Assembly (NCBI RefSeq): GCF_011758655.1 | Contig: NZ_JAAMPA010000001.1 | Span: 1,550,001 to 1,614,000 of the forward strand | Length of the DNA stretch: 64,000 nucleotides | Source: Modestobacter marinus | GTDB lineage: Bacteria; Actinomycetota; Actinomycetes; Mycobacteriales; Geodermatophilaceae | Direction of reading: 5' to 3' | In this document: piece after piece, positions 1-64,000 of the stretch | How positions within the stretch are numbered: the stretch's first letter is position 1 | Layout: every line of letters begins with the position of its first letter | Translations under genes and position numbers: made by a program | The notes under the pieces: model-generated | Told to the model about the DNA's origin: nothing | Databases searched by the model: none | What the model saw: only the letters and a program-made list of their open reading frames with translations

Positions 1-589
1 CGACGTCGAAGGGCAGGTGCGGCACCACCCGGAGAGGCGCCGGGGCAAGGTGGTGGGTGCGCACCGCCGCCCAGACCCCGGCGACGGTGGCGCCGCCGTC
101 GGTCAGCGGGACCGAGGCGCAGCCGGCGAGGTGGGTGGCGCCGCGCTCGAGGACGTAGCGGAGGACGCCGGCCCACAGCGCGGTGATCACGGTGCCGGTG
201 CGGTGGTCGGGGTGCACGCAGCCACGGCCGGCCTCGACCAGCCCGGGGCGCAGGGCCGCGTGGCGGGAGAGGTCGAACTCGCCGTCCCCGTAGCTGCGGC
301 CGGCGGCGGCGGCCCGCTCGGGCGGCAGCAGCCGGTAGGTGCCGACGACCTCGCCGGTCGCCTGGTCGCGCACCAGCAGGTGGTCGCAGAGCGCGTCCCA
401 CTCGTCGGCGTCCCGCCCGGGGCCGGCGGCCGGCGGGGCGAGCAGGGCGCCGCGCTCCTGGGCGAAGACGGTCCAGCGGAGCCGTTGCGCGTCGGCGACC
501 TCGTCGGGGTGGGTGGCCAGGGCGGTCGTGTAGCTGCGGCGGGGGACCTGCGGGACGGGGCTCGGCGCTGTGGTCACGGCTGCGGTCAC
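1..589 (-). CDS. OlsB-like acyltransferase (GNAT fold), 3' end outside window
   Basis: The minus strand reads openly from a GTG at 589 (GAGG just upstream) to the window edge, giving 196 codons without a stop. The translation has the hallmarks of the hemolysin-like acyltransferases that include OlsB, the enzyme that N-acylates ornithine with a fatty acid from acyl-ACP to start ornithine-lipid synthesis. Visible marks are an early RWTVFAQE segment, a GTYRLL strand, the motif EAGRGCVHPDHR and a following GCASVPL strand. The C-terminus is missing because the gene runs off the window. Function follows from family resemblance only; a long-chain N-acyl amino acid synthase of the same fold is an alternative. 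Confidence 0.75.
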   Translation of the reverse strand, partial: MTAAVTTAPSPVPQVPRRSYTTALATHPDEVADAQRLRWTVFAQERGALLAPPAAGPGRDADEWDALCDHLLVRDQATGEVVGTYRLLPPERAAAAGRSYGDGEFDLSRHAALRPGLVEAGRGCVHPDHRTGTVITALWAGVLRYVLERGATHLAGCASVPLTDGGATVAGVWAAVRTHHLAPAPLRVVPHLPFDV

Positions 590-738
590 GGCGACACCTC
601 GGGTGTCGGGAGGCCTCTGGGCGGGGCCCGGACGCTCCCAGGCTCAGCGGCCGAGGTGTCCACCGGGTTGCCGTGGACTGGCGTGTCCCCGGCGGTCGGG
701 CGAATCCCGCCCCGGGTGTCCGCCGATCGGGTGACCGG

Positions 739-1386
739 TCAGGGGGTGATGCGCTCGGCGAGCTCCTCGGCGAAGCTGCGGGCGGCGTCGGCCTCGGCGG
801 CGGCGCGGTCGCGCAGGTCGGCCATCGCCGGCACCCGGTCGGCCAGGGTCAGCTGCAGCGTGATGACCGAGACGGTCATGCCGAAGGACCGGCCGAGCAC
901 CAGCTCCAGCGGTGGCACCGTGTGGTCCCAGCTGGCCTGCTCCCCGCCGGCGTCGTAGCTGGCCCCCCGGCTGGAGACGACGACGGCGTTCCGCCCGGCC
1001 AGCGGCCGGGCCTCGAAGTCGCCGAACGGCACGGTGGTGCCCAGCACGTGGACGTGGTCCAGCCAGGCCCTGAGCGTCGAGGGCAGCGACCAGTTGTACA
1101 TCGGCGCGCCGACCAGCAGGACGTCGGCGGCCAGCAGCTCGTCGAGGTAGACGTGCTGCTGCGCCTCGGCGGCCGGGTCGACGACTTCCTCGGGCCTGCG
1201 CAGCCGGGGGGCCCAGTGCAGGGCGGCGTCGGGCAGGTGCGGCGGCGGCTCGACCTGCAGGTCGCGGGAGGTGACGGTGAAGTCCGGGCCCCGGTCCTGC
1301 CAGCCCCGGACGAAGGCGGCGGTCACCTCGCGGGAGGCGGACCTGCGCGGATCGGCGGACGAGTCGAGGTGCAGCAGGTGCGGCAT
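739..1386 (-). CDS. azoR: FMN-dependent NADH-azoreductase
   Basis: A 215-residue flavodoxin-fold protein. Family members are homodimeric cytosolic FMN enzymes that reduce azo compounds and quinones with NAD(P)H. The N-terminal strand MPHLLHLDSS followed by the RRSAS phosphate loop fits FMN phosphate binding. The segment GAPMYNWSLPSTL (about residues 93-105) is the azoreductase signature that packs on the isoalloxazine ring. Length is normal for the family (about 200 aa). An open frame continues upstream, but the family N-terminus fixes the ATG at 1386. A 22-bp near-palindrome lies about 80 bp upstream of the start and may be its operator. Confidence 0.88.
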   Translation of the reverse strand: MPHLLHLDSSADPRRSASREVTAAFVRGWQDRGPDFTVTSRDLQVEPPPHLPDAALHWAPRLRRPEEVVDPAAEAQQHVYLDELLAADVLLVGAPMYNWSLPSTLRAWLDHVHVLGTTVPFGDFEARPLAGRNAVVVSSRGASYDAGGEQASWDHTVPPLELVLGRSFGMTVSVITLQLTLADRVPAMADLRDRAAAEADAARSFAEELAERITP

Positions 1387-1467
1387 CGGGGCCTCCCGGG
1401 GCTGGGGGTGGGCAGGTCGCTGGGCCCCCACCCAAGCAGTGCCCGCCGCCGGGACGCCGATCGGGGC

Positions 1468-1489
1468 GGATGTTCCACGTGGAGCATCC
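1468..1489. promoter_or_regulatory. 22-bp near-perfect palindrome upstream of azoR
   Basis: The left half GGATGTTCCAC is followed by GTGGAGCATCC, which is its reverse complement except for one base pair. It lies in the only intergenic space upstream of the azoreductase and just past the end of the YchJ-like gene. The size and symmetry suit a dimeric repressor. No regulator gene is adjacent, so the binding protein is unknown. Confidence 0.5.
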
Positions 1490-1493
1490 GCGC

Positions 1494-1880
1494 TCAGTCC
1501 AGGGAGACCCCGTCGACGTACCGCCACTGGCCGTCCTCGCGGGTGAACCGGCTGCGCTCGTGCTGGGCCCCGCGGACGCCGCCGGCGCGGTGGTGGGCCC
1601 GGAACTCCACCGTGCCCTCCGGTGCCAGCAGGGTGCCGCCGCTGGTCGCGAGGACCTCCAGCCCGGTCCAGCGCACCGCGGGCTCGAGGTCGAGGGTGCG
1701 GGGGCGGGTGGTGGAGTGCCAGGTGCGCAGCAGGTACCCGGCGTCCCCGACGGCGTAGGCGCTGTACCGGGAGCGCATCAGCTGCTCGGCGGTGGCCGCG
1801 GTCGCCGTCCCGTCGTGCAGCCGGCCGCAGCACCCGTCGTAGGGCAGGCCGGTGCCGCAGGGGCAGCGTCGGGGCGTCAC
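1494..1880 (-). CDS. YchJ-like SEC-C motif protein
   Basis: This 128-residue protein begins with a zinc-binding SEC-C type cluster, CPCGTGLPYDGCCG, within its first 20 residues. It continues with the motif MRSRYSAYAVGD, typical of the YchJ (UPF0225) family, and ends in a small NTF2-like half with FRAHHRAGG. The GTG at 1880 has a good GGGAGG site about 8 nt upstream, and the cysteine cluster then sits at the expected N-terminus. The family is widespread but its biochemical role is not established. It shares strand with azoR but is separated from it by about 100 bp containing a palindrome. Confidence 0.85.
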   Translation of the reverse strand: MTPRRCPCGTGLPYDGCCGRLHDGTATAATAEQLMRSRYSAYAVGDAGYLLRTWHSTTRPRTLDLEPAVRWTGLEVLATSGGTLLAPEGTVEFRAHHRAGGVRGAQHERSRFTREDGQWRYVDGVSLD

Positions 1881-1958
1881 GCGCTCATCCTCCCAGCTCA
1901 GGGCAGCGGCGCTGCTGTGCCGGCCGAATCCGGTTGACCACCGGGTCAGCCTGGGAGG

Positions 1959-2468
1959 GTGCGACTGACGTTCACCCGGATGGCCGACCGGCGGCCGGTG
2001 GAGACCCTGGTCGAACGGGACGACGGCGTGGTCTTCGCCATGCGTGGGGCCGGGGGTGGCGCGGACCTGCCCCACGACCTGGTGCACGCAGTCGTCGAGA
2101 CCCAGCTGCAGGTCCGGGACGGGATCTGGGGCTGCGTCGCCGACGGCGTGGTCTGGCTCAGCATGCGACACGTCTCCGGCCGCCAGCCACCGCACGCCGC
2201 CGACCGCTCCGCGCAGCTGAAACGCGACCGGGCGGTGCAGGTCCAGCGCGCCGAGGCGCTGGCCGGCCTGGTCGGCCGGTCGTCCCGCGGCGAGGAGGTG
2301 CTGGCCACCGAGCTGGCGGCCCAGGGCCTGCCGCGGGCCGAGCTGGCGGCCGCCGCGACCGAGCTCGCGGCCACCGGGCGTCGGTGGGCGGCCCTGCCGG
2401 TGGGGGAGACCTGGGTGGTCGAGTGGTCGGCGCCCCGCCCGGCACGGCGGGGCGGTCGGCGCCGCTGA
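1959..2468 (+). CDS. Conserved hypothetical protein
   Basis: A 169-residue soluble protein that I do not recognise. It opens with a mixed alpha/beta segment (GVVFAMRGAGGGADLPHDLVHAVVE, where the GGGADLPHDLVHAVVE part resembles a recurring actinobacterial motif) and has a charged, probably helical middle. The last 12 residues are rich in Arg. The GTG at 1959 directly follows GGGAG; an ATG at 1980 is an alternative start. Codon third positions are strongly G/C as in neighbouring real genes. A GC stem-loop (2431-2454, 9-bp stem) is embedded in the 3' end of the coding region and may act as terminator. No function is proposed. Confidence 0.65.
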   Translation: MRLTFTRMADRRPVETLVERDDGVVFAMRGAGGGADLPHDLVHAVVETQLQVRDGIWGCVADGVVWLSMRHVSGRQPPHAADRSAQLKRDRAVQVQRAEALAGLVGRSSRGEEVLATELAAQGLPRAELAAAATELAATGRRWAALPVGETWVVEWSAPRPARRGGRRR

Positions 2469-2496
2469 CGCCGTCCCGCCCAGCCCCGTCGGTGAC

Positions 2497-2724
2497 TCAG
2501 CCCCGGTCGGTCACCTTGTACGGGGCGCCGGACCGGTCGTACGTCGTCCACTCGCCGACGTTCTCGCCCGCGGCGAAGTGCCCGGAGCGCAGCAGCGTCC
2601 CGTCGGTGCGGAACCACTCCCAGTACCCGTGCGGCCGGCCGTCGACGACCGGCCCGCGGGCGCGCACCGACCCGTCGCGGTGGCGTTCCACGTGCTCGCC
2701 CTCGGTGGACTCGGTCTCGGGCAC
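2497..2724 (-). CDS. MORN/YwqK-like repeat protein
   Basis: A 75-residue protein made almost entirely of two MORN-like units of the form GxVVDGRPHGYWEWFRTDG and GENVGEWTTYDRSG. Such repeats occur in YwqK-type proteins, some of which are annotated as antitoxins for secreted nucleases. No toxin gene is adjacent, so an immunity role is not supported here. The gene sits 45 bp downstream of argG on the same strand and may be read from the argG transcript. The short length is normal for single-domain versions. Confidence 0.75.
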   Translation of the reverse strand: MPETESTEGEHVERHRDGSVRARGPVVDGRPHGYWEWFRTDGTLLRSGHFAAGENVGEWTTYDRSGAPYKVTDRG

Positions 2725-2769
2725 CGCTGCTCCTGACGTCCGGTTCCCCGAACGGCAGCGGCGCGGCGG

Positions 2770-4281
<1,512 letters not shown>

Positions 4282-4653
4282 CTAGCGGTGTGCCTCCAGG
4301 TGCCCGGCCAGGGTGCCGGCGAACCCCTCCGCGACGGCCAGCTGGTCGCGCAGTGCGGCGACCCGGGCCACGGCCGCCTCGTGGAACTCCCGCAGCCGGG
4401 CCAGCAGCTGCTCGCGGTCGCCGGAGGCCTGCTCCAGGTCCTGCAGCAGGGTGAGCAGCTCCTGCATCTCCTCCAGCGAGAAGCCCAGCGGCTTCATCCG
4501 CTTGATCACCTCGAAGCGGGCGACGTCGGCCTCGCTGTAGAGCCGGAAACCCCCCTCGGTCCGGCTCGTGGGGACGACCAGCCCGTTCTCCTCGTAGAAC
4601 CGGATGGTGCGCAGGCTCAACCCGATCCGCTCGGCCACCTGGCCGATCTGCAT
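4282..4653 (-). CDS. MerR-family regulator (SulP1 partner)
   Basis: A 123-residue MerR-type activator/repressor with an N-terminal winged HTH (MQIGQVAERIGLSLRTIRFYEENGL) and the usual second helix pair RLYSEADVARFEVIKRMKPLGFSLEEM. A C-terminal dimerisation coiled coil follows (LLQDLEQASGDREQLLARL). There is no effector-binding domain and no conserved Cys pair, so it is not a metal sensor of the CueR/ZntR type. The start could also be the GTG at 4674, two bases after the SulP1 stop; the ATG at 4653 matches the family. It lies directly downstream of the SulP transporter in one transcription unit, and a very similar MerR (9580-10002) lies near the second SulP. It probably binds the shared dyads described at 6321, 10053, 11857 and 11997. 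Confidence 0.85.
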   Translation of the reverse strand: MQIGQVAERIGLSLRTIRFYEENGLVVPTSRTEGGFRLYSEADVARFEVIKRMKPLGFSLEEMQELLTLLQDLEQASGDREQLLARLREFHEAAVARVAALRDQLAVAEGFAGTLAGHLEAHR

Positions 4654-4675
4654 CAGCTCGCCGCGACCGGCCACC

Positions 4676-6157
4676 TCAGTGCCCCCCGGCGAGCTGGCCG
4701 GTGTGCCGCGCGAACCGGTCGGCCGAGTGCTCGCTCAGCCCGACGATCTGCACGTCCTTGCCGCGCGTCTCGTACTTGTGGGTGATCGCGTCCAGGGTCG
4801 CGACGGTGGAGGCGTCCCAGACCTGGGCCCCGGAGAGGTCGATGACGACGTGCTGGGGGTCGTCGGCGTAGTCGAACTGCTGGTACAGGTCGTTGCTGGA
4901 GGCGAAGAACAGCGCGCCCTGCACGGCGTAGCGCCGCGTCGTCCCGTCCGGGCTGGTCGTGCTGGTGACCTCGACGAGGTGCGCGACCCGGCGGGCGAAG
5001 AGCACGCAGGCGACCAGCACGCCGGTGCCGACGCCGATGGCGAGGTTGTGGGTCCACAGCGTGACCGCGACGGTGGAGAGCATCACCAGCGTCTCGCTGC
5101 GCGGCATCCGGTGGATGGTCCGCAGGCTGTGCCAGTCGAAGGTCGCGATGGACACGAAGATCATCACGGCGACGAGGGCGGCCATCGGGATGATCGCGAC
5201 GATGTCGCCGAGCACGACCACCAGGATCAGCAGGAAGACCCCGGACAGGAAGGTCGACAGCCGGGTGCGGGCGCCGGACCGGATGTTGATCATCGTCTGG
5301 CCGATCATCGCGCAGCCGCCCATCCCGCCGAAGAACCCGGTGACGATGTTGGCCACCCCCTGGCCCCAGGACTCGCGGGTCTTGTCCGAGTGGGTGTCGG
5401 TCAGGTCGTCGACCAGCTTGGCCGTCAGCAGCGACTCCATCAACCCGACGAACGCCACGCCCAGCGCGTACGGCGCGATGATGCTCAGCGTCTCCCAGGT
5501 GAACGGCAGGTCGGGGATGCCGAACAGCGGCAGGTTGTCGGGCAGCTCGCCCTGGTCGCCCACGTTCGGCACGGTCAGCCCGACCGCCACGGTGATCCCG
5601 GTGAGCACCACGATCGACACGAGCGGTGCGGGGACGGCGGAGCTCAGCCGCGGGAGCAGGAAGATGATCGCCAGGCCGGCGGCCACCATCGGGTAGACCA
5701 GCCACGACACGTCGACCAGGTACGGCAGCTGCGCGGTGAAGATCAGGATGGCCAGCGCGTTGACGAAGCCCACCATCACGCTGCGCGGGACGAACCGCAT
5801 CAACCGGGCGAAGCCGGCCAGGCCCAGGAGCACCTGGAACACCCCGCCGAGGACGACGGCGGCCAGCAGGTACTCCAGCCCGTGGTCGCGCACCAGCGGG
5901 GCGACGACCAGCGCGATCGCGCCGGTGGCGGCGCTGATCATGGCCGGCCGGCCACCCGTGAAGGCGATGACGACCGCCATCGTGAACGAGGCGAAGAGCC
6001 CCACCCGGGGGTCGACGCCGGCGATGATCGAGAAGCTGATCGCCTCGGGGATCAGCGCGAGCGCCACCACCAGGCCGGCGAGCACCTCGGTGCGGGCCAC
6101 CTTCGGCGCCAGCCAGGCGGGGCGTCCGGGTGTGCGGAGTGTGGTCGTGGAGGACAT
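4676..6157 (-). CDS. SulP (SLC26) family anion transporter, copy 1
   Basis: A 493-residue inner-membrane anion transporter with 10-14 hydrophobic segments and a C-terminal STAS domain (from about residue 410; core VVIDLSGAQVWDASTVATLD). The SulP fold is confirmed by the early [19 protein letters not shown] segment and by the GGMGGCAMIGQTMIN motif. Substrates in this family are sulfate, bicarbonate or other anions; the sequence alone does not tell which. The open frame reaches further upstream, but the ATG at 6157 gives a normal N-terminus. The 23 nt directly before it are identical to the leader of the second copy at 11659. It is followed by its MerR partner and preceded by a MerR-type dyad at 6321. 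Confidence 0.92.
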   Translation of the reverse strand: MSSTTTLRTPGRPAWLAPKVARTEVLAGLVVALALIPEAISFSIIAGVDPRVGLFASFTMAVVIAFTGGRPAMISAATGAIALVVAPLVRDHGLEYLLAAVVLGGVFQVLLGLAGFARLMRFVPRSVMVGFVNALAILIFTAQLPYLVDVSWLVYPMVAAGLAIIFLLPRLSSAVPAPLVSIVVLTGITVAVGLTVPNVGDQGELPDNLPLFGIPDLPFTWETLSIIAPYALGVAFVGLMESLLTAKLVDDLTDTHSDKTRESWGQGVANIVTGFFGGMGGCAMIGQTMINIRSGARTRLSTFLSGVFLLILVVVLGDIVAIIPMAALVAVMIFVSIATFDWHSLRTIHRMPRSETLVMLSTVAVTLWTHNLAIGVGTGVLVACVLFARRVAHLVEVTSTTSPDGTTRRYAVQGALFFASSNDLYQQFDYADDPQHVVIDLSGAQVWDASTVATLDAITHKYETRGKDVQIVGLSEHSADRFARHTGQLAGGH

Positions 6158-6320
6158 GCCACCGTCTTCGGGTCGTGCGCCATCGGCGCGGGGGTCCGCG
6201 CGAGCGCGTGCCTGCGAGAGGTGGTGCGGCGGTGCACCGGGGGCGGCCGGCGGGAGGGCGTGGCCGCAGGTCGGCGACGACCCGGGCGGCGGGCTCCTCC
6301 ACGTGGACGCCCGGGACAAT

Positions 6321-6340
6321 CTAACCCTGACGTGAGGTAG
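6321..6340 (-). promoter_or_regulatory. MerR-type dyad, site A (SulP1 promoter)
   Basis: The minus strand reads CTACCTCACGTCAGGGTTAG, an imperfect dyad around ACGT, immediately followed by ATTGT. The TTAGATTGT part can act as a -10 element with the dyad placed in the -35/-10 spacer, the classical MerR arrangement. Related sequences lie upstream of SulP2, the second MerR and the zinc-ribbon cluster, and nowhere else that I noticed. Confidence 0.6.
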
Positions 6341-6405
6341 TTGTTCCGTGACTGCGCCGGGGAATTGGTCACAGCGGCCACCGGAGCCGGGTCGGCGTCC
6401 GACCC

Positions 6406-7761
6406 TCAGCCCGGCTCGGCCTGGGGTCGGCCCGCTCCGGCGCGCGCCGTCCCGGTGGCCGCGGGCGAGTCGTCCACCGGGGGCGCGTCGTCCAGGGGGA
6501 GGAGGGGGTCCACCGTCGGCGCGGCGTCCACCGGTGGCGGGGGCCCGTCACCGTCGGGCGTGCCGTCGGGCGGCGCCGGCAGCGACGGCGTGGGGAGCAG
6601 CAGGGCCGCCAGGGCCACCAGCAACGGCAGCGCCGCGCCCCCGAGGAGTGCCGCGCCGTACCCGCCGGTGAGGTCGTGCACCACGGCGAAGGCCACCGGC
6701 CCGAACGCCGTCGAGCCCACGCTCACCGCCGCGACGACGCCGCGGATGGTGCCGAGGTGGGTGGTGCCGTAGTAGCGCGGGAAGGCGCCCGCCTCCAGGG
6801 TGCGGATGGCGCCCCCGGAGGCGCCGATGAGGACGCCGAACGCGATCGCCGACCAGCCCGGGTCGACCGTCGTCCCCCACAGCAGGCCGGCGGTGAGGGC
6901 GAGCATGCAGCCGCTGGTGAGCCAGCGGCTGTTGATCCGGTCGACGAGCGCGCCGACGGCCAGCGTGGCCAGCAGGGACGCCACCGTCTGCGGCAGGAAG
7001 TTGGCCGCCGCCGCACCGGCGCTCAGCCCCCGCTCCCCGAGCAGGTCGATCTGGTGGAAGGCGACGGCGGTGGACAGCATCCCCGAGACGGCGACGCCGG
7101 AGACGACCACCCAGAAGAACGGCGTCCGGACCGCCTCGCCGAGCGTCCGGCCCACCGGTGCGTCCGGCGGTGCCTCGTCGGTGACCTGCTCGCCGTCCGG
7201 TCGCTGGCCGAGGGACGCCGGGTCGTCGCGCACGCCGAACAGCGCCAGCGGGACGACGATCAGCCACACGGCCACGCCCTCCACCACCCATGCGGTCCGC
7301 CAGCTGGTGGCCGAGATCAGTGCCTCCAGGCCGATCGGCGCCAGGGAGATGCACGCGGCGCCGATCGCGGAGACGAGGCCGAGCGCCAGCCCCCGGCGGC
7401 GGGTGAACCAGACGGCGACCGCGGTCGTCGCGGTGAGCCCGAGGGCGCCCTGGCCGGCCATCCGGACACCGACGAAGCCCGCGGTCAGGCCGACCAGGCC
7501 GGAGACCGCGGCCAGACCGAGCAGCACGGTGCCGAAGACCCCGCCGATCACGGCCATGGTGACCCGGGTGCCGAACCGGTCCAGCGCCCGCCCGACCAGG
7601 GGCATCGCCGCCGCGCCGACCAGCGTGCCGATGAGGTAGGCGGTGGAGATCGCCGACCGGCTGATGCCCAGGTCCTCGGTCATCGGGTCGATGAACGCGG
7701 AGATCGCCGCGGTCTGGCCGGGCGCGGTGGCCGCCAGGGCCAGCGCCGAGACGCCCACCAT
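6406..7761 (-). CDS. MFS transporter (OFA/monocarboxylate-like)
   Basis: A 12-TM major facilitator of 451 residues. TM1 begins MVGVSALALAATAPGQTAAIS, and the loop 2-3 motif LVGRALDRFGTRV is the MFS signature. A cytosolic central loop of about 40 residues separates the halves, and the C-terminal tail is Pro/Asp-rich. The conserved aromatic FYGWH segment that precedes TM1 in this family lies just upstream of the first ATG (7761). The native protein may therefore start about 30 codons earlier, where an AGGAGAG site is followed by ACG rather than a standard start. The substrate is unknown; relatives carry oxalate/formate or monocarboxylates. Same strand as SulP1 and prfC, but well separated from both. 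Confidence 0.82.
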   Translation of the reverse strand: MVGVSALALAATAPGQTAAISAFIDPMTEDLGISRSAISTAYLIGTLVGAAAMPLVGRALDRFGTRVTMAVIGGVFGTVLLGLAAVSGLVGLTAGFVGVRMAGQGALGLTATTAVAVWFTRRRGLALGLVSAIGAACISLAPIGLEALISATSWRTAWVVEGVAVWLIVVPLALFGVRDDPASLGQRPDGEQVTDEAPPDAPVGRTLGEAVRTPFFWVVVSGVAVSGMLSTAVAFHQIDLLGERGLSAGAAAANFLPQTVASLLATLAVGALVDRINSRWLTSGCMLALTAGLLWGTTVDPGWSAIAFGVLIGASGGAIRTLEAGAFPRYYGTTHLGTIRGVVAAVSVGSTAFGPVAFAVVHDLTGGYGAALLGGAALPLLVALAALLLPTPSLPAPPDGTPDGDGPPPPVDAAPTVDPLLPLDDAPPVDDSPAATGTARAGAGRPQAEPG

Positions 7762-7933
7762 GTGCCAGCCGTAGAACCCCTCGGGCCCGCGCGGGCCACC
7801 TCGGGGGCGCGTCGTGGGCGGGGTGCGGTCGGCAGCCGAGCGGGACGTGGGAGTGCCTCTCCTGGTGGGTCTGCGGTGCAGACGGGGGCAGGCGTCGTCG
7901 GCTGCTCGTGGGCGGGTGTCGCGGTGGTGGGGC

Positions 7934-9583
7934 TCAGTCGAGCTGTGCGGCCACCATCGGCTCGAGGGTCAGTTCGGGGCTGCGCTGCCGGAGCGAGCGC
8001 AGGTCCCACTTGTCCCGGAACAGTGCCAGCAGTTCACCGTTGCCGCGCGCCAGCACCTCCGTGCCGCGCGACGCCGCGACGGCAGCGGCGGACGTGGCGT
8101 CGGTGCGCACGGCGACCGTGTAGGGCAGCGGTTCCAGGGCGACGGGGGAGTGGAACTCGTGCTCCATGCGGTGGGTGGCGACCTCGAACTGCATGGGGCC
8201 GACGACGGCGAGCACGGGGGCCTGGTCGCCGCGGCGGTCCGAGCGCAGCACCTGCACGACCCCCTCGGACTCCAGCTGGTCGATGCCCCGCCGGAACTGC
8301 TTGTGCCGGCCGGTGTCCATCGCCCGGGCCACGGCGAAGTGCTCCGGGGCGAACGTCGACAACGGCGGGTAGCTGACCGGGGAGCCGGTGAACAGCGTGT
8401 CCCCGACCCCCAGCGCGGCGGCGTTGACCAGGCCGACCACGTCGCCGGGCCAGGCGGTGTCGATGCTCTCCCGTTCCCGGCCGAACACGTGCTGGGCGTA
8501 CTTGGTGGCGAACGGCCGGCCCGTGGAGCTGTTGGTCACGACCATGCCGCGCTCGAACACCCCGGAGCAGATCCGGACGTAGGCCAGCCGGTCGCGGTGC
8601 GCGGCGTCCATGCCGGACTGGACCTTGAAGACGAAGGCGCTGAACGGGTCGGCCAGCGCGCGCGACCCGCCGTCGGCATCGGGCCGGTCCGCCGGCGCGG
8701 GGGCGAGGTCGACGAGCGTGTCCAGCAGGGCCGCGACGCCGAAGTTGGAGACGGCGGAGGCGAACAGCACCGGGGTGCTGTACCCGGCGAGGAACGTCTC
8801 CTGGTCGTGGTCGGCGCCGCTGGCGGCCAGCAGCTCGACCTCCTCCTGGGCACGGGTCCAGTCGATGCCCTCGCGGGCCTCGGCGGCCTCGGGGGTGAGT
8901 GTCTCCTCGGGGGCGATGGTGGCGCCGCCGGCGGTGCGGGTGAAGCGGCGGTAGGTGCCGTCGCGGCGGTCCAGCACGCCGCGGAAGTCCCCGGAGATGC
9001 CGACCGGCCAGGTCAGCGGGGTGGGGGTCAGCCCGGTGCGCTCGGCGACCTCGTCCATCAGCTCGAGGGCGTCCTTGCCCGGCCGGTCCCACTTGTTGAC
9101 CACGGTGATCACCGGGATGCCGCGGTGCCGGCAGACGGCGAACAGCTTCATCGTCTGGGCTTCCAGGCCCTTGGCGGCGTCGATGAGCATCACCGCGGCG
9201 TCCACGGCGGTGAGCACCCGGTAGGTGTCCTCGGAGAAGTCCGCGTGCCCGGGGGTGTCCAGCAGGTTGACCACCGCGTCGCGGTACTGGAACTGCAGTG
9301 CTGCGGAGGTGATGGAGATGCCGCGGGCCTTCTCCATGTCCATCCAGTCCGACACCGTGCCCCGCCGCCCGGCCTTGCCGTGCACCGCACCGGCCTGCCC
9401 GATCACCCGCGCGTGCAGCGCCAGGGCCTCGGTGAGCGTCGACTTCCCCGCGTCGGGGTGGCTGATCACCGCGAACGTCCGCCGCCGGGCCGCCTCCGCG
9501 AGCACCGCACCGGCGGCGTTGCCCCCCGGTGCGGGGTCGGCCGCAGGAGCGGGTGTCGTGGCGCGGGTGGCCGTGGTGGTCAT
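7934..9583 (-). CDS. prfC: Peptide chain release factor 3
   Basis: A 549-residue translational GTPase that recycles RF1/RF2 from the ribosome after termination. G1 HPDAGKST, G3 DTPGHADFSEDTYRVL and G4 NKWD are all visible in the first 180 residues. The segment DWMDMEKARGISITS is the RF3-specific switch I region. Length is slightly above that of E. coli RF3, with an Ala/Pro-rich N-terminus. The ATG at 9583 overlaps the stop of the upstream MerR gene as ATGA, so the two are translationally coupled. Coupling a release factor to a MerR regulator is unusual and would put RF3 under the same dyad-controlled promoter (site at 10053). Confidence 0.95.
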   Translation of the reverse strand: MTTTATRATTPAPAADPAPGGNAAGAVLAEAARRRTFAVISHPDAGKSTLTEALALHARVIGQAGAVHGKAGRRGTVSDWMDMEKARGISITSAALQFQYRDAVVNLLDTPGHADFSEDTYRVLTAVDAAVMLIDAAKGLEAQTMKLFAVCRHRGIPVITVVNKWDRPGKDALELMDEVAERTGLTPTPLTWPVGISGDFRGVLDRRDGTYRRFTRTAGGATIAPEETLTPEAAEAREGIDWTRAQEEVELLAASGADHDQETFLAGYSTPVLFASAVSNFGVAALLDTLVDLAPAPADRPDADGGSRALADPFSAFVFKVQSGMDAAHRDRLAYVRICSGVFERGMVVTNSSTGRPFATKYAQHVFGRERESIDTAWPGDVVGLVNAAALGVGDTLFTGSPVSYPPLSTFAPEHFAVARAMDTGRHKQFRRGIDQLESEGVVQVLRSDRRGDQAPVLAVVGPMQFEVATHRMEHEFHSPVALEPLPYTVAVRTDATSAAAVAASRGTEVLARGNGELLALFRDKWDLRSLRQRSPELTLEPMVAAQLD

Positions 9584-10002
9584 CGCCGCCTGCCCCGGGG
9601 GGCGTGCACCTGCTCGACCTCGAGGCGCAGGCTCGTCGCGAACGCCGCGGCGGAGGACCACTGGGTGTGCAGCGTGGCGACCCGCTGGTCGGCCAGCTCC
9701 CGGTACATGGCGAGCCGCTCGACGAGCTCCGGGTCCGGCGGTGCCGTCGTCCCGGGCTCGCGGGAGCGCAGGCGGTCGAGGAGCTGCAGCACGTCGCGGA
9801 TCTCGTCGATGGTGAAGTCCAGCGGCTTCATCCGGCGGATCACCATCAGGCGCTCGACGTCGCCGTCGGTGTAGAGCCGGAAACCGCCGCTGCTGCGTGC
9901 CGTGGGAGTGGCCAGGCCGCTCTCCTCGTAGAAGCGGATGGTGCGGACGCTGAGCCCGGTGCGCTCGGCGACCTCGCCGATCTGCATGTGTCGCTCACCC
10001 AT
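9580..10002 (-). CDS. MerR-family regulator, second copy, coupled to prfC
   Basis: A 140-residue MerR protein closely similar to the one at 4282-4653. It has the HTH MQIGEVAERTGLSVRTIRFYEESGL, then RLYTDGDVERLMVIRRMKPLDFTIDEI and a C-terminal coiled coil around DVLQLLDRLRS. The ATG at 10002 has CGGAGG six bases upstream, which settles the start over the internal ATG at 9987. Its stop codon overlaps the prfC start. A dyad half-site plus a TTAGAGTT -10-like element lies about 50 bp upstream (10053-10068), suggesting autoregulation. It probably controls, with its paralog, the SulP genes; the signal is unknown. Confidence 0.87.
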   Translation of the reverse strand: MGERHMQIGEVAERTGLSVRTIRFYEESGLATPTARSSGGFRLYTDGDVERLMVIRRMKPLDFTIDEIRDVLQLLDRLRSREPGTTAPPDPELVERLAMYRELADQRVATLHTQWSSAAAFATSLRLEVEQVHAPRGRRR

Positions 10003-10052
10003 GGGGTGCCTCCGATCCAGGTGGCGCCGCGCCGGCGGCCCGACCGCACCCA

Positions 10053-10068
10053 ACTCTAACGTGAAAGG
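10053..10068 (-). promoter_or_regulatory. MerR-type dyad, site D (merR2-prfC promoter)
   Basis: The minus strand reads CCTTTCACGTTAGAGT, matching the ACGTTAGAGT half of the 23-bp dyad at 11997-12019 and the CACGT centre of the sites at 6321 and 11857. It lies about 50 bp upstream of the second merR. TTAGAGTT would serve as the -10 element. Confidence 0.5.
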
Positions 10069-10139
10069 AGGGTGCCAGCAGGGGTGTGGGGCTCCGGGAC
10101 GGCCGGGCGGCCAGCAGCCGACCGCCCCGGAGGTCGGGT

Positions 10140-10163
10140 CGTCCGGCCGCGCGCGGCCGGACG
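10140..10163 (-). terminator. 24-bp perfect GC palindrome after SulP2
   Basis: CGTCCGGCCGCG is followed directly by its exact reverse complement, six bases beyond the stop codon of the SulP2 reading frame. It can form a very stable hairpin, although no T-tract follows. It would insulate SulP2 from the merR2-prfC promoter. Confidence 0.55.
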
Positions 10164-10168
10164 GGGTG

Positions 10169-11659
10169 TCAGTGCGCGCCGGCCAGCTGCCCGCTGTGCC
10201 GCTCGTAGCGGGAGGCGGAGTGCCCGTTGAGGCCGACGACGTCCACGGTCTTGCCGCGGGTCGCGTACTTGTGGGTGATCGCGTCCAGCGCGGCGACCGT
10301 GGAGGCGTCCCAGACGTGGGCCCCGGAGAGGTCGATCACGACGTTCTCCGGATCGCCTGCGTAGTCGAACTGGGTGTACAGGTCGTTGCTGGAGGCGAAG
10401 AAGAGCGCGCCGTGGACCGAGTACACCCGGGTGCCGCCGTCGGGGTCGGTGACGCTGGTGACCTCGACCAGGTGGGCGACCCGGCGGGCGAAGAGCACGC
10501 AGGCGACCAGCACGCCGACGCCGACACCGATGGCGAGGTTGTGGGTGATCAGGGTGACCGCGACGGTGGACACCATCACGATCGTCTCGCTGCGGGGCAT
10601 CGTGTGGATGGTCCGCAGGCTGTGCCAGTCGAAGGTCGCGATCGCCACGAAGATCATCACGGCGACGAGGGCGGCCATCGGGATGAGCGCGACGATGTCG
10701 CCGAGGGCGACGACCATGATCAGCAGGAAGACCCCGGACAGGAAGGTCGACAGCCGGGTGCGGGCGCCGGACTTCACGTTGATCATCGTCTGGCCGATCA
10801 TGGCGCAGCCGCCCATGCCACCGAAGAGGCCGGAGGCGACGTTGGCGACGCCCTGGCCCCAGGACTCGCGGGTCTTGTTCGACGGGGTGTCGGTGAGGTC
10901 GTCGACGAGCTTCGCCGTCATGAGCGACTCCATCAGCCCGACGAACGCCACGCCGAGGGCGTAGGGGGCGATGATCGTCAGCGTCTCCCAGGTGAGCGGC
11001 AGGTCGGGGATGCCGAAGAACGGCAGGCTGTCGGGCAGCTCGCCCTGGTCGCCCACGTTGGGCACGGTGAGGGCGGCGGCGACGGTGAGCCCCGTCAGGA
11101 CCACGATCGACACCAGTGGGGCCGGGATCGCGGTGGTGAACCGCGGGAGCAGGAAGATGATCGCCAGGCCGGCGGCGACCATCGGGTAGACCAGCCAGGA
11201 GACGTCGACCAGGTACGGCAGTTGCGCGGTGAAGATCAGGATGGCCAGCGCGTTGACGAAGCCCACCATGACGCTGCGCGGGATGAACCGCATGAGCCGG
11301 GCGAACCCGGCCAGGCCCAGCAGCACCTGGAAGACGCCGCCCAGGACGACGGCCGCGAGCAGGTACTAGACCCCGTACTGGAGCGCCAGGGGGGCGACCA
11401 CGAGGGCGATGGCCCCGGTGGCGGCGGTGATCATCGCCGGACGGCCGCCGGTGAAGGCGATCACCACGGCCATCACGAAGGAGGAGAAGAGGCCGACGCG
11501 GGGGTCGACCCCGGCCAGGATGGAGAAGCTGATCGCCTCGGGGATCAGGGCCAGGGCCACGACGATGCCGGCGAGGACCTCGGTGCGCGCGACGCGCGGC
11601 GACAGCCAGGAGGGTCGGGTCAGGCGCGGCTGAGGCCGCGACAGCAGGGCAGAGGACAT
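10169..11659 (-). pseudogene. SulP family transporter, copy 2, interrupted by an in-frame TAG
   Basis: The frame encodes a second SulP transporter of 497 codons, almost identical to copy 1 through the membrane domain and about four fifths identical in the STAS domain by eye. Codon 98 (positions 11366-11368) is TAG where copy 1 has GAG in the context LEYLLAAVV, so one G-to-T change splits the gene. The 5' piece of 97 residues covers only the first membrane segments. The 3' piece could restart at GTG 11326 but would lack TM1-3. No other frameshift is seen, so inactivation is very recent, or the base is a sequencing error. The 23 nt before the ATG are identical to those of copy 1, and a MerR-type dyad lies at 11857. 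Confidence 0.85.
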
Positions 11660-11856
11660 GCCACCGTCTTCGGGTCGTGCGCCCGCAGGCGCTGAGGGAG
11701 AGGCGCCGCAGGGCGCCAGGAGAGCTGGGTCGCGCGGCGTCCGGGGACGTGCGCGTCATCGGTCCGACATCGGGGGTGCAGCCGCCGGGGGCGGGGCCCG
11801 GAACGTCGGTGGTCCGGAGTCGACGGGCCGCTGTGCCCGTCGTCGTCCGGAACAAC

Positions 11857-11877
11857 ATAACCCTCACGTGAGGGAAG
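11857..11877 (-). promoter_or_regulatory. MerR-type dyad, site B (SulP2 promoter)
   Basis: The core CCCTCACGTGAGGG (11861-11874) is a perfect 14-bp palindrome. On the minus strand it is followed by TTATGTTGT, a plausible -10, giving the dyad-in-spacer layout of MerR promoters. It corresponds in position and sequence to site A of SulP1. Confidence 0.62.
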
Positions 11878-11996
11878 TGTGCAGTGGGGTCGCTCACCGG
11901 CCTGTCGTCTCGCTGCCCGCGGAGGTCGAGGAGCGACCGATCCGGCCGCCTCCCCGGTTGCACGGGCCGGCGCGCGGATCCGACCGACATGGACTC

Positions 11997-12019
11997 GACC
12001 CTAACGTCAGGTTAGAGTC
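11997..12019 (+). promoter_or_regulatory. MerR-type dyad, site C (zinc-ribbon cluster promoter)
   Basis: A 23-bp interrupted palindrome with outer arms GACCCTAAC and GTTAGAGTC around a central GTCAG. It shares CTAAC/GTTAG and the ACGT element with sites A, B and D. TTAGAGT at its right end can act as a -10 for the genes starting at 12065. The symmetry is the best of the four sites. Confidence 0.62.
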
Positions 12020-12064
12020 GTGAGCAGAGCGCCGACGCGCAGCCCTCGACGGAGGAGGACGTCC

Positions 12065-12403
12065 ATGCCCCTGCACATCGAGTGCCCGGACTGCGGCGAG
12101 ACCGACGACCTCGTCGGCGACCGCGGTGTGGAGGGCATCGGCATCACCTGCGGCACCTGCGGCGCCCGGTTCCTGCGTGACCGGCGGCTGGGGTGCGCGT
12201 CCTGCGCCGGCACCGACCTGGTGCTCCGGCCCCAGGTGCTCACCCAGTTCTCCCGCGGGACCCAGCTGTCCGTCGTCGGCTGGACCGAGACGCACTGCTG
12301 CACCGCGTGCGACGCCGAGGCGCTGCTGCGGTCCGAGCGCGCCAACGCGCCGCTGCCGGCGGAGTACCGCCCTCGCGCGGTCCGCCCGCCGTCCCGCACC
12401 TGA
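12065..12403 (+). CDS. Small multi-zinc-ribbon protein
   Basis: A 112-residue cysteine-rich protein with CPDC, CGTC and CASC knuckles and a final CCTAC, enough for two zinc ribbons. The tail is basic (RPRAVRPPSRT). The ATG at 12065 has GGAGGAGG 6-13 nt upstream, so longer upstream frames are not used. I do not recognise a named family. The ribbons resemble those of probable zinc-binding or rubredoxin-like accessory proteins. It is the first gene of a small plus-strand cluster controlled by a MerR-type dyad, which ties it to the SulP/MerR system. Confidence 0.72.
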   Translation: MPLHIECPDCGETDDLVGDRGVEGIGITCGTCGARFLRDRRLGCASCAGTDLVLRPQVLTQFSRGTQLSVVGWTETHCCTACDAEALLRSERANAPLPAEYRPRAVRPPSRT

Positions 12404-12432
12404 ACCCACTCCTGCACACCGAGGGAAACGCC

Positions 12433-12639
12433 ATGACGACGACCCGCACCCAGCTCCTCGACCACATCGAGGCCGCGTTCGGCCACGGCCCGGTCACCAG
12501 CGACGAGATGCGCGAGGCAGCGCTGGCGACCGGTGCCGATCCGGACGTGCTGTTCCTGCTCGACGCCCTGCCGGACCGGCAGTACAGCAGCCCCCGGGAG
12601 ATCTGGCCGCACCTTCCCGACCTGCCCGTCGGCGGCTGA
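12433..12639 (+). CDS. DUF2795-like small protein
   Basis: A 68-residue protein starting MTTTRTQLLDHIEAAFG and ending near YSSPREIWPHLPDLPVG. The size and the PxDVLFLLDALPDRQYSSPREIW-type helix-turn region resemble the DUF2795 family of small actinobacterial proteins of unknown function. GAGGGAAA lies 8 nt before the ATG. It lies 29 bp after the zinc-ribbon gene in the same unit. Confidence 0.7.
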   Translation: MTTTRTQLLDHIEAAFGHGPVTSDEMREAALATGADPDVLFLLDALPDRQYSSPREIWPHLPDLPVGG

Positions 12640-12683
12640 CCCCGCACCTGACCGAACCCGCCCGACCAGACCGGAGCACGACC

Positions 12684-13187
12684 ATCTCCCTCCACCCCGA
12701 CATCGACACGACCACGTCGGCCCCGTCGCCGGGCCCCGACCTCGCCGACCTCGCCGAACGCGCCGCGGCCCACCTGCGTGACCTGCCCCGGGCGCCCGAG
12801 GACGCCGTCGTCGGCGTCTACCGCCCCTTCGGCCGCACGAGCCGACTGGCGGCGAGCCGCCTGCGCACCCTGCTGGCACCCACCCCCTGCCGGACGCTCA
12901 CCCCGCTCACCGGCCGCTGGCCCGCGCGGTCGGGCGTCGACGACGAGACCACCCCGGACCCCCAGCACCTCGAGGACCTCTGCCTGGTCGTCGACGTCAG
13001 CCGGACCCCGCAGCGCGACGCCCGGGCCATCGCCGACGCGGCGGGAGTGCTGCTCATCGCCCGCACGCCGCCGCCGATGGGGCCCGAGCCCGACGGCAGC
13101 GCCCTCGCGCGCGGCACGGCCATCGGCCGGGCCGTCGCGCTGGGCCGGCCGCTCGGCACCTCGTCGCCGGTCGATCAGCCCCGGTGA
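12684..13187 (+). CDS. Hypothetical protein with no standard start codon
   Basis: The frame from about 12684 to 13187 has typical coding character (strong third-position G/C, mixed amino acids such as LADLAERAAAHLRDLPRAPEDAVV and EDLCLVVDVSRTPQRDA). Its stop overlaps the GTG of the downstream GGDEF gene as GTGA. However, between the previous gene and residue about 35 there is no ATG, GTG or TTG in frame. The best site is ATC at 12684, seven bases after CGGAGC; a sequence error (ATG to ATC) would also explain it. About 167 residues, no recognised domain. Downstream coupling suggests it may act with the diguanylate cyclase. Confidence 0.55.
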   Translation: MSLHPDIDTTTSAPSPGPDLADLAERAAAHLRDLPRAPEDAVVGVYRPFGRTSRLAASRLRTLLAPTPCRTLTPLTGRWPARSGVDDETTPDPQHLEDLCLVVDVSRTPQRDARAIADAAGVLLIARTPPPMGPEPDGSALARGTAIGRAVALGRPLGTSSPVDQPR

Positions 13188-13897
13188 GCGACCGCGCCCG
13201 CGGGGCGGTGCGAACCGGCTGGCAGATCGTGGCGCTGACCGCGCTCCCGATGCTCGCCCCGCCCCGCCCCACGGGCCGGGGAGCTGGCCGGCTGGCCGCC
13301 GTGCTGCCCGGGACGGCGGCCCTGGTGCTCCTCTCCCGGCACACGCGGCGCTCCCGGAGGGTCATCGCGGAGCTCGAGCAGCGCTGTCGCACCGACGCAC
13401 TGACCGGGGTGGGCAACCGGGGTGCCTTCGACGACGACCTGCGTGGCCGCCTGCAGGGGATCGCCGGCCGCCGGCGTCACGGCGACCCGGTCGGGGTCAC
13501 CCTGGTGCTGGCCGACATCGACCACTTCAAGTCCTACAACGACCGGCACGGTCATCCCGCCGGGGACCGCGCCCTCGCCCGCGTCGCCCGGGCGCTGCAG
13601 CTGGCCTGCCGGAGCGGGGACGGCGTCCACCGGATCGGGGGCGAGGAGTTCGCCGTCGTCCTGGAGGCCGATCACGCCAGCAGCCTGCTGATCGCCGACC
13701 GGATCCGGCGGCTCGTGGCCGCGTCCACCGACGACCGGCTCACCGTCTCCCTCGGCGTGGCCACCGCGCAGCACGACGACGCCGAGGCCCTCCTCGACCA
13801 GGCCGACCGCGCGCTCTACCGGGCCAAGGCCCGCGGCCGGAACCGCATCGAGAGCCACCGCGGACCACTGTCCGGAGTGCGCGCCTCCACCTGCTGA
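13184..13897 (+). CDS. Membrane-anchored GGDEF diguanylate cyclase
   Basis: A 237-residue protein with one or two N-terminal hydrophobic segments (about residues 10-50), a short coiled linker, and a complete GGDEF domain from about residue 68. The substrate-binding stretch LADIDHFKSYNDRHGHPAGD and the active-site loop GGEEF are intact, so it should condense two GTP to c-di-GMP. No RxxD inhibitory site is obvious upstream of GGEEF. The GTG start overlaps the preceding stop codon (GTGA). It closes the MerR-linked cluster that begins at 12065 and may convert that signal into c-di-GMP. Confidence 0.88.
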   Translation: MSDRARGAVRTGWQIVALTALPMLAPPRPTGRGAGRLAAVLPGTAALVLLSRHTRRSRRVIAELEQRCRTDALTGVGNRGAFDDDLRGRLQGIAGRRRHGDPVGVTLVLADIDHFKSYNDRHGHPAGDRALARVARALQLACRSGDGVHRIGGEEFAVVLEADHASSLLIADRIRRLVAASTDDRLTVSLGVATAQHDDAEALLDQADRALYRAKARGRNRIESHRGPLSGVRASTC

Positions 13898-13936
13898 CGT
13901 CGCGACGGGCCCGGGCCGCGCCGGGCCGGCGACGGC

Positions 13937-15622
13937 TCAGGCGTCGATGACCACCGGGATGATCATCGGGGTGCGGCGGTGCGAGCGGTTCGCCCAGTTG
14001 CTCACGGCCTTGGCGATCAGCGACTCCAGCTGGGCGGCGTCCTTGACGCCGTCGGCCGCCGCGCGGGCCAGCTCCCGCTCGATCAGCGGCACCGCGGCGT
14101 CGAAGGACTCGGCCTCGTGGACGAAGCCGCGGGCCAGGAAGTCCGGGGCCTCGACGAGCTGCCCGGTGTTGGCGTCGACGATCGCCACGACGGTGATCAC
14201 GCCCTCCTCGGCGAGGGTGCGCCGGTCCTTCAGCGAGGCCTCCGTCGCCCCGCCGACGGTCGAGCCGTCGACGTAGACGTTGCCGGCGGAGACCTTGCCG
14301 GTGATCGAGACCCGGCCGTCCACCAGGTCGACCACGGAGCCGTCCTCGGCGATGACCACCCCGCGCGGGTGGACGCCGGTGCGGATGGCCAGGTCGGCGT
14401 TGGCCCGCAGGTGGCGGGACTCCCCGTGCACCGGCATGACGTTGCGCGGCTTGACGATGTTGTAGCAGTACACGAGCTCGCCGGCGCTGGCGTGCCCGGA
14501 GACGTGCACCTTCGCGTTGCCCTTGTGGACGACGTTGGCGCCGATCCGGGTGAACTCGTTGATGATCCGGTAGATCGCGTTCTCGTTGCCCGGGATGAGC
14601 GAGCTGGCCAGCAGCACGGTGTCGCCCTCGGAGATCCGGATGACGTGGTCCCGGTTGGCCATCCGGGACAGCGCCGCCATCGGCTCGCCCTGGGAGCCGG
14701 TGCAGACCAGGCAGACCTGGTCGGCGGGCAGCTTCTCCAGCACCTTGAGGTCGACGACCAGGCCCTTGGGCACCTGCAGGTAGCCCAGGTCGCGGGCGAT
14801 CCCCATGTTGCGGACCATCGACCGGCCGACGAAGGCGACCTTGCGGCCGTGCTCGTGGGCGGCGTCGAGGACCTGCTGGATGCGGTGCACGTGGCTGGCG
14901 AAGCTGGAGACGATCACCCGCTTGGGCGCGGTGCGGAACACCGTGTCGATCGCCGGGGTGAGCTCGCCCTCCGACGTGGTGAAGCCGGGCACGTCGGCGT
15001 TGGTGGAGTCGGTGAGGAAGAGGTCGACCCCCTCCTCGCCGAGCCGGGCGAAGCCGCGCAGGTCGGTGATCCGCTGGTCCAGCGGGAACTGGTCCATCTT
15101 GAAGTCGCCGGTGTGCAGCACCAGCCCGGCCGCGGTGCGGATCGCCACCGCCAGCGCGTCGGGGATGGAGTGGTTGACCGCGAGGAACTCCAGGTCGAAG
15201 GGGCCCAGCCGCAGCTCGTCGCCCTCCTTGACCTGCTCGGTCACCGGGGTGATCTTGTGCTCCTTGAGCTTGGCCTCGATGAAGGCCAGCGTCAGCTTCG
15301 AGCCGACGACCGGGATGTCCCGCCGCTCCCGGAGCAGGTAGGGGACGCCGCCGATGTGGTCCTCGTGCCCGTGGGTCAGCACGATCGCCACGACGTCGTC
15401 CAGCCGGTCCCGGATGGAGGTGAAGTCCGGGAGGATCACGTCGATCCCGGGCTGGTGCTCCTCGGGGAACAGCACGCCGCAGTCGACGATCAGCAGCTTG
15501 CCGGCGTGCTCGAAGACGGTCATGTTGCGGCCGATCTCGCCCAGGCCACCGAGGGCCACGACCCGCAAGCCCGCGGGGGCCAGTGCGGGAGGCGTGCCAG
15601 GGTCGCGACGAGATCGGCTCAT
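13937..15622 (-). CDS. rnj: Ribonuclease J
   Basis: A 561-residue metallo-beta-lactamase/beta-CASP ribonuclease acting in 5'-to-3' exonucleolytic and endonucleolytic RNA decay in the cytosol. The zinc motif HGHEDHIGG is at about residues 80-88. The GLGEIGRNM segment near the N-terminus and the MPVHGESRHL segment near residue 395 are RNase J signatures. The C-terminal RNase J domain ends RSHRRTPMIIPVV. The ATG at 15622 was preferred; a GTG nine bases upstream is possible. dapA, which often accompanies this gene in actinobacteria, is not adjacent. Confidence 0.95.
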   Translation of the reverse strand: MSRSRRDPGTPPALAPAGLRVVALGGLGEIGRNMTVFEHAGKLLIVDCGVLFPEEHQPGIDVILPDFTSIRDRLDDVVAIVLTHGHEDHIGGVPYLLRERRDIPVVGSKLTLAFIEAKLKEHKITPVTEQVKEGDELRLGPFDLEFLAVNHSIPDALAVAIRTAAGLVLHTGDFKMDQFPLDQRITDLRGFARLGEEGVDLFLTDSTNADVPGFTTSEGELTPAIDTVFRTAPKRVIVSSFASHVHRIQQVLDAAHEHGRKVAFVGRSMVRNMGIARDLGYLQVPKGLVVDLKVLEKLPADQVCLVCTGSQGEPMAALSRMANRDHVIRISEGDTVLLASSLIPGNENAIYRIINEFTRIGANVVHKGNAKVHVSGHASAGELVYCYNIVKPRNVMPVHGESRHLRANADLAIRTGVHPRGVVIAEDGSVVDLVDGRVSITGKVSAGNVYVDGSTVGGATEASLKDRRTLAEEGVITVVAIVDANTGQLVEAPDFLARGFVHEAESFDAAVPLIERELARAAADGVKDAAQLESLIAKAVSNWANRSHRRTPMIIPVVIDA

Positions 15623-15712
15623 GCCCTTCACGCTACGTGCGCTGCACCGGGGATCTGCCGCCGGTCCCGCCGTGTCTGCATCCGATGCAGCCGCTCACGG
15701 CGAACGTCTGGT

Positions 15713-15949
15713 GTGGAGTCGCTCGCCCGGGACGAACACCAGTGGGTCGTCCAGCCGTTGCTCGACGCCGGCCTGCCGCTCGAGGAGATCCGGTCGCTGG
15801 TCTTCGGCCTGGCCTTCCAGGGCGTGGTCGGCGAGGGGCGCGAGGTCCTCGCCTGCGTCCGGGACCTCGTCGCCGACCGGCCCGCGGAGGTCCGCGCCGC
15901 CTGGTCGGAGGTCGTCCACCGGCTGTTCCTGCTGGAGCCCCCGACCTAG
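15713..15949 (+). CDS. Small hypothetical protein between rnj and zwf
   Basis: A 78-residue, probably all-helical protein (VESLARDEHQWVVQPLLDAG, then LEEIRSLVFGLAFQGVVGEG). The GTG at 15713 is the likeliest start, though no strong ribosome-binding site is seen. Codon third positions are G/C-rich in this frame only. It is divergent from rnj and convergent with the zwf-like gene, ending 7 bp from that stop. No family is recognised. Confidence 0.55.
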   Translation: MESLARDEHQWVVQPLLDAGLPLEEIRSLVFGLAFQGVVGEGREVLACVRDLVADRPAEVRAAWSEVVHRLFLLEPPT

Positions 15950-15956
15950 GGGCGGC

Positions 15957-17315
15957 TCAGCCGGGTGCCGGGCCGGCCGACCCGGCCGGGTACTCCCGCA
16001 GCGGCACCTCACCCGCCGCCCAGGCGGCCAGCACCGGCTCGACGATGCGCCAGGACTGCTCGGCCTCCACGTCGCTGATGGACAGGGTGGTGTCCCCGGC
16101 CAGCATCTCTCGGAGCAGCAGCCCGTAGGCCGACAGGTCGTTGGGGGGCAGCTCGATGTCCAGGGCCCGGCGCTCGAGGTCGAACGGCTCACCGGGCCCG
16201 TTCAGGTTCAGCTCCACCGTCACGTGGTCGGGGTCCAGGCCGAGCCGGAGCACGTCGGGCTCCAGCTGCTGGTCGCCGAAGGCCAGGTGCGGCACCGGCT
16301 TGAACCACACGGCGATCTCCCGGCGGCTCGCGCCCAGCGCCTTGCCGCTGCGCAGCCGGAACGGCACGCCCGCCCAGCGCCAGTTGTCGATCGTCAGCGT
16401 CAACTCGGCGTGGGTCTCGGTCTCCCGGGCCGGGTCGACGCCGTCCTCGCTGGTGTAGTCGGGCAGCTCCCGGCCCTGGACCGTCCCGGCGGTGTACCGG
16501 CCGCGCACGGTGTCCCGGATCAGGTCGGCCGGGGGCCGGACCGCGCGCAGGACGTCGGCCTTGCGGGCGGCCAGGCTGGCGCCGTCCACGGCGGTGGGCG
16601 GTTCCATCGCCACGAGGGCCAGCTGCTGGAGCAGGTGGTTCTGCAGCATGTCCCGCAGCGCGCCCGCCTTGTCGTAGTAGCCGGCGCGCCCCTCCAGGCC
16701 GAGCGTCTCGTCGAAGACGATCTCGACCCGGTCGACGTGCGCGGCGTTCCACACCGGCTCGAACAGCCGGTTGGCGAAGCGCAGCCCGAGGACGTTGAGC
16801 ACGGTCTGCTTGGCCAGGAAGTGGTCGGTGCGGAACGCCCGCTCCTCGGGGACCAGCCGGTGCAGGACGGCGTTGAGCTCGCGGGCGTCGGCCTCGTCCC
16901 GGCCGAAGGGCTTCTCCACCGCGATCGTCGTGCCCTCGGGGAGCTCGACCCCGGTCAGCGCCTCCAGGGTGGGGAGGAAGACGGTGTTCGGCAGGGCCAG
17001 GTAGACCACCGGGCGGCCCGACACCCGGGCCAGCACCTGCCGCAGGTCGTCGGCGGCGGTGACGTCGCCGCGCTGGTAGCCGAGCCGGTCGACCAGGCGG
17101 TCCCGGGCCTCCTCGGGCACCTGCGGAGCGTGGTCGGCGAGCCGGGTCCGCGCCCACTCCCGGTACTCCTGCTCCGACCAGTCCTCTCGGCCGACCGCCA
17201 GCACGCCGACGTCCGCGTCGAGCGCGTCCGCCTGCAACAGCTGGGCCAGCCCCGGGAGCAGCAGGCGGCCGGTGAGGTCGCCCGTGCCGCCGAGCACCAC
17301 GAAGGTCGCCTGCAT
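15957..17315 (-). CDS. zwf: Glucose-6-phosphate dehydrogenase
   Basis: A 452-residue NAD(P)-dependent enzyme oxidising glucose 6-phosphate to 6-phosphogluconolactone. The N-terminal Rossmann motif is GGTGDLTGRLLLPGL. The lysine motif VEKPFGRDEADARELN and the substrate-site motif are recognisable, but the latter reads RTDHFLAKQTV instead of the usual RIDHYLGKE. The later YYDKAGALRDMLQNHLLQ segment is well conserved. It is about 40 residues shorter than the main Zwf of most bacteria. No transaldolase, opcA or pgl gene is adjacent, so this may be a secondary paralog. The divergent region upstream contains two long hairpins. Confidence 0.88.
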   Translation of the reverse strand: MQATFVVLGGTGDLTGRLLLPGLAQLLQADALDADVGVLAVGREDWSEQEYREWARTRLADHAPQVPEEARDRLVDRLGYQRGDVTAADDLRQVLARVSGRPVVYLALPNTVFLPTLEALTGVELPEGTTIAVEKPFGRDEADARELNAVLHRLVPEERAFRTDHFLAKQTVLNVLGLRFANRLFEPVWNAAHVDRVEIVFDETLGLEGRAGYYDKAGALRDMLQNHLLQQLALVAMEPPTAVDGASLAARKADVLRAVRPPADLIRDTVRGRYTAGTVQGRELPDYTSEDGVDPARETETHAELTLTIDNWRWAGVPFRLRSGKALGASRREIAVWFKPVPHLAFGDQQLEPDVLRLGLDPDHVTVELNLNGPGEPFDLERRALDIELPPNDLSAYGLLLREMLAGDTTLSISDVEAEQSWRIVEPVLAAWAAGEVPLREYPAGSAGPAPG

Positions 17316-17358
17316 CGTCGTCCTCTCCGTCGTCGCACCGGCCCACCCGACGCGGGCC

Positions 17359-17386
17359 CCCTCGCGCCCTGCCCAGGGCGCGAGGG
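17359..17386. repeat. 13-bp-stem inverted repeat, zwf/aidB divergent region
   Basis: CCCTCGCGCCCTG and its exact reverse complement are separated by two bases. It lies 44 bp upstream of the zwf start and immediately next to a second, larger hairpin. It is not at the end of any gene, so a simple terminator role does not fit. Confidence 0.65.
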
Positions 17387-17392
17387 ACTGAA

Positions 17393-17441
17393 CCCCGGGG
17401 ACGCCGGACCGGCGCCGGGAGGCCGTCCGGCGTCCCCGGGG
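17393..17441. repeat. 17-bp-stem inverted repeat, zwf/aidB divergent region
   Basis: CCCCGGGGACGCCGGAC at 17393-17409 is matched perfectly by its reverse complement at 17425-17441, with a 15-base GC-rich loop. It sits 48 bp before the aidB start. Either transcript leader could form it, or it could be a large protein-binding dyad. Nothing in the sequence identifies the partner. Confidence 0.65.
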
Positions 17442-17488
17442 CGTGGTCCACTGCGGGGGGAACCGGGGACACGTCGCCAGGAGGCGCA

Positions 17489-19114
17489 GTGAGCAGCACG
17501 CACGAGGTCCTCAACCAGGCGCCCCCACGGGTCGACCTGGACGAGTACTCGACCAACCCGGCCCTGACCGAGGCGGTCGCGCGGCACGGCGCCGGCTGGG
17601 CCGCCGGACACCTCGCCGAGGTCGGGTCGCTGGTCGGGCAGGCCGACTTCCAGCGGGACGCCGAGCTGGCCAACACCCACCCGCCGGTGTTCGCCGGCCA
17701 CGACCGCTGGGGCAACCGGGTCGACGCGGTCGACTTCCACCCCGCCTACCACCGGATCAGCGCCGCGGCGGTCGCGCACGGGGCGCACACCAGCTGCTGG
17801 TCCGAGCCGCGGCCCGGCGCGCACGTCGCCCGGGCGGCCGTGTTCATGCTCTTCGCCCAGGTCGAGCCGGGGCACGCCTGCCCGGTGAGCATGACCCACG
17901 CCGTCGTCCCGTCGCTGCGGGCGACGCCGGAGCTGGCCGACGAGTGGCTGCCCCGGGTCCTCTCCCGGGACTACGACCCGGAGCTGCGCGACCCGGCCAC
18001 CAAGTCCTCGGCGGTCTTCGGCATGGCGATGACCGAGAAGCAGGGCGGCTCGGACGTGCGGGCCAACACCACCCGGGCGGTCGACGCCGGCGACGGCACC
18101 TGGCGGCTGACCGGGCACAAGTGGTTCTGTTCGGCCCCGCAGTCCGACGCGTTCCTGGTGCTCGCCCAGACCGCCGCCGGGCTCTCCTGCTTCCTGGTGC
18201 CCCGCGTGCTGCCGGGCGGTGACCGCAACGTGTTCCGCATCCAGCGGCTCAAGGACAAGCTGGGGAACCGGTCGAACGCCTCGTCGGAGATCGAGCTGGC
18301 GGACACCGTCGGCCGGCTGGTCGGGGAGGAGGGGCGCGGAGTCCGCGCCATCATCGAGATGGTCGGCCAGACCCGGCTCGACTGCGTGCTGGGCAGCGCC
18401 GCCGGCATGCGGCAGGCCGTCGCCGAGGCGGCCTGGCACACCCGGCACCGCAGCGCCTTCGGGGCTCCCCTGATCGACCAGCCGGCGATGACCGCCGTCG
18501 TCGCCGACCTGCAGCTGGAGGCCGAGGCCGCCACCTGGACCGCGCTGCGGGTGGCCGCGGCCTACGACAGCGAGGACGCCGAGTCGGTGGCGTTCCGCCG
18601 GCTCGCCACGCCCGTGGCCAAGTACTGGGTCTGCAAGCGCGGGCCGCACCACGCCTACGAGGCGCTGGAGTGCCTGGGCGGCAACGGCTACACCGAGGCC
18701 TTCCCGCTGGCCCGCCGCTACCGGGAGCAGCCGGTGATGGCGGTCTGGGAGGGCTCGGGCAACGTGATCGCCCTCGACGTCCTCCGGGCGATGGCCCGCG
18801 AGCCGGAGACGGTGGCCGCCGTCGACCGGGAGGTCGCCTCGGCGCTGGGGCAGCACCGCGCCTTCGACGCCCACGTGCAGGCGACCCGGGCGCTCATCGG
18901 CCGGGTGCAGGCGGACCCGGGGAGCGCCCCGCAGCAGGCCCGCCGGGTCGTGGAGGCGCTGGCGCTGGCGCTGCAGGGCGCCGTCCTGATCCGCGAGGCG
19001 CCGGCCGCCGTCGCCGACGCCTTCGTCTCCGCCCGCCTCGGGGCCGACCGCAGCCTCGAGTACGGCGCGCTCGACCCGGGTCTGGACCTCCGTGCGATCG
19101 CGGCTCGCGCCTGA
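17489..19114 (+). CDS. aidB: AidB-type acyl-CoA dehydrogenase family protein
   Basis: A 541-residue flavoprotein, the same length as E. coli AidB, with the N-terminal extension typical of this branch (HEVLNQAPPRVDLDEYSTN). The FAD-binding stretch FGMAMTEKQGGSDVRANTT lies at about residues 175-195. Later marks are RTNPHYAYEALECLGGNG-like sequence (here HHAYEALECLGGNGYTE) and RRYREQPVMAVWEGSGNV. AidB proteins bind DNA and FAD and are linked to protection from alkylating agents; classical acyl-CoA dehydrogenation is weak. The GTG start has AGGAGG about 5 bp upstream. No ada or alkB gene is adjacent. Confidence 0.9.
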   Translation: MSSTHEVLNQAPPRVDLDEYSTNPALTEAVARHGAGWAAGHLAEVGSLVGQADFQRDAELANTHPPVFAGHDRWGNRVDAVDFHPAYHRISAAAVAHGAHTSCWSEPRPGAHVARAAVFMLFAQVEPGHACPVSMTHAVVPSLRATPELADEWLPRVLSRDYDPELRDPATKSSAVFGMAMTEKQGGSDVRANTTRAVDAGDGTWRLTGHKWFCSAPQSDAFLVLAQTAAGLSCFLVPRVLPGGDRNVFRIQRLKDKLGNRSNASSEIELADTVGRLVGEEGRGVRAIIEMVGQTRLDCVLGSAAGMRQAVAEAAWHTRHRSAFGAPLIDQPAMTAVVADLQLEAEAATWTALRVAAAYDSEDAESVAFRRLATPVAKYWVCKRGPHHAYEALECLGGNGYTEAFPLARRYREQPVMAVWEGSGNVIALDVLRAMAREPETVAAVDREVASALGQHRAFDAHVQATRALIGRVQADPGSAPQQARRVVEALALALQGAVLIREAPAAVADAFVSARLGADRSLEYGALDPGLDLRAIAARA

Positions 19115-19150
19115 CCCGGTCCGCCCGCTCGGAGCCCTATCCTCCGCCGC

Positions 19151-19540
19151 ATGGCCGGACGCCGAACCGCATGGACGGCCGCCGCGGCGGTGCTCAGCGT
19201 GCTTGCCTGGGCCGCCTGGCTCGGCTGGGACCGGGAGTACCAGTTCGACCCGGCCACCAACACCGCCTCCGGCCCCTACGAGGAGTGGCAGGTCGTCGGC
19301 TGCGTGCTGACGCTGCTGGCCGCGGCGGTGCTCGTCGGGTGGGTGCGGCGGCCGCTCCCCGCGGCGGTCGTGGTGACCGTGCCGTTCACCCTCTGCTGGA
19401 CGGTCGACGCCGCGCTCCAGGACGACACCGGGCTCTTCCTGGTGGGTGCCCTGCTCATCGCCGTGGGCCTGTTCCTCGGCTCGCTGCTCGTCGCCGTCGG
19501 GCTCGGCCGGGCCCCGGGTCGCCGTCGCGTGGACGCCTGA
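19151..19540 (+). CDS. Small four-helix membrane protein
   Basis: A 129-residue integral membrane protein with hydrophobic segments near residues 8-25, 50-66, 72-90 and 95-120. A short external loop after TM1 contains REYQFDPATNTASGPYEEWQV. The ATG is at 19151. No enzyme motif is visible and I do not recognise a named family. It follows aidB by 36 bp on the same strand and is convergent with the aminopeptidase. Confidence 0.75.
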   Translation: MAGRRTAWTAAAAVLSVLAWAAWLGWDREYQFDPATNTASGPYEEWQVVGCVLTLLAAAVLVGWVRRPLPAAVVVTVPFTLCWTVDAALQDDTGLFLVGALLIAVGLFLGSLLVAVGLGRAPGRRRVDA

Positions 19541-19555
19541 CCCTCCCCGGCTCGG

Positions 19556-20827
19556 TCAGTCGGTGAAGCAGGCGGTCAGCGCGCCGACCATCAGCGGGAC
19601 GTCGAGCGCCGAGGCGAGCTCGCGGGCCGAGTGCATGGCCAGCATGGGGGCGCCGACGTCGACCGTCGCGACGCCCAGCCGGGTCGCCGTCAGCGGGCCG
19701 ATCGTGCTCCCGCAGGGCAGGTCGGCCCGGGTGACGAACCACTGCACCGGCACCGAGGCCTCCGCGCAGCGCTCGGCGAACCAGCCGCTGGTCACCGCGT
19801 CGGTGGCGTAGGCCTGGTTGGCGTTCACCTTGAGCACCGGGCCGCCGCCCAGCTGCGGCTGGTGGCCCGGCTCGTGCCGGTCGGAGCGGGTCGGGTGGAC
19901 AGCGTGCGCCATGTCCGCCGACACCAGCCTCGACTGCGCCAGCGCGCGGGGCAGGGCCTGCGGGTCGTCGGCGTCCAGCACCCCCACCAGCCGGCGGACG
20001 ACGTCCTCCAGGAAGCTGCCGCGGGCCCCGGACATCGAGCCGCTGCCCACCTCCTCGTGGTCGTTGGCGACCAGCAGCTGGGTGCGCCGGGTGGCCGCGG
20101 CCGCGACCAGCGCGGTCACCCCGGCGTGGCAGCTGGCCAGGTTGTCCAGCCGCGGCGCGGCGACCCAGCTGCCGTCGGCACCGGTGCGGCCGGCCGGCTG
20201 GGTGTCGGCGAGCACCAGGTCGTGCCCGACGACGTCCGGCACGGCCGCCCCCACCTCGGCGGCCAGCGCCTCGCGCAGGCCCGGCTCGGTGCCCAGGTCC
20301 TGGGACCACACCGGCACCAGCTCGCGCTGCGGGTCCAGCTTCAGGCCGTCGCGGACGCCGCGGTCCAGGTGGATCGCCAGGGAGGGCAGCCGCAGGGGCG
20401 CCCCCGGCAGCCGGACCAGGGCGGTGGCGCCGCCGCGCAGCGCGACCCGGCCGGCGACGGTGAGCTCCCGGTCCAGCCAGGTGTGCCACAGCCCGCCGCC
20501 GTAGGGCTCGACGCCCACCAGCCGGTACCCGGCCTGCCGGACGTCGTTGCGCGGCCGCACCTTGAACGTGGGGGAGTCGGTGTGCGCGCCGACCAGCCGC
20601 AGCCCCGCCTCGGCCGGCGAGGCGCTGCCGACCCGGAACGCGATCAGGCTGCCGTGCCGGGCGACGAAGTGCTGCCCGCCGGGCCGCAGCTCCCACCGGT
20701 CGGCCTCGGCCAGCTCGGTGAACCCGGCCGCGCGCAGCCGCCGGGCCAGCTCCGCGACGGCGTGCGAGGGGGACGGGGAGGCGTCGACGAAGGCCCGCAG
20801 GTCGTCACCGAGGGAGAGGTCCGGCAT
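19556..20827 (-). CDS. M18 family aspartyl aminopeptidase
   Basis: A 423-residue cytosolic di-zinc aminopeptidase that removes N-terminal acidic residues from peptides. Metal-ligand segments are VGAHTDSPTFKVRPR (about residue 80), NDHEEVGSGSMSGARG (about 255-270) and the late DMAHAVHPTRSDRHEPGHQP. The length and motif order match the M18 family. The ATG at 20827 was chosen; an in-frame ATG nine bases upstream is the only other good candidate. Upstream open frame shows no family sequence. Confidence 0.93.
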   Translation of the reverse strand: MPDLSLGDDLRAFVDASPSPSHAVAELARRLRAAGFTELAEADRWELRPGGQHFVARHGSLIAFRVGSASPAEAGLRLVGAHTDSPTFKVRPRNDVRQAGYRLVGVEPYGGGLWHTWLDRELTVAGRVALRGGATALVRLPGAPLRLPSLAIHLDRGVRDGLKLDPQRELVPVWSQDLGTEPGLREALAAEVGAAVPDVVGHDLVLADTQPAGRTGADGSWVAAPRLDNLASCHAGVTALVAAAATRRTQLLVANDHEEVGSGSMSGARGSFLEDVVRRLVGVLDADDPQALPRALAQSRLVSADMAHAVHPTRSDRHEPGHQPQLGGGPVLKVNANQAYATDAVTSGWFAERCAEASVPVQWFVTRADLPCGSTIGPLTATRLGVATVDVGAPMLAMHSARELASALDVPLMVGALTACFTD

Positions 20828-20923
20828 GACCCCCATCTTGCTCGACCGCCACGGCGGGGCCGCCTGAACTCGTGCGACCGACCGTCTCGACCGGCGCTGG
20901 ATCGGCGGGCCTGAGCCGCCGGA

Positions 20924-20963
20924 CCGACCGTGGAGCCGCGCCGTGACCCGGCTCCACGGTCGG
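20924..20963. repeat. 15-bp-stem hairpin upstream of the M18 peptidase gene
   Basis: CCGACCGTGGAGCCG and its perfect reverse complement flank a 10-base loop. It lies in the 272-bp space between the divergent M18 peptidase gene and the acidic protein at 21100, about 100 bp from the peptidase start. Nothing else recognisable is seen in this space. Confidence 0.65.
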
Positions 20964-21099
20964 CGGGGCGGCGCTGCGTTCCACGGCCGGGCTGCCCGGC
21001 GTACCGGGACGACGGCGCGACCGCGCTGGGAACCGGAGCGCAGCCGGCCCACCTGGTGGGTTCGCGTTTGCCGGGCCGCGCGCGGGTAGGTCGGGGTGC

Positions 21100-21366
21100 A
21101 TGGCCGACGACATCGAGATCGATGCCCAGGGTGAGCACGGCTACCTCGTGACCCAGCTCAGCGAGCTGGAGGACGTGCGCACCTGGTTCACGGTGACGCC
21201 CGAGGTGATGGACCAGCTGGGCTCCGACGACGAGGAGGACGTGGTGCTGCGCACCGTGCAGTTCCTGCGCAGGCACCAGGACGTCGCGGACTTCCCGGAG
21301 ACCCTGGACCTGGAGGACGTCATCGCCAGCTACGACGACTACCTGGCGGTGATGACGGCGGACTGA
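21100..21366 (+). CDS. Small acidic conserved hypothetical protein
   Basis: An 88-residue strongly acidic protein (MADDIEIDAQGEHGYLVTQL, SDDEEDVVLRTVQFLRRHQD, ending DDYLAVMTAD). The start is ATG at 21100. It has no membrane segment and no recognised domain. It ends 22 bp before the MoxR ATPase and may be part of that operon. Confidence 0.72.
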   Translation: MADDIEIDAQGEHGYLVTQLSELEDVRTWFTVTPEVMDQLGSDDEEDVVLRTVQFLRRHQDVADFPETLDLEDVIASYDDYLAVMTAD

Positions 21367-21388
21367 TCACGACCGGGGCGCAGGTGGG

Positions 21389-22291
21389 ATGCTGCGACCT
21401 GTGACCGAGCCCACGCTGCCCGCCGACCCCGCGGCGCTGGCCGCCGCGCTGGAGAGCACCGGCTACCTGCCCGACGAGGGCCTCGCGACGGCGGCCTACC
21501 TGGCGCTGGTCATGCACCGGCCGCTGTTCCTCGAGGGCGAGGCCGGGGTCGGCAAGACCGCGCTGGCCCGCGCGCTCGCCGAGGTGACGAAGCGGCCGAT
21601 CTACCGGCTGCAGTGCTACGAGGGCCTCGAGGCCAGCCACGCCCTCTACGACTGGGACTTCGGCCGCCAGCTCCTGCACCTGCGCGCCGCTGAGGCCGCC
21701 GGCGCCGCCGAGCGCGCCGAGGAGCTGGAGGCCTCGCTCTACGACCGCCGGTTCCTCCTGGCCCGCCCGCTGCTGCAGGCGCTCGAGGACTCGCCGTCCG
21801 TGCTGCTCATCGACGAGGTCGACCGGGCCGACGACGAGTTCGAGGCGTTCCTGCTCGAGGTGCTCAGCGACTTCACCATCTCCATCCCCGAGCTCGGCAC
21901 CGTCCGCGCCCAGACGCCGCCGCTCGTCGTCCTCACCTCCAACCGCACCCGTGAGGTGCACGACGCGCTCAAGCGCCGCTGCCTGTACCACTGGCTGGAG
22001 CACCCGGACTTCGAGCGGGAGGTGGCGATCCTGCGCCGCCGGCTCCCCGACGTCACCGAGGAGCTGGCCCGCCAGGTCGCCCGGGCCACCGCCCGGCTCC
22101 GGGAGCTCGACCTGCTCAAGCCGCCCGGCGTCGCCGAGGCGATGGACTGGGCGACCGCGCTGCACGCCCTCGGCGCCCGCGAGCTCGACCCGGACACCGC
22201 GGCCCGCACGCTGGGGGCGGTGCTGAAGTACCGGGAGGACACCGACCGCGTGCACGCCCTGGCCCGGGGAGCGCTGTTCGGTGGCGGCTGA
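21389..22291 (+). CDS. MoxR-family AAA+ ATPase, CoxD type
   Basis: A 300-residue AAA+ ATPase with Walker A GEAGVGKT (about residues 52-59), Walker B VLLIDEVDRAD (about 133-143) and a sensor 1 segment VVLTSNRTREVHDALKRRC. The stretch LQCYEGLEASHALYDWDF is characteristic of the CoxD-like branch, which helps mature molybdenum hydroxylases such as CO dehydrogenase. The start may be ATG 21389 or GTG 21401. It overlaps the following VWA gene by 11 bp, and a XdhC gene follows, giving a CoxD-CoxE-CoxF-like order. No hydroxylase subunits are in the window. Confidence 0.88.
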   Translation: MLRPVTEPTLPADPAALAAALESTGYLPDEGLATAAYLALVMHRPLFLEGEAGVGKTALARALAEVTKRPIYRLQCYEGLEASHALYDWDFGRQLLHLRAAEAAGAAERAEELEASLYDRRFLLARPLLQALEDSPSVLLIDEVDRADDEFEAFLLEVLSDFTISIPELGTVRAQTPPLVVLTSNRTREVHDALKRRCLYHWLEHPDFEREVAILRRRLPDVTEELARQVARATARLRELDLLKPPGVAEAMDWATALHALGARELDPDTAARTLGAVLKYREDTDRVHALARGALFGGG

Positions 22292-23402
22292 GGAGGGACA
22301 GCGCAGGGACGTCGTCACCACCGTGCTGGGGTTCGCCCGGACGCTGCGGCACGCCGGCGTCGACGCCTCCCCCGACCGGGTCGAGGCGATGCTGGCCGCG
22401 GTGGCGCACCTCGACGTCCTCGACGCCACCGCCGTCTACTGGTCCGGCCGGCTGACCCTCTGCGCCAGCCCCGACGACCTCGACCGCTACGACGCCGGCT
22501 TCGCCGCGTACTTCGGCGGCGAGGCCCCGCGGGCCCGGCGCCCGTCGGGGGCCGAGGAGCAGCGGGTCGCGCAGTCCGCGCCGCTGCAGACCGGCGAGGG
22601 CAGCCAGGAGGGCGGGGAGCCCACCGAGCTCGCCACCCAGGCCAGCGGCGAGGAGGTGCTCCGGCACCGGGACGTCGCCGAGCTGACCGTCGCCGAGCGC
22701 GACCAGCTTCGCCGGCTGTTCGCGCTGCTGGTCCCGGCCTCCCCGATGCGCGCCTCCCGGCGCCGCAGCCCCTCGGCGCACGGCTCGATCCACCAGGCCC
22801 GCACCGTGCGGCGGGCGCTGCGCGACGGCGGGGAGATCACCCGGCTGGTGCACCACCGGGCCCGGCCGCGCCCGCGCCGGGTGGTGCTGCTCATCGACGT
22901 CTCCGGCTCGATGAGCCCCTACGCCGACGCGCTGCTGCGGTTCGCGCACGCCGCCGTCCGGGCCCGGCCGGCGTCCACCGAGGTGTTCACCATCGGCACC
23001 CGGCTGACCCGGGTCACCCGCGAGCTGCGGCTGCGCGACCCGGACAAGGCACTGGCCGCCAGCGGCTCGGCGATCCCCGACTGGTCCGGCGGCACCCGGA
23101 TCGGCGAGGTGCTCAAGGCCTTCCTGGACCGCTGGGGCCAGCGCGGCACCGCCCGCGGCGCGGTCGTGGTGGTCTGCAGCGACGGCTGGGAGCGCGGCGG
23201 CCCGGAGCTGCTGGGCGAGCAGATGGCCCGGCTGGCCCGGCTCGCGCACGCCGTCGTCTGGGTGAACCCGCACAAGGGCCGGGCCGGCTACGAGCCGCTG
23301 ACCGGTGGGATGGTGGCGGCGCTGCCCTCGATCGACTGCTTCGTCGCCGGGCACAGCCTGGCCGCCTTCGAGGAACTGGCCGGGGTGATCACTCGTGCCT
23401 GA
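22281..23402 (+). CDS. VWA domain protein, CoxE type
   Basis: A 373-residue protein with an N-terminal helical half and a C-terminal von Willebrand A domain. The MIDAS motif LIDVSGSMS is at about residues 209-217, and the later SDGWERGGPELL and VNPHKGRAGYEPL segments are typical of CoxE. CoxE works with CoxD to insert or sulfurate the Cu/Mo centre of CO dehydrogenase-type enzymes. The GTG start lies inside the end of the MoxR gene, so the two are translationally coupled. The middle has an acidic linker with SQEGGEPTELATQASGEE. Confidence 0.88.
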   Translation: MAAEEGQRRDVVTTVLGFARTLRHAGVDASPDRVEAMLAAVAHLDVLDATAVYWSGRLTLCASPDDLDRYDAGFAAYFGGEAPRARRPSGAEEQRVAQSAPLQTGEGSQEGGEPTELATQASGEEVLRHRDVAELTVAERDQLRRLFALLVPASPMRASRRRSPSAHGSIHQARTVRRALRDGGEITRLVHHRARPRPRRVVLLIDVSGSMSPYADALLRFAHAAVRARPASTEVFTIGTRLTRVTRELRLRDPDKALAASGSAIPDWSGGTRIGEVLKAFLDRWGQRGTARGAVVVVCSDGWERGGPELLGEQMARLARLAHAVVWVNPHKGRAGYEPLTGGMVAALPSIDCFVAGHSLAAFEELAGVITRA

Positions 23403-23479
23403 GGAAGGACCCCGTCCTCCTCATCCCTCGCACGCTCGGGACGAGCCTCTGGACGGGGCCGGACGACAGGAGTACGCGG

Positions 23480-24601
23480 ATGCGTGATGTGCTTGACGAC
23501 CTGGTCGGGTGGTGGCAGGCGGGGGAGACCGTCGGCGTGGGCACCGTGGTGGGCACCTGGCGGTCCGCGCCGCGCCCGGCCGGCGCCTCGATGCTGGTCG
23601 GCCCGGACGGGACGGCGGTGGGCAGCGTCTCCGGCGGCTGCGTCGAGGGCGCGGTCTACGCGGAGGCGCAGGACGTCGTCGCCAGCGGCGCACCGACCCT
23701 GGAGCGGTACGGGGTCAGCGACGACGACGCCTTCGCCGTGGGCCTGACCTGCGGAGGGATCCTCGACGTCTACGTGGAGGCGATCTCCCGGGAGTCCTTC
23801 CCCGAGCTCGGTGACGTGGCCGCGTCGGTCGGTGCGCACGAGCCGGTCGCCGTCGTCACCTGCGTCCGGGGCCCCGCCGACCGGCTGGGCAAGCGGCTGG
23901 TGCTCTGGCCGGACCGCGCCTCGGGCACCCTCGGCCTCCAGCGGCTGGACGACGCCGTCGCCGACGACGCCCGCGGCATGCTCGCCGCCGGCCGGACGGC
24001 GACCCTCACCTACGGCCACGACGGCGAGCGGCGCGGCGACGAGCTGACCCTCTTCGTCTCCTCGTTCGCCCCGCCGGCCCGGATGGTGGTGTTCGGCGCC
24101 ATCGACTTCGCCGCCGCCGTCGCCCGGGTGGGGTCCTTCCTCGGCTACCGGGTCACCGTCTGCGACGCCCGGCCGGTGTTCGCCACCGCCCGCCGCTTCC
24201 CCGACGCCGACGAGGTGGTCGTCGAGTGGCCGCACAAGTACCTGCAGTCACAGGTGGACGCCGGGGCGATCGACGAGCGCACGGTGCTGTGCGTGCTCAC
24301 CCACGACCCGAAGTTCGACGTCCCGCTGCTGGAGGTCGCGCTTCGGCTGCCGGTCGCCTACGTGGGTGCGATGGGCTCCCGGCGCACCCACGACAAGCGG
24401 CTGGCGCGGCTGCGCGAGGCCGGCTTGGGTGAGGACGAACTGGTCCGTCTCGCCTCACCGATCGGGCTGGACCTGGGCGCCCGCACCCCGGAGGAGACCG
24501 CCGTCTCGATCGCCGCGGAGATCATCGCCGGCCGGTGGGGCGGCACCGGCGAGCGGCTGGCCGAGGTCGCCGGCCCCATCCACCGCACCGCCGACCGCTG
24601 A
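23480..24601 (+). CDS. xdhC: XdhC/CoxF-family molybdenum cofactor maturation protein
   Basis: A 373-residue protein with an N-terminal XdhC/CoxI domain (GSVSGGCVEGAVYAEAQ, then LTCGGILDVYVE) and a C-terminal Rossmann XdhC_C domain ending AYVGAMGSRRTHDKRLARL. XdhC proteins bind the molybdenum cofactor and promote its sulfuration before insertion into xanthine dehydrogenase-type enzymes. Cysteines in both GGC and TCGG are present. It follows the MoxR-VWA pair by 77 bp. Together these are an accessory set whose target enzyme must lie outside the window. Confidence 0.9.
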   Translation: MRDVLDDLVGWWQAGETVGVGTVVGTWRSAPRPAGASMLVGPDGTAVGSVSGGCVEGAVYAEAQDVVASGAPTLERYGVSDDDAFAVGLTCGGILDVYVEAISRESFPELGDVAASVGAHEPVAVVTCVRGPADRLGKRLVLWPDRASGTLGLQRLDDAVADDARGMLAAGRTATLTYGHDGERRGDELTLFVSSFAPPARMVVFGAIDFAAAVARVGSFLGYRVTVCDARPVFATARRFPDADEVVVEWPHKYLQSQVDAGAIDERTVLCVLTHDPKFDVPLLEVALRLPVAYVGAMGSRRTHDKRLARLREAGLGEDELVRLASPIGLDLGARTPEETAVSIAAEIIAGRWGGTGERLAEVAGPIHRTADR

Positions 24602-24632
24602 GGAGTGCCGTCCTTGCGACGTCCCCTCCCCG

Positions 24633-24660
24633 GACCACCAAAATGGCCATTTTGGTGGTC
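24633..24660. repeat. 28-bp perfect palindrome between convergent genes (family 1 copy)
   Basis: GACCACCAAAATGG is followed with no spacer by its exact reverse complement. It lies between convergent xdhC and the M20 peptidase gene, so it may terminate both transcripts. The inner 24 bp recur, with A/G and T/C exchanges only, at 41796-41819 inside a coding region. That argues for a dispersed palindrome family rather than a one-off terminator. Confidence 0.8.
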
Positions 24661-24671
24661 GGGACGGCGGG

Positions 24672-26081
24672 TCAGGGGTGGGACGGGGGCCAGTCGGGGG
24701 CGAGCTCGGCGAGGTCCCACCACAGGCCGGCCATGACCTGCAGCGACTCGCGGACCAGCCCGATCGGCAGGTGCTCGTCCGGGGCGTGCTGGGCGCAGCC
24801 GGGGTAGGAGTGCGGCACCCACAGCGTCGGCAGCCCGAGCACGTCGGCGAAGGCGCCGTTGGGCAGCGAGCCGCCCAGGTTGGGCAGCAGCGCCGGTTCG
24901 ACGCCGGTGGTGCGCCGCAGCGAGGCCAGGGTCCAGGTCACCCAGGGGTCCTCGGGGTCGAGGCGGGTCGCGGCCATCGCCAGGTCCTGCTCGACCTCCA
25001 CCGAGCCGAAGCCGTGCTCGGCCAGGTGGGTGCGCACCTCGTCGGCCACCGAGCCGCCGTCGGTGCCGACGACGAACCGCAGCTGGCAGTGCGCCCGGGC
25101 CGACGGGGGGATCGCCCCGACCGGGGCGTCCGGGTCGCCGGCGGTCATCGCCAGCACCTCGAGGGTGTTCCAGCCGAACAACCGCTCGCTCGGCGTCAGC
25201 CCAGGCTCGCCCCACTCCGGGTCGAGGGCCGGGGCGTCCGGCCCCTGGTCGACCGGCACGTCCGCGAGCGCCCGCCGCACCGGCTCGGGGACGCCGTCCG
25301 GGCGCAGCGCCTCCACCAGCAGCCGGCCGCGGCCGTCGACCAGGCTGGCCAGCGCGTTGGCCAGCACCGTGGCCGGGTTGCTGAGCGCCCCGCCCCAGTT
25401 GCCGGAGTGGTGCGCCGCGGCCCGGGCCCGCACCGACAGCGTCAGGTTCACCGCGCCCCGGGTGCCCAGGAAGACGGTGGGCCGGTCGGCGGCGATCCGC
25501 GGGCCGTCCGAGCCGATCAGCAGGTCGGCGGCCAGTTCCTCGCGCAACTGGTCGCAGACCTCGTCCAGGCCGGGGGAGCCGAACTCCTCGCCCATGTCCA
25601 GCAGCAGCGCGACGTTGTAGCCCAGCCGGCCGCCGCGCACGGCGAGCACCTGCTCCAGGGCGACCAGGTTGACGCTGTGCTGGCCCTTGTTGTCGGCGAC
25701 GCCGCGGCCGTACCAGCGGTCGCCCTCGACCACCAGCCGCCACGGGTCCAGCCCGGCCCGCCACTGCTCCGGGTGGGCCGGCTGCACGTCGCCGTGGCCG
25801 TAGGTGAGCACGGTGGGCAGGTCGGGGTCCTCGACCCGCCGGGCGACCAGGAACGGGTGCCGCGGTGACACCGGGTTCTCCACGACCCGGGCGGTGAAGC
25901 CGAGCCGCTCGACCAGCGGGATCATCTCGGCGGTCAGGTACTCCCGCAGCACCGGTTCGCGGGCGGGGTCGGCGCTCTCCGTGGGGAACGCGACCCGGCG
26001 GGCCAGGGGCTCGAGAAAGGCGCCGGAGTCGAAGGAGGCGGTCGCGGCGTCGAGGGCGGTCTGGCGGTCCACGCCCTCCAC
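24672..26081 (-). CDS. M20 family metallopeptidase (dipeptidase-like)
   Basis: A 469-residue zinc peptidase of the M20 family. The first metal motif is YGHGDVQPAHPEQW, followed by GRGVADNKGQHSVN and the catalytic GEEFGSPGLDEV. A dimerisation lid domain occupies the middle (GTRGAVNLTLSVRARAAAHHSGNW), and the last ligand is near the C-terminal SYPGCAQHAPDEHLP. Relatives hydrolyse dipeptides or amidated amino acids. The GTG at 26081 gives a family-like N-terminus; GTG 26072 and a GTG at 26114 are alternatives. It is divergent from the MOSC gene. Confidence 0.9.
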   Translation of the reverse strand: MEGVDRQTALDAATASFDSGAFLEPLARRVAFPTESADPAREPVLREYLTAEMIPLVERLGFTARVVENPVSPRHPFLVARRVEDPDLPTVLTYGHGDVQPAHPEQWRAGLDPWRLVVEGDRWYGRGVADNKGQHSVNLVALEQVLAVRGGRLGYNVALLLDMGEEFGSPGLDEVCDQLREELAADLLIGSDGPRIAADRPTVFLGTRGAVNLTLSVRARAAAHHSGNWGGALSNPATVLANALASLVDGRGRLLVEALRPDGVPEPVRRALADVPVDQGPDAPALDPEWGEPGLTPSERLFGWNTLEVLAMTAGDPDAPVGAIPPSARAHCQLRFVVGTDGGSVADEVRTHLAEHGFGSVEVEQDLAMAATRLDPEDPWVTWTLASLRRTTGVEPALLPNLGGSLPNGAFADVLGLPTLWVPHSYPGCAQHAPDEHLPIGLVRESLQVMAGLWWDLAELAPDWPPSHP

Positions 26082-26128
26082 CGTGTGTCCCGGGCGGCCG
26101 CACGGCAAGCCCACGGCAGGATCGCCGC

Positions 26129-26701
26129 GTGGGCGAGGAGCTGGGGTACCGGTACGACGTCGAGGTGGTCGGCCTGCTCGCCTCGCCAGCGCACCGCTGG
26201 GACGGCCGACCCGACGCGGCCCTGGCCGACGGCGCGGTCGACCGGCGGGACCGGCTGGAGGTGCGCGCCGGGCACGGGATCGTGGGGGACCGCTACGCCG
26301 GCCGGCTCGCGCACCGGGACGCCGCGGTCACCGTGATCGCCATCGAGGCCCTGGAGGCGCTGGCCGGCGAGCTGGGCAGCGGCCCGCTGGACCCGCTCGC
26401 CACCCGGCGCAACGTGGTGCTGCGCGGCGCGGAGGTCGAGGCGCTGCGCGGGCAGCCGTTCAGCCTGGACGGCGTCCTGCTCGCCGGCGGCCGCCCGGCG
26501 AACCCGTGCGCGTGGCTGGACCTGGCGCTGGCCCCGGGCGCGCACCGCGGCCTGCGGGGCCGCGCCGGGATCCGCTGCGCGGCCCGCGGCGACGGCGTCC
26601 TGGTGCTCGGCCCGGCGGTGTTGCGCTCCGCCGTCCCGCTCGACCGGGCCCGCGCCGGGGTCGCGGTTCGCCCGATCAACCGGACGGCGAGGGACCGCTG
26701 A
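26129..26701 (+). CDS. MOSC domain protein
   Basis: A 190-residue protein with the MOSC core: GHGIVGDRYAG (about residues 50-60), VIAIEALEALAGELG, RRNVVLRGAEVEALRGQPF and a conserved cysteine in PCAWLDL (about residue 130). MOSC domains handle sulfur destined for the molybdenum cofactor; in stand-alone proteins the exact reaction is uncertain. The GTG start at 26129 is 47 bp from the divergent peptidase start. Closeness to the CoxD-CoxE-XdhC set supports a role in molybdoenzyme maturation. Confidence 0.85.
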   Translation: MGEELGYRYDVEVVGLLASPAHRWDGRPDAALADGAVDRRDRLEVRAGHGIVGDRYAGRLAHRDAAVTVIAIEALEALAGELGSGPLDPLATRRNVVLRGAEVEALRGQPFSLDGVLLAGGRPANPCAWLDLALAPGAHRGLRGRAGIRCAARGDGVLVLGPAVLRSAVPLDRARAGVAVRPINRTARDR

Positions 26702-26836
26702 GGTCGATGACCCGGTCGCAGGCGGCCGGCCGGGCGGCGGTGGGCGATGCGGGGGGAGGTGGCCACTCGGAGCATGGCCTCGATGCAGGGGCCTGCCGCG
26801 AGCTCGCGAGTCGTGGGGGGGCATCGAGGTCCTTCG

Positions 26837-27775
26837 TCAGTCGAGCAGGGAGCGCACCGCCGCCGGTGCCTGGGAGGGGCGGTGCAGCTCCGCCGACCGG
26901 CCGCCACCGGCCGCAGCCAGCGCCGCGCACGCCTCCGCCGAGCCCGGCTCAGCGGACAGCGCGAGCACGTGCAGCCGAGCCCCGGCGCGGGCCAGGGCCG
27001 CCGCTGCCGGGACCGGGTCGGGGCTGTCGGTGGGCATCCCGTCGGACAGCAGCAGCACGTCACGGGCGGCGGTGCGGGTCCGGGCCAGCTGCTGACCGGC
27101 CGTCCGGAGCGCCAGGTCCAGGTCCGTCGTCCCGCCGCCGCGCAGGTCGAACAGCCGGTCGACCACGACCTCCGGGCGCGCTGCCGCCGTCAGCGGCTGG
27201 AGCACCACCACGGTGGACCAGAACGCCACCACCGCCAGCTCGTCGCCCGGCCGCATCCGCTGGGCCAGCGCCGCGGCCGTCAGGACGGCGGCCGCCAGCT
27301 CGTCACCGGCGACGGACCCCGACGCGTCGACGACGAGCACGCAGGCCCGGCCGGTCGCCCGCCAGCTGCGGGTGTGCAGGTGCTCGGCCCGCCAGTGCGG
27401 CTCCGCGCCTCGGGCGGCGAGGGTGGCGTCCAGGTCGATGTCGGCGCCGGTCGGGTCGCGGCGGGTGACCACCCGCCGGCTGCCTGCCCGGTCGGGCACG
27501 CCGGTGCGCGGGACCGTGACCGGCAGCCGCGCGGCCAGCGTGCGGGCGGCGGCGCGCAACCGGGGGTCGAAGGCCCGGCCCAGGGCGGCCACCAGCCGGG
27601 CCGCCGCGTCGGGGTCCCGGCCGGCCAGGTCGGCCAGCGCCTCCTCGTCCAGCTGGCCGGCCTCCGGGCTGACCTGGGTGAACTCGGCATGCGTGCGGGC
27701 CAGCTGGTCGCGGCTGGCGCCCCGGGCGCCCTGCCGACGGAGCAGCTCGGCGACCTGGTCGGGGTCCTCCACCAC
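26837..27775 (-). CDS. VWA domain protein (partner of MoxR at 27874)
   Basis: A 312-residue protein ending in a von Willebrand A domain with intact MIDAS (VVDASGSVAGDEL, about residues 162-174) and a later LLLSDGMPTDSPDP. The N-terminal third is helical with DAAARLVAALGRAFDPRL. The same frame stays open upstream through a Pro-rich stretch to the MoxR stop but contains no ATG or GTG before 27778. The protein may therefore be longer and start at a CTG overlapping the MoxR stop. It is third in the unit alcohol dehydrogenase - MoxR - VWA, resembling BchI/BchD-like ATPase-VWA pairs. Confidence 0.82.
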   Translation of the reverse strand: MVEDPDQVAELLRRQGARGASRDQLARTHAEFTQVSPEAGQLDEEALADLAGRDPDAAARLVAALGRAFDPRLRAAARTLAARLPVTVPRTGVPDRAGSRRVVTRRDPTGADIDLDATLAARGAEPHWRAEHLHTRSWRATGRACVLVVDASGSVAGDELAAAVLTAAALAQRMRPGDELAVVAFWSTVVVLQPLTAAARPEVVVDRLFDLRGGGTTDLDLALRTAGQQLARTRTAARDVLLLSDGMPTDSPDPVPAAAALARAGARLHVLALSAEPGSAEACAALAAAGGGRSAELHRPSQAPAAVRSLLD

Positions 27776-27873
27776 CGACGGCGGCCCCGGGCGCGCGCCC
27801 GGGGGTGCAGCGCCGGGCGGTGGCGGCGACCCCGGCCCCGGCTCGTCTCCCCGGGGCTCGTCCGCCTCCGGGG

Positions 27874-28731
27874 TCAGGGTTTTCCCAGCTCCTCACCGGC
27901 CTGTCGCCAGATGTCGGAGACGACGTCCTCGACCGGCCGGGTCAGCCCGTCCGAGACGGTGACCTTGCCGGTGAGCGCGGCCAGGGCGGCGTCCGCGCCG
28001 GTGCGCTCGTCCACCTCGGTGCTGCCGCGGACGACGGCGAGCTCCGTGGCGATCAGCACGGTGTCGATCGCGCCGCGCACCGAGGACCCGATGCGCAGTT
28101 CGGGGTGGTCGCGGGTGATCCGGACGGCCCGCACGGCGCGGCTCATCAGCGCGTCAGGGCTGCCGGTGGCCGCGGCGACGACGGCGCGCTCGGCGTCCTC
28201 GTCCTGGTAGCCCATCGCCACCCGGCAGGACCGGTCGTACAGCGCCGGGGTGATGCGTGCGGTGCCGACGGCGTCGAACGGGTTCATGGCCGCGACCAGC
28301 CGGAAGGTCGGGCGGGCCGGCACCCGGCCGAACCGAGGCACGTGCATCTCGCGCTCGGAGAGCACGCCGAGCAGCACGTTCATCGTCTCCTCGGGCACCC
28401 GGTTGAACTCCTCGACGTAGAGGAGCGCGCCCTCGGTCATCGCCCGGGTGAGCGGGCCGGGCACGAAGTTCTCCGGGCGGTAGTCCTCGCTGAGCACCCG
28501 GGAGGCGTCGTGGTGGCCGACCAGCCGGGTCGGGGTCAGCTCGGCGTTGCCCTCGACCAGGACGAGCGGCACGCCGGTGCCGTCGGCCAGCGCGCGCAAC
28601 AGCGTCGTCTTCCCCGTGCCCGGTGGGCCCTCGAGGACGACGTTCCGCCCGGCCGACAGCGCCGCGGCGACCACCTCCGCCTCCCGGACCCGGGCGACGA
28701 CCCGCTCCTGGGCGGTGCGGACCATCCCCAC
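27874..28731 (-). CDS. MoxR-family AAA+ ATPase downstream of NDMA-alcohol dehydrogenase
   Basis: A 285-residue AAA+ ATPase. Walker A is EGPPGTGKTT (about residues 34-43) and Walker B LLYVEEFNRVPEE (about 103-115), with sensor segment LVAAMNPFDAVGT. The stretch VEGNAELTPTRLVGHHD and the YRPENFVPGPLTRAM segment are shared nearly word for word with the MoxR at 48660, so these two form a subfamily distinct from the CoxD-like ones at 21389 and 41612. The start is uncertain (GTG 28731 or ATG 28725). A strong hairpin separates it from the dehydrogenase gene. Its likely client is that dehydrogenase. Confidence 0.87.
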   Translation of the reverse strand: MGMVRTAQERVVARVREAEVVAAALSAGRNVVLEGPPGTGKTTLLRALADGTGVPLVLVEGNAELTPTRLVGHHDASRVLSEDYRPENFVPGPLTRAMTEGALLYVEEFNRVPEETMNVLLGVLSEREMHVPRFGRVPARPTFRLVAAMNPFDAVGTARITPALYDRSCRVAMGYQDEDAERAVVAAATGSPDALMSRAVRAVRITRDHPELRIGSSVRGAIDTVLIATELAVVRGSTEVDERTGADAALAALTGKVTVSDGLTRPVEDVVSDIWRQAGEELGKP

Positions 28732-28802
28732 CGCGTCCAGCCGGGCAGCGTCGTGTCGGGCAGGCGCGGTGATGACGGGCTCCTCGTCGAGCGCGGGGGA
28801 TG

Positions 28803-28828
28803 CCCCGGGGACCAGACGGTCCCCGGGG
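28803..28828 (-). terminator. 11-bp-stem hairpin between alcohol dehydrogenase and moxR
   Basis: CCCCGGGGACC, a 4-base loop AGAC, then the perfect reverse complement. Lying 16 bp after the dehydrogenase stop and before the MoxR gene, it could attenuate read-through. The enzyme would then be made in excess over its ATPase. Confidence 0.6.
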
Positions 28829-28843
28829 CCGGGCAGCGAGGCG

Positions 28844-29974
28844 TCAGGAGTCGTAGACGATGACGCCGCGGATGTTCTTGCCCTCGTGCAGGTCCTCGTA
28901 GCCCTGGTTGATGTCGTCCAGCTTGTACCGCTTGGTGATCAGCTCGTCGAGCTTGATGTTGCCCTCCTGGTAGAGCCGCAACATCTTCTGCATGTCGGAG
29001 CTGGGGTTCTGGTCCCCGAACAGGGCGCCGCGGATCTCCTTGGTGAACAGCGCCAGCATGCTGGGGTTGATCGGGATGCCGACGTCGGTGAGGTCGCCGA
29101 GTCCGGTCACGACGACCCGCCCGCCCTTGCCGATCGCCTCGAACGCCTGGGCGATGTGCTCGCCCTTCAGCACGCCGACGGTGACCAGCGCCTTGTCCGC
29201 GCCCTGCCCGTTGGTGACGCTGCGCGCGAAGTCAGCGGCCTCCTCGATGCTCGCGAACGTCTCGGTCGCGCCGAGCTCGCGGGCCTTCTCCAGCTTGAAG
29301 GGCACCGGGTCGACGGCGATGACGTGACTGGCCCCGGCGTGTGCTGCGCCCTGGACGGCGTTGATGCCGATCCCGCCGACGCCCATCACGATGACCGTGT
29401 CGCCGGCCCGGACCTCGCCGGCCTGGACGGCGGTGCCCCAGCCGGTGCCGACGCCGCACCCGACGAGGCAGGCGACGTCGAGCGGGATGCTCTTGTCGAT
29501 CTTGACGGTCGATCGGATGTCCACCGTGGTGATCTCGGCGAAGGTGCCCAGCCCGCACATCTGCCCGACGTCCTCGCCGTCGGAGGTCGTGACCCGGAAG
29601 CTCGACGCGTCGTCCCACCGCGAGCCGATGAGCAGGTTGGCGCCGGAGTCGCAGATGTACTGCTGGCCGTTGGCGCAGTAGCGGCACCGGCCGCAGCCGG
29701 GCAGGAACGAGAAGACGACGTGGTCGCCCTCCTCGAAGTCCTTCACGCCCGGGCCGACCTTGGTGACCACGCCGGCGCCCTCGTGGCCGCCGAGGAAGGG
29801 GTACTTGCCGACCTGCATGTCGCCGGTGGCGATGTGGTCGTCGGAGTGGCACAGCCCGGAGGCGGCCAGCTTGACCTGGAGCTCGCCGGCCTGCGGGTCG
29901 TCGACGACCAGGTCGGTGACCTCCCACTTGCCGGGGGCGGAACGCATGATCGCGCCGCGGGTGTTGACAGGCAC
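28844..29974 (-). CDS. NDMA-dependent (mycofactocin-type) zinc alcohol dehydrogenase
   Basis: A 376-residue MDR-family alcohol dehydrogenase. Catalytic zinc ligands Cys42 (GLCHSDDH) and the GHE motif (63-65) are present, with four structural-zinc cysteines at about 94, 97, 100 and 108 (CGRCRYC...C). The cofactor fold shows VMGVGGIGINAVQGA. These features, and the overall sequence, match the NDMA-dependent class, whose NAD stays bound and is re-oxidised through mycofactocin rather than free NAD+. The GTG at 29974 has GAGGAGG just upstream; the longer open frame is not used. A MoxR and a VWA gene follow on the same strand. Confidence 0.92.
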   Translation of the reverse strand: MPVNTRGAIMRSAPGKWEVTDLVVDDPQAGELQVKLAASGLCHSDDHIATGDMQVGKYPFLGGHEGAGVVTKVGPGVKDFEEGDHVVFSFLPGCGRCRYCANGQQYICDSGANLLIGSRWDDASSFRVTTSDGEDVGQMCGLGTFAEITTVDIRSTVKIDKSIPLDVACLVGCGVGTGWGTAVQAGEVRAGDTVIVMGVGGIGINAVQGAAHAGASHVIAVDPVPFKLEKARELGATETFASIEEAADFARSVTNGQGADKALVTVGVLKGEHIAQAFEAIGKGGRVVVTGLGDLTDVGIPINPSMLALFTKEIRGALFGDQNPSSDMQKMLRLYQEGNIKLDELITKRYKLDDINQGYEDLHEGKNIRGVIVYDS

Positions 29975-30018
29975 AGGGTCCTCCTCGTCGCCCTCGACGT
30001 TGAGGGCCTCGGTGGCGT

Positions 30019-30032
30019 GCGCAGCTGCGCAG
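30019..30032. promoter_or_regulatory. 14-bp palindrome upstream of the NDMA-alcohol dehydrogenase
   Basis: TGCGCAGCTGCGCA is perfectly symmetrical and lies 45 bp upstream of the GTG start at 29974. The position is right for a regulator of the dehydrogenase promoter. The short length makes chance possible in GC-rich DNA. Confidence 0.35.
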
Positions 30033-30056
30033 CCCGATCGCACGTTATGGCACAGG

Positions 30057-30213
30057 TCACAGCCGGCGGAAGACCGGTGCAACGTTGCCGGTCGTACGTG
30101 CAACGGTCCCCTCGAGGGTGAGCAGCTCGTGGGCGACGGTGCCCGAGCCGCTCGGCCCGGCCAGCGCGGCGGTGCCCGGACCGGCGACCACCCGGGCCCG
30201 CTGGGTGGTCTCC
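30057..30213 (-). pseudogene. 3' fragment of a DUF3224-type gene
   Basis: On the minus strand the sequence encodes [17 protein letters not shown] and [11 protein letters not shown], nearly identical to the C-terminal third of the intact DUF3224 protein at 32283-32678 ([28 protein letters not shown]). It then runs on into a different tail and stops. There is no 5' portion and no start codon. It is a decayed duplicate lying on the other side of the lactate permease. The remainder of the 374-bp space between the dehydrogenase and the permease holds promoter sequences; an imperfect ATGCTG/CAGCAT dyad at 30275-30301 faces the permease. Confidence 0.75.
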
Positions 30214-30348
30214 ACGCCGCCGCCCGTCGAGGTGGGGGCGTCGGGACCGCGGAACGCAGGGGTGGCGGGCGACCATGCTGTGCGTCACAGTGCACCAGCA
30301 TCCGCACGGCACCCGTTGGTGCGGAATCTGCCGACGAGAGGCGTCAAC

Positions 30349-32247
30349 GTGGACAACCTCGCTGTGCTCAGCCTGCTGGCCCTGCTGCCGATCCTGGTGG
30401 TCGGCGTCCTGCTGGCCGGGTTGCGGTGGCCCGCCAAGCGGGCGATGCCGATCGGGTTCGTGGTCGTGGTCCTGATCGCCCTGTTCGTCTGGGAGATGAG
30501 CCCCACCGCGATCGCCGCATCGGCGGTGCAGGGCCTGCTGCTGGCCCTGACGCTGCTCTACATCGTCTTCGGTGCGCTGCTGCTGCTCGAGACCCTCACC
30601 AAGAGCGGTGCGATGGCGACCATCCGCGCCGGCTTCACCAGCATCAGCCCCGACCGCCGGGTGCAGGCGATCATCATCGGCTGGTTGTTCGGCAGCTTCA
30701 TCGAGGGCGCGTCCGGCTTCGGCACCCCCGCCGCCGTCGTCGCCCCGCTGCTGCTGGCGCTGGGCTTCCCGGCCATGGCCGCGGTCATGGTGGGCCTGAT
30801 CATCCAGAGCACGCCGGTGAGCTTCGGCGCCGTCGGCACGCCGATCCTGGTCGGCGTCAGCGGTGGGCTGACCGGGGCGGACGCCGTCGAGGCGCGGACG
30901 GAGTTCCTCGGCATCCAGTTCCCGGAGTTCCTGGAGCGGATCGGCTTCCAGGTGGCCGCCATCCACGCCACCATCGGCACGCTCATCCCACTGATCCTCG
31001 CCTGCATGCTGTGCGGCTTCTTCGGCGAGCGGAAGCGGTTCGCCGACGGCCTGGCGATCTGGCCGTTCGCGCTCTTCGCCGCCTTCGCGATGACCGTGCC
31101 CTACGTGACCGTCGCCGCGGTGCTGGGCCCGGAGTTCCCGTCCCTGCTCGGTGGCCTGATCGGCCTGGTCATCGTGATGTTCGCGTCCAGCCGTGGCTTC
31201 CTGATGCCGAAGGAGATCTGGGACTTCCCGGCCCGGCAGCGGTGGGCGCCCAACTGGATGGGCAGCCTCTCCCCGGAGGACGAGAAGGACGTCGCCGGCA
31301 AGAAGATGAGCATCTGGCTGGCCTGGACGCCGTACGTGATCGTCGCCGTCCTGCTGGTGATGAGCCGGACCATCGACCCGATCACCGAGTTCCTGACCAC
31401 CGGCTGGCGGGTCGTCACCGTCGACGACATCTTCGGCACCGGCATCGCCCAGGCGCTGCAGCTGGTCTACCTGCCCGGCTTCCTGTTCATCCTGACCTGC
31501 CTGGTCACCTACGCCATTCACCGGATGCGGCCGGCCGACATCGCCGCCTCCTGGAAGGTGGCCGGCAGCCAGCTGGCCGGTGCGGCGGTGGCGCTGCTGT
31601 TCGCGCTGCCGCTGGTCCGGGTGTTCATCAACTCCGGGGCCGACTTCAACGACTCGGGGCTGGCGTCGATGCCGCTCACCCTGGCCGAGGGGGCCGCGTC
31701 CCTGGCGGGTGACACCTGGCCGGCGTTCGCCCCGTGGATCGGCGCGCTGGGGGCGTTCGTCGCCGGCAGCAACACGGTGAGCAACCTGATGTTCTCGCTC
31801 TTCCAGTTCTCCACCGCGGAACAGATCGGGGTCACCCCGGAGACCGTCGTCGCCACCCAGGCGGTCGGCGGCGCGGCCGGCAACATGATCACGGTCCACA
31901 ACATCGTGGCGGCGTCGGCCACCGTCGGCCTGATCGGGCGGGAGGGCGACCTGATCCGCAAGACCGTCCTGCCGACGATCTACTACTGCCTGATGGCCGG
32001 CGGGATCTCGCTGGTGCTGATCTACGGGTTCGGGGCCAACCTGAGCACGCTGTGGCTCCTCGTCCTGCTGATCGGCGTCGCCGCGCTGATCGTCGCGATG
32101 CGGCGGTCGCCCGGGAAGCCCAACAACGAGCTCGTCGACACGGCGGGATCGCCTGCGGACAGCCCCACGACCGGCCGGGCGCCCAGCGACGGCCGGGAGC
32201 ACACCGACATGGTCCCCGACCCGAACCGGACCCCCGGCGAGCCGTGA
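30349..32247 (+). CDS. lldP: L-lactate permease
   Basis: A 632-residue membrane protein with at least 12 hydrophobic segments, of the LctP family, importing L-lactate (also D-lactate or glycolate) with protons. Signature stretches are [25 protein letters not shown] in the first third, [11 protein letters not shown] and the late [16 protein letters not shown] and [19 protein letters not shown]. The GTG at 30349 follows GAGAGG and gives TM1 directly. The hydrophilic C-terminal tail is rich in Pro and Asp. No lactate dehydrogenase gene is adjacent. A strong terminator follows. Confidence 0.93.
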
Positions 32248-32291
32248 CCCGACTGACACCCCGCCCCCGCCGGGGCGGGGTGTCAGTCGGG
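32248..32291. terminator. Convergent terminator of lldP and DUF3224 gene
   Basis: A perfect 20-bp stem (CCCGACTGACACCCCGCCCC at 32248-32267 with its reverse complement at 32272-32291) and a four-base loop. It starts one base after the permease stop and includes the last codons of the opposing gene. It should stop transcription from both sides. Confidence 0.85.
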
Positions 32292-32678
32292 CAGGACGAC
32301 GTCCAGGGTGAGCAGTTCGTGGGCGACCGTCCCCGTGCCGCTCAGCCCGGTCAGTGCGGCGGTGCCCGAACCGGCGACCACCCGGGCCCACTGGGTGATG
32401 GCCACGCCCTCGCCCATGGCGGCGCCGTGCTCCAGCACGAAGCTGCCCCGCCGGCCGGCGAGGGCGCCGGTGATCCGCTCCTGCGCCACGTAGGAGGCGC
32501 CGTGCTCGCCCTGGGTGGTGAGTGCGTGGCCGACGGCCGAGCCGGTGAGGTCCTCGCCCGCGTAGGTCTTGGCGAGCACCACCCGCCCGGTGGCCGGCGC
32601 CCCGGGCTCGGCGGGCTCCGGGTCGGGCACCGCGTCCCAGGTGTCGAGGGTGAACGGCGCCGTCAGGTGCAGGTCCAT
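32283..32678 (-). CDS. DUF3224 family protein
   Basis: A 131-residue single-domain protein, predicted to be a beta-barrel like other DUF3224 members. Characteristic stretches are FTLDTWD near the N-terminus, GSAVGHALTTQGEHGASYVAQERI and RRGSFVLEHGAAMGEG. The function is not known. The ATG at 32678 was chosen; an ATG nine bases upstream is possible. Its C-terminus is duplicated as a broken fragment at 30057-30213. Confidence 0.85.
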   Translation of the reverse strand: MDLHLTAPFTLDTWDAVPDPEPAEPGAPATGRVVLAKTYAGEDLTGSAVGHALTTQGEHGASYVAQERITGALAGRRGSFVLEHGAAMGEGVAITQWARVVAGSGTAALTGLSGTGTVAHELLTLDVVLPD

Positions 32679-32743
32679 GCCCCGCATCCTGGCCCGCGGC
32701 CCGCCGGCTGTCCCGGGACCCGGCCGCGGGCAGACTGATCGCC

Positions 32744-34138
32744 GTGACGGTCGTGGTGGTGGGTGCCGGGCCGGTCGGGGTGACGGCGGCGCTGCTCCTG
32801 GCCCGTCGGGGCGTCGACGTCCTGGTGCTCGACCGGCACCCGGCCGCCTACCCGCAGCCGCGGGCGGTGCACCTGGACGACGAGTCGCTGCGGGTCCTGC
32901 AGGCCGCCGGGGTGGCCGAGGCGTTCGCCGCGGTCAGCCGGCCGATGGCCGGGCTGCGCCTGCTGGACGGCGGGCACCGCACCCTCGCGGAGTTCGGGCG
33001 CGCGGACGGCGAGCACGGCTGGCCGCAGGCGTCGATGTTCAGCCAGCCCGACCTGGAGGCGGTGCTGCGGACGGCGCTTGCCGACGAGCCCCGCGCCGAG
33101 CTGCGCGGCGGGGTCGAGGTGTTGCACGTGGAACAACGTGACGAGGTGGCCCGGCTCGGCGTCCGGGACCGGGCCACCGGGGTCGAGGAGGAGCTGGTCG
33201 CCGACGCCGTGCTGGGCTGCGACGGCGCGAACAGCACGGTGCGCCGGCTGATCGGGTCGTGGATGCGCGACCTCGGCCCCTCCGAGCGCTGGCTGGTGGT
33301 CGACCTGGCCGCCGAGGCCCCGCTGGACGTCTGGCCCGGCGTCCACCAGGTCTGCGACCCGGTGCGGCCGGCCACGTTCATGCCGATCGCCGGCGACCGC
33401 TACCGCGCCGAGTTCCGGCTGTCCGCCGGGGAGTCCGCCGAAGACCTCGACCTGCCGGCACTGCTCGGGCGGTTCGGTGCGCGAGGGTGCACGGTCGTCC
33501 GCACCGCGGAGTACACCTACGCCGCGCAGGTGGCCGACCGGTGGCGGGACGGTCGGGTGCTGCTCTGCGGCGACGCCGCCCACCTGACCCCACCGTTCAT
33601 CGGGCAGGGCCTGGGCCTGGGGCTGCGCGACGTGCACCAGCTGACCTGGAAGCTGGCGGCGGTGCTCGACGGCGCGGATGACGCCCTGCTCGACACCCAC
33701 CAGGCCGAGCGCGCGCCGCACGCCACCGCGCTGATCCGGGTCGCGGTGCTGCTGGGCCGGCTGATGACCGGCGGGGGCGGCGCGGCCGCGGTGCTGCGCC
33801 GGGCGGTGCTGGCGCTCCCCGGGGTGGCCCGGTTCGCCGGGGAGAGCCGGACGCCGCCGCTGCGCCCCGGGCCGCTGGTCCGCCGCCGGCGGCTCCCGCC
33901 CGGCTCCCCGGTGGGCTGGCTGGTGCCGCAGCCGCCGATCGGCGGTCCCCAGCGGCTGGACGACCTCCTCGGCCCGGGCTGGGCCGTGCTCGCGGCCGGC
34001 GGAGCGGTGCCGGCCGACTGGCCCGGCCCGGTGCTGCGGGTGGACCGGCTGGGCTCGCCGGAGCTGGCCCGCTGGCTCGGCCGCAGGTCGGTGCTGGTGC
34101 GGCCCGACCGGATCGTCGCCGCCGTCGCCCGCGGCTAG
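32744..34138 (+). CDS. FAD-dependent aromatic monooxygenase (MhpA/PheA-like)
   Basis: A 464-residue group A flavoprotein hydroxylase. The FAD motif GAGPVGVTAALLLARRG is at the N-terminus, the DG motif LGCDGANSTVRR at about residues 160-172, and the second FAD motif GDAAHLTPPFIGQGLGLGLRD at about 278-298. Such enzymes hydroxylate phenolic substrates with NAD(P)H and O2. It is shorter than 3-(3-hydroxyphenyl)propionate hydroxylase (about 550 aa), with a reduced thioredoxin-like tail. No ring-cleavage genes are nearby, so the substrate is unknown. It is followed by a PLP enzyme 10 bp downstream. Confidence 0.85.
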   Translation: MTVVVVGAGPVGVTAALLLARRGVDVLVLDRHPAAYPQPRAVHLDDESLRVLQAAGVAEAFAAVSRPMAGLRLLDGGHRTLAEFGRADGEHGWPQASMFSQPDLEAVLRTALADEPRAELRGGVEVLHVEQRDEVARLGVRDRATGVEEELVADAVLGCDGANSTVRRLIGSWMRDLGPSERWLVVDLAAEAPLDVWPGVHQVCDPVRPATFMPIAGDRYRAEFRLSAGESAEDLDLPALLGRFGARGCTVVRTAEYTYAAQVADRWRDGRVLLCGDAAHLTPPFIGQGLGLGLRDVHQLTWKLAAVLDGADDALLDTHQAERAPHATALIRVAVLLGRLMTGGGGAAAVLRRAVLALPGVARFAGESRTPPLRPGPLVRRRRLPPGSPVGWLVPQPPIGGPQRLDDLLGPGWAVLAAGGAVPADWPGPVLRVDRLGSPELARWLGRRSVLVRPDRIVAAVARG

Positions 34139-34147
34139 CGTGGCCGG

Positions 34148-35350
34148 ATGAGCTTCGACGTCGCCGCCCTCCGGGCACACTTCCCCGCGCTGACCGACGG
34201 CGCCGCGCACTTCGACGGCCCGGGCGGCTCGCAGACGCCGGACGTCGTCGCGCAGGCGGTCGCGGCCACGATGACCCAGCCGATGGCCAACCGCGGCACG
34301 GTGACCCAGGCCGAGCGGAACGCCGACGCGGTCGTGCGGGAGGCCCGGCAGGCGGTCGCCGACCTGACCGGCGGGGACCCCGGCGGCGTCGTCTTCGGGC
34401 GCAGCGCCACCGCGCTGACCTACGACCTGTCCCGGGTGCTGTCGGCCGGCTGGGGGCCCGGTGACGAGGTCGTGGTGACCCGGCTGGACCACGACGCCAA
34501 CATCCGCCCGTGGGTGCAGGCCGCCGAGGCCCGCGGCGCCACCGTGCGCTGGGCCGACTTCGACCCGGCCACCGGCGAGCTCGACCCCGCCGTCGTCGGG
34601 GCGCTGCTGTCCGAGCGGACCCGGCTGGTCGCCGTCACCGGCGCCTCGAACCTGATCGGCACCCGGCCCGACGTCGCCGCGATCGCCGCGCTGGCGCACG
34701 AGGCCGGGGCGCTGATCTGGGTGGACGGCGTGCACCTGACCGCGCACGCGCCGGTCGACGTCACCGCGCTGGGCGCGGACTTCCTCGTCTGCTCGCCGTA
34801 CAAGTTCCTCGGCCCGCACTGCGGCTGCCTGGTCGCCGCACCCGAGCTGCTGGAGACGCTGCACCCGGACAAGCTGCTGCCCTCGACCGACGCCGTCCCG
34901 GAGCGGTTCGAGCTGGGCACGCTGCCCTACGAGCTGCTGGCCGGCACCACGGCGGCGGTCGACCTGCTCGCCGCGCAGGCCGGCCCCGAGGGCGACCGGC
35001 GCAGCCGGCTGGTCGCCGCGATGGCCGCGATCGAGCAGCACGAGGACCGGCTGCGGGAGCGGATCGAGGACGGCGTCCGGGCGCTGCCCGGGGTGACGCT
35101 GTGGTCCCGGGCGGCCCGGCGCACCCCCACCCTGCTGCTGACCTTCGCCGGCCGGGACGCCGCCGACGCGTACCGCTTCCTCGCGCAGCGCGAGGTCAAC
35201 GCCCCGGCCGGCTCGTTCTACGCCCTCGAGGCCAGCCGCCACCTGGGGCTCGGTGACACCGGTGGGCTGCGGGTCGGGCTCGCCCCGTACAGCGACGACG
35301 CCGACGTGGACCGGCTGCTCGCCGGGCTGCGGGAGTTCCTCGCCTCCTGA
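34148..35350 (+). CDS. Cysteine desulfurase-like PLP enzyme
   Basis: A 400-residue fold-type I aminotransferase-like protein of the cysteine desulfurase-like group. The PLP lysine is in the CSPYKFLGPHCG segment at about residue 220. The upstream WVDGVHLTAH holds the Asp and His expected to contact the cofactor. N-terminal FDGPGGSQTPDVV and NRGTVTQAE are typical. These proteins are related to but distinct from IscS/SufS; the mobile loop cysteine of true desulfurases is not obvious, so the reaction is uncertain. It is in one unit with the flavin monooxygenase. Confidence 0.85.
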   Translation: MSFDVAALRAHFPALTDGAAHFDGPGGSQTPDVVAQAVAATMTQPMANRGTVTQAERNADAVVREARQAVADLTGGDPGGVVFGRSATALTYDLSRVLSAGWGPGDEVVVTRLDHDANIRPWVQAAEARGATVRWADFDPATGELDPAVVGALLSERTRLVAVTGASNLIGTRPDVAAIAALAHEAGALIWVDGVHLTAHAPVDVTALGADFLVCSPYKFLGPHCGCLVAAPELLETLHPDKLLPSTDAVPERFELGTLPYELLAGTTAAVDLLAAQAGPEGDRRSRLVAAMAAIEQHEDRLRERIEDGVRALPGVTLWSRAARRTPTLLLTFAGRDAADAYRFLAQREVNAPAGSFYALEASRHLGLGDTGGLRVGLAPYSDDADVDRLLAGLREFLAS

Positions 35351-35369
35351 CGTCCGGTGTCCCGCGGGC

Positions 35370-35385
35370 TGTGACCGGGCTCACG
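35370..35385 (+). promoter_or_regulatory. CRP-like site upstream of the iron-type alcohol dehydrogenase
   Basis: TGTGACCGGGCTCACG matches the TGTGA-N6-TCACA consensus of CRP/GlxR-type regulators with one deviation at the end. It lies 89 bp before the ATG at 35474. The promoter would thus be under cAMP-type or related control. Confidence 0.5.
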
Positions 35386-35473
35386 GCGCGGGTAGGCTGC
35401 CGAGTCGTCGCCCGCGACGTCCGGAGGCCGATGTGATCGCTCAGCGTCGAGCGTGCACCCCCGAGAGGGCCGC

Positions 35474-36667
35474 ATGACGACGGTCCTGCGCCCCGGACCG
35501 GCCGCACCGGCCCGCACCTCGGGCACCACCAAGTACCTGGTGCCCGAGGTGGTGTTCGGCTGGGGGGCGCTGTCCGAGGCGGGGTTCGCCGCCCGCCGGC
35601 TCGGCGGCCGGCGGCCGTTCGTGGTCACCGACGGCGGGCTGGTCGAGGCCGGCTGGTGGCACGAGCTGACCGGCCACCTGGCCGAGGCGGGGCTGCGGCC
35701 GACGGTGTGGCAGGGGCTGACCCCCAACCCCAAGGACCACGAGGTGGCCGCCGGTGCGGAGCGCTACCGGGAGAGCGGCTGCGACGTGATCGTGGGCCTG
35801 GGCGGCGGCTCGGTGATCGACGCCGCCAAGGCCATCGCCGTGGTGGCCAGCAACGGCGGGTCGATCCTCGACTACGAGGGCGTCGACCGGGTGCGCACCG
35901 CGCTCCCGCCGACGGTCATGTGCCCGAGCACCGCCGGTACCGGCGCCGACGTCTCGCAGTTCACCGTCATCACCGACACCACCCGCCGGCTGAAGGCGAC
36001 GCTGATCGGGCGGGCCCTGGTGCCCGACATCTCGATCACCGACCCCCGGCTGCTGACCACCATGCCCGCCGACCTGGCCGCGGCGACCGGCCTGGACGCG
36101 CTGACGCACGGCGTCGAGGCCTACGTCTCGCGCGCCTCCGGCCCGCTCACCGACGTGCACGCCCTGCACGCGATCGAGCTGATCTGCGGCTCGCTGCGCC
36201 ACACGCTGCGCCACCCCACCGACGAGGCGGCGCGGACCGCGATGGCGCAGGCGAGCCTGGAGGCAGGGCTGGCCTTCACCAACGCGATCCTGGGCGCCAC
36301 GCACGCGATGAGCCACCAGGTGGGCGGCCTGCTCGACCTCCCGCACGGGGTGGTCAACGGCGTCCTGCTGCCGCACGTCATCCGGTTCAACGCCCGCACC
36401 GTGCCCGACCGGTTCGTCCCGATCGCGCGGGCCATGGGCCTGGACGTCGCCGGGTTGCCGGCCGACGTGGCGGCGGAGCTGGCCGCCGACGCGGTCGGCC
36501 GGCTGGCCGCGGAGCTGGGCTGCCCCCGGGGGCTGGCCGAGCTGGGCGTCCGGGACGCCGACGTCGACGTGCTGGCGAGGACGACGCTGGGCGACGCCTG
36601 CCTGTCCACCAACCCCCGGGACGCCGACCACGCCGACGTCGCCGCGCTGTTCCGCGCCGCCCTCTGA
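35474..36667 (+). CDS. Iron-containing (group III) alcohol dehydrogenase, ErcA-like
   Basis: A 397-residue metal-dependent alcohol dehydrogenase. The nucleotide-binding motif GGGSVIDAAKA is at residues 110-120. Metal ligands are suggested by LDALTHGVEAYVS, GATHAMSHQVGGLLDLPHG and the intervening His residues. The ATG at 35474 has GAGAGGG upstream. Its stop overlaps the start of the adjacent sensor kinase gene, and a response regulator follows. This arrangement recalls the Pseudomonas Erc system, where an iron-type dehydrogenase (ErcA) next to a kinase takes part in control of ethanol oxidation. A sensory or regulatory role rather than bulk catalysis is therefore possible. It differs clearly from the methanol dehydrogenase at 42931. 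Confidence 0.88.
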   Translation: MTTVLRPGPAAPARTSGTTKYLVPEVVFGWGALSEAGFAARRLGGRRPFVVTDGGLVEAGWWHELTGHLAEAGLRPTVWQGLTPNPKDHEVAAGAERYRESGCDVIVGLGGGSVIDAAKAIAVVASNGGSILDYEGVDRVRTALPPTVMCPSTAGTGADVSQFTVITDTTRRLKATLIGRALVPDISITDPRLLTTMPADLAAATGLDALTHGVEAYVSRASGPLTDVHALHAIELICGSLRHTLRHPTDEAARTAMAQASLEAGLAFTNAILGATHAMSHQVGGLLDLPHGVVNGVLLPHVIRFNARTVPDRFVPIARAMGLDVAGLPADVAAELAADAVGRLAAELGCPRGLAELGVRDADVDVLARTTLGDACLSTNPRDADHADVAALFRAAL

Positions 36668-38031
36668 TGCCGCCCCCACCCGGATCGGCCATGCCGGGCA
36701 CGGTCACGGGCACCGCCCCGCCGGGGATCAGCGAGCTCACCGGGCTGCGCTCGTCCAAGCCCAGCTGGTACGCCGAGTACCGGCACACCGCCGACAGCCT
36801 GCACCGGGCGCTGGGGTCGCTGGAGCACATCGCCCGCGTGCTGTCGGCGACCGGGCAGGGCGCCGGTGCGCTGTGCCGGGCGGTGGTCGACGCCTGCGCC
36901 GAGCACCTGGGCGCGCCGTGGGTGGTGCTGGCGCTGCGCGAGGCCGCCCTGCCGCTGGCCCGGCCGCGGCTGCTCGGCCGCGGGCCGGACGGCACGCCGG
37001 TCGGGGACCTCCCCGGGCTGCCGGGGGACGTGCGCCGGCCGGTGGCCGAGGCGCTCGCCGCCGCCGCGGTGGAGCCGTGGCAGACCGGCGACGGGGCGGT
37101 CGTCGTCCCGCTGGTGGTCGACGGTGAGCCGGTCGGCGCGCTGGTGGCCTGCGGCGGACCGCAGCAGCCGGCCTCCCCGGCCGACCTGGCGATCCTGCGG
37201 GTCGTGGGCAACCAGTCGGCGGTCGCGCTGCTGTCGGACCACCTGCTCGCCGGGTCCGAGGCGCTGCGCCGGCAGACCGAGCAGCTGTACGCCGAGGCCG
37301 AGCGGCGGGCGCAGGACCTCGCCGACCGGCACCGGGAGCTGGCCGAGGCCGAGCTGCGGCTGGACGTCGCCGCGCGGCGGGAGGCGGTGGACGCCGAGCG
37401 GCACCGGATCGCCCGGGAGCTGCACGACAGCGTCGCCCAGCACGTCCTCTCGGCCGGCATGACCATCGAGTGGTGCCGGCCGGAGGTGGCCCACCACGCG
37501 GAGGTGCACGCGCGCCTCGGGCACGCCAAGGCGCTCACCCGGGAGGCGGTCGAGCGGCTGCGGGTGGCCATCCACGCGCTCTCGGCCGAGCCGCACGACG
37601 AGCCGGGGCAGGGCCTGCCGGTGCTCCTCGGCCGGTTGCCCGACGTGCACGCGGTGCCCGGGCTCGCGGTCGCCGTCCGTGTCGAGGGCCGGCCCCGGTC
37701 GCTGCCGGCCGACGTCGAGCACTCGCTGTTCCAGATCGCCTCCGAGGCGCTGTTCAACACGGTGCGGCACGCGGCGGCGACCCGGTGCACGGTGCGGCTG
37801 GCCTACCGGGCCGCGGAGCTGCGGCTCTCCGTCGCCGACGACGGCCGCGGCGACCCCGAGGTGCTCCGCCGGATGCTGCGCACCGCCGGCCGGGACAGGG
37901 GCCAGCACCGCGGCCTGGCCAACATGGCCTCCCGCTGCCGGGACGTCGGCGCGACCCTGCGCTTCGGCCGGGCCCGGCTGGGCGGGGTGCGGGTGGAGGT
38001 CCGGCTGCCGCTGGAGGCCGGGGGTGGCTGA
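36667..38031 (+). CDS. GAF-domain sensor histidine kinase (NarL-type system)
   Basis: A 454-residue cytosolic kinase without membrane segments. A GAF-like domain spans about residues 60-200 (VDACAEHLGAPWVVLALRE ... LVACGG), followed by a coiled coil (EQLYAEAERRAQDLADRHRELAE). A HisKA_3 H-box comes next (RIARELHDSVAQHVL, His near 253), and an HATPase domain with N-box ASEALFNTVRHAAATR. The ATG overlaps the dehydrogenase stop (TGATG). It should phosphorylate the RR encoded next. Because it is coupled to an alcohol dehydrogenase, the signal is probably an alcohol, an aldehyde or redox state. Confidence 0.9.
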   Translation: MPPPPGSAMPGTVTGTAPPGISELTGLRSSKPSWYAEYRHTADSLHRALGSLEHIARVLSATGQGAGALCRAVVDACAEHLGAPWVVLALREAALPLARPRLLGRGPDGTPVGDLPGLPGDVRRPVAEALAAAAVEPWQTGDGAVVVPLVVDGEPVGALVACGGPQQPASPADLAILRVVGNQSAVALLSDHLLAGSEALRRQTEQLYAEAERRAQDLADRHRELAEAELRLDVAARREAVDAERHRIARELHDSVAQHVLSAGMTIEWCRPEVAHHAEVHARLGHAKALTREAVERLRVAIHALSAEPHDEPGQGLPVLLGRLPDVHAVPGLAVAVRVEGRPRSLPADVEHSLFQIASEALFNTVRHAAATRCTVRLAYRAAELRLSVADDGRGDPEVLRRMLRTAGRDRGQHRGLANMASRCRDVGATLRFGRARLGGVRVEVRLPLEAGGG

Positions 38032-38665
38032 GCAGATCCGGCTGGTCATCGTCGACGACCACGCCATCGTGCGGCAGGGGCTGCGGTCGATCCTGGAACG
38101 GGAGCCGGGGATCGAGGTCGTGGGCGAGGCCGCGACCGCCGAGGAGGCCCTGGACCTGGTCGCGGCGACCCGGCCGCACATCGTGCTGCTGGACCTCAAG
38201 CTGTCGGCCGGCTCCGACGTCGAGGGCCTGGCCCTGTGCGGGCGGCTGACGGCCCGGGCGCCGGCCCCGGGGGTGCTGGTGGTCACCACGTTCCTGGACC
38301 AGCGGCTGGTGCTGGAGGCGATCCACCAGGGCGCGCGCGGCTACGTCCTCAAGGACGTCGACGCGGTGGCGCTGGTCGCCGCGATCCGGGCGGTGCGCCG
38401 GGGCGAGAGCGCCTTCGACAGCCACAGCGCCGCCGTCGTCGTCCGGTCGTTGCACGCTCCGGCGCCCGCGACCACCGACCTGACCGCCCGGGAGCGGGAG
38501 GTGCTGGCGCTGCTGGCCCGGGGGCTGTCCAACGAGGCCATCGGCCGGGAGCTGTTCATCTCGGCGACGACGGCGAAGTTCCACGTGCACAACCTGCTCC
38601 GCAAGCTGTCGGTGTCCCGCCGTGCCGAGGCGGTCTACGCCGGGTCGAAGCTCGGTCTCATCTGA
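38024..38665 (+). CDS. LuxR/NarL-family response regulator
   Basis: A 213-residue regulator with a receiver domain (phospho-acceptor Asp57 in VLLDLKL, acidic DD at 11-12, Lys in GYVLKDVD) and a C-terminal LuxR HTH (LTAREREVLALLARGLSNEAIG, then TAKFHVHNLLRKLSV). The GTG start lies inside the kinase gene, 8 bp before its stop. The 3' end overlaps the DUF389 gene on the other strand by 31 bp. It is the natural candidate to switch on the alcohol dehydrogenase and methanol dehydrogenase promoters of this region. Confidence 0.92.
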   Translation: MAEQIRLVIVDDHAIVRQGLRSILEREPGIEVVGEAATAEEALDLVAATRPHIVLLDLKLSAGSDVEGLALCGRLTARAPAPGVLVVTTFLDQRLVLEAIHQGARGYVLKDVDAVALVAAIRAVRRGESAFDSHSAAVVVRSLHAPAPATTDLTAREREVLALLARGLSNEAIGRELFISATTAKFHVHNLLRKLSVSRRAEAVYAGSKLGLI

Positions 38666-39474
38666 GCGGCGACCTGCATGCGGGGTCCGGCCGCCGGGCC
38701 GGCGGGGAGCGCGGTGCTGGAGGTGACCCCGGACTCCGGCGGGGTCTGCGACACCGTCCCGGTCGCCTGGGCCCAGGACAGCAGCAGGCCGACGACCACG
38801 AGGACGGCCACCGGCACCAGCGCCAGGGGGCGGAGCCCTCCCCGCCCGGCGGAGACGAGCAGGGCCAGGACCCCCATCCCGATGATCAGGCCGACGTTCA
38901 TGCCGAGGAGCAGCAGCCCGCCGAGGACCGGTTCCGCCGCGCCGGTGTACAGCGAGATCGCCGACGCACCCACGGCGGGGACCAGGGCGAGCGCCGCGAC
39001 GGTGCCGATGAGGGTGTCGGTCTTCTGGTGGGCCTGGGCGGTGGTGCCGGCCAGGCCGGCGGCCACCGCGGCGGCCATGGACCACCAGCCGGGGTGCACC
39101 CGTTCCTGCAGGAGGGGCTTGGTCGACAGCGCGATGTCCGCGGGGACGACCCCGACCGCGGCCATCACGGCGGTGGTGGCCAGGGCGGTGCCGAAGGCCA
39201 GCACGAGGCCGGCGAGCGCGACGCCCAGGCCGCGGGCGGCCTGGGTCCGGTTCCGGGCGACCAGCGCGAACGGCACCAGGGCCAGCGGCGGCATCAGCGG
39301 CGCCACGATCATCGAGCCGATGAGGATGGGCACCGAGTCGGACAGCAGCGCCACCGAGGCGAGCACCCCGGACACGGCCATGAACAGCAGGTAGCTGCCG
39401 GAGAGCCGCACCTCGGAGTCGATCGACTCGACGGTGTCCTCGTCGATCAGCGACGGGGGCGTGGAGCGGGGCAC
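38635..39474 (-). CDS. DUF389 membrane protein
   Basis: A 279-residue membrane protein with about six hydrophobic segments. The family motif SVPILIGSMIVAPLMPPLALVPFALVARN lies at about residues 46-75. The short soluble N-terminus carries DEDTVESIDSEVRLSGSYLL. DUF389 proteins (TIGR00341/TIGR00271 relatives) have no established function. The 3' end overlaps the response regulator gene tail to tail, which is unusual and may cause antisense interference. Confidence 0.85.
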   Translation of the reverse strand: MPRSTPPSLIDEDTVESIDSEVRLSGSYLLFMAVSGVLASVALLSDSVPILIGSMIVAPLMPPLALVPFALVARNRTQAARGLGVALAGLVLAFGTALATTAVMAAVGVVPADIALSTKPLLQERVHPGWWSMAAAVAAGLAGTTAQAHQKTDTLIGTVAALALVPAVGASAISLYTGAAEPVLGGLLLLGMNVGLIIGMGVLALLVSAGRGGLRPLALVPVAVLVVVGLLLSWAQATGTVSQTPPESGVTSSTALPAGPAAGPRMQVAAQMRPSFDPA

Positions 39475-39553
39475 GTGACCATCCTGGGCGCCAGGCGGCG
39501 ACCCGGCAGGTCCAGCGCTCCCGGTGGGCCGATCCGGCGGCCGTCCGGTCGGG

Positions 39554-40024
39554 TCAGGCCGGCGGAGCCTCCGCGATCGCCTTGATCGCGGCGAGGGTGG
39601 CCGGGATGCTCTCGTGCGCCGCGCGGGTGCGGTCCTCGATCTGCGTCTGCGCCTCGTCCCCGTACCGCTCGGCGAAGAACTGCAGGCCGGCGGGGAGGAA
39701 CTCCCAGGACTCGGTCAGCCGGGTGCCGCCCTCGACCGGCTCCATCGTGAAGCCCCAGCGCACCAGCTTCCCGCCGACCAGGAAGGCGAACTCCCGGCCG
39801 GGCTCGGCGGCGACCACCTGGCTGCGGGTCTCCCAGGTGCGCCCCGGCACCTCGTTGCGGCCGGTGAACCAGGCGCCCACCTCGGCCGAGGCCCCCTCGT
39901 CCCACCAGCAGGCGGTGCAGATCGGGCTCCACTCGCCGGTCCGGGTCACGTCGGACACCAGTGCGTAGAGCGCCTCCGGCGACGAGCGGACGACGACGGA
40001 CCCGTCATGGGTGAGGCTGTCCAT
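39554..40024 (-). CDS. SRPBCC (START-like) protein
   Basis: A 156-residue helix-grip fold protein with the polyketide cyclase/dehydrase pattern: SSPEALYALVSDVTRTGEWSP near the N-terminus, GAWFTGRNEVPGRTW in the middle and EGGTRLTESWEFLP before the long C-terminal helix. Such proteins bind hydrophobic ligands. The ATG at 40024 is favoured over an in-frame start 27 bases upstream. No biosynthetic partner is evident. Confidence 0.86.
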   Translation of the reverse strand: MDSLTHDGSVVVRSSPEALYALVSDVTRTGEWSPICTACWWDEGASAEVGAWFTGRNEVPGRTWETRSQVVAAEPGREFAFLVGGKLVRWGFTMEPVEGGTRLTESWEFLPAGLQFFAERYGDEAQTQIEDRTRAAHESIPATLAAIKAIAEAPPA

Positions 40025-40053
40025 CCCGGCATCCTCGCAGCGACCGGCCACCG

Positions 40054-40108
40054 GGGCTCAGCGGGACGGGCTCGGCGGGGCGGGCTCAGCGGGACGGCTC
40101 AGCGGGAC
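40054..40108. repeat. Four tandem 14-bp units at the 3' end of the VWA gene
   Basis: GGGCTCAGCGGGAC (40054), GGGCTCGGCGGGGC, GGGCTCAGCGGGAC and a last 13-base unit follow head to tail. The stop codon of the VWA gene lies in the last unit, so every intact unit repeats a potential in-frame or out-of-frame stop (TCA on the plus strand). It looks like slippage-driven expansion of the gene end. Confidence 0.75.
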
Positions 40109-41610
40109 GAGGCGCGGGTGACCACGTCGGTCGCCCAGCTGTCCAGCGCCGAGTGGTCGCGGACCACCTCCACCCGGTCGCAGCTCTCCGCGTACGCCGG
40201 CAGGTCGCAGCCCCCCAGCGCCCAGCTGTACCGCGGCTCCGGGGTCAGCCAGATCGTCTCCCGCACCCGGCGGGTCAGGTCGGCGAAGACGTCCAGCCGC
40301 GGGGCGTTGCCGTTCCCGCGGCCGTCCCCGAGCACCAGCAGCGTCGACCGGCGGGTGAAGGCCCCGGAGTGGTCGGCGGCCAGGGTGGCGAACGCCGTCC
40401 CGTAGTCGCTGGCGGCGTCCACGTCGATGACGTCGCCCCCGAAGACCAGGCCCAGCGCGTGCTCCAGCGGGTGCTCGTCGAACAGGTCGGTGATCTCCAC
40501 GACGTCGTCGACGAAGGCGAAGGTGCGCACCTGGGCGAACAGGTCCTGCAGCGCGTGGACGACGTGCAGGGTGAACCGCGCCGTCGCCCGCACCGACAGG
40601 CTGACGTCGGCGACCACGACCAGCCGCGGCTTGTCCTCCGCCAGCCGGGTGGTGACCGGCCGGAACGGGACGCCGTCGTAGCGCATGTTGCGCCGCATGG
40701 TGCGGGCCACGTCGATCCGGCCGCGCGGCGACTGCCGCTTCTTGTGGGTCAGCCCGCCGTGCAGCGTGCCGGCCAGCCGGCGCAGCGACTCCTCGATCCG
40801 GGCCCGCTCCGCCTCGGTCACCTTCTCCACCGGCGCCCGGGCCAGCTCCCGCTCCTCGACGGCCAGGTCGGTCATCTCGGCGAGCTTCTGCAGGTGCGCG
40901 GCCAGCAGCTCGGGGAGGTCCTCGATCACCCCGGCCAGCTGGCGGCGCAGCAGCTCGGCGACCTCGGGGTCCAGGTCGCCGGTCGGGTCGGCCAGCCAGT
41001 CGCGCAGCGCCTGCTGCTGGGCCACCGTCAGCTGGGCGTCCAGCGGGGTGCCGCCGCCGCGCACCAGCTCGCCGGGCAGGCCCGGGTCGTGCAGCCGCTC
41101 GACCTCCAGCTGGACCTTCTGCGCCTCGGTGGCGTCCCCGCCACCGCTGTCGGAGGAGAGCACGATCTGCTCGGTCAGCGACGCCAGGTCGATCCGGTTC
41201 GCCTCCTGGTGCAGGTTGTACTGGGTGGCCAGGTCCTCCGGCCGGAAGAACTCCTTGATGTCCACCGGCTTGCCGTGGCTGTGCCCCTCGGCCACCTCGG
41301 CGTCCGGGTCCGGCGACCAGCTCATCCGGGTCAGCTCCCCGGTGTCGGCCAGGTCGTCGTGGCTGTGGCCGTGCTCCTCCTCGGCCGGCAGCACCGGCCG
41401 GAGGGTGAAGAACCGGGCGAAGGTGTCGGCGAAGACCTCGGCGTCCCGCCGGTCCTTGAGCAGTGCCGCCCCCAGGGCGGCCTCCAGCGCGGCCCGGTCG
41501 CGCAGCCCGACGGCGGTGGCCGCCGCGAAGGCGTCCAGCGCCTCCGCGGTGGAGATCCGCATGCCCCGCAGCCGGAGCAGCCGGACGAAGCGGTGCAGCG
41601 CCCCCTCCAT
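40099..41610 (-). CDS. VWA domain protein downstream of methanol dehydrogenase and MoxR
   Basis: A 503-residue CoxE-like protein with an N-terminal helical part and a C-terminal VWA domain whose MIDAS reads ADVSLSV (about residue 335). Two small histidine clusters occur early: EEEHGHSHDDL (80-86) and EGHSHGKP (109-115). The His-rich tail of the MoxR encoded before it is of the same type. The ATG is one base after the MoxR stop, so the two are coupled. The conserved middle part contains HKKRQSPRGRIDVARTMRRNMRYDG. It probably forms a complex with that MoxR ATPase to activate or metallate the methanol dehydrogenase. Confidence 0.87.
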   Translation of the reverse strand: MEGALHRFVRLLRLRGMRISTAEALDAFAAATAVGLRDRAALEAALGAALLKDRRDAEVFADTFARFFTLRPVLPAEEEHGHSHDDLADTGELTRMSWSPDPDAEVAEGHSHGKPVDIKEFFRPEDLATQYNLHQEANRIDLASLTEQIVLSSDSGGGDATEAQKVQLEVERLHDPGLPGELVRGGGTPLDAQLTVAQQQALRDWLADPTGDLDPEVAELLRRQLAGVIEDLPELLAAHLQKLAEMTDLAVEERELARAPVEKVTEAERARIEESLRRLAGTLHGGLTHKKRQSPRGRIDVARTMRRNMRYDGVPFRPVTTRLAEDKPRLVVVADVSLSVRATARFTLHVVHALQDLFAQVRTFAFVDDVVEITDLFDEHPLEHALGLVFGGDVIDVDAASDYGTAFATLAADHSGAFTRRSTLLVLGDGRGNGNAPRLDVFADLTRRVRETIWLTPEPRYSWALGGCDLPAYAESCDRVEVVRDHSALDSWATDVVTRASSR

Positions 41611-41611
41611 C

Positions 41612-42853
41612 TCAGACCGGACGGCGCCGGGCGCTGCCGCCGCGGGTGCCGGAGAACGACCGGGAGCCCTGGCCGCTGCGCACCTCCCGCGGCGTCGCCG
41701 GTGCGTCCGCCGGGCCGCCGCGGGCGCCGTAGGAGTCGTCGTGCCGGCCGGGCCGGTCCTTGGCCGCGCGCACCCGCTTCCCGTCGTCCTCGCCACCACC
41801 AGAACGGCCGTTCTGGTGGGGGGCGGGGTCGTGGGAGTGGGAGTGGCCGGCGTGGTCGTGCGGGCCGTGGCTGTGCGGGCCGTGGTCGTGCGGGTGGGCG
41901 GGCACGGTGGCGTTGGGGTCCAGCAGGCGGGGGAGGGCCTCGCGGGAGCGCTGCACGTCCCGCTCGTACTTGGCCACCACCGAGACGGTGTCGGCGAGCA
42001 CCCCGGCGTCCAGCTCGCTGACGCCCAGCACCGCGAGGGTGCGGGCCCAGTCGATGGTCTCGGAGATGCTCGGTGCCTTGCGCAGGTCCAGGCCGCGCAG
42101 GCCGCGGACGATCTGCACCAGTCGTTGCGCGGCGGCGTCGTCCAGACCGGTGTCCTTGGAGCGCAGGATCTCCAGCTCGCGCTCGGCGTCGGGGTACTCC
42201 AGGAACAGGTGCAGGCAGCGCCGCTTCAGGGCCGCCGACAGGTCGCGGGTGTTGTTCGAGGTGAGGACGACGTACGGCGGGTCCTGCGCGACGAACGTGC
42301 CGATCTCCGGCACCGACACCTGGTACTCGGCGAGCATCTCCAGCAGCACCGCCTCCAGCGCCTCGTCGGCCCGGTCGACCTCGTCGATGAGCAGCACCAC
42401 CGGCTCCGGTGAGCGCACCGCCTCCAGCAGCGGGCGGGCGGCCAGGAAGCGCTCGTTGAAGAAGGCGCTGTCGGCGCTGGCGACCCGGTCGACCGCCTCG
42501 GCCATCGTCGTCGTCTCGGCCAGCAGCTCCGCCGCCTTGTCCCGCAGGATCTGGGTGTAGAGCAGCTGCTTGCCGTAGTCCCACTCGTACAGCGCCTTGG
42601 TCTCGTCCTGCCCCTCGTAGCACTGCAGCCGGAGCAGCCGCCGGCCGGTGGCCGCGGCGAGGGTCTTGGCCAGCTCGGTCTTGCCCACCCCGGCCGGGCC
42701 CTCCAGCAGCAGCGGCTTGGCCAGCCGGCACATCACGAAGGTGGTGGTGGCCAGCCGCCGGTCGGTGACGTAGCCGTGCGCGGCGAAGGCGGCGGCGACG
42801 TCGTCGGGGCTGTCGAACGGGGCAGGGGTGGGCTGGACGTCGGTCGCGGTCAT
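41612..42853 (-). CDS. MoxR-family AAA+ ATPase with His-rich tail
   Basis: A 413-residue AAA+ ATPase of CoxD type. Walker A EGPAGVGKTE is at residues 51-60, LQCYEGQDETKALYEWDYG follows, Walker B is VVLLIDEVDRADE, and sensor 1 is VVLTSNNTRDLSAALKRRC. After the ATPase (about residue 310) comes an extra 100-residue tail beginning with 11 histidines in 27 residues, interleaved with Asp and Ser (HDHGPHSHGPHDH), then a basic disordered part. Such a tail is a metal-binding feature and is absent from the other three MoxR proteins here. A copy of the 24-bp palindrome lies within the tail coding region. The ATG at 42853 is 77 bp after the methanol dehydrogenase stop. Confidence 0.9.
   Translation of the reverse strand: MTATDVQPTPAPFDSPDDVAAAFAAHGYVTDRRLATTTFVMCRLAKPLLLEGPAGVGKTELAKTLAAATGRRLLRLQCYEGQDETKALYEWDYGKQLLYTQILRDKAAELLAETTTMAEAVDRVASADSAFFNERFLAARPLLEAVRSPEPVVLLIDEVDRADEALEAVLLEMLAEYQVSVPEIGTFVAQDPPYVVLTSNNTRDLSAALKRRCLHLFLEYPDAERELEILRSKDTGLDDAAAQRLVQIVRGLRGLDLRKAPSISETIDWARTLAVLGVSELDAGVLADTVSVVAKYERDVQRSREALPRLLDPNATVPAHPHDHGPHSHGPHDHAGHSHSHDPAPHQNGRSGGGEDDGKRVRAAKDRPGRHDDSYGARGGPADAPATPREVRSGQGSRSFSGTRGGSARRRPV
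41796..41819. repeat. 24-bp perfect palindrome inside moxR (family 1 copy)
   Basis: CCACCAGAACGG is followed by its exact reverse complement. It is the same sequence as the core of 24633-24660 apart from compensated A/G and T/C differences in both arms. It encodes residues of the low-complexity MoxR tail (around QNGRSGG), which can tolerate an insertion. Confidence 0.78.
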
Positions 42854-42930
42854 CGGACGCGGTGCTCCCTGGGACTGGGCGGGGCGGGCGGACCGGGGGC
42901 GGGGCGGGCTGCCCCGCCCCCGGGGGAGGC

Positions 42931-44223
42931 TCAGCCGAGCAGGTCGTCCAGGTCGCCGTTCATGCAGTGCTCGACCACCGGGCGCACCGTCTCGAAGGTG
43001 CACTCCTTGGGGTTGCCCGGGGTGCAGGCGTCGCCGAGCACGTGGTGGGTGATCCGGTCGACGTCCTTGTCGTCGCCGGTGATCACCGAGGCGCCCTGGT
43101 AGAACGGCGTCGGCCCCTGGCCCAGCCGGTTCTTGGAGTAGCTGTCCTGGGTGACGTCGGTGAACTTCTCCGGGATGCCGACGTCGCGCAGCAGCCGGAT
43201 GGCCGCGGCCAGGGCGGCGTCGGCGGCCTGGACGTCGGTCATCCCGTGGGTGTCCACGCCCATCGCGGCGGCCATGTCGGCGAACCGCTTGTACTGGGTC
43301 GGCATGTTGAACGCCCACACCCGCGGCAGCGCGATGGCGTTGTTCAGGCCGTGGTGGGTGTCGTAGAAGGCCGACACCGCGTGGCTGATCGAGTGGATGA
43401 TCCCCAGACCGCCGGAGTTGAAGGCCTGCGCGGCGATGTACTGGGCGTACATCATCCCCTGCCGGCCGGCGAGGTCCTGGCCGTTCCAGACCGCCTGGCG
43501 CAGGTGCTCGGCGGTCATCTTCACCGCGTAGAGCGCGTTGCCCAGCGAGGGTGGGAAGTCCAGCCGGGAGACGTAGGGCTCGCTGGCGTGGGCGAGGACG
43601 TCGAACCCGCACTGCGCGGTGTAGTCGACCGGGCAGTCGAAGTAGAGCACCGGGTCGTCGATCGCCAGCGTGGCCAGGCAGTGGTCGTCGAAGGCCACGT
43701 ACTTGTGCGGGTTCTCCGGGTCGGTGGTGGTGTCGGTGATGACGTAGGCCCAGGAGGTCTCCGACCCGGTGCCGGCGGTGGTGGAGACGGCGATGTGCGG
43801 CGGGTTCTTCGGGTTCTCCGACTGGTTGAAGCCCTCGAACTCGTTGACGCTGCGGCCGTCGTGGGCCACCGAGATGCGGGCGCCCTTGCAGGCGTCGTGG
43901 CTGGAGCCGCCCCCGATGGAGACGAAGCTGTCGCAGGCGTTCTCCTGGTACATCCCCACGGCGTCCATGACGTTGTAGTCCTTGGGGTTGGACTCCACCT
44001 TGTCGTAGACCACCACCTCGAGGCCGTGGTACTTCATCGACTCGGCGATCTTGTGCACGATGTCGGTCCCGCGCAGGCCCGAGGTCATGATCAGGGTCTT
44101 CCTGAACCCCAGCTTGAGCGCCTCGGGGCCGATCATCTCGTGCGCCCCGGGCCCCATCATGGCGCGCGGGAACGGGTGGAACTCCTTGATCGGGAACGGC
44201 TTGAGGAGTTCTTCGACCTGCAT
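42931..44223 (-). CDS. mno: NDMA-dependent methanol dehydrogenase (group III metal ADH)
   Basis: A 430-residue decameric-type methanol:NDMA oxidoreductase, known from methylotrophic and other actinobacteria. It oxidises methanol (and formaldehyde or short alcohols) with tightly bound NAD(H), and depends on mycofactocin for re-oxidation. Visible marks are MQVEELLKPFPIKEFHPFPR at the start, GGGSSHDACKG (104-114), the motif LAHASEPYVS and the metal-ligand stretch ISHAVSAFYDTHHG. The C-terminus ends MNGDLDDLLG. The ATG at 44223 is followed by the characteristic N-terminus. A MoxR and a VWA gene follow directly. The upstream space holds a cluster of GGGCAGG boxes. Confidence 0.94.
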   Translation of the reverse strand: MQVEELLKPFPIKEFHPFPRAMMGPGAHEMIGPEALKLGFRKTLIMTSGLRGTDIVHKIAESMKYHGLEVVVYDKVESNPKDYNVMDAVGMYQENACDSFVSIGGGSSHDACKGARISVAHDGRSVNEFEGFNQSENPKNPPHIAVSTTAGTGSETSWAYVITDTTTDPENPHKYVAFDDHCLATLAIDDPVLYFDCPVDYTAQCGFDVLAHASEPYVSRLDFPPSLGNALYAVKMTAEHLRQAVWNGQDLAGRQGMMYAQYIAAQAFNSGGLGIIHSISHAVSAFYDTHHGLNNAIALPRVWAFNMPTQYKRFADMAAAMGVDTHGMTDVQAADAALAAAIRLLRDVGIPEKFTDVTQDSYSKNRLGQGPTPFYQGASVITGDDKDVDRITHHVLGDACTPGNPKECTFETVRPVVEHCMNGDLDDLLG

Positions 44224-44322
44224 GGCGTCGTCCTTCCTGCCTGCGGCTGGGGCTGTGCCGGGACGGTAGGACCGGCGCCTGCCCCGGATGGCGTTCCCGC
44301 CCGGTCAACCGACCGTCCGGTG

Positions 44323-44368
44323 GGGCAGGTCCGCCCACCCGGGCAGGGCGACCTGCCCGATCGGGCAG
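44323..44368 (-). promoter_or_regulatory. Cluster of GGGCAGG/CCTGCCC boxes upstream of mno
   Basis: Four copies of the heptamer or its complement occur in 46 bp: GGGCAGG at 44323 and 44341, CCTGCCC at 44352, and GGGCAG at 44363. The last two form a perfect 16-bp palindrome CTGCCCGATCGGGCAG (44353-44368). The cluster is 100-145 bp upstream of the mno ATG. It could be the target of the response regulator at 38024 or of MftR. The rest of the 274-bp divergent space shows nothing else clear. Confidence 0.5.
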
Positions 44369-44497
44369 CTCGCAGACCCGTGGGCGGATGGACGGGTGCA
44401 TCCGTGGCTGCGCGGGTAGCGGGGGACGACGCAGATCGAGGCCGCTGACCTCCTCGGTCGCCGTGCACGTCCACACCACTGACCCGAGGAGCCCGCG

Positions 44498-45049
44498 ATG
44501 GCCCGCAACACCCTGTCCCGTTCCCTGCACGACGTCGGCCTGGCCGCCTGGTTCGGCGGCACGCTCGCCAACGCCGTCGCGCTCAACCCCGCCTCCGCCG
44601 AGGCGGGCAGCGCCCGCGCCACCGGTGCCGTCGCCAACGCCGGCTGGAACCGGTGGACGCCGGTCAACGCCGCCGCCATCGGCGCGCACCTGATCGGCAG
44701 CATCGGCCAGCTGCAGGCGAACAAGCAGCGGGTCGGCCAGCAGCAGGGCGTGAAGGCCATGTCGGCGGCCAAGACCGCCCTCACCGCGGCCGCGCTGGGC
44801 GTCACCGCGTACAGCCGGCTGCTCGGTCAGGTCGTCAACCAGGGCGGCGCCACGCCGTCCCGGCGCGCCACCAAGCCCTCCAAGCGGGCCCGCGGCGAGA
44901 TCGCGGCCGCGCAGGAGCGGCTGGACCAGCTGCAGTGGGTCGTGCCGGCGATCACCGGGGCGCTCGTCGTCATCAGCTCCTACGCCGGGGAGCAGCAGCG
45001 CCCGTCCGAGGTGCTGCGCGGCGTGACGGTGAAGCCGGCGACCGTCTGA
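44498..45049 (+). CDS. Conserved hypothetical protein with hydrophobic segments
   Basis: A 183-residue protein starting MARNTLSRSLHDVGLAAWFG. It has three or four mildly hydrophobic segments (AAWFGGTLANAVAL, AAIGAHLIGSIGQL, AALGVTAYSRLLGQVV, WVVPAITGALVVISSYAG) and a basic, Ala-rich linker (RRATKPSKRARGEIAAAQERLDQLQ). It is probably membrane associated. The start ATG at 44498 follows GAGG. No family function is known to me. It is divergent from mno and convergent with mftR, separated from the latter by a terminator. Confidence 0.75.
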   Translation: MARNTLSRSLHDVGLAAWFGGTLANAVALNPASAEAGSARATGAVANAGWNRWTPVNAAAIGAHLIGSIGQLQANKQRVGQQQGVKAMSAAKTALTAAALGVTAYSRLLGQVVNQGGATPSRRATKPSKRARGEIAAAQERLDQLQWVVPAITGALVVISSYAGEQQRPSEVLRGVTVKPATV

Positions 45050-45054
45050 GCAGG

Positions 45055-45084
45055 GCCGGGGGCGTGGCAGGCCACGCCCCCGGC
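45055..45084. terminator. Convergent terminator between 44498 gene and mftR
   Basis: A perfect 14-bp stem, GCCGGGGGCGTGGC with its reverse complement, and only two bases between the arms. It is placed just after the plus-strand stop and just before the mftR stop. Confidence 0.8.
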
Positions 45085-45092
45085 TGCTCCGG

Positions 45093-45704
45093 TCAGTCCG
45101 GTACGCGCAGGGACGGGAAGCCGGCGGCCAGCTCGTCGAAGGCCTGGTGCAGCGCGGCGCCGAGGGTGATCCGGCCGTCGGCCAGCCACAGCTCGAAGGC
45201 CGTCGTCGCGGCGGCCCGGGTGCTCGTCGCGACCAGTCGGGGCACCAGCGCGTCCGGCGCCACCCCGGTCCGCCGCGCCACGTGCGCGGCGACGACCCGG
45301 TCGACGTCCCCGTAGCGCACCTGGGAGTGCGCGAGCAGCGCCGGCTCGGTCAGGATCAGCCGCATCCGCTGGCGCAGCGTCGGCAGGTCGGCCGCGGCGT
45401 AGTCGTTCACCTCGACGTAGGCCGCACAGATCGAGGCCAGCACCGGCTGGTCGCCGGCGGTGGCGGCGAGCATCGCCTCCAGCCGGACGACGTGACCGTC
45501 GAACTGGCCCCAGACCGCGTCGGCCTTGGTGCCGAAGTAGCGGAAGAAGGTGCGCCGGCTGATCCCGGCGGCATCGGCCACCTCGTCGATGGTCACCGCC
45601 TCGAACCCCTGGGCGGTGAACAGGTCGAGGGCGGCCTGCTCGATCCGGGCGCGGGTCTCCTCGCGGGCGTCGGCCGCGACCACCGTCTCGGTCACGGCGC
45701 CCAT
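45093..45704 (-). CDS. mftR: Mycofactocin system TetR-type regulator
   Basis: A 203-residue TetR-family repressor. The N-terminal HTH spans about residues 20-65 (RIEQAALDLFTAQGFEAVTIDEVADAAGISRRTFFRYF) and the rest forms the ligand domain. It is divergent from the mycofactocin precursor gene, the usual place of mftR. MftR proteins bind the mft promoter and are released by long-chain acyl-CoA in mycobacteria. The ATG at 45704 has GAGGGGC upstream, and a longer in-frame reading to 45782 is unlikely. A dyad between it and mftA is the expected operator. Confidence 0.9.
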   Translation of the reverse strand: MGAVTETVVAADAREETRARIEQAALDLFTAQGFEAVTIDEVADAAGISRRTFFRYFGTKADAVWGQFDGHVVRLEAMLAATAGDQPVLASICAAYVEVNDYAAADLPTLRQRMRLILTEPALLAHSQVRYGDVDRVVAAHVARRTGVAPDALVPRLVATSTRAAATTAFELWLADGRITLGAALHQAFDELAAGFPSLRVPD

Positions 45705-45759
45705 CCTGCCCCTCGGCGGCGGGGTGGTCGGCGGTCGGCGCGCTCGTCGTCCGTGCCCC

Positions 45760-45812
45760 TTGCCGGTGGCACTGGGTGTCACCTACGGTCGGCCGGGTCA
45801 GATCCGTGACCC
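45760..45812 (+). promoter_or_regulatory. mftA promoter with two candidate MftR operators
   Basis: TTGCCG (45760-45765) and TACGGT (45784-45789), 18 bp apart, can serve as -35 and -10. The spacer contains the inverted repeat GGTGGCAC-TGG-GTGTCACC (45765-45783), which matches in 7 of 8 pairs and would let a bound repressor block RNA polymerase. A second repeat, GGGTCA-6-TGACCC (45795-45812), covers the expected transcription start. Binding is inferred, not shown. Confidence 0.5.
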
Positions 45813-45831
45813 AGCTCACCCCGGAGGCACC

Positions 45832-45951
45832 GTGCCCGAGACGACGCAGGACGAGCTCACCGTCGAGACCCCCGCGGCAGCCGAGGAGGCCCTCGTCGAG
45901 GAGTCCCTCGTGGAGGAGGTCTCCATCGACGGCATGTGCGGCGTCTACTGA
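45832..45951 (+). CDS. mftA: Mycofactocin precursor peptide
   Basis: A 39-residue peptide, too short for most gene finders. It has an acidic leader (DELTVETPAAAEEALVEESL) and ends in the diagnostic IDGMCGVY. The C-terminal Val-Tyr is decarboxylated and cross-linked by MftC, cut off by MftE and converted further to the redox cofactor. The GTG at 45832 has CCGGAGG six bases upstream, in the frame ending at the TGA 45949-45951. Everything expected of MftA (leader acidity, Gly-Met-Cys-Gly-Val-Tyr end, position before mftB) is present. Confidence 0.95.
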   Translation: MPETTQDELTVETPAAAEEALVEESLVEEVSIDGMCGVY

Positions 45952-45980
45952 GCCCCGCGCTCACCGACCCCGACGCCGTC

Positions 45981-46346
45981 ATGACCTCGACCGCTCCGGC
46001 CGCAGCGGTGGCCGGCCCCGCCGGGCCCGACCCTGCTGCGTCTCACCCTGCCGCGTCCCACCCTGCCGCCTTCGACCCGGCACTGCCATGGCAGCGGGCC
46101 CGTTCGGTGGCGCTGCGGCCGGAGCCGTTCGGGGCGCTGGTCTACCACTTCGGCACCCGGAAGCTCTCCTTCCTGAAGTCGAAGACGCTGGTCCGCGTGG
46201 TGGAGACCCTCGCCGACCACCCCACCGCCACGGCCGCCCTCCTCGCCTGCGAGGTGCCGGAGTCCCAGCGGCCCACCTACGTCAAGGCGCTGGCCGACCT
46301 GGCCCGGTCGCAGATGATCGAACGCCGCCCCGAGGAGCCCGCGTGA
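45981..46346 (+). CDS. mftB: Mycofactocin peptide chaperone (RRE protein)
   Basis: A 121-residue protein with a PqqD-like RiPP recognition element that binds the MftA leader and presents it to MftC. The recognisable domain begins near residue 35 with FDPALPW and continues RPEPFGALVYHFGTRKLSFLKSKTL, ending in LADLARSQMIERRP. The first 35 residues are an Ala/Pro-rich extension with a repeated AASHP unit, not usual for MftB. A start further in cannot be excluded. Its stop overlaps the mftC GTG (GTGA). Confidence 0.92.
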   Translation: MTSTAPAAAVAGPAGPDPAASHPAASHPAAFDPALPWQRARSVALRPEPFGALVYHFGTRKLSFLKSKTLVRVVETLADHPTATAALLACEVPESQRPTYVKALADLARSQMIERRPEEPA

Positions 46347-47587
46347 CCGCCGTCCTGCCCTCCCGTGACCGGCCCGTCGGTGGCCGGCTGGTCGACCAGT
46401 TCGAGTACGGCCTGGACGCCCCGATCTGCCTGACCTGGGAGCTGACCTACGCCTGCAACCTGGCGTGCGTGCACTGCCTGTCCTCCTCCGGGCGCCGCGA
46501 CCCCCGGGAGCTGTCCACGACCGAGGCCGAGGCGGTGATCGACGAGCTGCAGCGGATGCAGGTCTTCTACGTCAACGTCGGCGGCGGTGAGCCCACCGTC
46601 CGGCCGGACTTCTGGCACCTGCTGGACTACGCGATCGGCCACGACGTCGGGGTCAAGTTCTCCACCAACGGCGTGAAGCTGGACAAGGCCCGCGCCGCGC
46701 AGCTGGCCCGGACCGACTACGTGGACGTGCAGATCTCCCTGGACGGCGCCACCGCCGAGGTCAACGACCGGGTCCGCGGCACCGGCTCGTTCGCCACCGC
46801 CAGGAAGGCGCTGGAGAACCTGGCCGAGGCCGGCATGAAGGACTTCAAGGTCTCCGTCGTCGTCACCCGGGAGAACGTCTCCCAGCTCGATGACTTCAAG
46901 GCGCTGACCGACTCCTACGGTGCGCAGCTGCGGATCACCCGCTTCCGCCCGTCCGGTCGCGGCGCGGACGTGTGGGAGCAGCTGCACCCCACCCAGGCCC
47001 AGCAGCGGGAGCTGTACTCCTGGCTGCTGGCCAACGGCGAGGGCGTGCTGACCGGCGACTCGTTCTTCCACCTCTCCGCGTTCGGGGAGGCCCTGCCCGG
47101 GCTCAACCTGTGCGGCGCGGGGCGGGTGGTGTGCCTGATCGACCCGGTGGGCGACGTCTACGCCTGCCCGTTCGCCATCCACGAGCAGTTCCTCGCCGGC
47201 AACGTGCGCTCCCCCGGCGGCTTCCAGCGGGTGTGGCAGCACTCGGAGCTGTTCGCCGACCTGCGCAGCCCGCAGACCGGCGGGGCGTGCACCAAGTGCG
47301 CCCACTTCGACGCCTGCCGAGGCGGCTGCATGGCCGCGAAGTTCTTCACCGGGCTCCCGCTGGACGGCCCCGACCCGGAGTGCGTGCAGGGCTACGGGGA
47401 GACCGCCCTGGCCGCCCGCGACCTGGAGCTGGTCACGCCGAAGAGCCACATCGACCACTCGCACACCGGCCCGGTCCGCGGCCAGCCCACCCTGCTGGGC
47501 ATGCCGGGCGTCCCGGCCCGGCCCACGCCCGCACCGCCCGCCAAGATCTGCGACGAGTCCCCGCTCGCCGGCCTGCAGCTGGGCTGA
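46343..47587 (+). CDS. mftC: Mycofactocin radical SAM maturase
   Basis: A 414-residue radical SAM/SPASM enzyme. The SAM cluster cysteines are Cys38, Cys42 and Cys45 (CNLACVHC). The SPASM region holds LCGAGRVVCLIDPVGDVYACPF and CTKCAHFDACRGGC for auxiliary clusters. MftC oxidatively decarboxylates the C-terminal Tyr of MftA and then forms a C-C bond to Val. Length and motif order match the family. The C-terminus is extended by a Pro-rich tail. It overlaps mftB. In typical clusters mftD follows; here a hairpin and an SDR gene follow instead. Confidence 0.95.
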   Translation: MTAVLPSRDRPVGGRLVDQFEYGLDAPICLTWELTYACNLACVHCLSSSGRRDPRELSTTEAEAVIDELQRMQVFYVNVGGGEPTVRPDFWHLLDYAIGHDVGVKFSTNGVKLDKARAAQLARTDYVDVQISLDGATAEVNDRVRGTGSFATARKALENLAEAGMKDFKVSVVVTRENVSQLDDFKALTDSYGAQLRITRFRPSGRGADVWEQLHPTQAQQRELYSWLLANGEGVLTGDSFFHLSAFGEALPGLNLCGAGRVVCLIDPVGDVYACPFAIHEQFLAGNVRSPGGFQRVWQHSELFADLRSPQTGGACTKCAHFDACRGGCMAAKFFTGLPLDGPDPECVQGYGETALAARDLELVTPKSHIDHSHTGPVRGQPTLLGMPGVPARPTPAPPAKICDESPLAGLQLG

Positions 47588-47618
47588 CCGCCGCCCGGTC
47601 CCCGGGCACCACGAGCTC

Positions 47619-47636
47619 GGCCCCGAGCACGGGGCC
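47619..47636 (+). terminator. Short GC hairpin after mftC
   Basis: GGCCCCG, loop AGCA, CGGGGCC, 32 bp after the mftC stop. It probably partially terminates the mftABC transcript before the SDR gene, which has its own AGGAG site. Confidence 0.5.
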
Positions 47637-47706
47637 GGGGATCGATCCCCCGCCGTTCGCGGCGAGAGACCGGATCCACTGACGACGACGTCTGAGGAGA
47701 TGGACG

Positions 47707-48543
47707 ATGGGAAAGCTCGAGGGGAAGGTCGCCTTCATCACGGGTGCGGCGCGCGGTCAGGGCCGCAGCCACGCCGTCCGGCTGGCGCAGGAGGGCGCCG
47801 ACGTCATCGCCGTCGACCACCTGCAGGACATGGCCACGGTCGGCTACCCGCAGGCCACCCAGGCGGACCTGGACGAGACGGTCCGGATGGTCGAGGCGCT
47901 GGACCGCCGGATCATCGCCAGCCGGGCCGACGTCCGCGACACTGCGGCGATGCGGGCCGCCGTCGACGACGGCGTCGCCCAGCTGGGTCGGCTGGACATC
48001 GTGCTGGCCAACGCTGGCATCGCCAGCTTCGCGCCGGTCGAGGAGCTGACCGACGAGATGTGGGACGAGATGATCGGGGTCAACCTGACCGGGGTCTTCA
48101 AGACCGTCCGGGCCGCGGTGCCGCACATCCGGGCCGCCGGGCGGGGTGGGGCGATCGTCCTGACCAGCTCCACCGCCGGCATCAAGGGCCTGGCCAACCT
48201 GGCCCACTACGTGGCCGCCAAGCACGGGGTCGTCGGGATGATGAAGACCCTCGCCAACGAGCTGGCGCCGGACATGATCCGGGTCAACTCGGTGCACCCG
48301 ACCTCGGTGGACACCGACATGATCCACAACCCGGAGACCTACGGGCTGTTCCGGCCGGACAAGCCCAAGACCGAAGTGACCCGCGAGGAGGCCGCCGAGT
48401 CGTTCAGGACGATGAACGCGCTGCCGGTCGAGTGGGTCGAGCCGGTGGACATCAGCAACGCGATCCTCTTCCTGGTCAGCGACGACGCCCGCTACATCAC
48501 GGGTGTCCAGCTGCCGGTCGACGCCGGATCGGTCGGCAAGTGA
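47707..48543 (+). CDS. Mycofactocin-coupled SDR oxidoreductase
   Basis: A 278-residue short-chain dehydrogenase. Nucleotide-binding GxxxGxG is in TGAARGQGRSHAV (14-26), the NAG motif in LANAGIASF, catalytic Ser in LTSSTAGIKG and Tyr/Lys in YVAAKHG. The insert after the second strand (VDHLQDMATVGYPQATQADLDETVRMVEALDRR) marks the mycofactocin-coupled SDR subfamily (carveol dehydrogenase type), whose NAD(P) is buried and recycled through mycofactocin. The start follows TGAGGAGATGG. It sits directly after mftABC and is followed by a MoxR-VWA pair. Confidence 0.93.
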   Translation: MGKLEGKVAFITGAARGQGRSHAVRLAQEGADVIAVDHLQDMATVGYPQATQADLDETVRMVEALDRRIIASRADVRDTAAMRAAVDDGVAQLGRLDIVLANAGIASFAPVEELTDEMWDEMIGVNLTGVFKTVRAAVPHIRAAGRGGAIVLTSSTAGIKGLANLAHYVAAKHGVVGMMKTLANELAPDMIRVNSVHPTSVDTDMIHNPETYGLFRPDKPKTEVTREEAAESFRTMNALPVEWVEPVDISNAILFLVSDDARYITGVQLPVDAGSVGK

Positions 48544-48659
48544 CCGGCCGGGTGGAGGGCTGCACGACCACGTAGCCGCTGCCGGGCCCCGGCGCCGGGC
48601 CGACGCGGTCCCGGTGCCGGACGCCGGCAGGGAGGGAGGTCCACATCAGCGAGGAATCC

Positions 48660-49619
48660 GTGGTGACCGGCAGCCGGGTGACCGGCGACGACGGCGCGTC
48701 GGTCCGCGAGGTCCGCGAGCGGGTCGCCCGGCACCTGGTCGGCCGCGACCGCGAGCTGGACCTGCTCTTGGCCACGGTGGCCGCCGGCCGGGACGTGCTG
48801 CTGGAGGGACCGCCGGGGACGTCGAAGTCCACCCTGCTGCGCGCGATCACGGCGGAGTGGGGCATCCCGCTGTTCTTCGTCGAGGGCAACGCCGACCTGA
48901 CGCCCACCCGGCTGGTCGGGCACCACGACCCGGCCCGGGTGCTGCGGGAGGACTACTCCCCGGACAACTTCGTCCCCGGCCCGCTGGTCGACGCGATGCG
49001 CGCCGGCGGTTTCCTCTACGTGGAGGAGTTCAACCGCGCCCCCGAGGACACGCTGAACACCCTGCTCACCGCGATGGCCGAACGGCGGATCGCGGTGCCC
49101 CGGGTCGGGGTGCTCGAGGCGTTGCCCAGCTTCCGGGTGATCGCCTCGATGAACCCGTACGACAACGTGGGCACCACCCGGCTGTCCACGTCCGTGCACG
49201 ACCGGCTGTGCCGGCTGGCGATCGACTACCAGGACGCCGAGGCCGAGCGGGGGATCGTCGGCAGGCGCACCGGGATCGAGTCACCCCGCCTGGTCGCCGA
49301 CGCGGTGGCGCTGACCCGGGCGACCCGGGGCCGGGACGACGTCCGGCAGGGCAGCAGCGTGCGCGGCGCCATCGACACCGCGTTGGTCGCCGCCCAGCTG
49401 GCCGCGCTGCGTGGGGTGCCGCTGCCCGACGAGCCGGCGGTCGATCCGCCGCGCGGGCTGCCGGAGGAGTACACCGCGGTCGTCCTGGACGCCGTCCTGG
49501 TGGCGCTGTCCGGGCGGGTGTTCCTCGACGACACCGTGGAGGCCAGCCCCGAGGCGGTCCTGCACGAGATCTGGGCCGACCACTTCCTGCTGCAGCCGGC
49601 GGCCGCCGCCCCCGGTTGA
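48660..49619 (+). CDS. MoxR-family AAA+ ATPase downstream of mycofactocin SDR
   Basis: A 319-residue ATPase closely related to the MoxR at 27874. Walker A reads EGPPGTSKST (about residues 46-55), Walker B LYVEEFNRAPEDT, sensor VIASMNPYDNVGT. The VEGNADLTPTRLVGHHDPARVL and YSPDNFVPGPL stretches are shared with that paralog. The start is GTG 48660 with GAGGAA 7 nt upstream. An ATC at 48645, after a very strong GGAGGGAGG, would fit the spacing better and may indicate a non-standard start. The gap to the SDR stop is 116 bp. Its proposed client is the SDR or another mycofactocin enzyme. Confidence 0.88.
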   Translation: MVTGSRVTGDDGASVREVRERVARHLVGRDRELDLLLATVAAGRDVLLEGPPGTSKSTLLRAITAEWGIPLFFVEGNADLTPTRLVGHHDPARVLREDYSPDNFVPGPLVDAMRAGGFLYVEEFNRAPEDTLNTLLTAMAERRIAVPRVGVLEALPSFRVIASMNPYDNVGTTRLSTSVHDRLCRLAIDYQDAEAERGIVGRRTGIESPRLVADAVALTRATRGRDDVRQGSSVRGAIDTALVAAQLAALRGVPLPDEPAVDPPRGLPEEYTAVVLDAVLVALSGRVFLDDTVEASPEAVLHEIWADHFLLQPAAAAPG

Positions 49620-49685
49620 AGAGCCGTCGAGGCCGACTCGCCGGTCACCCGGCGGGACCGTCCCGGAGGCGGGCAGCCCCGGGGG

Positions 49686-50618
49686 ATGCGGCCGCTGCGC
49701 CGCCGGCCCAAGCAGTTGACCGAGCAGCCGTCGCTCTTCGAGCCGTCGCGCGGCGGGCAGGGGCTGGCGCTCTCCTCCGGCGACCGTCGGCGGAGCCGGA
49801 CCGGTCCGTCCCGGGCGGGCGGTACCGCGCCGGGGACCACCGAGGAGGCCGCCAGCCTGATCCCGCTGTCGGACCTGAGCACCGAGGACGCGGCCGACCA
49901 GCTGACCCGAGCCCGTGCCCGGGAGATCGCCCGCCGGCTCGCCGTGCCACGGCCGCCGCGGGACCGGCGCGCTCGGCGCGGGGTGGGGGAGCTGGTCAGC
50001 ACCCCGTGGCGCGGTGGGTCCGACGAGCTGGACCTGGAGCGCACCCTGGAGGCCATCGCGGGCGAGCCGTACCCGGAGGCGACCGACGTCGTCGTGCGGG
50101 AGCGGGTCCGGCAGCAGCGCTCGGTGGTGCTGGTGGTCGACGTGTCCGGGTCGATGAAGGGCGAGCGGGTCCGGACGGCGGCGGCCACGGTCGGCGCGCT
50201 GGCCGGCGAACTCGACCGGGACGCCCTGGCCGTCGTCGCCTTCTGGTCCGACGCGGCCGTGCTGGTCCGCCGGGGCGAGCAGGTGGCGCCGCTCGCCGTC
50301 CTGGACCTGCTGCTGCGGGTGCCCACGCAGGGGCTGACCAACGTGACCTTCGCGCTGGAGACCGCCGCCCGGCAGCTGACCGGGGTGCCGCCACGGGACG
50401 CCCGCGTGCTGCTGCTGTCGGACTGCGTGCACAACGCCGGCCCCGACCCGCGGCCCACCGCGGCGCGCCTGCCCCGGCTGGACGTGCTGCTGGACACCTC
50501 CGGGGAGGTCGACGTGGAGCTGGGCCGCGACCTGGCGCGCGCCGGGCGGGGCCGGTTGCGGCAGGTACGCGGCCACCGGGACGTCCCCGCTGCGCTGTCC
50601 GCCGTGTTCGCCGGCTGA
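49686..50618 (+). CDS. VWA domain protein (partner of MoxR at 48660)
   Basis: A 310-residue protein with a disordered N-terminus, a helical segment around residue 60-90 (LSTEDAADQLTRARAREIARRL) and a C-terminal VWA domain. The MIDAS reads VVDVSGSMKGERV (about residues 151-163). The later strand pattern NVTFALETAARQL and LLLSDCVHNAG completes the fold. It follows MoxR by 66 bp. The ATPase-VWA pair resembles the one downstream of the NDMA-alcohol dehydrogenase in order and spacing. Confidence 0.86.
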   Translation: MRPLRRRPKQLTEQPSLFEPSRGGQGLALSSGDRRRSRTGPSRAGGTAPGTTEEAASLIPLSDLSTEDAADQLTRARAREIARRLAVPRPPRDRRARRGVGELVSTPWRGGSDELDLERTLEAIAGEPYPEATDVVVRERVRQQRSVVLVVDVSGSMKGERVRTAAATVGALAGELDRDALAVVAFWSDAAVLVRRGEQVAPLAVLDLLLRVPTQGLTNVTFALETAARQLTGVPPRDARVLLLSDCVHNAGPDPRPTAARLPRLDVLLDTSGEVDVELGRDLARAGRGRLRQVRGHRDVPAALSAVFAG

Positions 50619-50628
50619 CGCCGGCCGG

Positions 50629-50733
50629 TCAGCGCAGGGGGGCCACCAGCCCGGGGGCGTCGGCCGGGCCGGGCAGCAGGTCGGCCACGGTGAGCAGGGC
50701 GAAGAACACGGCGAGGACGGCGACGGCGACCAT
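50629..50733 (-). CDS. Possible 34-residue membrane peptide
   Basis: Read on the minus strand, MVAVAVLAVFFALLTVADLL forms one clear transmembrane helix, followed by a Pro/Ala-rich tail. The ATG at 50733 has GGAGG five bases upstream. It ends 11 bp from the VWA stop on the opposite strand. The longer frame that contains it upstream has no coding character. It is either a genuine small membrane protein or a chance frame; expression data would decide. Confidence 0.4.
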   Translation of the reverse strand: MVAVAVLAVFFALLTVADLLPGPADAPGLVAPLR

Positions 50734-50902
50734 CAGGACCTCCGGGGTGGTGGGTCCCTCCACGATCGTCCCGTTCGCTGGACGCGAGCCGGGTGGCGGC
50801 TGTGGACCTGCTGCACGGCCGACTCGGCCCGCGCGCGCCGACGTCCGCCGGTACCGCTCTTCCTGGTGACCCACCCTCAAGGGCCGGCCCGCCGCGGTCG
50901 AT

Positions 50903-52750
50903 GTGCCGGAGGTGACCACGAGTTCTCCGGGGCGGATCATCGGGATGCTGCCGAGCGGACGCCTGCTCCCCGAGTCCGTCTGGCAGCGGCGGCACCGGCT
51001 CATCATCCGGGTGGCGATGCTCTCCGGCCTCGCCCTGCTGGTGCTGTGCCTGGCCTGGGGGGTCGGCCAGCCGGCCGCCGTCGCCGTCCTGGCCGCCGTG
51101 GGCAGCCCGCTGCTCGTGGCTGCTGCGCCCTCGCTGGGCCGGACCACCCGCTCGGCCGCCACGACGGTCAGCCTGATGGGCGCGTGCGTCGCCCTGGTGC
51201 ACGTGTGGAGCGGGGTCACCGAGTCGCACTTCGTCTTCTTCGTGATGGTCGGCGTGGTGTCGCTGTACCAGCACTGGGTGCCCTTCGGCATCGCCCTGGT
51301 CATCGTCACGGTGCACCACGGGGTCATCGGGACCCTCTACCCGCACGAGGTGTTCGCCCACGCCGGGGGACACGACGCGTGGGCGTGGGCCGGCGTGCAC
51401 GCGGCGTTCGTGCTGGCGGCCAGCCTCGCCCACCTCGCCGCCTGGCGGCTCAACGAGGACCTGGTGCTCAGCGACGGGCTCACGGGCATCGCCAACCGCA
51501 CGCAACTGGAGGAGAGCACCCATCGGCTGCTGCGGGACGGCGCCCGGGCCAGCCTGCTGTTCATCGACCTCGACGGCTTCAAGGACGTCAACGACAGCCG
51601 CGGTCACGCCGCCGGCGACCAGGTGCTGCTCACCGTCGCGGAGCGCTTCCAGCGCAGCGTGCGGCCGGGTGACCTGGTGGCCCGGATCGGGGGAGACGAG
51701 TTCGCCGTGCTGCTCCCGGCGGGCCCGGACGACGCCCGGGTCGTGGGGGAGCGGGTCCTGCTGGCACTCAGCGTCCCGGTCGCGCTGGACACCGGGTTGC
51801 TGACCGTGCACGCCAGCATCGGGTTGGCGACCTCGGTCGACCCGGGCGACCACACCGCCGACTCGCTGCTGCGCGACGCCGACCTGGCGATGTACCGGGC
51901 CAAGGCGCGCGGTGGCAACCAGGTGGTCACCTACGCAGAGGGGATGGCCGAGGCCGCCAGCCGCCGGGCCGAGTTGCAGCACGACCTCGCCCTCGCCGTC
52001 GCGGCCGGACAGCTGGAGGTGTACTACCAGCCGACCGTGCGGCTGGTCGACGGGCGGACGACCGGCTTCGAGGCCCTGGTCCGGTGGCACCACCCCCGAC
52101 GCGGCACCGTCCCGCCGGCGGAGTTCATCCCGCTGGCCGAGGAGACCGGTGCGATCTCCGACATCGGTGGCTGGGTCCTCGAGCAGGCGCTGCGGCAGGG
52201 CGTCGCCTGGACTGTCGCCGCCGGTCACCCGGTGCGGATGGCGGTCAACCTCTCGCCCCGCCAGCTGATGGACCGGGCGATCGCCGCCGAGGTCACCGCT
52301 GCACTGCGGGACACCGGGTTCGCCGCCGACCAGCTGACCCTCGAGGTCACCGAGGGCGTGCTCGTCCAGGACGTCGAGGCGGTGGTGGGTCAGCTGGAGG
52401 AGCTCCGTGCCCTCGGCGTGGCCATCGCGATCGACGACTTCGGCACCGGCTTCGCGGGGTTGTCCTACCTGCGTCGTCTGCCCGCCGACATCATCAAGAT
52501 CGACCGCAGCTTCATCAGTGACCTGTCGGCCGGCAGTCCGTCGGCGACGTTGATCGCCTCGATCGTCGAGCTGGCCCGCAGCCTCGGTCTCGGGGTCGTC
52601 GCCGAGGGTGTCGAGACCGAGGGTCAGCGGCAGGCGCTCGCCGACCTGCAGTGCCAGTCCGCGCAGGGCTTCCTGTTCGCCCGCCCGGAGCCGGCTGCAC
52701 GGTGCCGCCCCGCCGGTGAGCTGCTGTCCGGAGGCGCCGTCCGGGTGTAG
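50903..52750 (+). CDS. Membrane GGDEF-EAL c-di-GMP protein
   Basis: A 615-residue protein with five or six N-terminal membrane segments (residues about 35-175) containing several histidines (ALVHVWSGVTESH, VTVHHGVIG). A GGDEF domain with active-site GGDEF in IGGDEFAVLL and an EAL domain with EALVRWHHP and the catalytic DDFGTGF, KIDRSF and EGVET follow. Both domains keep key residues, so it may make and degrade c-di-GMP. The GTG start could also be nine bases later. A terminator hairpin contains its stop codon. No target gene is adjacent. Confidence 0.92.
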   Translation: MPEVTTSSPGRIIGMLPSGRLLPESVWQRRHRLIIRVAMLSGLALLVLCLAWGVGQPAAVAVLAAVGSPLLVAAAPSLGRTTRSAATTVSLMGACVALVHVWSGVTESHFVFFVMVGVVSLYQHWVPFGIALVIVTVHHGVIGTLYPHEVFAHAGGHDAWAWAGVHAAFVLAASLAHLAAWRLNEDLVLSDGLTGIANRTQLEESTHRLLRDGARASLLFIDLDGFKDVNDSRGHAAGDQVLLTVAERFQRSVRPGDLVARIGGDEFAVLLPAGPDDARVVGERVLLALSVPVALDTGLLTVHASIGLATSVDPGDHTADSLLRDADLAMYRAKARGGNQVVTYAEGMAEAASRRAELQHDLALAVAAGQLEVYYQPTVRLVDGRTTGFEALVRWHHPRRGTVPPAEFIPLAEETGAISDIGGWVLEQALRQGVAWTVAAGHPVRMAVNLSPRQLMDRAIAAEVTAALRDTGFAADQLTLEVTEGVLVQDVEAVVGQLEELRALGVAIAIDDFGTGFAGLSYLRRLPADIIKIDRSFISDLSAGSPSATLIASIVELARSLGLGVVAEGVETEGQRQALADLQCQSAQGFLFARPEPAARCRPAGELLSGGAVRV

Positions 52751-52763
52751 GCCGGACGGCGCC
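52733..52763. terminator. Convergent terminator, GGDEF-EAL / PPOX genes
   Basis: A 12-bp stem (GGCGCCGTCCGG and its reverse complement) with a 7-base loop that contains the TAG stop of the GGDEF-EAL gene. It ends five bases before the stop of the convergent PPOX gene. Confidence 0.8.
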
Positions 52764-52768
52764 TGGGG

Positions 52769-53260
52769 TCAGAGCCGGACGGTCTCGTTCTCCCCGCCGG
52801 AGTACGGCTGGCCGGTGACCTTGGCCTTGGCGAAGCTGAAGACGCTGGCGAGCCGCCCGCCCGGGGAGTCCCAGTACTCGGCGGAGGCCGCGTCCACCCG
52901 GATCAGCACCACGTCGGGGTCCTCGGGACCGTCCGGGAACCAGGCGCCGACGACCGGGTTCCACAGCTGCTGCTTCTTCGCCAGGTCGTCGAACACCACG
53001 GCGTGACCGGTCAGCGAGACCCAGCTGTCACTGCCCGAGGTCGCGATGTTGACCTGCGGGTTCGCGGTCACCTGGGCGACCTTGCGCGAGCCCCGGCTGG
53101 CGAAGAACCACAGGTCGCCGTCGAACTCGACCTGCTGCATGGACATCGGCCGGCTCATCAGCGTGCCGTCGGGGGCGATGGTGGTGAAGACGGCGATCCG
53201 CTCGTCCTTCAGCAGCTCGGCCACCTTGCGCGTGTCGTCAGCGCGGTTCTCGTCGGTCAT
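52769..53260 (-). CDS. Pyridoxamine 5'-phosphate oxidase-fold general stress protein
   Basis: A 163-residue split-barrel flavin-binding protein of the general stress protein 26 type. Family stretches are AVFTTIAPDGTLMSRPMSMQQVEFDGDLWFF and the later VSLTGHAVVFDDLAKKQQLWN and WFPDGPEDPDVVLIRV. Members bind FMN or F420, and roles in stress are poorly defined. The ATG at 53260 is 60 bp from the divergent mftE start, so both may share a control region. Confidence 0.88.
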   Translation of the reverse strand: MTDENRADDTRKVAELLKDERIAVFTTIAPDGTLMSRPMSMQQVEFDGDLWFFASRGSRKVAQVTANPQVNIATSGSDSWVSLTGHAVVFDDLAKKQQLWNPVVGAWFPDGPEDPDVVLIRVDAASAEYWDSPGGRLASVFSFAKAKVTGQPYSGGENETVRL

Positions 53261-53320
53261 CCGCCTGCCCTGCCCGATCCGGCGGCGGACGACACCCGCG
53301 GTCTGGCAGGGTGCCCAGCC

Positions 53321-54025
53321 GTGGACGACGCCGTGCGACTGACCGGGGCGACCTGGCCCGACCTGGCGGGCCGGCCGCTGCTCGTCGTCCCGCTCGGCTC
53401 GGTCGAGCAGCACGGCCGTCACCTGCCGCTGACCACCGACACCGCGGTCGCGCAGGCGGTGGCCGAGGCCGCGGTCGGCGACCTGGACGGCGCGGTGCTC
53501 GCGCCGGCGCTCGCGTACGGGGCCAGCGGCGAGCACGAGGACTTCCCCGGCACGATCTCGATCGGCACCGCCGCGTTGACCACCCTGCTGGTCGAGTACG
53601 GGCGCTCGGCCGGCCGGTGGGCCGGCCGGGTCGTGGTGGTCAACGGGCACGGCGGGAACCTGGAGGCGCTGCGGGCGGCCGTGCCCCTGCTGCGGCACGA
53701 GGGCCGGGACGTCGCCTGGTTCCCGTGCGGCGTGCCCGGCGGCGATGCGCACGCCGGGCGCACCGAGACGTCACTGATGTTGCACGTGGAACCCACGGGG
53801 GTCCGGGCGGAGCTCGCCGCCGCGGGGGAGACCGCGCCGATCGGGGAACTGCTGCCCCGGCTGCGGGCCGAGGGCGTGCGGGCGGTCAGCCCGGACGGGG
53901 TGCTCGGTGACCCGGCCGGGGCCACGGCGGCGGAGGGGGCGCAGCTGCTGCGCACGCTGACCGGCCGGCTGGTGGCCGCCGTCCGGGCCTGGGACGCCGA
54001 CGCCGCCGGGCGGCTCCTGGGCTGA
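53321..54025 (+). CDS. mftE: Mycofactocin creatininase-family peptidase
   Basis: A 234-residue creatininase-fold metallopeptidase. Metal-binding residues appear in GSVEQHGRHLPLTTD (26-40) and the later VVNGHGGNLEALR, with HEDFPGTISIG between. MftE cleaves the modified Val-Tyr dipeptide, with its preceding residue context, from MftC-treated MftA. The GTG at 53321 gives the standard N-terminus. The C-terminal quarter is Ala-rich. It lies 6 kb from mftABC, separated by the SDR/MoxR/VWA unit and a GGDEF-EAL gene. Creatininase relatives exist in other pathways, but sequence and context favour MftE. Confidence 0.88.
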   Translation: MDDAVRLTGATWPDLAGRPLLVVPLGSVEQHGRHLPLTTDTAVAQAVAEAAVGDLDGAVLAPALAYGASGEHEDFPGTISIGTAALTTLLVEYGRSAGRWAGRVVVVNGHGGNLEALRAAVPLLRHEGRDVAWFPCGVPGGDAHAGRTETSLMLHVEPTGVRAELAAAGETAPIGELLPRLRAEGVRAVSPDGVLGDPAGATAAEGAQLLRTLTGRLVAAVRAWDADAAGRLLG

Positions 54026-54069
54026 ACCAGGGCCGCCCGGCGGCGCCGGTGCGAGCGGGTGGTGCGGGA

Positions 54070-55080
54070 TCAGCCGAGGGCGTCGGCGAACTGCGGGACG
54101 GCGTTCTCCAGGGCGTACTGGATGCCCGGGGCGGTGCCGCTGGAGAAGGCGTTGGTCAGCGTCTGGTCGTCGAGCACCACGGAGTTGCCGGCCTGCACGG
54201 AGGGGATGGCCTGCCACAGCGGGTTGTCGGTGATCTCGCTGGCCTCGACGAAGATCGGGAAGCCCACGGTGAGCCCGGCGTCCAGCAGCGGGAGCTGCTC
54301 CTCGCTCACCGGCACGTAGAAGCTGTCGGTGGCCAGCTCCTCGATGGCCGGCTTGTTCACGAAGCCCAGCTGCTGCATGAAGTCGACCCGCGGGTCACCG
54401 CTGACGTAGGCGCCGAAGCCCTCGGCCGTGTAGGCGGCCACGGCGACCTCGGTGCCCTCGAACCCGGGGTTCGCGGCGGCGGCGTCGGCGAAGGCCTGGT
54501 CGACCTCGGCCTCGACCTCGTCGGCCTCCTCCTCCCTGCCCAGCGCCTGCCCGACCAGGTCGAGCTGCTGCTGCCAGGAGGTCTGGTACTGGTCGACGCC
54601 CTCGGGCTGGCCGATGGTCGGCGCGATCGAGCTGAGCGCGTCGTACCGCTCCTGCGTGGCGGCCGAGCGGGTGTCGAGGATCAGGTCCGGGTCCAGCGCG
54701 GCGATCGCCTCGAGGCTGGGCTCCAGCGTCTCGATGATCACCGGGGGCTCGTCGTAGAGCCCCTCGGCCCACGGGCCCACGCCCTCGCCGCCGAAGCCGA
54801 GCCAGTCGCTCGCGCCGACCGGCTGGACGCCGAGCGTCAGCGCGGTCTCGGCGTCACCCCAGCCGAGGGCCACGACCCGGGTCGGCTCCTCCTCCACGGT
54901 CACGTCACCGAAGGCGGTCTCGACGGTGACCGGGAACTCCTCCGACGAACCGGCGGTCGGGTCGGCGCCCTCGGCGGCGGTGTCGTCGGTGGAGTCCGAG
55001 CCGCAGCTGCTGAGGACGAGGGCGGCGGCCAGCAGGGCGGTGCCGCGGAGGGCTCCGGTGCGGAGGGCGTGGCGGGACAT
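54070..55080 (-). CDS. Iron-siderophore ABC transporter substrate-binding lipoprotein
   Basis: A 336-residue lipoprotein of the FecB/FepB class. The signal peptide ends in the lipobox LSSC with lipidated Cys26, followed by an acidic linker (STDDTAAEGADPTAG). The domain body shows PTRVVALGWGDAETALTLGVQP and DPDLILDTRSA typical of ferric-siderophore binders. No permease or ATPase gene is adjacent, so it must use partners encoded elsewhere. The promoter carries a DtxR/IdeR iron box, so it should be induced by low iron. Confidence 0.92.
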   Translation of the reverse strand: MSRHALRTGALRGTALLAAALVLSSCGSDSTDDTAAEGADPTAGSSEEFPVTVETAFGDVTVEEEPTRVVALGWGDAETALTLGVQPVGASDWLGFGGEGVGPWAEGLYDEPPVIIETLEPSLEAIAALDPDLILDTRSAATQERYDALSSIAPTIGQPEGVDQYQTSWQQQLDLVGQALGREEEADEVEAEVDQAFADAAAANPGFEGTEVAVAAYTAEGFGAYVSGDPRVDFMQQLGFVNKPAIEELATDSFYVPVSEEQLPLLDAGLTVGFPIFVEASEITDNPLWQAIPSVQAGNSVVLDDQTLTNAFSSGTAPGIQYALENAVPQFADALG

Positions 55081-55098
55081 ACGAGCTCCTTCGGCGGG

Positions 55099-55117
55099 TC
55101 AGGTGAGGCTGACCTAA
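55099..55117 (-). promoter_or_regulatory. DtxR/IdeR iron box
   Basis: The minus strand reads TTAGGTCAGCCTCACCTGA, matching the 19-bp consensus TTAGGTWAGSCTWACCTAA at nearly every position. It lies 19-37 bp upstream of the lipoprotein ATG, overlapping the likely -10. Repression by Fe-bound DtxR/IdeR is the expected consequence. Confidence 0.88.
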
Positions 55118-55459
55118 GCACACGCAGGTCACGGCCGGGTCACCATCCCCGAGGAGGCCGGGCGCGCGGGCCAGGGGACGAGGCGCGGGTCGGGCGCCGG
55201 CAACGACCGGAGGACGACGTCGCCCGGCGTGCCGCGGTGCAGGTGCCACTGCCGCAGCACGCCCGGGGGAGCCGGGCGTCGCCGTCCCACCACTCACTGT
55301 GATGCGGATCACCATCGTTGGTTGTAGCGTGCACCGTCCGAACCAGTTCTGGAAGAGGCCGGCGATCGGGTCCGGAGGGAGGTCCGGCCGGCGCAGCTCT
55401 CCAGACGGCCGCGTGCACTCGACGCTCGGCGGCGACCGGGGTGGAGACGGGGGACGGAC
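55118..55459. other. Divergent space with no convincing gene
   Basis: About 340 bp separate the iron-box promoter from the flavoprotein gene. A minus-strand frame of 54 codons (55129-55293) has good third-position G/C but no ribosome-binding site, so I leave it unannotated. Nothing else was recognised apart from the presumed promoter of the flavoprotein. Confidence 0.5.
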
Positions 55460-56890
55460 ATGCAGGTCGTGATCGCAGGAGGGGGCGTGGCGGGGCTGAC
55501 GGCGGCCCTGGCCCTCGCCCGGCAGGGACATCGCGTGCGGCTCGTCGACCGGGACGACTCGCCCCGGCCGGCGGACGTCACCACGGCCGCCGGGTGGTCG
55601 CGGCGCGGGGTGCCGCAGTTCCGCCAGCCGCACGCCTTCCTGGCCCGGCTCTCCCGGGAGCTGCAGCGCGGGCTCCCCGACGTGCTCGACCGGCTGCGGG
55701 CGATCGGCGTGCCCCAGGTCGAGCTGATCGACGGCCTGCAGGCGATGTGGTGCCGGCGCAGCACGCTGGAGTGGGTGCTGCGGGGCATGGCCGAGGCCGA
55801 GCCCGGCGTGACCCTCGGGTACGCCACCGTGGCGAGCGTGCGGGTCGACGGCGGGTCGGTCACCGGCGTCGTCCTGGCCGGCGGGACCGTGCTGCCCGCC
55901 GACCTGGTGGTCGACGCCACCGGACGGCGCGGGCGCGTGTCGCGGCCCTGGCTGCAGGAGGCCGTCGACGAGCCCGCTGACGAGGTCTACGCCTCCCGGC
56001 GCTACCGCACCCTGCCGGGCGCGTCGTTCGGGCCGGTCAACCGCGGGGTGATCTCCGTGGCCGAGGGCGACGCCTACTCCCTGCTCGTGTTCCCGCACGA
56101 CGCCGGCGTCTTCACCGTCTGCTTCACCCGGCTGCCCGACGACCCCGGGCTGGCCGTGTTGCGCGAGGCGCCGGCGTTCGAGGCCGCCGCTCGCCGGGTG
56201 TCGCTGGCCGCGGGCTGGACCGACGTCGAGCGGGCCGAGCCGATCGCGGACGTGGAGGTCATGGGCGGGCTGCGCAACAGGCTCCGGGTCCTGCACCCGT
56301 CGGCGCCGCTCGGGCTGCAGCCGCTCGCGGACGCCGTCTGCACGACGAACCCGCACTACGGCCGCGGCACCTCCCTGGCGGTCGCGCACGCCCTCCGCCT
56401 CGCCGACGCGGTCGCCGCCGCTCCCGCGGACCCCCGCGCCTGGCGGGCGGCGTCGGACGACTGGGAGCAGGGGGAGCTGCGGGCCTGGTTCGACGACGCC
56501 CGGCTGGCCGACCGGGCCCGGGCCGCGATGTGGCGGAACGTGCGCGACGGCCGGCCGCCGCTGGCCCCGCCGGACGCAGCACCCAGGGACGGCGCCACGG
56601 CGGGTGGTCACGCGGAGGCCGGTCGGGAGGTCCCGCACCTGATGGTGCTGGCGGCCGCCGGCGTCGACCGCACGGTCGGCCGGGCGGTGCTGCGCCACAT
56701 GCACATGGTCGACCCGCCCGCGGCGCTGGCATCGGTGCGCCCGCGGGTGGCCGACCTGCTGACGCGGGGGTGGCTCCCCGGCCGTCCCGTCCCGGGGCAG
56801 GAGGTCCCGGGACCCCCGAACGGCGTCCCGGCCGCACCGCCGCACCGCGAGCTCGTCGACGAGCTCGGGTCGCTCAGCGGGTCCCGCTGA
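55460..56890 (+). CDS. FAD-dependent oxidoreductase (geranylgeranyl reductase/halogenase-like)
   Basis: A 476-residue flavoprotein. The N-terminal dinucleotide motif is IAGGGVAGLTAALALARQG, followed by a long FAD_binding_3-like body with VVDATGRRGRVSRPWL (about residues 152-167) and a GRGTSLAVAHALRLADAV segment near 305. It resembles FAD-dependent monooxygenases and geranylgeranyl reductases; the substrate cannot be told. There is no C-terminal membrane helix, and it is not a GMC-type protein, so it is not MftG. The start ATG at 55460 follows GGACGG. It is monocistronic. Confidence 0.8.
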   Translation: MQVVIAGGGVAGLTAALALARQGHRVRLVDRDDSPRPADVTTAAGWSRRGVPQFRQPHAFLARLSRELQRGLPDVLDRLRAIGVPQVELIDGLQAMWCRRSTLEWVLRGMAEAEPGVTLGYATVASVRVDGGSVTGVVLAGGTVLPADLVVDATGRRGRVSRPWLQEAVDEPADEVYASRRYRTLPGASFGPVNRGVISVAEGDAYSLLVFPHDAGVFTVCFTRLPDDPGLAVLREAPAFEAAARRVSLAAGWTDVERAEPIADVEVMGGLRNRLRVLHPSAPLGLQPLADAVCTTNPHYGRGTSLAVAHALRLADAVAAAPADPRAWRAASDDWEQGELRAWFDDARLADRARAAMWRNVRDGRPPLAPPDAAPRDGATAGGHAEAGREVPHLMVLAAAGVDRTVGRAVLRHMHMVDPPAALASVRPRVADLLTRGWLPGRPVPGQEVPGPPNGVPAAPPHRELVDELGSLSGSR

Positions 56891-57043
56891 GGTGCGAGCG
56901 ACGCGGGCCGGCACCGCCCCGCGCGCCGCCCCGGGACCTCCCCGGGACGGGGAACAACTCCGCAGCCGGGGTGTTGTCCATGGCACCGCGATCAGCCCGC
57001 CCCAGTGGGGGTGGACGTCCCGCGCAGACCGAGAGGACCAGCC

Positions 57044-57295
57044 ATGCAGAACGGCATCCACCCCGAGTACCGCACCGTCGTCTTCCAGGACACCGCGACC
57101 GGGGCCACCTTCCGCACCCGCAGCACCGTGCAGACCAGCCGGACCATCGAGCTGGACGGCGAGACGCTGCCGGTGGTCCCGGTCGAGATCAGTGCCTCCT
57201 CGCACCCGTTCTGGACCGGCAACCAGCGGGTGCTCGACACCGCCGGCCGGGTCGAGAAGTTCAACCAGCGGTACGGCGCGCGCACCCGCAGCTGA
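57044..57295 (+). CDS. rpmE2: 50S ribosomal protein L31, type B (zinc-independent)
   Basis: An 83-residue ribosomal protein starting [20 protein letters not shown], the type-B L31 hallmark. The four zinc-ligand cysteines of the normal L31 are absent, so it works when zinc is scarce. Genes of this type are usually repressed by Zur. No classical Zur box could be recognised in the 150 bp upstream, although an interrupted GGAACAAC/GTTGTCC dyad is present. The ATG follows GAGAGGA. A terminator follows. Confidence 0.95.
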
Positions 57296-57309
57296 CGCAC
57301 CGCACTCCC

Positions 57310-57349
57310 CGACGCCCTCGTCGGCCCGCCCGGGCCGGCGAGGGCGTCG
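57310..57349. terminator. Convergent terminator, rpmE2 / 57371 gene
   Basis: An 11-bp outer stem (CGACGCCCTCG with its reverse complement at 57339-57349) encloses a partly paired GGCCC/GGGCC inner stem. It is placed 15 bp after the L31 stop and 22 bp before the opposing stop. Confidence 0.8.
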
Positions 57350-57370
57350 TCGTCTGCGCGCTCGGTCGTC

Positions 57371-58381
57371 TCAGCGGTCGGCCGGCACCGTCGCCGGCAG
57401 GGCGCGGACGGCGCGCAGCCCGACGGCGCCGGCGACGACGGAGGTCCCGACCACGCCGAGCGTCACCGCCAGCACGGTCGTGGACCACCCGGTCGGGACG
57501 GCGTAGGCCAACCGGCCGGCCAGGGTCGGCACCAGCGCGGCGGCGAGCACGGCGACGGCCAGCTCGGCCGGTCCCCGCGCCGGCCGCCGGCGGCCCAGCA
57601 GCGCCGCGCCGGTCAGCACCAGCACGGTGCCCAGGTGCACGAAGGGGTCGGCCAGGGCGAGCAGCCAGCCCGCCGGCTCGGCCGGAGCCCGGGTCAACGC
57701 GGTGAGACCGACCGCCCACGGGGCGAGGACCACCACGCCGAGCCAGCAGGGCCACCACGGGCGCCGCACCGGGGGGCCGGCCGGGGCCAGGGCGGCCGCG
57801 ACCAGCGGCACGGCGAGGGTGAACCCGGTCAGCAGCGGGCCGGGACCGACCGGGCCCGGGAACGCCACCTCGGCGGAGGCCACCTCGACGACGTGGCCGG
57901 CCAGCACGGCCACGGCCAGCGGGCGGGTGGCGGCCAGTCCGCGGACGGCGCAGACGCCCAGGGCCACGGTGAGGGCGGAGACCACCGTGGAGACGGCGTC
58001 CCGAGGTCCCCACAGGGGCGTCCCGCCCAGGTCCGGGGCGTCGACCAGGGGGATCACGCCGTGCAGCCACGCCGTCGACACCAGCCCGACGAGGGCCATC
58101 GACGCCAGGGTCACCGTGCCGGCCACGGCCACCAGCCGGACCGTCCGTCCGGTCGCCACCGCGCGGACCGAGGCGCCGGGTGCGCCCAGGCGGAGCCGCA
58201 CCGCCAGCCGGGCGACGTCCAGCCGGTCGCGCAGCGACGGGCTGCCGAACTCGGCGTACTCGGGGTCGTCGGCGGTCTCCACCTGCAGGTAGGTCTCGGT
58301 CATGTCGTCGGCCCAGCGCGACCGGGCCGGCTCCGGCAGCCAGGCCAGCAGTCGCCGGTAGCGCTGCTCCAGCGGGCTCAT
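57371..58381 (-). CDS. Polytopic membrane protein coupled to a PadR regulator
   Basis: A 336-residue protein. The first 70 residues form a soluble HAAS-like segment (MSPLEQRYRRLLAWLPEPARSRW, DMTETYLQVET), found in proteins that couple to PadR regulators. About seven membrane helices follow. The ATG overlaps the PadR stop as ATGA. PadR-HAAS pairs commonly control membrane or transport functions. The specific role is unknown. Confidence 0.82.
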   Translation of the reverse strand: MSPLEQRYRRLLAWLPEPARSRWADDMTETYLQVETADDPEYAEFGSPSLRDRLDVARLAVRLRLGAPGASVRAVATGRTVRLVAVAGTVTLASMALVGLVSTAWLHGVIPLVDAPDLGGTPLWGPRDAVSTVVSALTVALGVCAVRGLAATRPLAVAVLAGHVVEVASAEVAFPGPVGPGPLLTGFTLAVPLVAAALAPAGPPVRRPWWPCWLGVVVLAPWAVGLTALTRAPAEPAGWLLALADPFVHLGTVLVLTGAALLGRRRPARGPAELAVAVLAAALVPTLAGRLAYAVPTGWSTTVLAVTLGVVGTSVVAGAVGLRAVRALPATVPADR

Positions 58382-58704
58382 GCCGGCCGCACCGCCAGCC
58401 GGGCCCGGGCCGCGCGGGCGTTGGCCTCCTGCCGGGCGACCTCGGCCTCCAGGGCCAGCCGGCCGGCGTCGGTGAGCCGGAAGTAACGGCGCAGCCGGCC
58501 GGCGTGCACCTCCTCCCGGTCCGGGGTCACCTGTCCCTCGGCGACCAGCCGGTCCAGCACTCCGTACAGCGTGCCGACCCGCAGCGTCACCCGGCCGCCG
58601 GACAGGCCCTGCACCTCCGCGATCACGCCGTACCCGTGCCTCGGCCGGTCGGCCAGGGCCGCCAGCACGAAGAAGGTCGGCTCGGTGAGCGGCCGGACGT
58701 CCAT
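58378..58704 (-). CDS. PadR-family regulator
   Basis: A 108-residue PadR winged-helix protein (TFFVLAALADRPRHGYGVIAEV, then VTLRVGTLYGVLDRLVAEGQV and RRYFRLTDAGRLALEAEV). The C-terminal helix is for dimerisation. The stop overlaps the start of the membrane gene. A 21-bp inverted repeat begins 21 bp upstream of its ATG, which is the best candidate for autoregulation. The nucleobase permease operon starts on the far side of the repeat and may be regulated too. Confidence 0.9.
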   Translation of the reverse strand: MDVRPLTEPTFFVLAALADRPRHGYGVIAEVQGLSGGRVTLRVGTLYGVLDRLVAEGQVTPDREEVHAGRLRRYFRLTDAGRLALEAEVARQEANARAARARLAVRPA

Positions 58705-58724
58705 GCGGGGACGCTAGCGGCTCC

Positions 58725-58745
58725 ATGCATCGGCTGTCGATGCAT
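58725..58745. promoter_or_regulatory. Perfect 8-bp inverted repeat, probable PadR operator
   Basis: ATGCATCG, spacer GCTGT, CGATGCAT. The arms are perfect and AT-rich for this genome. ATGCAT-containing dyads are usual PadR targets. It lies in the padR/permease divergent region and so can control both directions. Confidence 0.7.
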
Positions 58746-58842
58746 CGACGCCCGGAGTGCCGCGGAGCTGTCGGCGACCACGGTTAGGGTCCGGCTCCGG
58801 GAGCGGGGCGTGGGCGCCCGCCGGCGAGGACGGAGCACGCGG

Positions 58843-60321
58843 ATGGCGCACCAGGCGACGGGGGAGACCGGGCCCCCGGCGGAGGCCGCCACACCGCGGG
58901 TGGCCGTGGAGACCAACGGCATCAACGTGATCGCCGAGGCCGAGCGCAAGGGCACCCCGCGCCAGCTGTTCTGGCCCTGGTTCGGCGCGAACGTCAGCGT
59001 GCTCGGGCTGGCCTACGGCGCGTTCGTCCTCGGCTTCGGCATCTCGTTCTGGCAGGCCGTCGCCGCCGGCGTCGTCGGCATCGTGCTCAGCTTCGCGCTC
59101 TGCGGCCTGATCGCCATCGCCGGCAAGCGGGGCTCCGCGCCCACCCTCGTGCTCAGCCGCGCCGCGTTCGGGGTCACCGGCGGCCGGGTGCCCGCCGTCC
59201 TCTCCTGGGTCCTGACCGTCGGCTGGGAGACGGTGCTCGCCTCGCTGGCCACCCTCGCCACCGCCACGGTGTTCACCCAGCTCGGCTGGGGCGGCGGGAC
59301 GGCGACCCAGGTCGTCGCCCTGCTGGTGGTCGCCGCGCTCGTCGTCGTCGGCGGGGTGCTGGGCTTCGACCTGATCATGCGCATGCAGACCGTGATCACC
59401 GTCGTCACCGGGGTGCTGACCGTCGGCTACCTGATCCTGGTCGCCGACGAGATCGACTGGGCGGTCGTCAGCGACCTGCCGGCCGGGTCGACCCAGGCGT
59501 TCATCGGAGCGCTGGTCTTCGTCATGACCGGGTACGGGTTCGGCTGGGTGAACGCCGCGGCCGACTACTCCCGCTACCTGCCGCGCACCGCCTCCACCCG
59601 CGGCGTCGTGGGCTGGACGACGTTCGGCTCCGCCCTGGCCCCGGTCGTGCTGCTGGTCGTGGGGCTGCTGCTGGCCGGCTCGTCGACCGAGCTGGCGGCG
59701 GCGATCAGCGCCGACCCGATCGGCGCCCTCGCCGCGCTGCTGCCCACCTGGTTCCTGGTGCCCTTCGCCCTGGTCGCCGTCCTGGGGCTGGTCGGCGGCG
59801 CCCTGCTGGACATCTACTCCTCCGGCCTGTCCCTGCTGGCCGCCGGCGTGCGGGTCCCGCGCCCGGTCGCCGCCTCGATCGACGGCCTGCTGATGGTGCT
59901 CGGCGCCATCTGGGTGGTCTTCCTGGCCGAGGGCGCCTTCTTCGTGCAGTTCCAGGGCTTCCTGATCACCCTCGGCGTCCCGATCGCGGCCTGGTGCGGG
60001 ATCGTGCTGGCCGACCTGCTGCTGCGCCGCCGCGACTACGCCGAACCCGAGCTCTACGACCCGCGGGGCCGCTACGGCGCGGTGCCACCTGTCCCCCTGG
60101 CCCTCCTCGGCCTCGGCACGGTGGTCGGCTGGGGGCTGGTCACCAACACCTACGCCACCTGGCTGACCTGGCAGGGCTACCTGCTCGGCCCGGTGGGCCT
60201 GGGCGGCAAGGACGGCGAGTGGGCGTTCGCCAACCTCGGCGTCCTGGCCGCCCTGGTGATCGGGTTCGCCGGCACGCTGCTGCTGCGGCGCGGGGCGGTC
60301 CGGCAGCAGGAGGCCGCATGA
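58843..60321 (+). CDS. NCS1-family nucleobase (cytosine-type) permease
   Basis: A 492-residue membrane transporter with about 12 hydrophobic segments. NCS1 signs are ETNGINVIAEAERKGTPRQLFWPWFGANVSVLGLAYGA in the first 60 residues and the FGWVNAAADYSRYLP motif near 235-250. The family imports cytosine, hydantoin, thiamine precursors or related nucleobases with H+ or Na+. The ATG at 58843 follows GAGGACGGAGC. The stop overlaps the cysteine hydrolase start (ATGA), and that gene overlaps mftF in the same way, so three genes are coupled. Confidence 0.9.
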   Translation: MAHQATGETGPPAEAATPRVAVETNGINVIAEAERKGTPRQLFWPWFGANVSVLGLAYGAFVLGFGISFWQAVAAGVVGIVLSFALCGLIAIAGKRGSAPTLVLSRAAFGVTGGRVPAVLSWVLTVGWETVLASLATLATATVFTQLGWGGGTATQVVALLVVAALVVVGGVLGFDLIMRMQTVITVVTGVLTVGYLILVADEIDWAVVSDLPAGSTQAFIGALVFVMTGYGFGWVNAAADYSRYLPRTASTRGVVGWTTFGSALAPVVLLVVGLLLAGSSTELAAAISADPIGALAALLPTWFLVPFALVAVLGLVGGALLDIYSSGLSLLAAGVRVPRPVAASIDGLLMVLGAIWVVFLAEGAFFVQFQGFLITLGVPIAAWCGIVLADLLLRRRDYAEPELYDPRGRYGAVPPVPLALLGLGTVVGWGLVTNTYATWLTWQGYLLGPVGLGGKDGEWAFANLGVLAALVIGFAGTLLLRRGAVRQQEAA

Positions 60322-60854
60322 CCGGCGGCGTGCTGGTGGTGGTGGACGTCCAGCACGTCTTCGCCGACCGGGGTTCGCCGTGGGGGGCGCCGCGGTTCGC
60401 CGAGGTGCACCCGGCGATCCGCCGGCTGACCGCGGCCTTCGCCGGGCGCGTGGTGCACACCCGGTTCGTCGCCCCGGCCGAGCCGGCCGGGGCCTGGGTG
60501 CCCTACTACGCGCAGTTCCCCTTCGCCCTCCAGCCGCCGGGTGCGCCGTTGTACGCGCTGGTCGACGACCCGGGCGACGCACCCGTCGTGGACGCGACCA
60601 CCTTCGGCAAGTGGGGCCCCGAGATCGCCGCCCTGGCCGGGGCCGGCCCGCTGGTGCTGGCCGGCGTCTCCACCGACTGCTGCGTGCTCTCCACCGCCCT
60701 GCCCGCCGCGGACGCCGGGGTGCCGGTGCAGGTGGTCACCGACGCCTGCGCGGGCGCCAGCGACGCCGACCACGACCGGGCGCTGGCCGCGATGGCGCTC
60801 TACGCGCCGCTGATCACCCTCACCACCACCGACGCGGTGCTCGCCGGCCGATGA
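60318..60854 (+). CDS. Isochorismatase-family cysteine hydrolase
   Basis: A 178-residue cysteine hydrolase. The catalytic Asp10 (VVVDVQHVF), a lysine in FGKWGPEI and the Cys in GVSTDCCVLST (about residue 119-120) form the triad. Family members hydrolyse amides such as nicotinamide, ureidoacrylate or N-carbamoyl compounds. Coupling to a nucleobase permease suggests a role in pyrimidine or hydantoin salvage. It overlaps both neighbours by 4 bp. Confidence 0.88.
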   Translation: MTGGVLVVVDVQHVFADRGSPWGAPRFAEVHPAIRRLTAAFAGRVVHTRFVAPAEPAGAWVPYYAQFPFALQPPGAPLYALVDDPGDAPVVDATTFGKWGPEIAALAGAGPLVLAGVSTDCCVLSTALPAADAGVPVQVVTDACAGASDADHDRALAAMALYAPLITLTTTDAVLAGR

Positions 60855-62290
60855 ACCCGCCCCCCGCCGGCCGGCTGCCCGACGGCTTCACGGTGGTGCT
60901 CGCCCCGGGCGTCGAGCGCCGGGAGGGCGGGACGGCGCTGCTCGGCGGCTCCCCGGCCCGGCTGCTCCGGCTCGCCCCCGCCGCGCGCGGGCTGCTGACC
61001 GGCGACCGGCTGGAGGTCACCGGCGCCCGCAGTGCCGCGCTGGCGGCCCGGCTGCTCGACGCCGGCGTCGCCGCCCCGGAGCTGCCGGCGGTGCCGCGGC
61101 CCGACGTCCTGGTCGACGTCACGGTCGTCGTCCCGGTGAAGGACCGGACCGACGGGCTGGCCCGGCTGCTGGCCGCCCTGCGCGCCGACCCGGGCACCGC
61201 CGGGTGCCCGGTGGTGGTCGTGGACGACGGCTCGGCCGACCCGGCCGCGGTGGCCGCCGTTGCCGCCGGGGCGCGGCTGATCCGGCACGACCGCGCCCGC
61301 GGCCCGGCCGCCGCCCGCAACGCCGGGCTGCGCGCGGCCGACACCGTGGCGGTGGCGTTCGTCGACTCCGACTGCGTGCCCGAGCCCGGCTGGCTGGCCA
61401 CCCTCGCCGGGCACCTGGCCGATCCGCGGCTGGCCCTGGTCGCGCCGCGGATCACCCCCCTGGACCCGGACCAGCCGGGCTGGGTGGCCCGGTACGAGGC
61501 CCTGGCCAGCGCGCTGGACATGGGCCCGGCCCCGGCGCGGGTCGCGCCGGGCACCGGCGTCTCCTACGTGCCCAGCGCGGCGCTGCTGGCCCGGCGGGCG
61601 GCGCTGGGGACCGGCTTCGACGAGGCGATGCCGGTCGCCGAGGACGTCGACCTGGTGTGGCGGCTGACCGGCGCGGGCTGGCGGGTGCGCTACGAGCCGG
61701 CCGCGCGGGTGGCCCACGACCACCGGGTGGAGCTGGGCGACTGGCTGCGGCGCCGGGCCTTCTACGGCACCGGGGCCGCGCTGCTCGCCGAGCGGCACGG
61801 CGCCGCCGTCGCCCCGCTGGTCATCTCCCCCTGGTCGCTGGCGGCCTGGGTGCTCCCGGTGTTCGGCGGCCGGCTCGGTGTCCTGGGCGCGGCCGGGGTG
61901 CTCGGCCGGGCCAGCGTGCTGCTCGCCCGCAGGGTCGCCGCCCCCGGCCAGCCCCCGCCGATCGGCTGGGCGGCCGGCCTGGTGCTGCGCGGGACGGCGT
62001 CGTCCGGGCGCGCGCTGGCCCGGACGGTGACCCGGCACCACTGGCCGCTGACCGTGGCCGCCGCGCTCGTCTCCCGCCGGGCCCGGCGCGCGGCCGGCGC
62101 GGTGGCGGTCGTCGACGCGGTCGCCGCGTGGTGGCCGCACCGCCGGGAGATCGACCTCCCGGCCTTCGCGGCCGGCCGCCGGCTGGAGGACCTGGCCTAC
62201 GGTGCCGGGCTCTGGTGGGGGGCGCTGCGGGCCCGGGACGGCCGGGCGCTGCTGCCCGCTGCTCCCGAGCCGGTCGCCCCGCGACGGTGA
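60851..62290 (+). CDS. mftF: Mycofactocin glycosyltransferase
   Basis: A 479-residue protein. The first 85 residues resemble a PqqD-like unit (FTVVLAPGVERREGGTALLGG), then a GT2 glycosyltransferase domain with VVVPVKDRTDGLARLL, VVVDDGSAD, the DxD-like VDSDCVPEPGW and AEDVDLVWRL. A C-terminal part with several hydrophobic segments (around 340-400) follows. MftF adds a chain of beta-1,4-glucose units to premycofactocin. Its ATG overlaps the cysteine hydrolase stop, an unusual neighbour, and it is 13 kb from mftC. The overall architecture is that of MftF, not a generic GT2. Confidence 0.9.
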   Translation: MNPPPAGRLPDGFTVVLAPGVERREGGTALLGGSPARLLRLAPAARGLLTGDRLEVTGARSAALAARLLDAGVAAPELPAVPRPDVLVDVTVVVPVKDRTDGLARLLAALRADPGTAGCPVVVVDDGSADPAAVAAVAAGARLIRHDRARGPAAARNAGLRAADTVAVAFVDSDCVPEPGWLATLAGHLADPRLALVAPRITPLDPDQPGWVARYEALASALDMGPAPARVAPGTGVSYVPSAALLARRAALGTGFDEAMPVAEDVDLVWRLTGAGWRVRYEPAARVAHDHRVELGDWLRRRAFYGTGAALLAERHGAAVAPLVISPWSLAAWVLPVFGGRLGVLGAAGVLGRASVLLARRVAAPGQPPPIGWAAGLVLRGTASSGRALARTVTRHHWPLTVAAALVSRRARRAAGAVAVVDAVAAWWPHRREIDLPAFAAGRRLEDLAYGAGLWWGALRARDGRALLPAAPEPVAPRR

Positions 62291-62422
62291 CCGCGGGGTG
62301 ACGTGCGACCGAACTTCTCGTCCGGCCGGAATGCAGTTGCATCGTGCAGCCTTGTCGCCGGAGAACTGCGAACGTGGCCAGCGTCGGTCCCGCGGGAGCA
62401 CAGCACCGACCAGGGGGACCCG

Positions 62423-63742
62423 ATGACCGCCACTGAACACTCCGCACGCGCCGGCCAGGCCGCGCCCGACCAGGCCGCCCGCACCCCGGTCGACGTCTCC
62501 GCGCTGCCCGACCCGCGCGTCGAGAAGCCGAAGACCGCGCGCCTCGCGCTGACCCTGGGCGCCTTCGTCGCCCTCGGCCCGCTGACCATCGACATGTACC
62601 TCCCGGCGCTGCCGACGATCGCCACCGACCTGGAGACGACGTCCGCGGCGGTGCAGCTCACCCTCACCGGCACCCTGATCGGCCTCGCGCTGGGCCAGCT
62701 CGTGCTCGGTCCGCTGTCCGACCGGTTCGGCCGCCGCCGCCCGCTGCTGGCCGGGACGGCGGTCCACGTCGTCGCGTCGCTGCTGGTGCTGCTCGCACCG
62801 AACATCGCCGTGCTCGGCGCGCTGCGGGTGCTGCAGGGCATGGGCACGGCCGCCGGCGCGGTGATCGCGATCGCCGTCGTCCGCGACCTGTTCGACGGCC
62901 GCGCGGCGGCCACCATGCTCTCCCGGCTCTTCCTGGTGCTCGGCGCGGCGCCGGTGCTCGCGCCGACGATCGGCGGCGAGATGCTGCGGTTCACCTCGTG
63001 GCGCGGGGTCTTCGTGATCCTGGCGCTCTACGGCCTGGCGCTGCTGGCCATCGGCTGGTTCCTCATCCGGGAGACCCTGCCGCCCGAGCGGCGCAGCACC
63101 GAGGGGGTCGGCGGGACGCTGCGCGGCTACCGGTCGCTGTTCGGCGACCGCGCCTACGTCGGCCTCGTGCTGGTCGCCGGCCTGACCATGGCCGGGCTGT
63201 TCGCCTACGTCTCCGGCTCCTCGTTCGTCTACCAGGGCCAGTTCGGCCTCGACGAGCAGCAGTTCGGGCTGCTCTTCGGCGCCGGCGCCTTCTGGCTGAT
63301 CGGCGCGACCCAGCTCAACCCGGTGCTGCTGCGCCGCTTCTCCCCGGCGCAGGTGCTGGTCGCCGGCACCGTCGGCGGCGCGGTCGCCGGCGCGGTGCTG
63401 CTCGCGCTGGCCGGCACCGGGACCGGTGGGCTGTTCGCGGTGGCCATCCCGCTGTGGGCGGTGCTGTTCGCCTGCGGTCTTGCGCTCCCCAACGCCCCCG
63501 CGCTCGCGCTGTCCCGGCACGGCGACGCGGCCGGCACGGCCGCGGCGCTGCTGGGCGCGGTGCAGTTCGGCGTGGGCGCCGCGGTCTCCCCGCTGGTCGG
63601 TCTGCTGGGCAACGACGCGGTCGCGATGGGTGCGGTGATCGTCGCGTCGCTCGTGCTGGCGATCGTCGTCCTGGTCACCGTCGTCCGGCCGTGGCAGCTC
63701 GAGGACCCCGACCCCGAGCTCGCCGCCGTCGCCGCGCACTGA
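62423..63742 (+). CDS. Bcr/CflA-family MFS multidrug exporter
   Basis: A 439-residue 12-TM exporter. Family marks are GPLTIDMYLPALPTIATDL in TM1, GPLSDRFGRRRPLL in loop 2-3 and RVLQGMGTAAGAVIAIAVVRDLF in TM4. A soluble N-terminal extension of about 35 residues precedes TM1. The ATG at 62423 follows AGGGGG. It is unlinked in function to mftF, with 132 bp between them. Drug or amino-acid/peptide export is typical for the family. Confidence 0.92.
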   Translation: MTATEHSARAGQAAPDQAARTPVDVSALPDPRVEKPKTARLALTLGAFVALGPLTIDMYLPALPTIATDLETTSAAVQLTLTGTLIGLALGQLVLGPLSDRFGRRRPLLAGTAVHVVASLLVLLAPNIAVLGALRVLQGMGTAAGAVIAIAVVRDLFDGRAAATMLSRLFLVLGAAPVLAPTIGGEMLRFTSWRGVFVILALYGLALLAIGWFLIRETLPPERRSTEGVGGTLRGYRSLFGDRAYVGLVLVAGLTMAGLFAYVSGSSFVYQGQFGLDEQQFGLLFGAGAFWLIGATQLNPVLLRRFSPAQVLVAGTVGGAVAGAVLLALAGTGTGGLFAVAIPLWAVLFACGLALPNAPALALSRHGDAAGTAAALLGAVQFGVGAAVSPLVGLLGNDAVAMGAVIVASLVLAIVVLVTVVRPWQLEDPDPELAAVAAH

Positions 63743-63754
63743 GCGGCGGCCGGG

Positions 63755-64000
63755 TCAGCCGATGACGACGGCGTCGGTCGTGCCCACCTGCACCAGCCGG
63801 GTCACCCCGGTGCTGGCGCTGGTCACCTGCTCCTCGAACCAGAAGACGTAGGGCTCACCGGGGGTCAGGCCGTCGACCGTGACGGTCATCGGCACACAGC
63901 CCTCGACCTGGTCGACCGCCCGGACGACCGGCGGGGGCTGCTGCCCGCCGACGAGCCGCTGGCTCACTGCCTGCACCCGGTAGCCGACCACCTCGGGCCG
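63755..64000 (-). CDS. C-terminus of a secreted or surface protein, 5' part outside window
   Basis: The minus strand frame stays open to the window edge. The visible part shows a fibronectin-III-like strand pattern, VTVDGLTPGEPYVFWFEE, followed by VTRLVQVGTTDAVVIG at the stop. This is likely the last domain of a larger protein. An internal GTG at 63991 is not a convincing start. No function is proposed. Confidence 0.6.
   Translation of the reverse strand, partial: RPEVVGYRVQAVSQRLVGGQQPPPVVRAVDQVEGCVPMTVTVDGLTPGEPYVFWFEEQVTSASTGVTRLVQVGTTDAVVIG

What the first reader, a model, noticed from the sequence alone, without database searches (positions are those of the whole stretch)
35474..38665. 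Iron-type alcohol dehydrogenase fused by overlap to a two-component system
Dehydrogenase, kinase and regulator are joined by a 1-bp and an 8-bp overlap. The kinase is soluble with a GAF domain. In Pseudomonas the ErcA dehydrogenase and its neighbouring kinase control ethanol oxidation. Here the system sits between mycofactocin client genes, so it probably senses alcohol flux and controls them. A CRP-like site precedes the operon.
Basis: partly seen in the sequence, partly recalled or inferred. Interest (0 to 1): 0.5.

Follow-up and report, generated by a model that had tools for sequence, protein, structure and literature searches.

The report
Dehydrogenase-paired kinase switch for methanol oxidation
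Three tightly packed soil-bacterium genes, an iron-type alcohol dehydrogenase, a soluble sensor kinase and its DNA-binding partner, look like a relative of a known mycobacterial switch for methanol oxidation, and the dehydrogenase travels with the kinase so regularly that it may be part of the sensor.

Summary
ADH (35474-36667), kinase (36667-38031) and regulator (38024-38665) are intact and overlap by 1 and 8 bp; the kinase is soluble (GAF, HisKA_3, HATPase); a conserved CRP-like site precedes them. The genome is a Modestobacter. The closest characterised system is MnoSR of Mycobacterium smegmatis. The regulator passes NCBI's MadR model; the kinase falls below the MadS cut-off, which the kinase of an annotated Tsukamurella mdo operon passes. 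The likely target is the convergent operon Mno-MadB-MadC (40099-44223): in 112 family genomes, 19 of 20 with Mno carry the kinase, against 6 of 92 without. The Mno promoter holds the genome's best copy of a palindrome found in 48 of 55 distinct actinobacterial Mno promoters, centred ~137 bp upstream of Mno; the published MnoR site is also 137 bp upstream. The ADH stands beside the kinase in 80 of 80 loci found from the kinase and 10 of 10 found from the ADH in a class sample; two Rhodococcus plasmids keep ADH and regulator without a kinase. It scores best on the ErcA model (466 bits, cut-off 550), keeps its catalytic residues, and may be part of the sensor. I found no box at the other client genes checked.

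The parts
35474..36667 (+). ErcA-like iron-type alcohol dehydrogenase (ADH), proposed co-sensor
   Evidence: Pfam Fe-ADH/ADH_Fe_C; best NCBIfam model NF041833 ErcA 466 bits, cut-off 550; D208, H212, H277, H291 (metal ligands by recalled comparison with FucO) and GGGS 110-113 at least 97% conserved in 80 sequences
36667..38031 (+). soluble sensor histidine kinase, GAF-HisKA_3-HATPase (MadS/MnoS-like)
   Evidence: Pfam; NF047786 MadS 451 bits, cut-off 500; AlphaFold2 model, mean pLDDT 85
38024..38665 (+). NarL/LuxR-type response regulator (MadR/MnoR-like), D57 likely phospho-acceptor
   Evidence: NF047785 MadR 332.8 bits, cut-off 300, met; D57 at least 97% conserved in 80 sequences
35370..35384 (+). 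CRP-like site TGTGAN6TCAC upstream of the ADH operon
   Evidence: at most 1 mismatch in 20 of 22 family genomes
35393..35398 (+). -10-like hexamer (TAGGCT); TAGTCT/TATCGT-type hexamers follow the CRP-like site in many relatives
   Evidence: seen by eye, not scored
42931..44223 (-). NDMA-dependent methanol dehydrogenase Mno/Mdo, predicted target
   Evidence: TIGR04266 683 bits, cut-off 625, met
41612..42853 (-). MoxR-type AAA ATPase, MadB-like
   Evidence: AAA_5; 47% identical to the window's other MadB-model protein; frame; not itself scanned against NCBIfam
40099..41799 (-). VWA protein, MadC-like (start uncertain)
   Evidence: NF047783 257.5 bits, cut-off 600, not met; PF05762
44352..44369 (.). 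predicted regulator box CCTGCCCGATCGGGCAGC in the Mno promoter (consensus CCTGYCCGATCGGRCAGG), dyad centre ~137 bp upstream of the Mno start
   Evidence: best match in the genome, 1 mismatch; 6 other sites at 2 mismatches; 48 of 55 distinct Mno promoters within 4 mismatches of the 20-mer
44340..44359 (-). overlapping second dyad CGGGCAGGTCGCCCTGCCCG in the Mno promoter
   Evidence: exact; part of a perfect 34-bp palindrome in G078 and G081
45093..45782 (-). MftR, mycofactocin repressor (context)
   Evidence: TIGR03968 239 bits, cut-off 225
46391..47404 (+). MftC, mycofactocin radical SAM enzyme (context)
   Evidence: TIGR03962

Best explanation
An alcohol-responsive switch of the MnoSR type. 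A CRP-like activator probably sets the level of the ADH-kinase-regulator operon (inferred). The ErcA-like dehydrogenase binds or oxidises a short alcohol in the cytoplasm and, as a close partner of the kinase, passes on that alcohol is present (inferred; catalytic residues are kept and the pairing is near-constant, but contact is not shown). The soluble kinase phosphorylates the regulator on D57 (inferred from conserved residues and from published MnoS to MnoR transfer). The regulator then binds the palindrome CCTGYCCGATCGGRCAGG ~137 bp upstream of Mno and turns on Mno-MadB-MadC, the mycofactocin-linked methanol/alcohol dehydrogenase with its MoxR/VWA pair (the site is shown by comparison; binding and activation are inferred from M. 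smegmatis).
For: The regulator passes the MadR model. The kinase of the annotated Tsukamurella mdo operon passes the MadS model at 597 bits, and that of a M. chubuense plasmid at 650. In M. [quoted passage not shown] mnoSR loss abolishes growth on methanol and 1,3-propanediol (reported there from Dubey and Jain 2019) and impairs growth on ethanol (PMC11303327). In the family kinase and Mno co-occur: 19 of 20 against 6 of 92, Fisher p 2e-15, not corrected for shared descent; no link with mftC, p 0.45. In G048 and G043 Mno is gone with MadC fragments left, and in G043 the ADH is gone and the kinase match halved. Box; it stands 190-375 bp upstream of the ADH in 15 of 36 named loci with no Mno hit in the fetched stretch. 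ADH beside kinase: 80 of 80, these being the best 80 of 480 confirmed relatives, and, searched from the ADH alone, 10 of 10 in a class sample, plus two genomes of another class with ADH-kinase-regulator-ADH order. The ErcA model is best for 3 of 3 module ADHs tested; for 4 of 4 proteobacterial relatives tested the L-threonine dehydrogenase model is best. In P. putida inactivation of yiaY or PP_2683 represses the ped cluster (PMC12997753), and YiaY is proposed to sense methanol by oxidising it (PMC10308882).
Against: Kinase and ADH miss the curated MadS and ErcA cut-offs; none of 112 family genomes passes MadS. Six of 25 kinase-bearing family genomes have no Mno hit (two are MAGs of 67% and 72% completeness). 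Two Rhodococcus plasmids carry ADH (56-57%) and regulator with no kinase match in the fetched stretch. The box is absent or weak in 7 of 55 distinct Mno promoters, and was not near the ADH in any of eight Actinomycetospora loci. The box seed came from the same promoters, so one search is descriptive. The ADH keeps its catalytic residues and could be a plain enzyme.
Confidence: 0.6

Rival explanations
1. The switch controls Mno-MadB-MadC as above, but the dehydrogenase is an ordinary co-transcribed enzyme (propanediol or short-alcohol oxidation); the kinase senses alcohol, aldehyde or redox state itself through its GAF domain.
For: Metal ligands and nucleotide-binding motif intact; nearest solved structures are NAD-dependent methanol and propanediol dehydrogenases; MSMEG_6239 is called a putative 1,3-propanediol dehydrogenase and mnoSR mutants fail on 1,3-propanediol (PMC11303327); on two Rhodococcus plasmids the ADH and regulator occur without a kinase match.
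Against: In a class-wide search started from the ADH the kinase was next door in 10 of 10; among the 80 kinase-found loci the ADH is there also where no Mno lies in the stretch; the ADH is nearest the ErcA model, not the propanediol or threonine enzymes. A plain enzyme would be expected to travel alone more often.
Confidence: 0.3
2. The regulator acts mainly on its own operon or on genes elsewhere, and its nearness to Mno is a shared genomic neighbourhood.
For: The module persists without Mno in six family genomes and stands near XdhC-type genes in Pseudonocardia and Actinomycetospora and beside a monooxygenase cluster in M. chubuense.
Against: No box within 4 mismatches in the own operon's promoter in the window, and the best one at Mno; linkage to Mno is kept in both opposite-strand and co-directional arrangements; MnoR binds the mno promoter in M. 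smegmatis (PMC11303327).
Confidence: 0.08
3. Chance overlap of unrelated genes.
For: In 75% G+C DNA long spurious ORFs are common.
Against: ADH-kinase order in 80 of 80 loci from more than ten actinobacterial genera, regulator next in 79 of 80 (the other is cut by the contig end).
Confidence: 0.01

Closest known systems
MnoSR / mno operon of Mycobacterium smegmatis (MSMEG_6242-6236), and the annotated mdo operon on a Tsukamurella tyrosinosolvens plasmid
   Same: Dehydrogenase, kinase, regulator in this order and linked to Mno/Mdo (in Tsukamurella also to MoxR ATPase and VWA genes); palindrome about 137 bp upstream of mno; MadR model met
   Different: Two convergent operons here instead of one; CRP-like site and no box before the ADH operon; kinase below the MadS cut-off
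ErcA/ErcS (P. aeruginosa) and YiaY/PP_2683 (P. putida)
   Same: Related Fe-ADH co-cistronic with a histidine kinase; needed there for induction of alcohol oxidation genes (PMC12997753)
   Different: Kinase here is GAF-HisKA_3, there a hybrid histidine kinase; target here is mycofactocin-linked, there PQQ-linked; ADH here below the ErcA cut-off
NCBIfam MadB/MadC/MadR/MadS families (NF047783-NF047786)
   Same: All four models hit proteins of this window
   Different: Only MadR reaches its cut-off here; the MadB model was hit by the copy at 21389-22291, the copy beside Mno was not scanned; the source publication of these names was not found

Membership tests
MadR-family response regulator (NF047785) | score over curated cut-off 300 | tested here: met
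   332.8 bits
MadS-family kinase (NF047786) | score over curated cut-off 500 | tested here: not met
   451 bits; 0 of 112 family genomes pass; Tsukamurella 597 and M. chubuense 650 pass
MnoSR-type system | linkage to Mno/Mdo | tested here: met
   MoxR and VWA genes also present
MnoSR-type system | palindromic regulator site about 137 bp upstream of mno | tested here: met
   dyad centre ~137 bp upstream; how the paper measures its 137 bp, and its motif letters, were not available to me, so identity of the motif is untested
MnoSR-type system | dehydrogenase and kinase genes in one operon with mno | tested here: not met
   split into two convergent operons
MnoSR-type system | phosphotransfer and activation of mno on alcohol | not testable with these tools
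   needs bench work
ErcA regulatory alcohol dehydrogenase (NF041833) | score over curated cut-off 550 | tested here: not met
   466.3 bits, the best of 17 models, next 341
ErcA regulatory alcohol dehydrogenase (NF041833) | co-cistronic with a histidine kinase | tested here: met
   by gene layout; transcription not measured
NDMA-dependent methanol dehydrogenase (TIGR04266), gene 42931-44223 | score over curated cut-off 625 | tested here: met
   682.9 bits

The most novel reading that the evidence does not exclude
Actinobacteria and proteobacteria share one design in which an iron-type alcohol dehydrogenase is itself the alcohol receptor: it docks on a cytoplasmic kinase and reports on turnover. 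In the actinobacterial version a different kinase type serves the same dehydrogenase branch, contact being made by the invariant but apparently unfolded kinase segment L24-T25-G26-x-R28-xx-K31-xxx-Y35 ahead of the GAF domain. The module is portable: it sits beside Mno, near XdhC/CoxE-type genes and beside an alkene/methane-type monooxygenase cluster. MSMEG_6239, named a propanediol dehydrogenase, would then be a signalling protein.
Probability: 0.38. Interest if true: 0.66.

Novelty: new variant of a known kind. Interest (0 to 1): 0.46.

Why it matters
How the Pseudomonas kinases detect alcohols is open: PMC12997753 says it is unknown whether sensing is direct or through redox coupling with YiaY. 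A second, distantly related group of bacteria in which an ErcA-like dehydrogenase is locked to a different kinase type points to the dehydrogenase as the shared sensing part. It also gives a concrete candidate binding site and target operon for methanol oxidation in many actinobacteria.

Tried and rejected
Considered and dropped: (1) Control of all mycofactocin client genes: no box there. (2) Natural ADH-kinase fusions as proof of contact: no ADH frame runs more than 60 nt into the kinase match in 80 loci. (3) A conserved GAF cysteine (C70) as a formaldehyde/redox sensor: invariant in 12 family sequences but not at 97% in 81. (4) A recognisable sensor type from the fold: the 50 Foldseek rows shown (of 898) mostly match the kinase core; the top row is a bacteriophytochrome, a GAF-bearing kinase, but with TM-score 0.26, so nothing follows for the ligand. 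(5) The first box pattern CGGGCAGGTNNNCCTGCCCG with 3 mismatches was too loose genome-wide: 363 forward and 318 reverse matches against 134 and 126 in the control. That listing also did not show the exact window match found, so I rely. (6) The CRP-like pattern is not enriched in the whole window (10 against 7.7 expected); the evidence is its conservation at this promoter. (7) A palindrome CGGTCG-CGACCG precedes the CRP-like site in some Geodermatophilus promoters but not in this window; not pursued. (8) Paper searches for the origin of the Mad names gave only unrelated uses.

On the required re-check I ran. It showed that two Rhodococcus plasmid loci have ADH and regulator but no kinase match, and that one of the 35 opposite-strand Mno genes is divergent, not convergent. 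Because of the first I lowered the main confidence from 0.62 to 0.60, the novel case from 0.40 to 0.38 and interest from 0.47 to 0.46, and raised the plain-enzyme rival from 0.28 to 0.30 and the other-target rival from 0.07 to 0.08.

Rows dropped before counts: in the ADH promoter set G081 and G082 (their ADH-query hit is not the module ADH) were removed, and G096 (ADH cut by the contig end) and G043 (no ADH) never entered, leaving 22; in the Mno promoter set the rows without a real Mno gene in the fetched stretch were removed, leaving 19 family plus 42 named rows, six of which repeat family genomes, hence 55 distinct. The kinase was called present in the family at 250 bits or more (258-456; the next best score is 116); this counts G043, whose kinase is truncated, and G079, whose match is in two pieces. 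In L081 the adjacent ADH is a fragment at the contig end.

Papers: PMC11303327 outline, abstract, passages and sections 3 and 24; PMC12997753 passages and section 18; PMC11778925, PMC10308882, PMC10891947 and PMC7174638 passages only; other papers only as search listings. Dubey and Jain 2019 (PMC6581172) and Hempel 2013 (PMC3754586) are not held; nothing of them was seen.
Full report
What is there. The three genes stand as described. The kinase is predicted cytoplasmic: its most hydrophobic stretch lies in GAF strands of the AlphaFold2 model. A regulator start giving the 8-bp overlap with the kinase is the nearest candidate in 25 of 25 kinase-bearing genomes of the family; in 79 named loci with a regulator hit, 59 allow an overlapping regulator start. 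The ADH-kinase junction is tight (median 29 bp from the ADH stop to the codon equivalent to kinase residue 20, range 2-233, n = 80), but its exact overlap depends on an unconserved kinase start. The genome belongs to the same genus as two Modestobacter MAGs.

What it resembles. NCBIfam gives MadR for the regulator (met), MadS for the kinase (451 of 500) and ErcA for the dehydrogenase (466 of 550). A Tsukamurella plasmid carries the annotated order mdo - MoxR ATPase - VWA - Fe-ADH - kinase - regulator, with mftM facing them, and its kinase passes the MadS cut-off. For M. smegmatis the papers I saw name mno (msmeg_6242), a putative 1,3-propanediol dehydrogenase (6239), mnoS (6238) and mnoR (6236), with 6242-6238 as the operon; what 6240 and 6241 encode was not stated in what I read. 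There MnoS phosphorylates MnoR, MnoR binds the mno promoter, and mutants cannot grow on methanol or 1,3-propanediol and grow poorly on ethanol (PMC11303327; PMC11778925). So the finding is best read as an MnoSR-type system; since the kinase misses the curated cut-off and the operon is split, I call it a variant, not a formal member.

Target. In the window Mno-MadB-MadC (44223 down to 40099) runs towards the regulator gene. In the family Mno is in 20 of 112 genomes, and 19 of the 20 carry the kinase (the exception, G082, is 73% complete), against 6 of 92 genomes without Mno. mftC is in 102 of 112 and does not track the kinase. Genomes are related, so the p value overstates the evidence. Two lineages show linked loss: G048 and G043 keep MadC fragments but no Mno, and in G043 the ADH is gone and the kinase match is half length. 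The named loci are the best 80 of 480 confirmed relatives of the kinase. In them Mno is on the opposite strand in 35 (34 convergent, one divergent, L109) and co-directional upstream in 9 (Rhodococcus and Rhodococcoides); 18 carry an XdhC gene (one of them also Mno); 19 show neither in the stretch fetched.

Binding site. Upstream of Mno a palindrome recurs, mostly at about -150: 48 of 55 distinct promoters lie within 4 mismatches of ACCTGYCCGATCGGRCAGGT, while 0 of 61 reversed and 0 of 305 shuffled sequences do (the 61 rows include six repeats of the same genomes). I derived the 20-mer from these promoters, so this is description, not an independent test. More independent are these: in the 5.1-Mb genome the 18-bp core has its best match (1 mismatch) at the Mno promoter, with six other sites at 2 mismatches, 7 matches per strand against 1 in the control; its dyad centre is ~137 bp upstream of the Mno start, and the published site is 137 bp upstream of msmeg_6242 (how that distance was measured I do not know); and in named loci with no Mno hit in the stretch the box stands within 400 bp upstream of the ADH in 15 of 36, whereas the same threshold (3 mismatches) gives four sites in the whole 64-kb window. 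All eight Actinomycetospora loci lack it near the ADH, which I cannot explain.

CRP-like site. It is real and conserved in the family (20 of 22 with at most one mismatch), followed by a -10-like hexamer in many, a spacing that would suit activation (by eye). Three proteins with an HTH_Crp_2 domain over the Pfam cut-off are encoded in the genome; which one binds is unknown. In M. smegmatis the mno operon rises on glucose starvation, which fits.

The dehydrogenase. Found from the kinase, it is adjacent in 80 of 80 loci. Because that search could only show kinase loci, I searched from the dehydrogenase alone: in 296 genomes of the class, 10 besides the own genome have a match at 1e-100 or better (49-65% identity), and 10 of 10 have the kinase next door. 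A phylum-wide draw of 346 genomes (overlapping the first) added two genomes, in which two such dehydrogenases (46-51%) flank a GAF-HisKA_3 kinase and a regulator; in the one examined the open frames of the first dehydrogenase and the kinase overlap by 4 bp, and in the other one dehydrogenase match is flagged with two in-frame stops. Against this stands the plasmid collection: of its four best actinobacterial hits, Tsukamurella and M. chubuense have the kinase adjacent, while two Rhodococcus plasmids have ADH and regulator about 0.5 kb apart with no kinase match in the 13-17 kb fetched. So the pairing is near-constant, not absolute, and in both exceptions the regulator stays. Module dehydrogenases form one clade (support 100/99) apart from six proteobacterial YiaY/propanediol-type enzymes and Mno (no Pseudomonas ErcA was in that tree, so nearness to ErcA rests on model scores). 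They keep the metal ligands and nucleotide motif. In Pseudomonas, inactivation of yiaY or its kinase represses the ped cluster, and the authors leave open whether sensing goes through YiaY. I saw no paper that proposes this for the actinobacterial gene: (4 papers; passages of 3 read), in an open-access library only.

A possible docking element. Kinase residues 20-40 (LTGxRSxKxxxYxEYRx) average 0.72 identity to the majority residue, near the DHp helices (0.76) and above GAF (0.58), yet are modelled with low confidence (block means about 50-59). A conserved but unfolded segment is what a partner-binding peptide would look like. This is inference; DHp conservation is inflated because the search patterns were taken from it.

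Verdict. Observation confirmed, interpretation partly supported. The sensing chemistry and dehydrogenase-kinase contact remain unshown.

Noticed in passing
window 21389-23402, 26837-28731, 40099-42853, 48660-50618: Four separate MoxR-type ATPase plus VWA protein pairs in one window, three of them next to mycofactocin-linked dehydrogenase genes and one next to an XdhC-type maturation gene.
   Followed up: partly
L093, L094, L102, L117, L119, L125, L128, L134, L135, L138-L140, L144, L146, L150, L152, L153, L156: In Pseudonocardia, Actinomycetospora, a Pseudonocardiaceae MAG and one Nocardioides (18 of 80 named loci) the module lies near an XdhC gene; 12 of the 18 also show a CoxE-type VWA gene. 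These genes are relatives of window 22281-24601; 17 of the 18 show no Mno in the stretch.
   Followed up: partly
L170 (Mycolicibacterium chubuense NBB4 plasmid): The ADH-kinase pair sits beside a monooxygenase cluster with its own NDMA-dependent alcohol dehydrogenase; a regulator and a second GAF kinase-like gene lie between them, and the regulator match after the kinase covers only residues 5-113.
   Followed up: partly
L172, L178 (Rhodococcus plasmids): A diverged ADH (56-57% identity) is followed by a regulator with no kinase match in the stretch; transposase genes lie near.
   Followed up: partly
window 4676-6319 and 10172-11704: Two sulfate-permease-family genes 84% identical over most of their length, about 4 kb apart, perhaps a recent duplication.
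   Followed up: no
G078 and G081 Mno promoters: Perfect 34-bp palindrome GCCCGGTCGGGCAGGTGCACCTGCCCGACCGGGC, built of overlapping dyads.
   Followed up: partly

Follow-up and report, generated by a model that had tools for sequence, protein, structure and literature searches.

A MoxR-type AAA+ ATPase and its VWA partner, encoded directly behind the methanol dehydrogenase gene mno of Modestobacter marinus, form what we take to be a dedicated, ATP-driven maturation machine for Mno. The machine would work in the manner of NorQ/NorD, and would carry an accessory histidine metal-supply module in both of its proteins. We put the probability of this reading at about 0.55. Judged from the sequences of the pair and its relatives, the histidines resemble an optional module for metal supply, added to a conserved Mno maturation machine.

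The window, that is, the whole 64,000-nucleotide stretch of DNA analysed here, carries the three genes on its minus strand in the order mno, MoxR, VWA, with 77 bases between mno and MoxR and a single base between MoxR and VWA. The gene mno (also mdo; 42931..44223) encodes a 430-residue NDMA- (mycofactocin-) dependent methanol dehydrogenase, a group III Fe-ADH. It scores 682.9 bits against TIGR04266, the family of NDMA-dependent methanol dehydrogenases (curated cut-off 625), and 134 bits against PF00465; PF25137 is matched too. The electron acceptor of Mno is presumed to be mycofactocin. The mycofactocin genes mftR (minus strand), mftB and mftC (both plus strand) lie upstream of mno at 45093..47587 and exceed the cut-offs of TIGR03968, TIGR03967 and TIGR03962, respectively. 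Past the VWA gene, the plus strand carries a second, ErcA-like Fe-ADH (35453..36667; NF041833, 466 bits, below the cut-off of 550) and a two-component system made up of a MadS-like sensor kinase (36664..38031; NF047786, 451 bits, below 500) and the response regulator MadR (38036..38665; NF047785, 331 bits, above 300). This content resembles that of the M. smegmatis mno operon, msmeg_6242-6238 with mnoS/mnoR (PMC11303327; PMC7174638), in a comparison that takes in the second Fe-ADH of the window (PMC11303327).

The MoxR-VWA pair belongs to mno. In loci taken from whole-genome searches, a MoxR gene lies directly downstream of 73 of 74 distinct mno genes, and in the sole exception just 226 bases separate mno from the contig end. 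TIGR04266-like genes were found at E <= 1e-100 in 25 of 396 genomes of the phylum and 53 of 399 of the order. The arrangement mdo-MoxR-VWA also occurs on four annotated plasmid copies, in Rhodococcus WAY2, Rhodococcus ZPP, M. dioxanotrophicus and M. chubuense NBB4; three of the four are close to methane/ammonia monooxygenase-type genes.

The ATPase (413 residues; 41612..42853, minus strand) was assigned from PF07728, alignments, an AlphaFold2 (AF2) model and a PDB fold search. Its PF07728 score is 56 bits against a threshold of 22, arginines are among the features on which its placement as a MoxR-type AAA+ protein rests, and a VWA gene lies directly downstream. Walker A (GPAGVGKT), Walker B (LLIDEVD) and sensor 1 (TSNN) are intact, and these motifs are invariant in the alignment. 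The AF2 model has an AAA+ core at residues 12-311 with high pLDDT, weaker at 81-140, followed by a disordered tail with a short predicted helix at 357-365. When this model was searched against PDB folds, the best 11 matches were all NorQ chains, followed by CbbQ. The kinship with NorQ and CbbQ is one of fold only, with 14.2 bits against CbbQ_C (PF08406; gathering score 20.6). The score against the MadB equivalog NF047784, 373 bits, is likewise below its cut-off of 475.

The tail is where the histidines are. Residues 320-346 (41816..41896, minus strand), predicted to be disordered, hold 11 His in 27 residues. None of 20,000 shuffles of the protein reached that density, the best giving 7, which rules out chance composition as its source. 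The other three MoxR genes of the window (21389-22291, plus; 27874-28938, minus; the ORF 48576-49619, plus) lack a His-rich tail. A second part of the tail, at residues 357-413 (41615..41785, minus strand), is a conserved C-terminal module with the pattern RAAKDxPGRHxxxYYG ... GQGxRSF ... RRR in the alignment. It is kept in most class-2 tails and largely also in those that have no His, and the MoxR tail therefore has at least two modules. The end of this second module, YYG ... GQGxRSF ... RRR, is a candidate docking motif.

The VWA partner is a CoxE-like protein of 503 residues (40099..41610, minus strand), identified by PF05762, AF2 and fold search. Against PF05762 (VWA_CoxE) it scores 118.1 bits (gathering cut-off 26.4), and the DxSxS start of a MIDAS is present as DVSLS (residues 335-339; 40594..40608, minus strand), with D335, S337 and S339 invariant in the alignment. 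Its score against NF047783, the MadC equivalog, is 258 bits, below the cut-off of 600. The AF2 model is of moderate quality (mean pLDDT 68.6, pTM 0.46), and we used it for domain layout only: a helical N-terminal domain (1-70), a disordered region (74-191) and a VWA domain (about 325-503). The linker at residues 74-191 (41038..41391, minus strand) lies mostly below a pLDDT of 50, so that the predicted layout of N-terminal domain, disordered linker and VWA domain is that of a NorQD-like insertase. NorD appeared at ranks 2-3 of the PDB fold search with this model, behind the MIDAS domain of midasin. It surfaced by fold search alone; a sequence search of the PDB with the VWA profile gave no match.

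Both His clusters of the VWA protein lie within this linker: HGHSH at residues 80-84 (41359..41373, minus strand) and the HSH of GHSHG at 110-112 (41275..41283, minus strand). Taken by themselves they are not beyond chance, with 3 His in 27 residues found in 19,422 of 20,000 shuffles. Their significance comes from conservation among orthologs and not from density. An alignment shows that the VWA proteins of pairs unconnected with mno are without the His-bearing part of the linker. The original prediction had described most of these features correctly: the group III metal-dependent ADH, the two VWA clusters at exactly these residues, and the absence of such tails from the other three MoxR proteins. 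It also had the right count of 11 His in a 27-residue MoxR tail, but placed it at 316-343 instead of 320-346.

Across 178 MoxR proteins, a His tail (at least 4 His in 27 residues) is present in 78 of 104 mno-linked members and in none of 74 unlinked relatives. The His thresholds were chosen after the first tails had been seen, and two definitions give a similar result; the non-mno control set consists of fetched loci, mostly top-scoring matches and genus relatives, and is not a random sample. The unlinked proteins end soon after the AAA+ core or carry other tails. Those linked to mno have tails of three kinds: long and His-rich (the class of the window and a clade of the same phylum), short with an ending like EMHRSTHKHAH, and His-poor (several exceptions and the canonical class of mycobacteria, with an ending like AAFRGRGGR). 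Pairs without His make up about one quarter of the mno-linked set, among them the canonical operon of mycobacteria and several loci from Pseudonocardiaceae and Nocardia. An ORF scan for a neighbouring His-rich protein in these loci returned scattered matches among unannotated ORFs and no consistent partner. Outside the phylum, two mno loci (L105/L136) have His tails: one on a metagenome contig of alphaproteobacterial origin, with 26 His, and one on a Chloroflexales contig, where the MoxR tail has 12 His and continues up to the contig end.

Moreover, the histidines of the two proteins come and go together. When the MoxR tail is scored for HxH or HH and the VWA linker for HxH, 72 loci have both, 23 have neither and 3 (1 + 2) are mismatched; Fisher's p is 5e-19, a value that ignores relatedness and is not to be taken as a probability. 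The clearest cases are within genera. L210 (G523) lacks the tail His and both linker clusters, having GLTPG where GHEHG stands in its relatives, whereas L212 and L216 (G725 and G655) have both; Mno of L210 and L212 are 89.8% identical. A second genus shows the same kind of contrast, between L213 (G744) on one side and L237 and L239 (G628 and G694) on the other. The tree has 10 changes in the tail trait and 9 in the linker trait. Six independent pairs of loci, four changing in the same direction, none in opposite directions and two showing no difference (p 0.125), are too few to decide. The same tree shows few origins of mno linkage itself.

The metal site of Mno does not follow the histidines. 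Its predicted ligands, D208, H212, H277 and H291, assigned by alignment to the Asp-His-His-His pattern of type III ADHs (PMC3602061), are conserved throughout the 106 mno loci tabulated, whether or not the pair has His, and this speaks against an altered metal site in the Mno of His-less loci. Three hydrophobic core positions of Mno covary with His presence; the independent events are few, and we regard this as a lead only.

These results bear on the central proposal of the original prediction, that the pair is a metallochaperone for mno. In its favour are the 73 of 74 linkage, the confinement of His tails to mno-linked MoxR proteins, the tracking of tail His by linker His (72/23/1/2) and the match in fold and layout to the iron-inserting NorQ/NorD. 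The same prediction had held that orthologs lacking the tail histidines would speak against it, and such orthologs exist, in roughly one in four loci linked to mno and with the Mno ligands intact. The tail is thus never found in the 74 unlinked proteins, but it is not always found beside mno, and a universal His requirement, or a His stretch in every ortholog, is ruled out. Mno keeps its four ligands where the His are absent, so the His are not strictly required for metalation. What stands of the proposal is that the pair may store a metal and deliver it to Mno, with the storage, the delivery and the identity of the metal all inferred from sequence.

Other MoxR/VWA pairs are already known to complete metal centres, and NorQ/NorD is the closest in solved folds. 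There too, the genes of a MoxR AAA+ protein and a VWA partner lie next to that of the metalloenzyme they serve. The task of NorQD is to insert iron into nitric oxide reductase, and deletions in the NorD linker give cNOR without FeB (PMC13036017). NorD has an N-terminal domain, a disordered linker and a C-terminal VWA domain, as does the VWA protein of the window (PMC9976466). However, the target of NorQD is a membrane heme-copper-type enzyme and that of the window pair a soluble Fe-ADH. The window pair further differs in the CbbQ_C score of its ATPase and in its His-rich tail and linker; in the NorQD papers that we searched, we found no mention of a His-rich region. CoxD/CoxE, an AAA+ ATPase and a VWA_CoxE-domain protein, are needed to finish the metal cluster of CO dehydrogenase (PMC3471820, PMC4240915). 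The VWA partner of the window shares PF05762 with CoxE, but the target and metal centre are different, and the CoxD-like MoxR of the window (21389-22291) has no His tail.

The NCBIfam families MadB/MadC (NF047784/NF047783) cover the His-less mycobacterial form. This canonical pair occupies the same place beside mno and provides the best models for the window MoxR and VWA proteins, and the neighbouring regulator of the window passes the MadR cut-off. The two proteins themselves fall below the MadB/MadC cut-offs (373 against 475 and 258 against 600), whereas a canonical mycobacterial MoxR ortholog reaches 499.5. Histidines are few or absent in the canonical tail and linker, unlike in those of the window. 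In the open literature searched we found no paper that names MadB/MadC or gives the origin of the name Mad. Nor did that literature, which is part of all papers, yield a published description of the form with His, of its confinement to pairs linked to mno or of the joint variation in both partners. Terminal or linker HxHxH stretches are familiar from HypB, UreE, CooJ and CobW/COG0523, nucleotide-hydrolysing or chaperone proteins that serve one metalloenzyme, and some of their homologs have lost them. Those nickel and zinc chaperones have unrelated folds (G3E GTPases and others), and the stretches of the window are shared by two partners.

We propose the following mechanism. MoxR, presumably a hexamer, would carry the VWA protein as an adaptor whose N-terminal and VWA domains are joined by the disordered linker. 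ATP hydrolysis would pull on this linker and thereby open apo-Mno for its catalytic metal. The His-rich MoxR tail and the VWA linker would bind a divalent transition metal, zinc being the first candidate, and so concentrate it beside the opened site. In this scheme the His stretches would be an accessory supply, dispensable in some lineages, and the insertion mechanism would lie elsewhere. The steps differ in strength. The pair probably acts on Mno; that the His stretches bind metal in the cell is likely, if a little less so; and for delivery of the bound metal to Mno we see roughly even odds.

Expression data from M. smegmatis bear on the choice of zinc. The orthologs of the three genes there, MSMEG_6240/6241/6242, change by -24/-25/-28 fold in delta-zur, by -4.6/-5.1/-6.4 in delta-smtB and by -3.0/-3.7/-4.6 in zinc excess, with no value listed for zinc chelation (PMC7174638). 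These genes are co-regulated and fall in both mutants and in zinc excess, which ties the operon to zinc. That response, from an operon with a His-less tail and downward in zinc excess, does not by itself show delivery, and its sign is as compatible with a zinc-sensitive enzyme as with zinc delivery.

The main rival to metal supply is that the pair remodels or re-activates Mno, acting on the loading or freeing of tightly held NADP(H), on access for mycofactocin or on decamer assembly, much as CbbQ/CbbO acts on Rubisco, with the His in a side role as a metal buffer or a stabiliser of the complex. CbbQO is a MoxR/VWA pair and a Rubisco activase, and CbbQ structures rank right after NorQ in our fold search. 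Methanol dehydrogenases of group III are decamers with tightly bound NAD(H) (PMC3602061); the Bacillus enzyme, which also contains Zn and Mg, is active when made in E. coli (PMC3602061), so the group III fold has no general need of an AAA+ pair. Furthermore, His-less pairs persist beside Mno proteins with intact ligands, and the core job does not, then, need His. Remodelling nevertheless leaves unexplained why the His are gained and lost jointly in both partners and why they are confined to pairs linked to mno, and in fold the ATPase comes closest to NorQ, a metal-inserting protein. We consider it possible but rather doubtful.

The histidines might instead form a sensor or brake, in which metal on the tail and linker switches the ATPase or excess zinc is sequestered against mismetalation of Mno. 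The 3.0 to 4.6 fold fall of the M. smegmatis operon in zinc excess, and its further fall in the zur and smtB mutants, agree with this idea, and that response suits a zinc-sensitive enzyme no less well than it suits a route for zinc delivery. But the operon concerned has a His-less tail, so its zinc response is independent of the His, and we hold a sensor to be improbable. Least probable is that the tail is neutral low-complexity drift in GC-rich genomes. Its length and exact sequence do vary widely among orthologs, and HxHxHxHxH DNA patterns are no commoner in this genome than the reversed pattern used as a control (25 against 17 hits, overlapping), in a scan that misses the tail itself. Drift, however, does not account for the 0 of 74 non-mno relatives with a tail, many of them from equally GC-rich genomes, nor for His that are matched in a second protein, recur in distant phyla and are not perfect repeats. 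Tail His codons are a mixture of CAC and CAT in 45 of 64 loci and the longest perfect tandem repeat is 27 nt, which rules out repeat slippage in GC-rich DNA as the origin of the tail.

Beyond the maturation reading itself, we tentatively suggest, at somewhat less than even odds, that an AAA+/VWA machine with its own metal store, split between ATPase tail and adaptor linker, loads a group III ADH. This would be a dedicated insertase for a fold generally thought to acquire its metal unaided, with a module that is added or dropped in both proteins together. If true, it would give MoxR/VWA metal-insertion machines a new class of target. The joint presence or absence of His provides natural paired test cases, with and without the module, in which Mno is about 90% identical. 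For biotechnology based on methanol, the Mno-type methanol dehydrogenases of actinobacteria are appealing enzymes, and they are linked to mycofactocin as redox cofactor. Should Mno need the pair, expressing mno by itself would yield little activity, with the pair as the missing component.

The tail of the window MoxR ends in a conserved module of three motifs, RAAKDxPGRHxxxYYG, GQGxRSF and RRR (41615-41785). Other mno-linked MoxRs have C-termini with short aromatic-glycine motifs (NYFGA, RYFGGYRG, AAFRGRGGR), which are apparently missing from the C-termini of unlinked MoxRs. It is possible that the conserved tail-end motifs are a docking motif for Mno, the methanol dehydrogenase.

Among class-2 loci, most of which share this module, three hydrophobic Mno positions (window residues 237, 307 and 338) covary with loss of histidines from the MoxR-VWA pair. 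Many columns were scanned and the independent events are few, and within these bounds T237V is found at 9 of 10 His-less loci and at none of 56 His-positive loci, and M307L and L338V at 8 of the 10. Loci with substitutions at these residues include L210, L095, L099, L101, L241-L243 and L246; Mno of the His-less locus L213 has none of the three. Most members of the canonical His-less class, the mycobacterial operon, also carry V/L/V.

Two further Mno loci lie on metagenome contigs, one alphaproteobacterial (L105) and one gammaproteobacterial (L120). Their Mno proteins are 82% identical; one pair is histidine-rich in both proteins and the other histidine-poor in both. On Rhodococcus and Mycolicibacterium plasmids (L042, L044, L045), methane/ammonia monooxygenase-type genes lie near mdo-MoxR-VWA, which transposases adjoin on both Rhodococcus plasmids.

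In the window, genes for an ErcA-like Fe-ADH and a MadS/MadR-like two-component system occupy the plus strand, opposite mno (35453-38665). The M. smegmatis mno operon has a similar gene set, but the window genes are divided between two transcription units. Elsewhere in the genome, a further HTHGHSHGHGHSH-type stretch lies inside a gene (G000:C1:2140320-2140358).

Of the genomes of this genus that the order-level scan lists (G001-G022), none carries a TIGR04266 gene, and the gene is present in other genera of the family. The mno locus is therefore patchily distributed, and that of the window may have been acquired in this genome.
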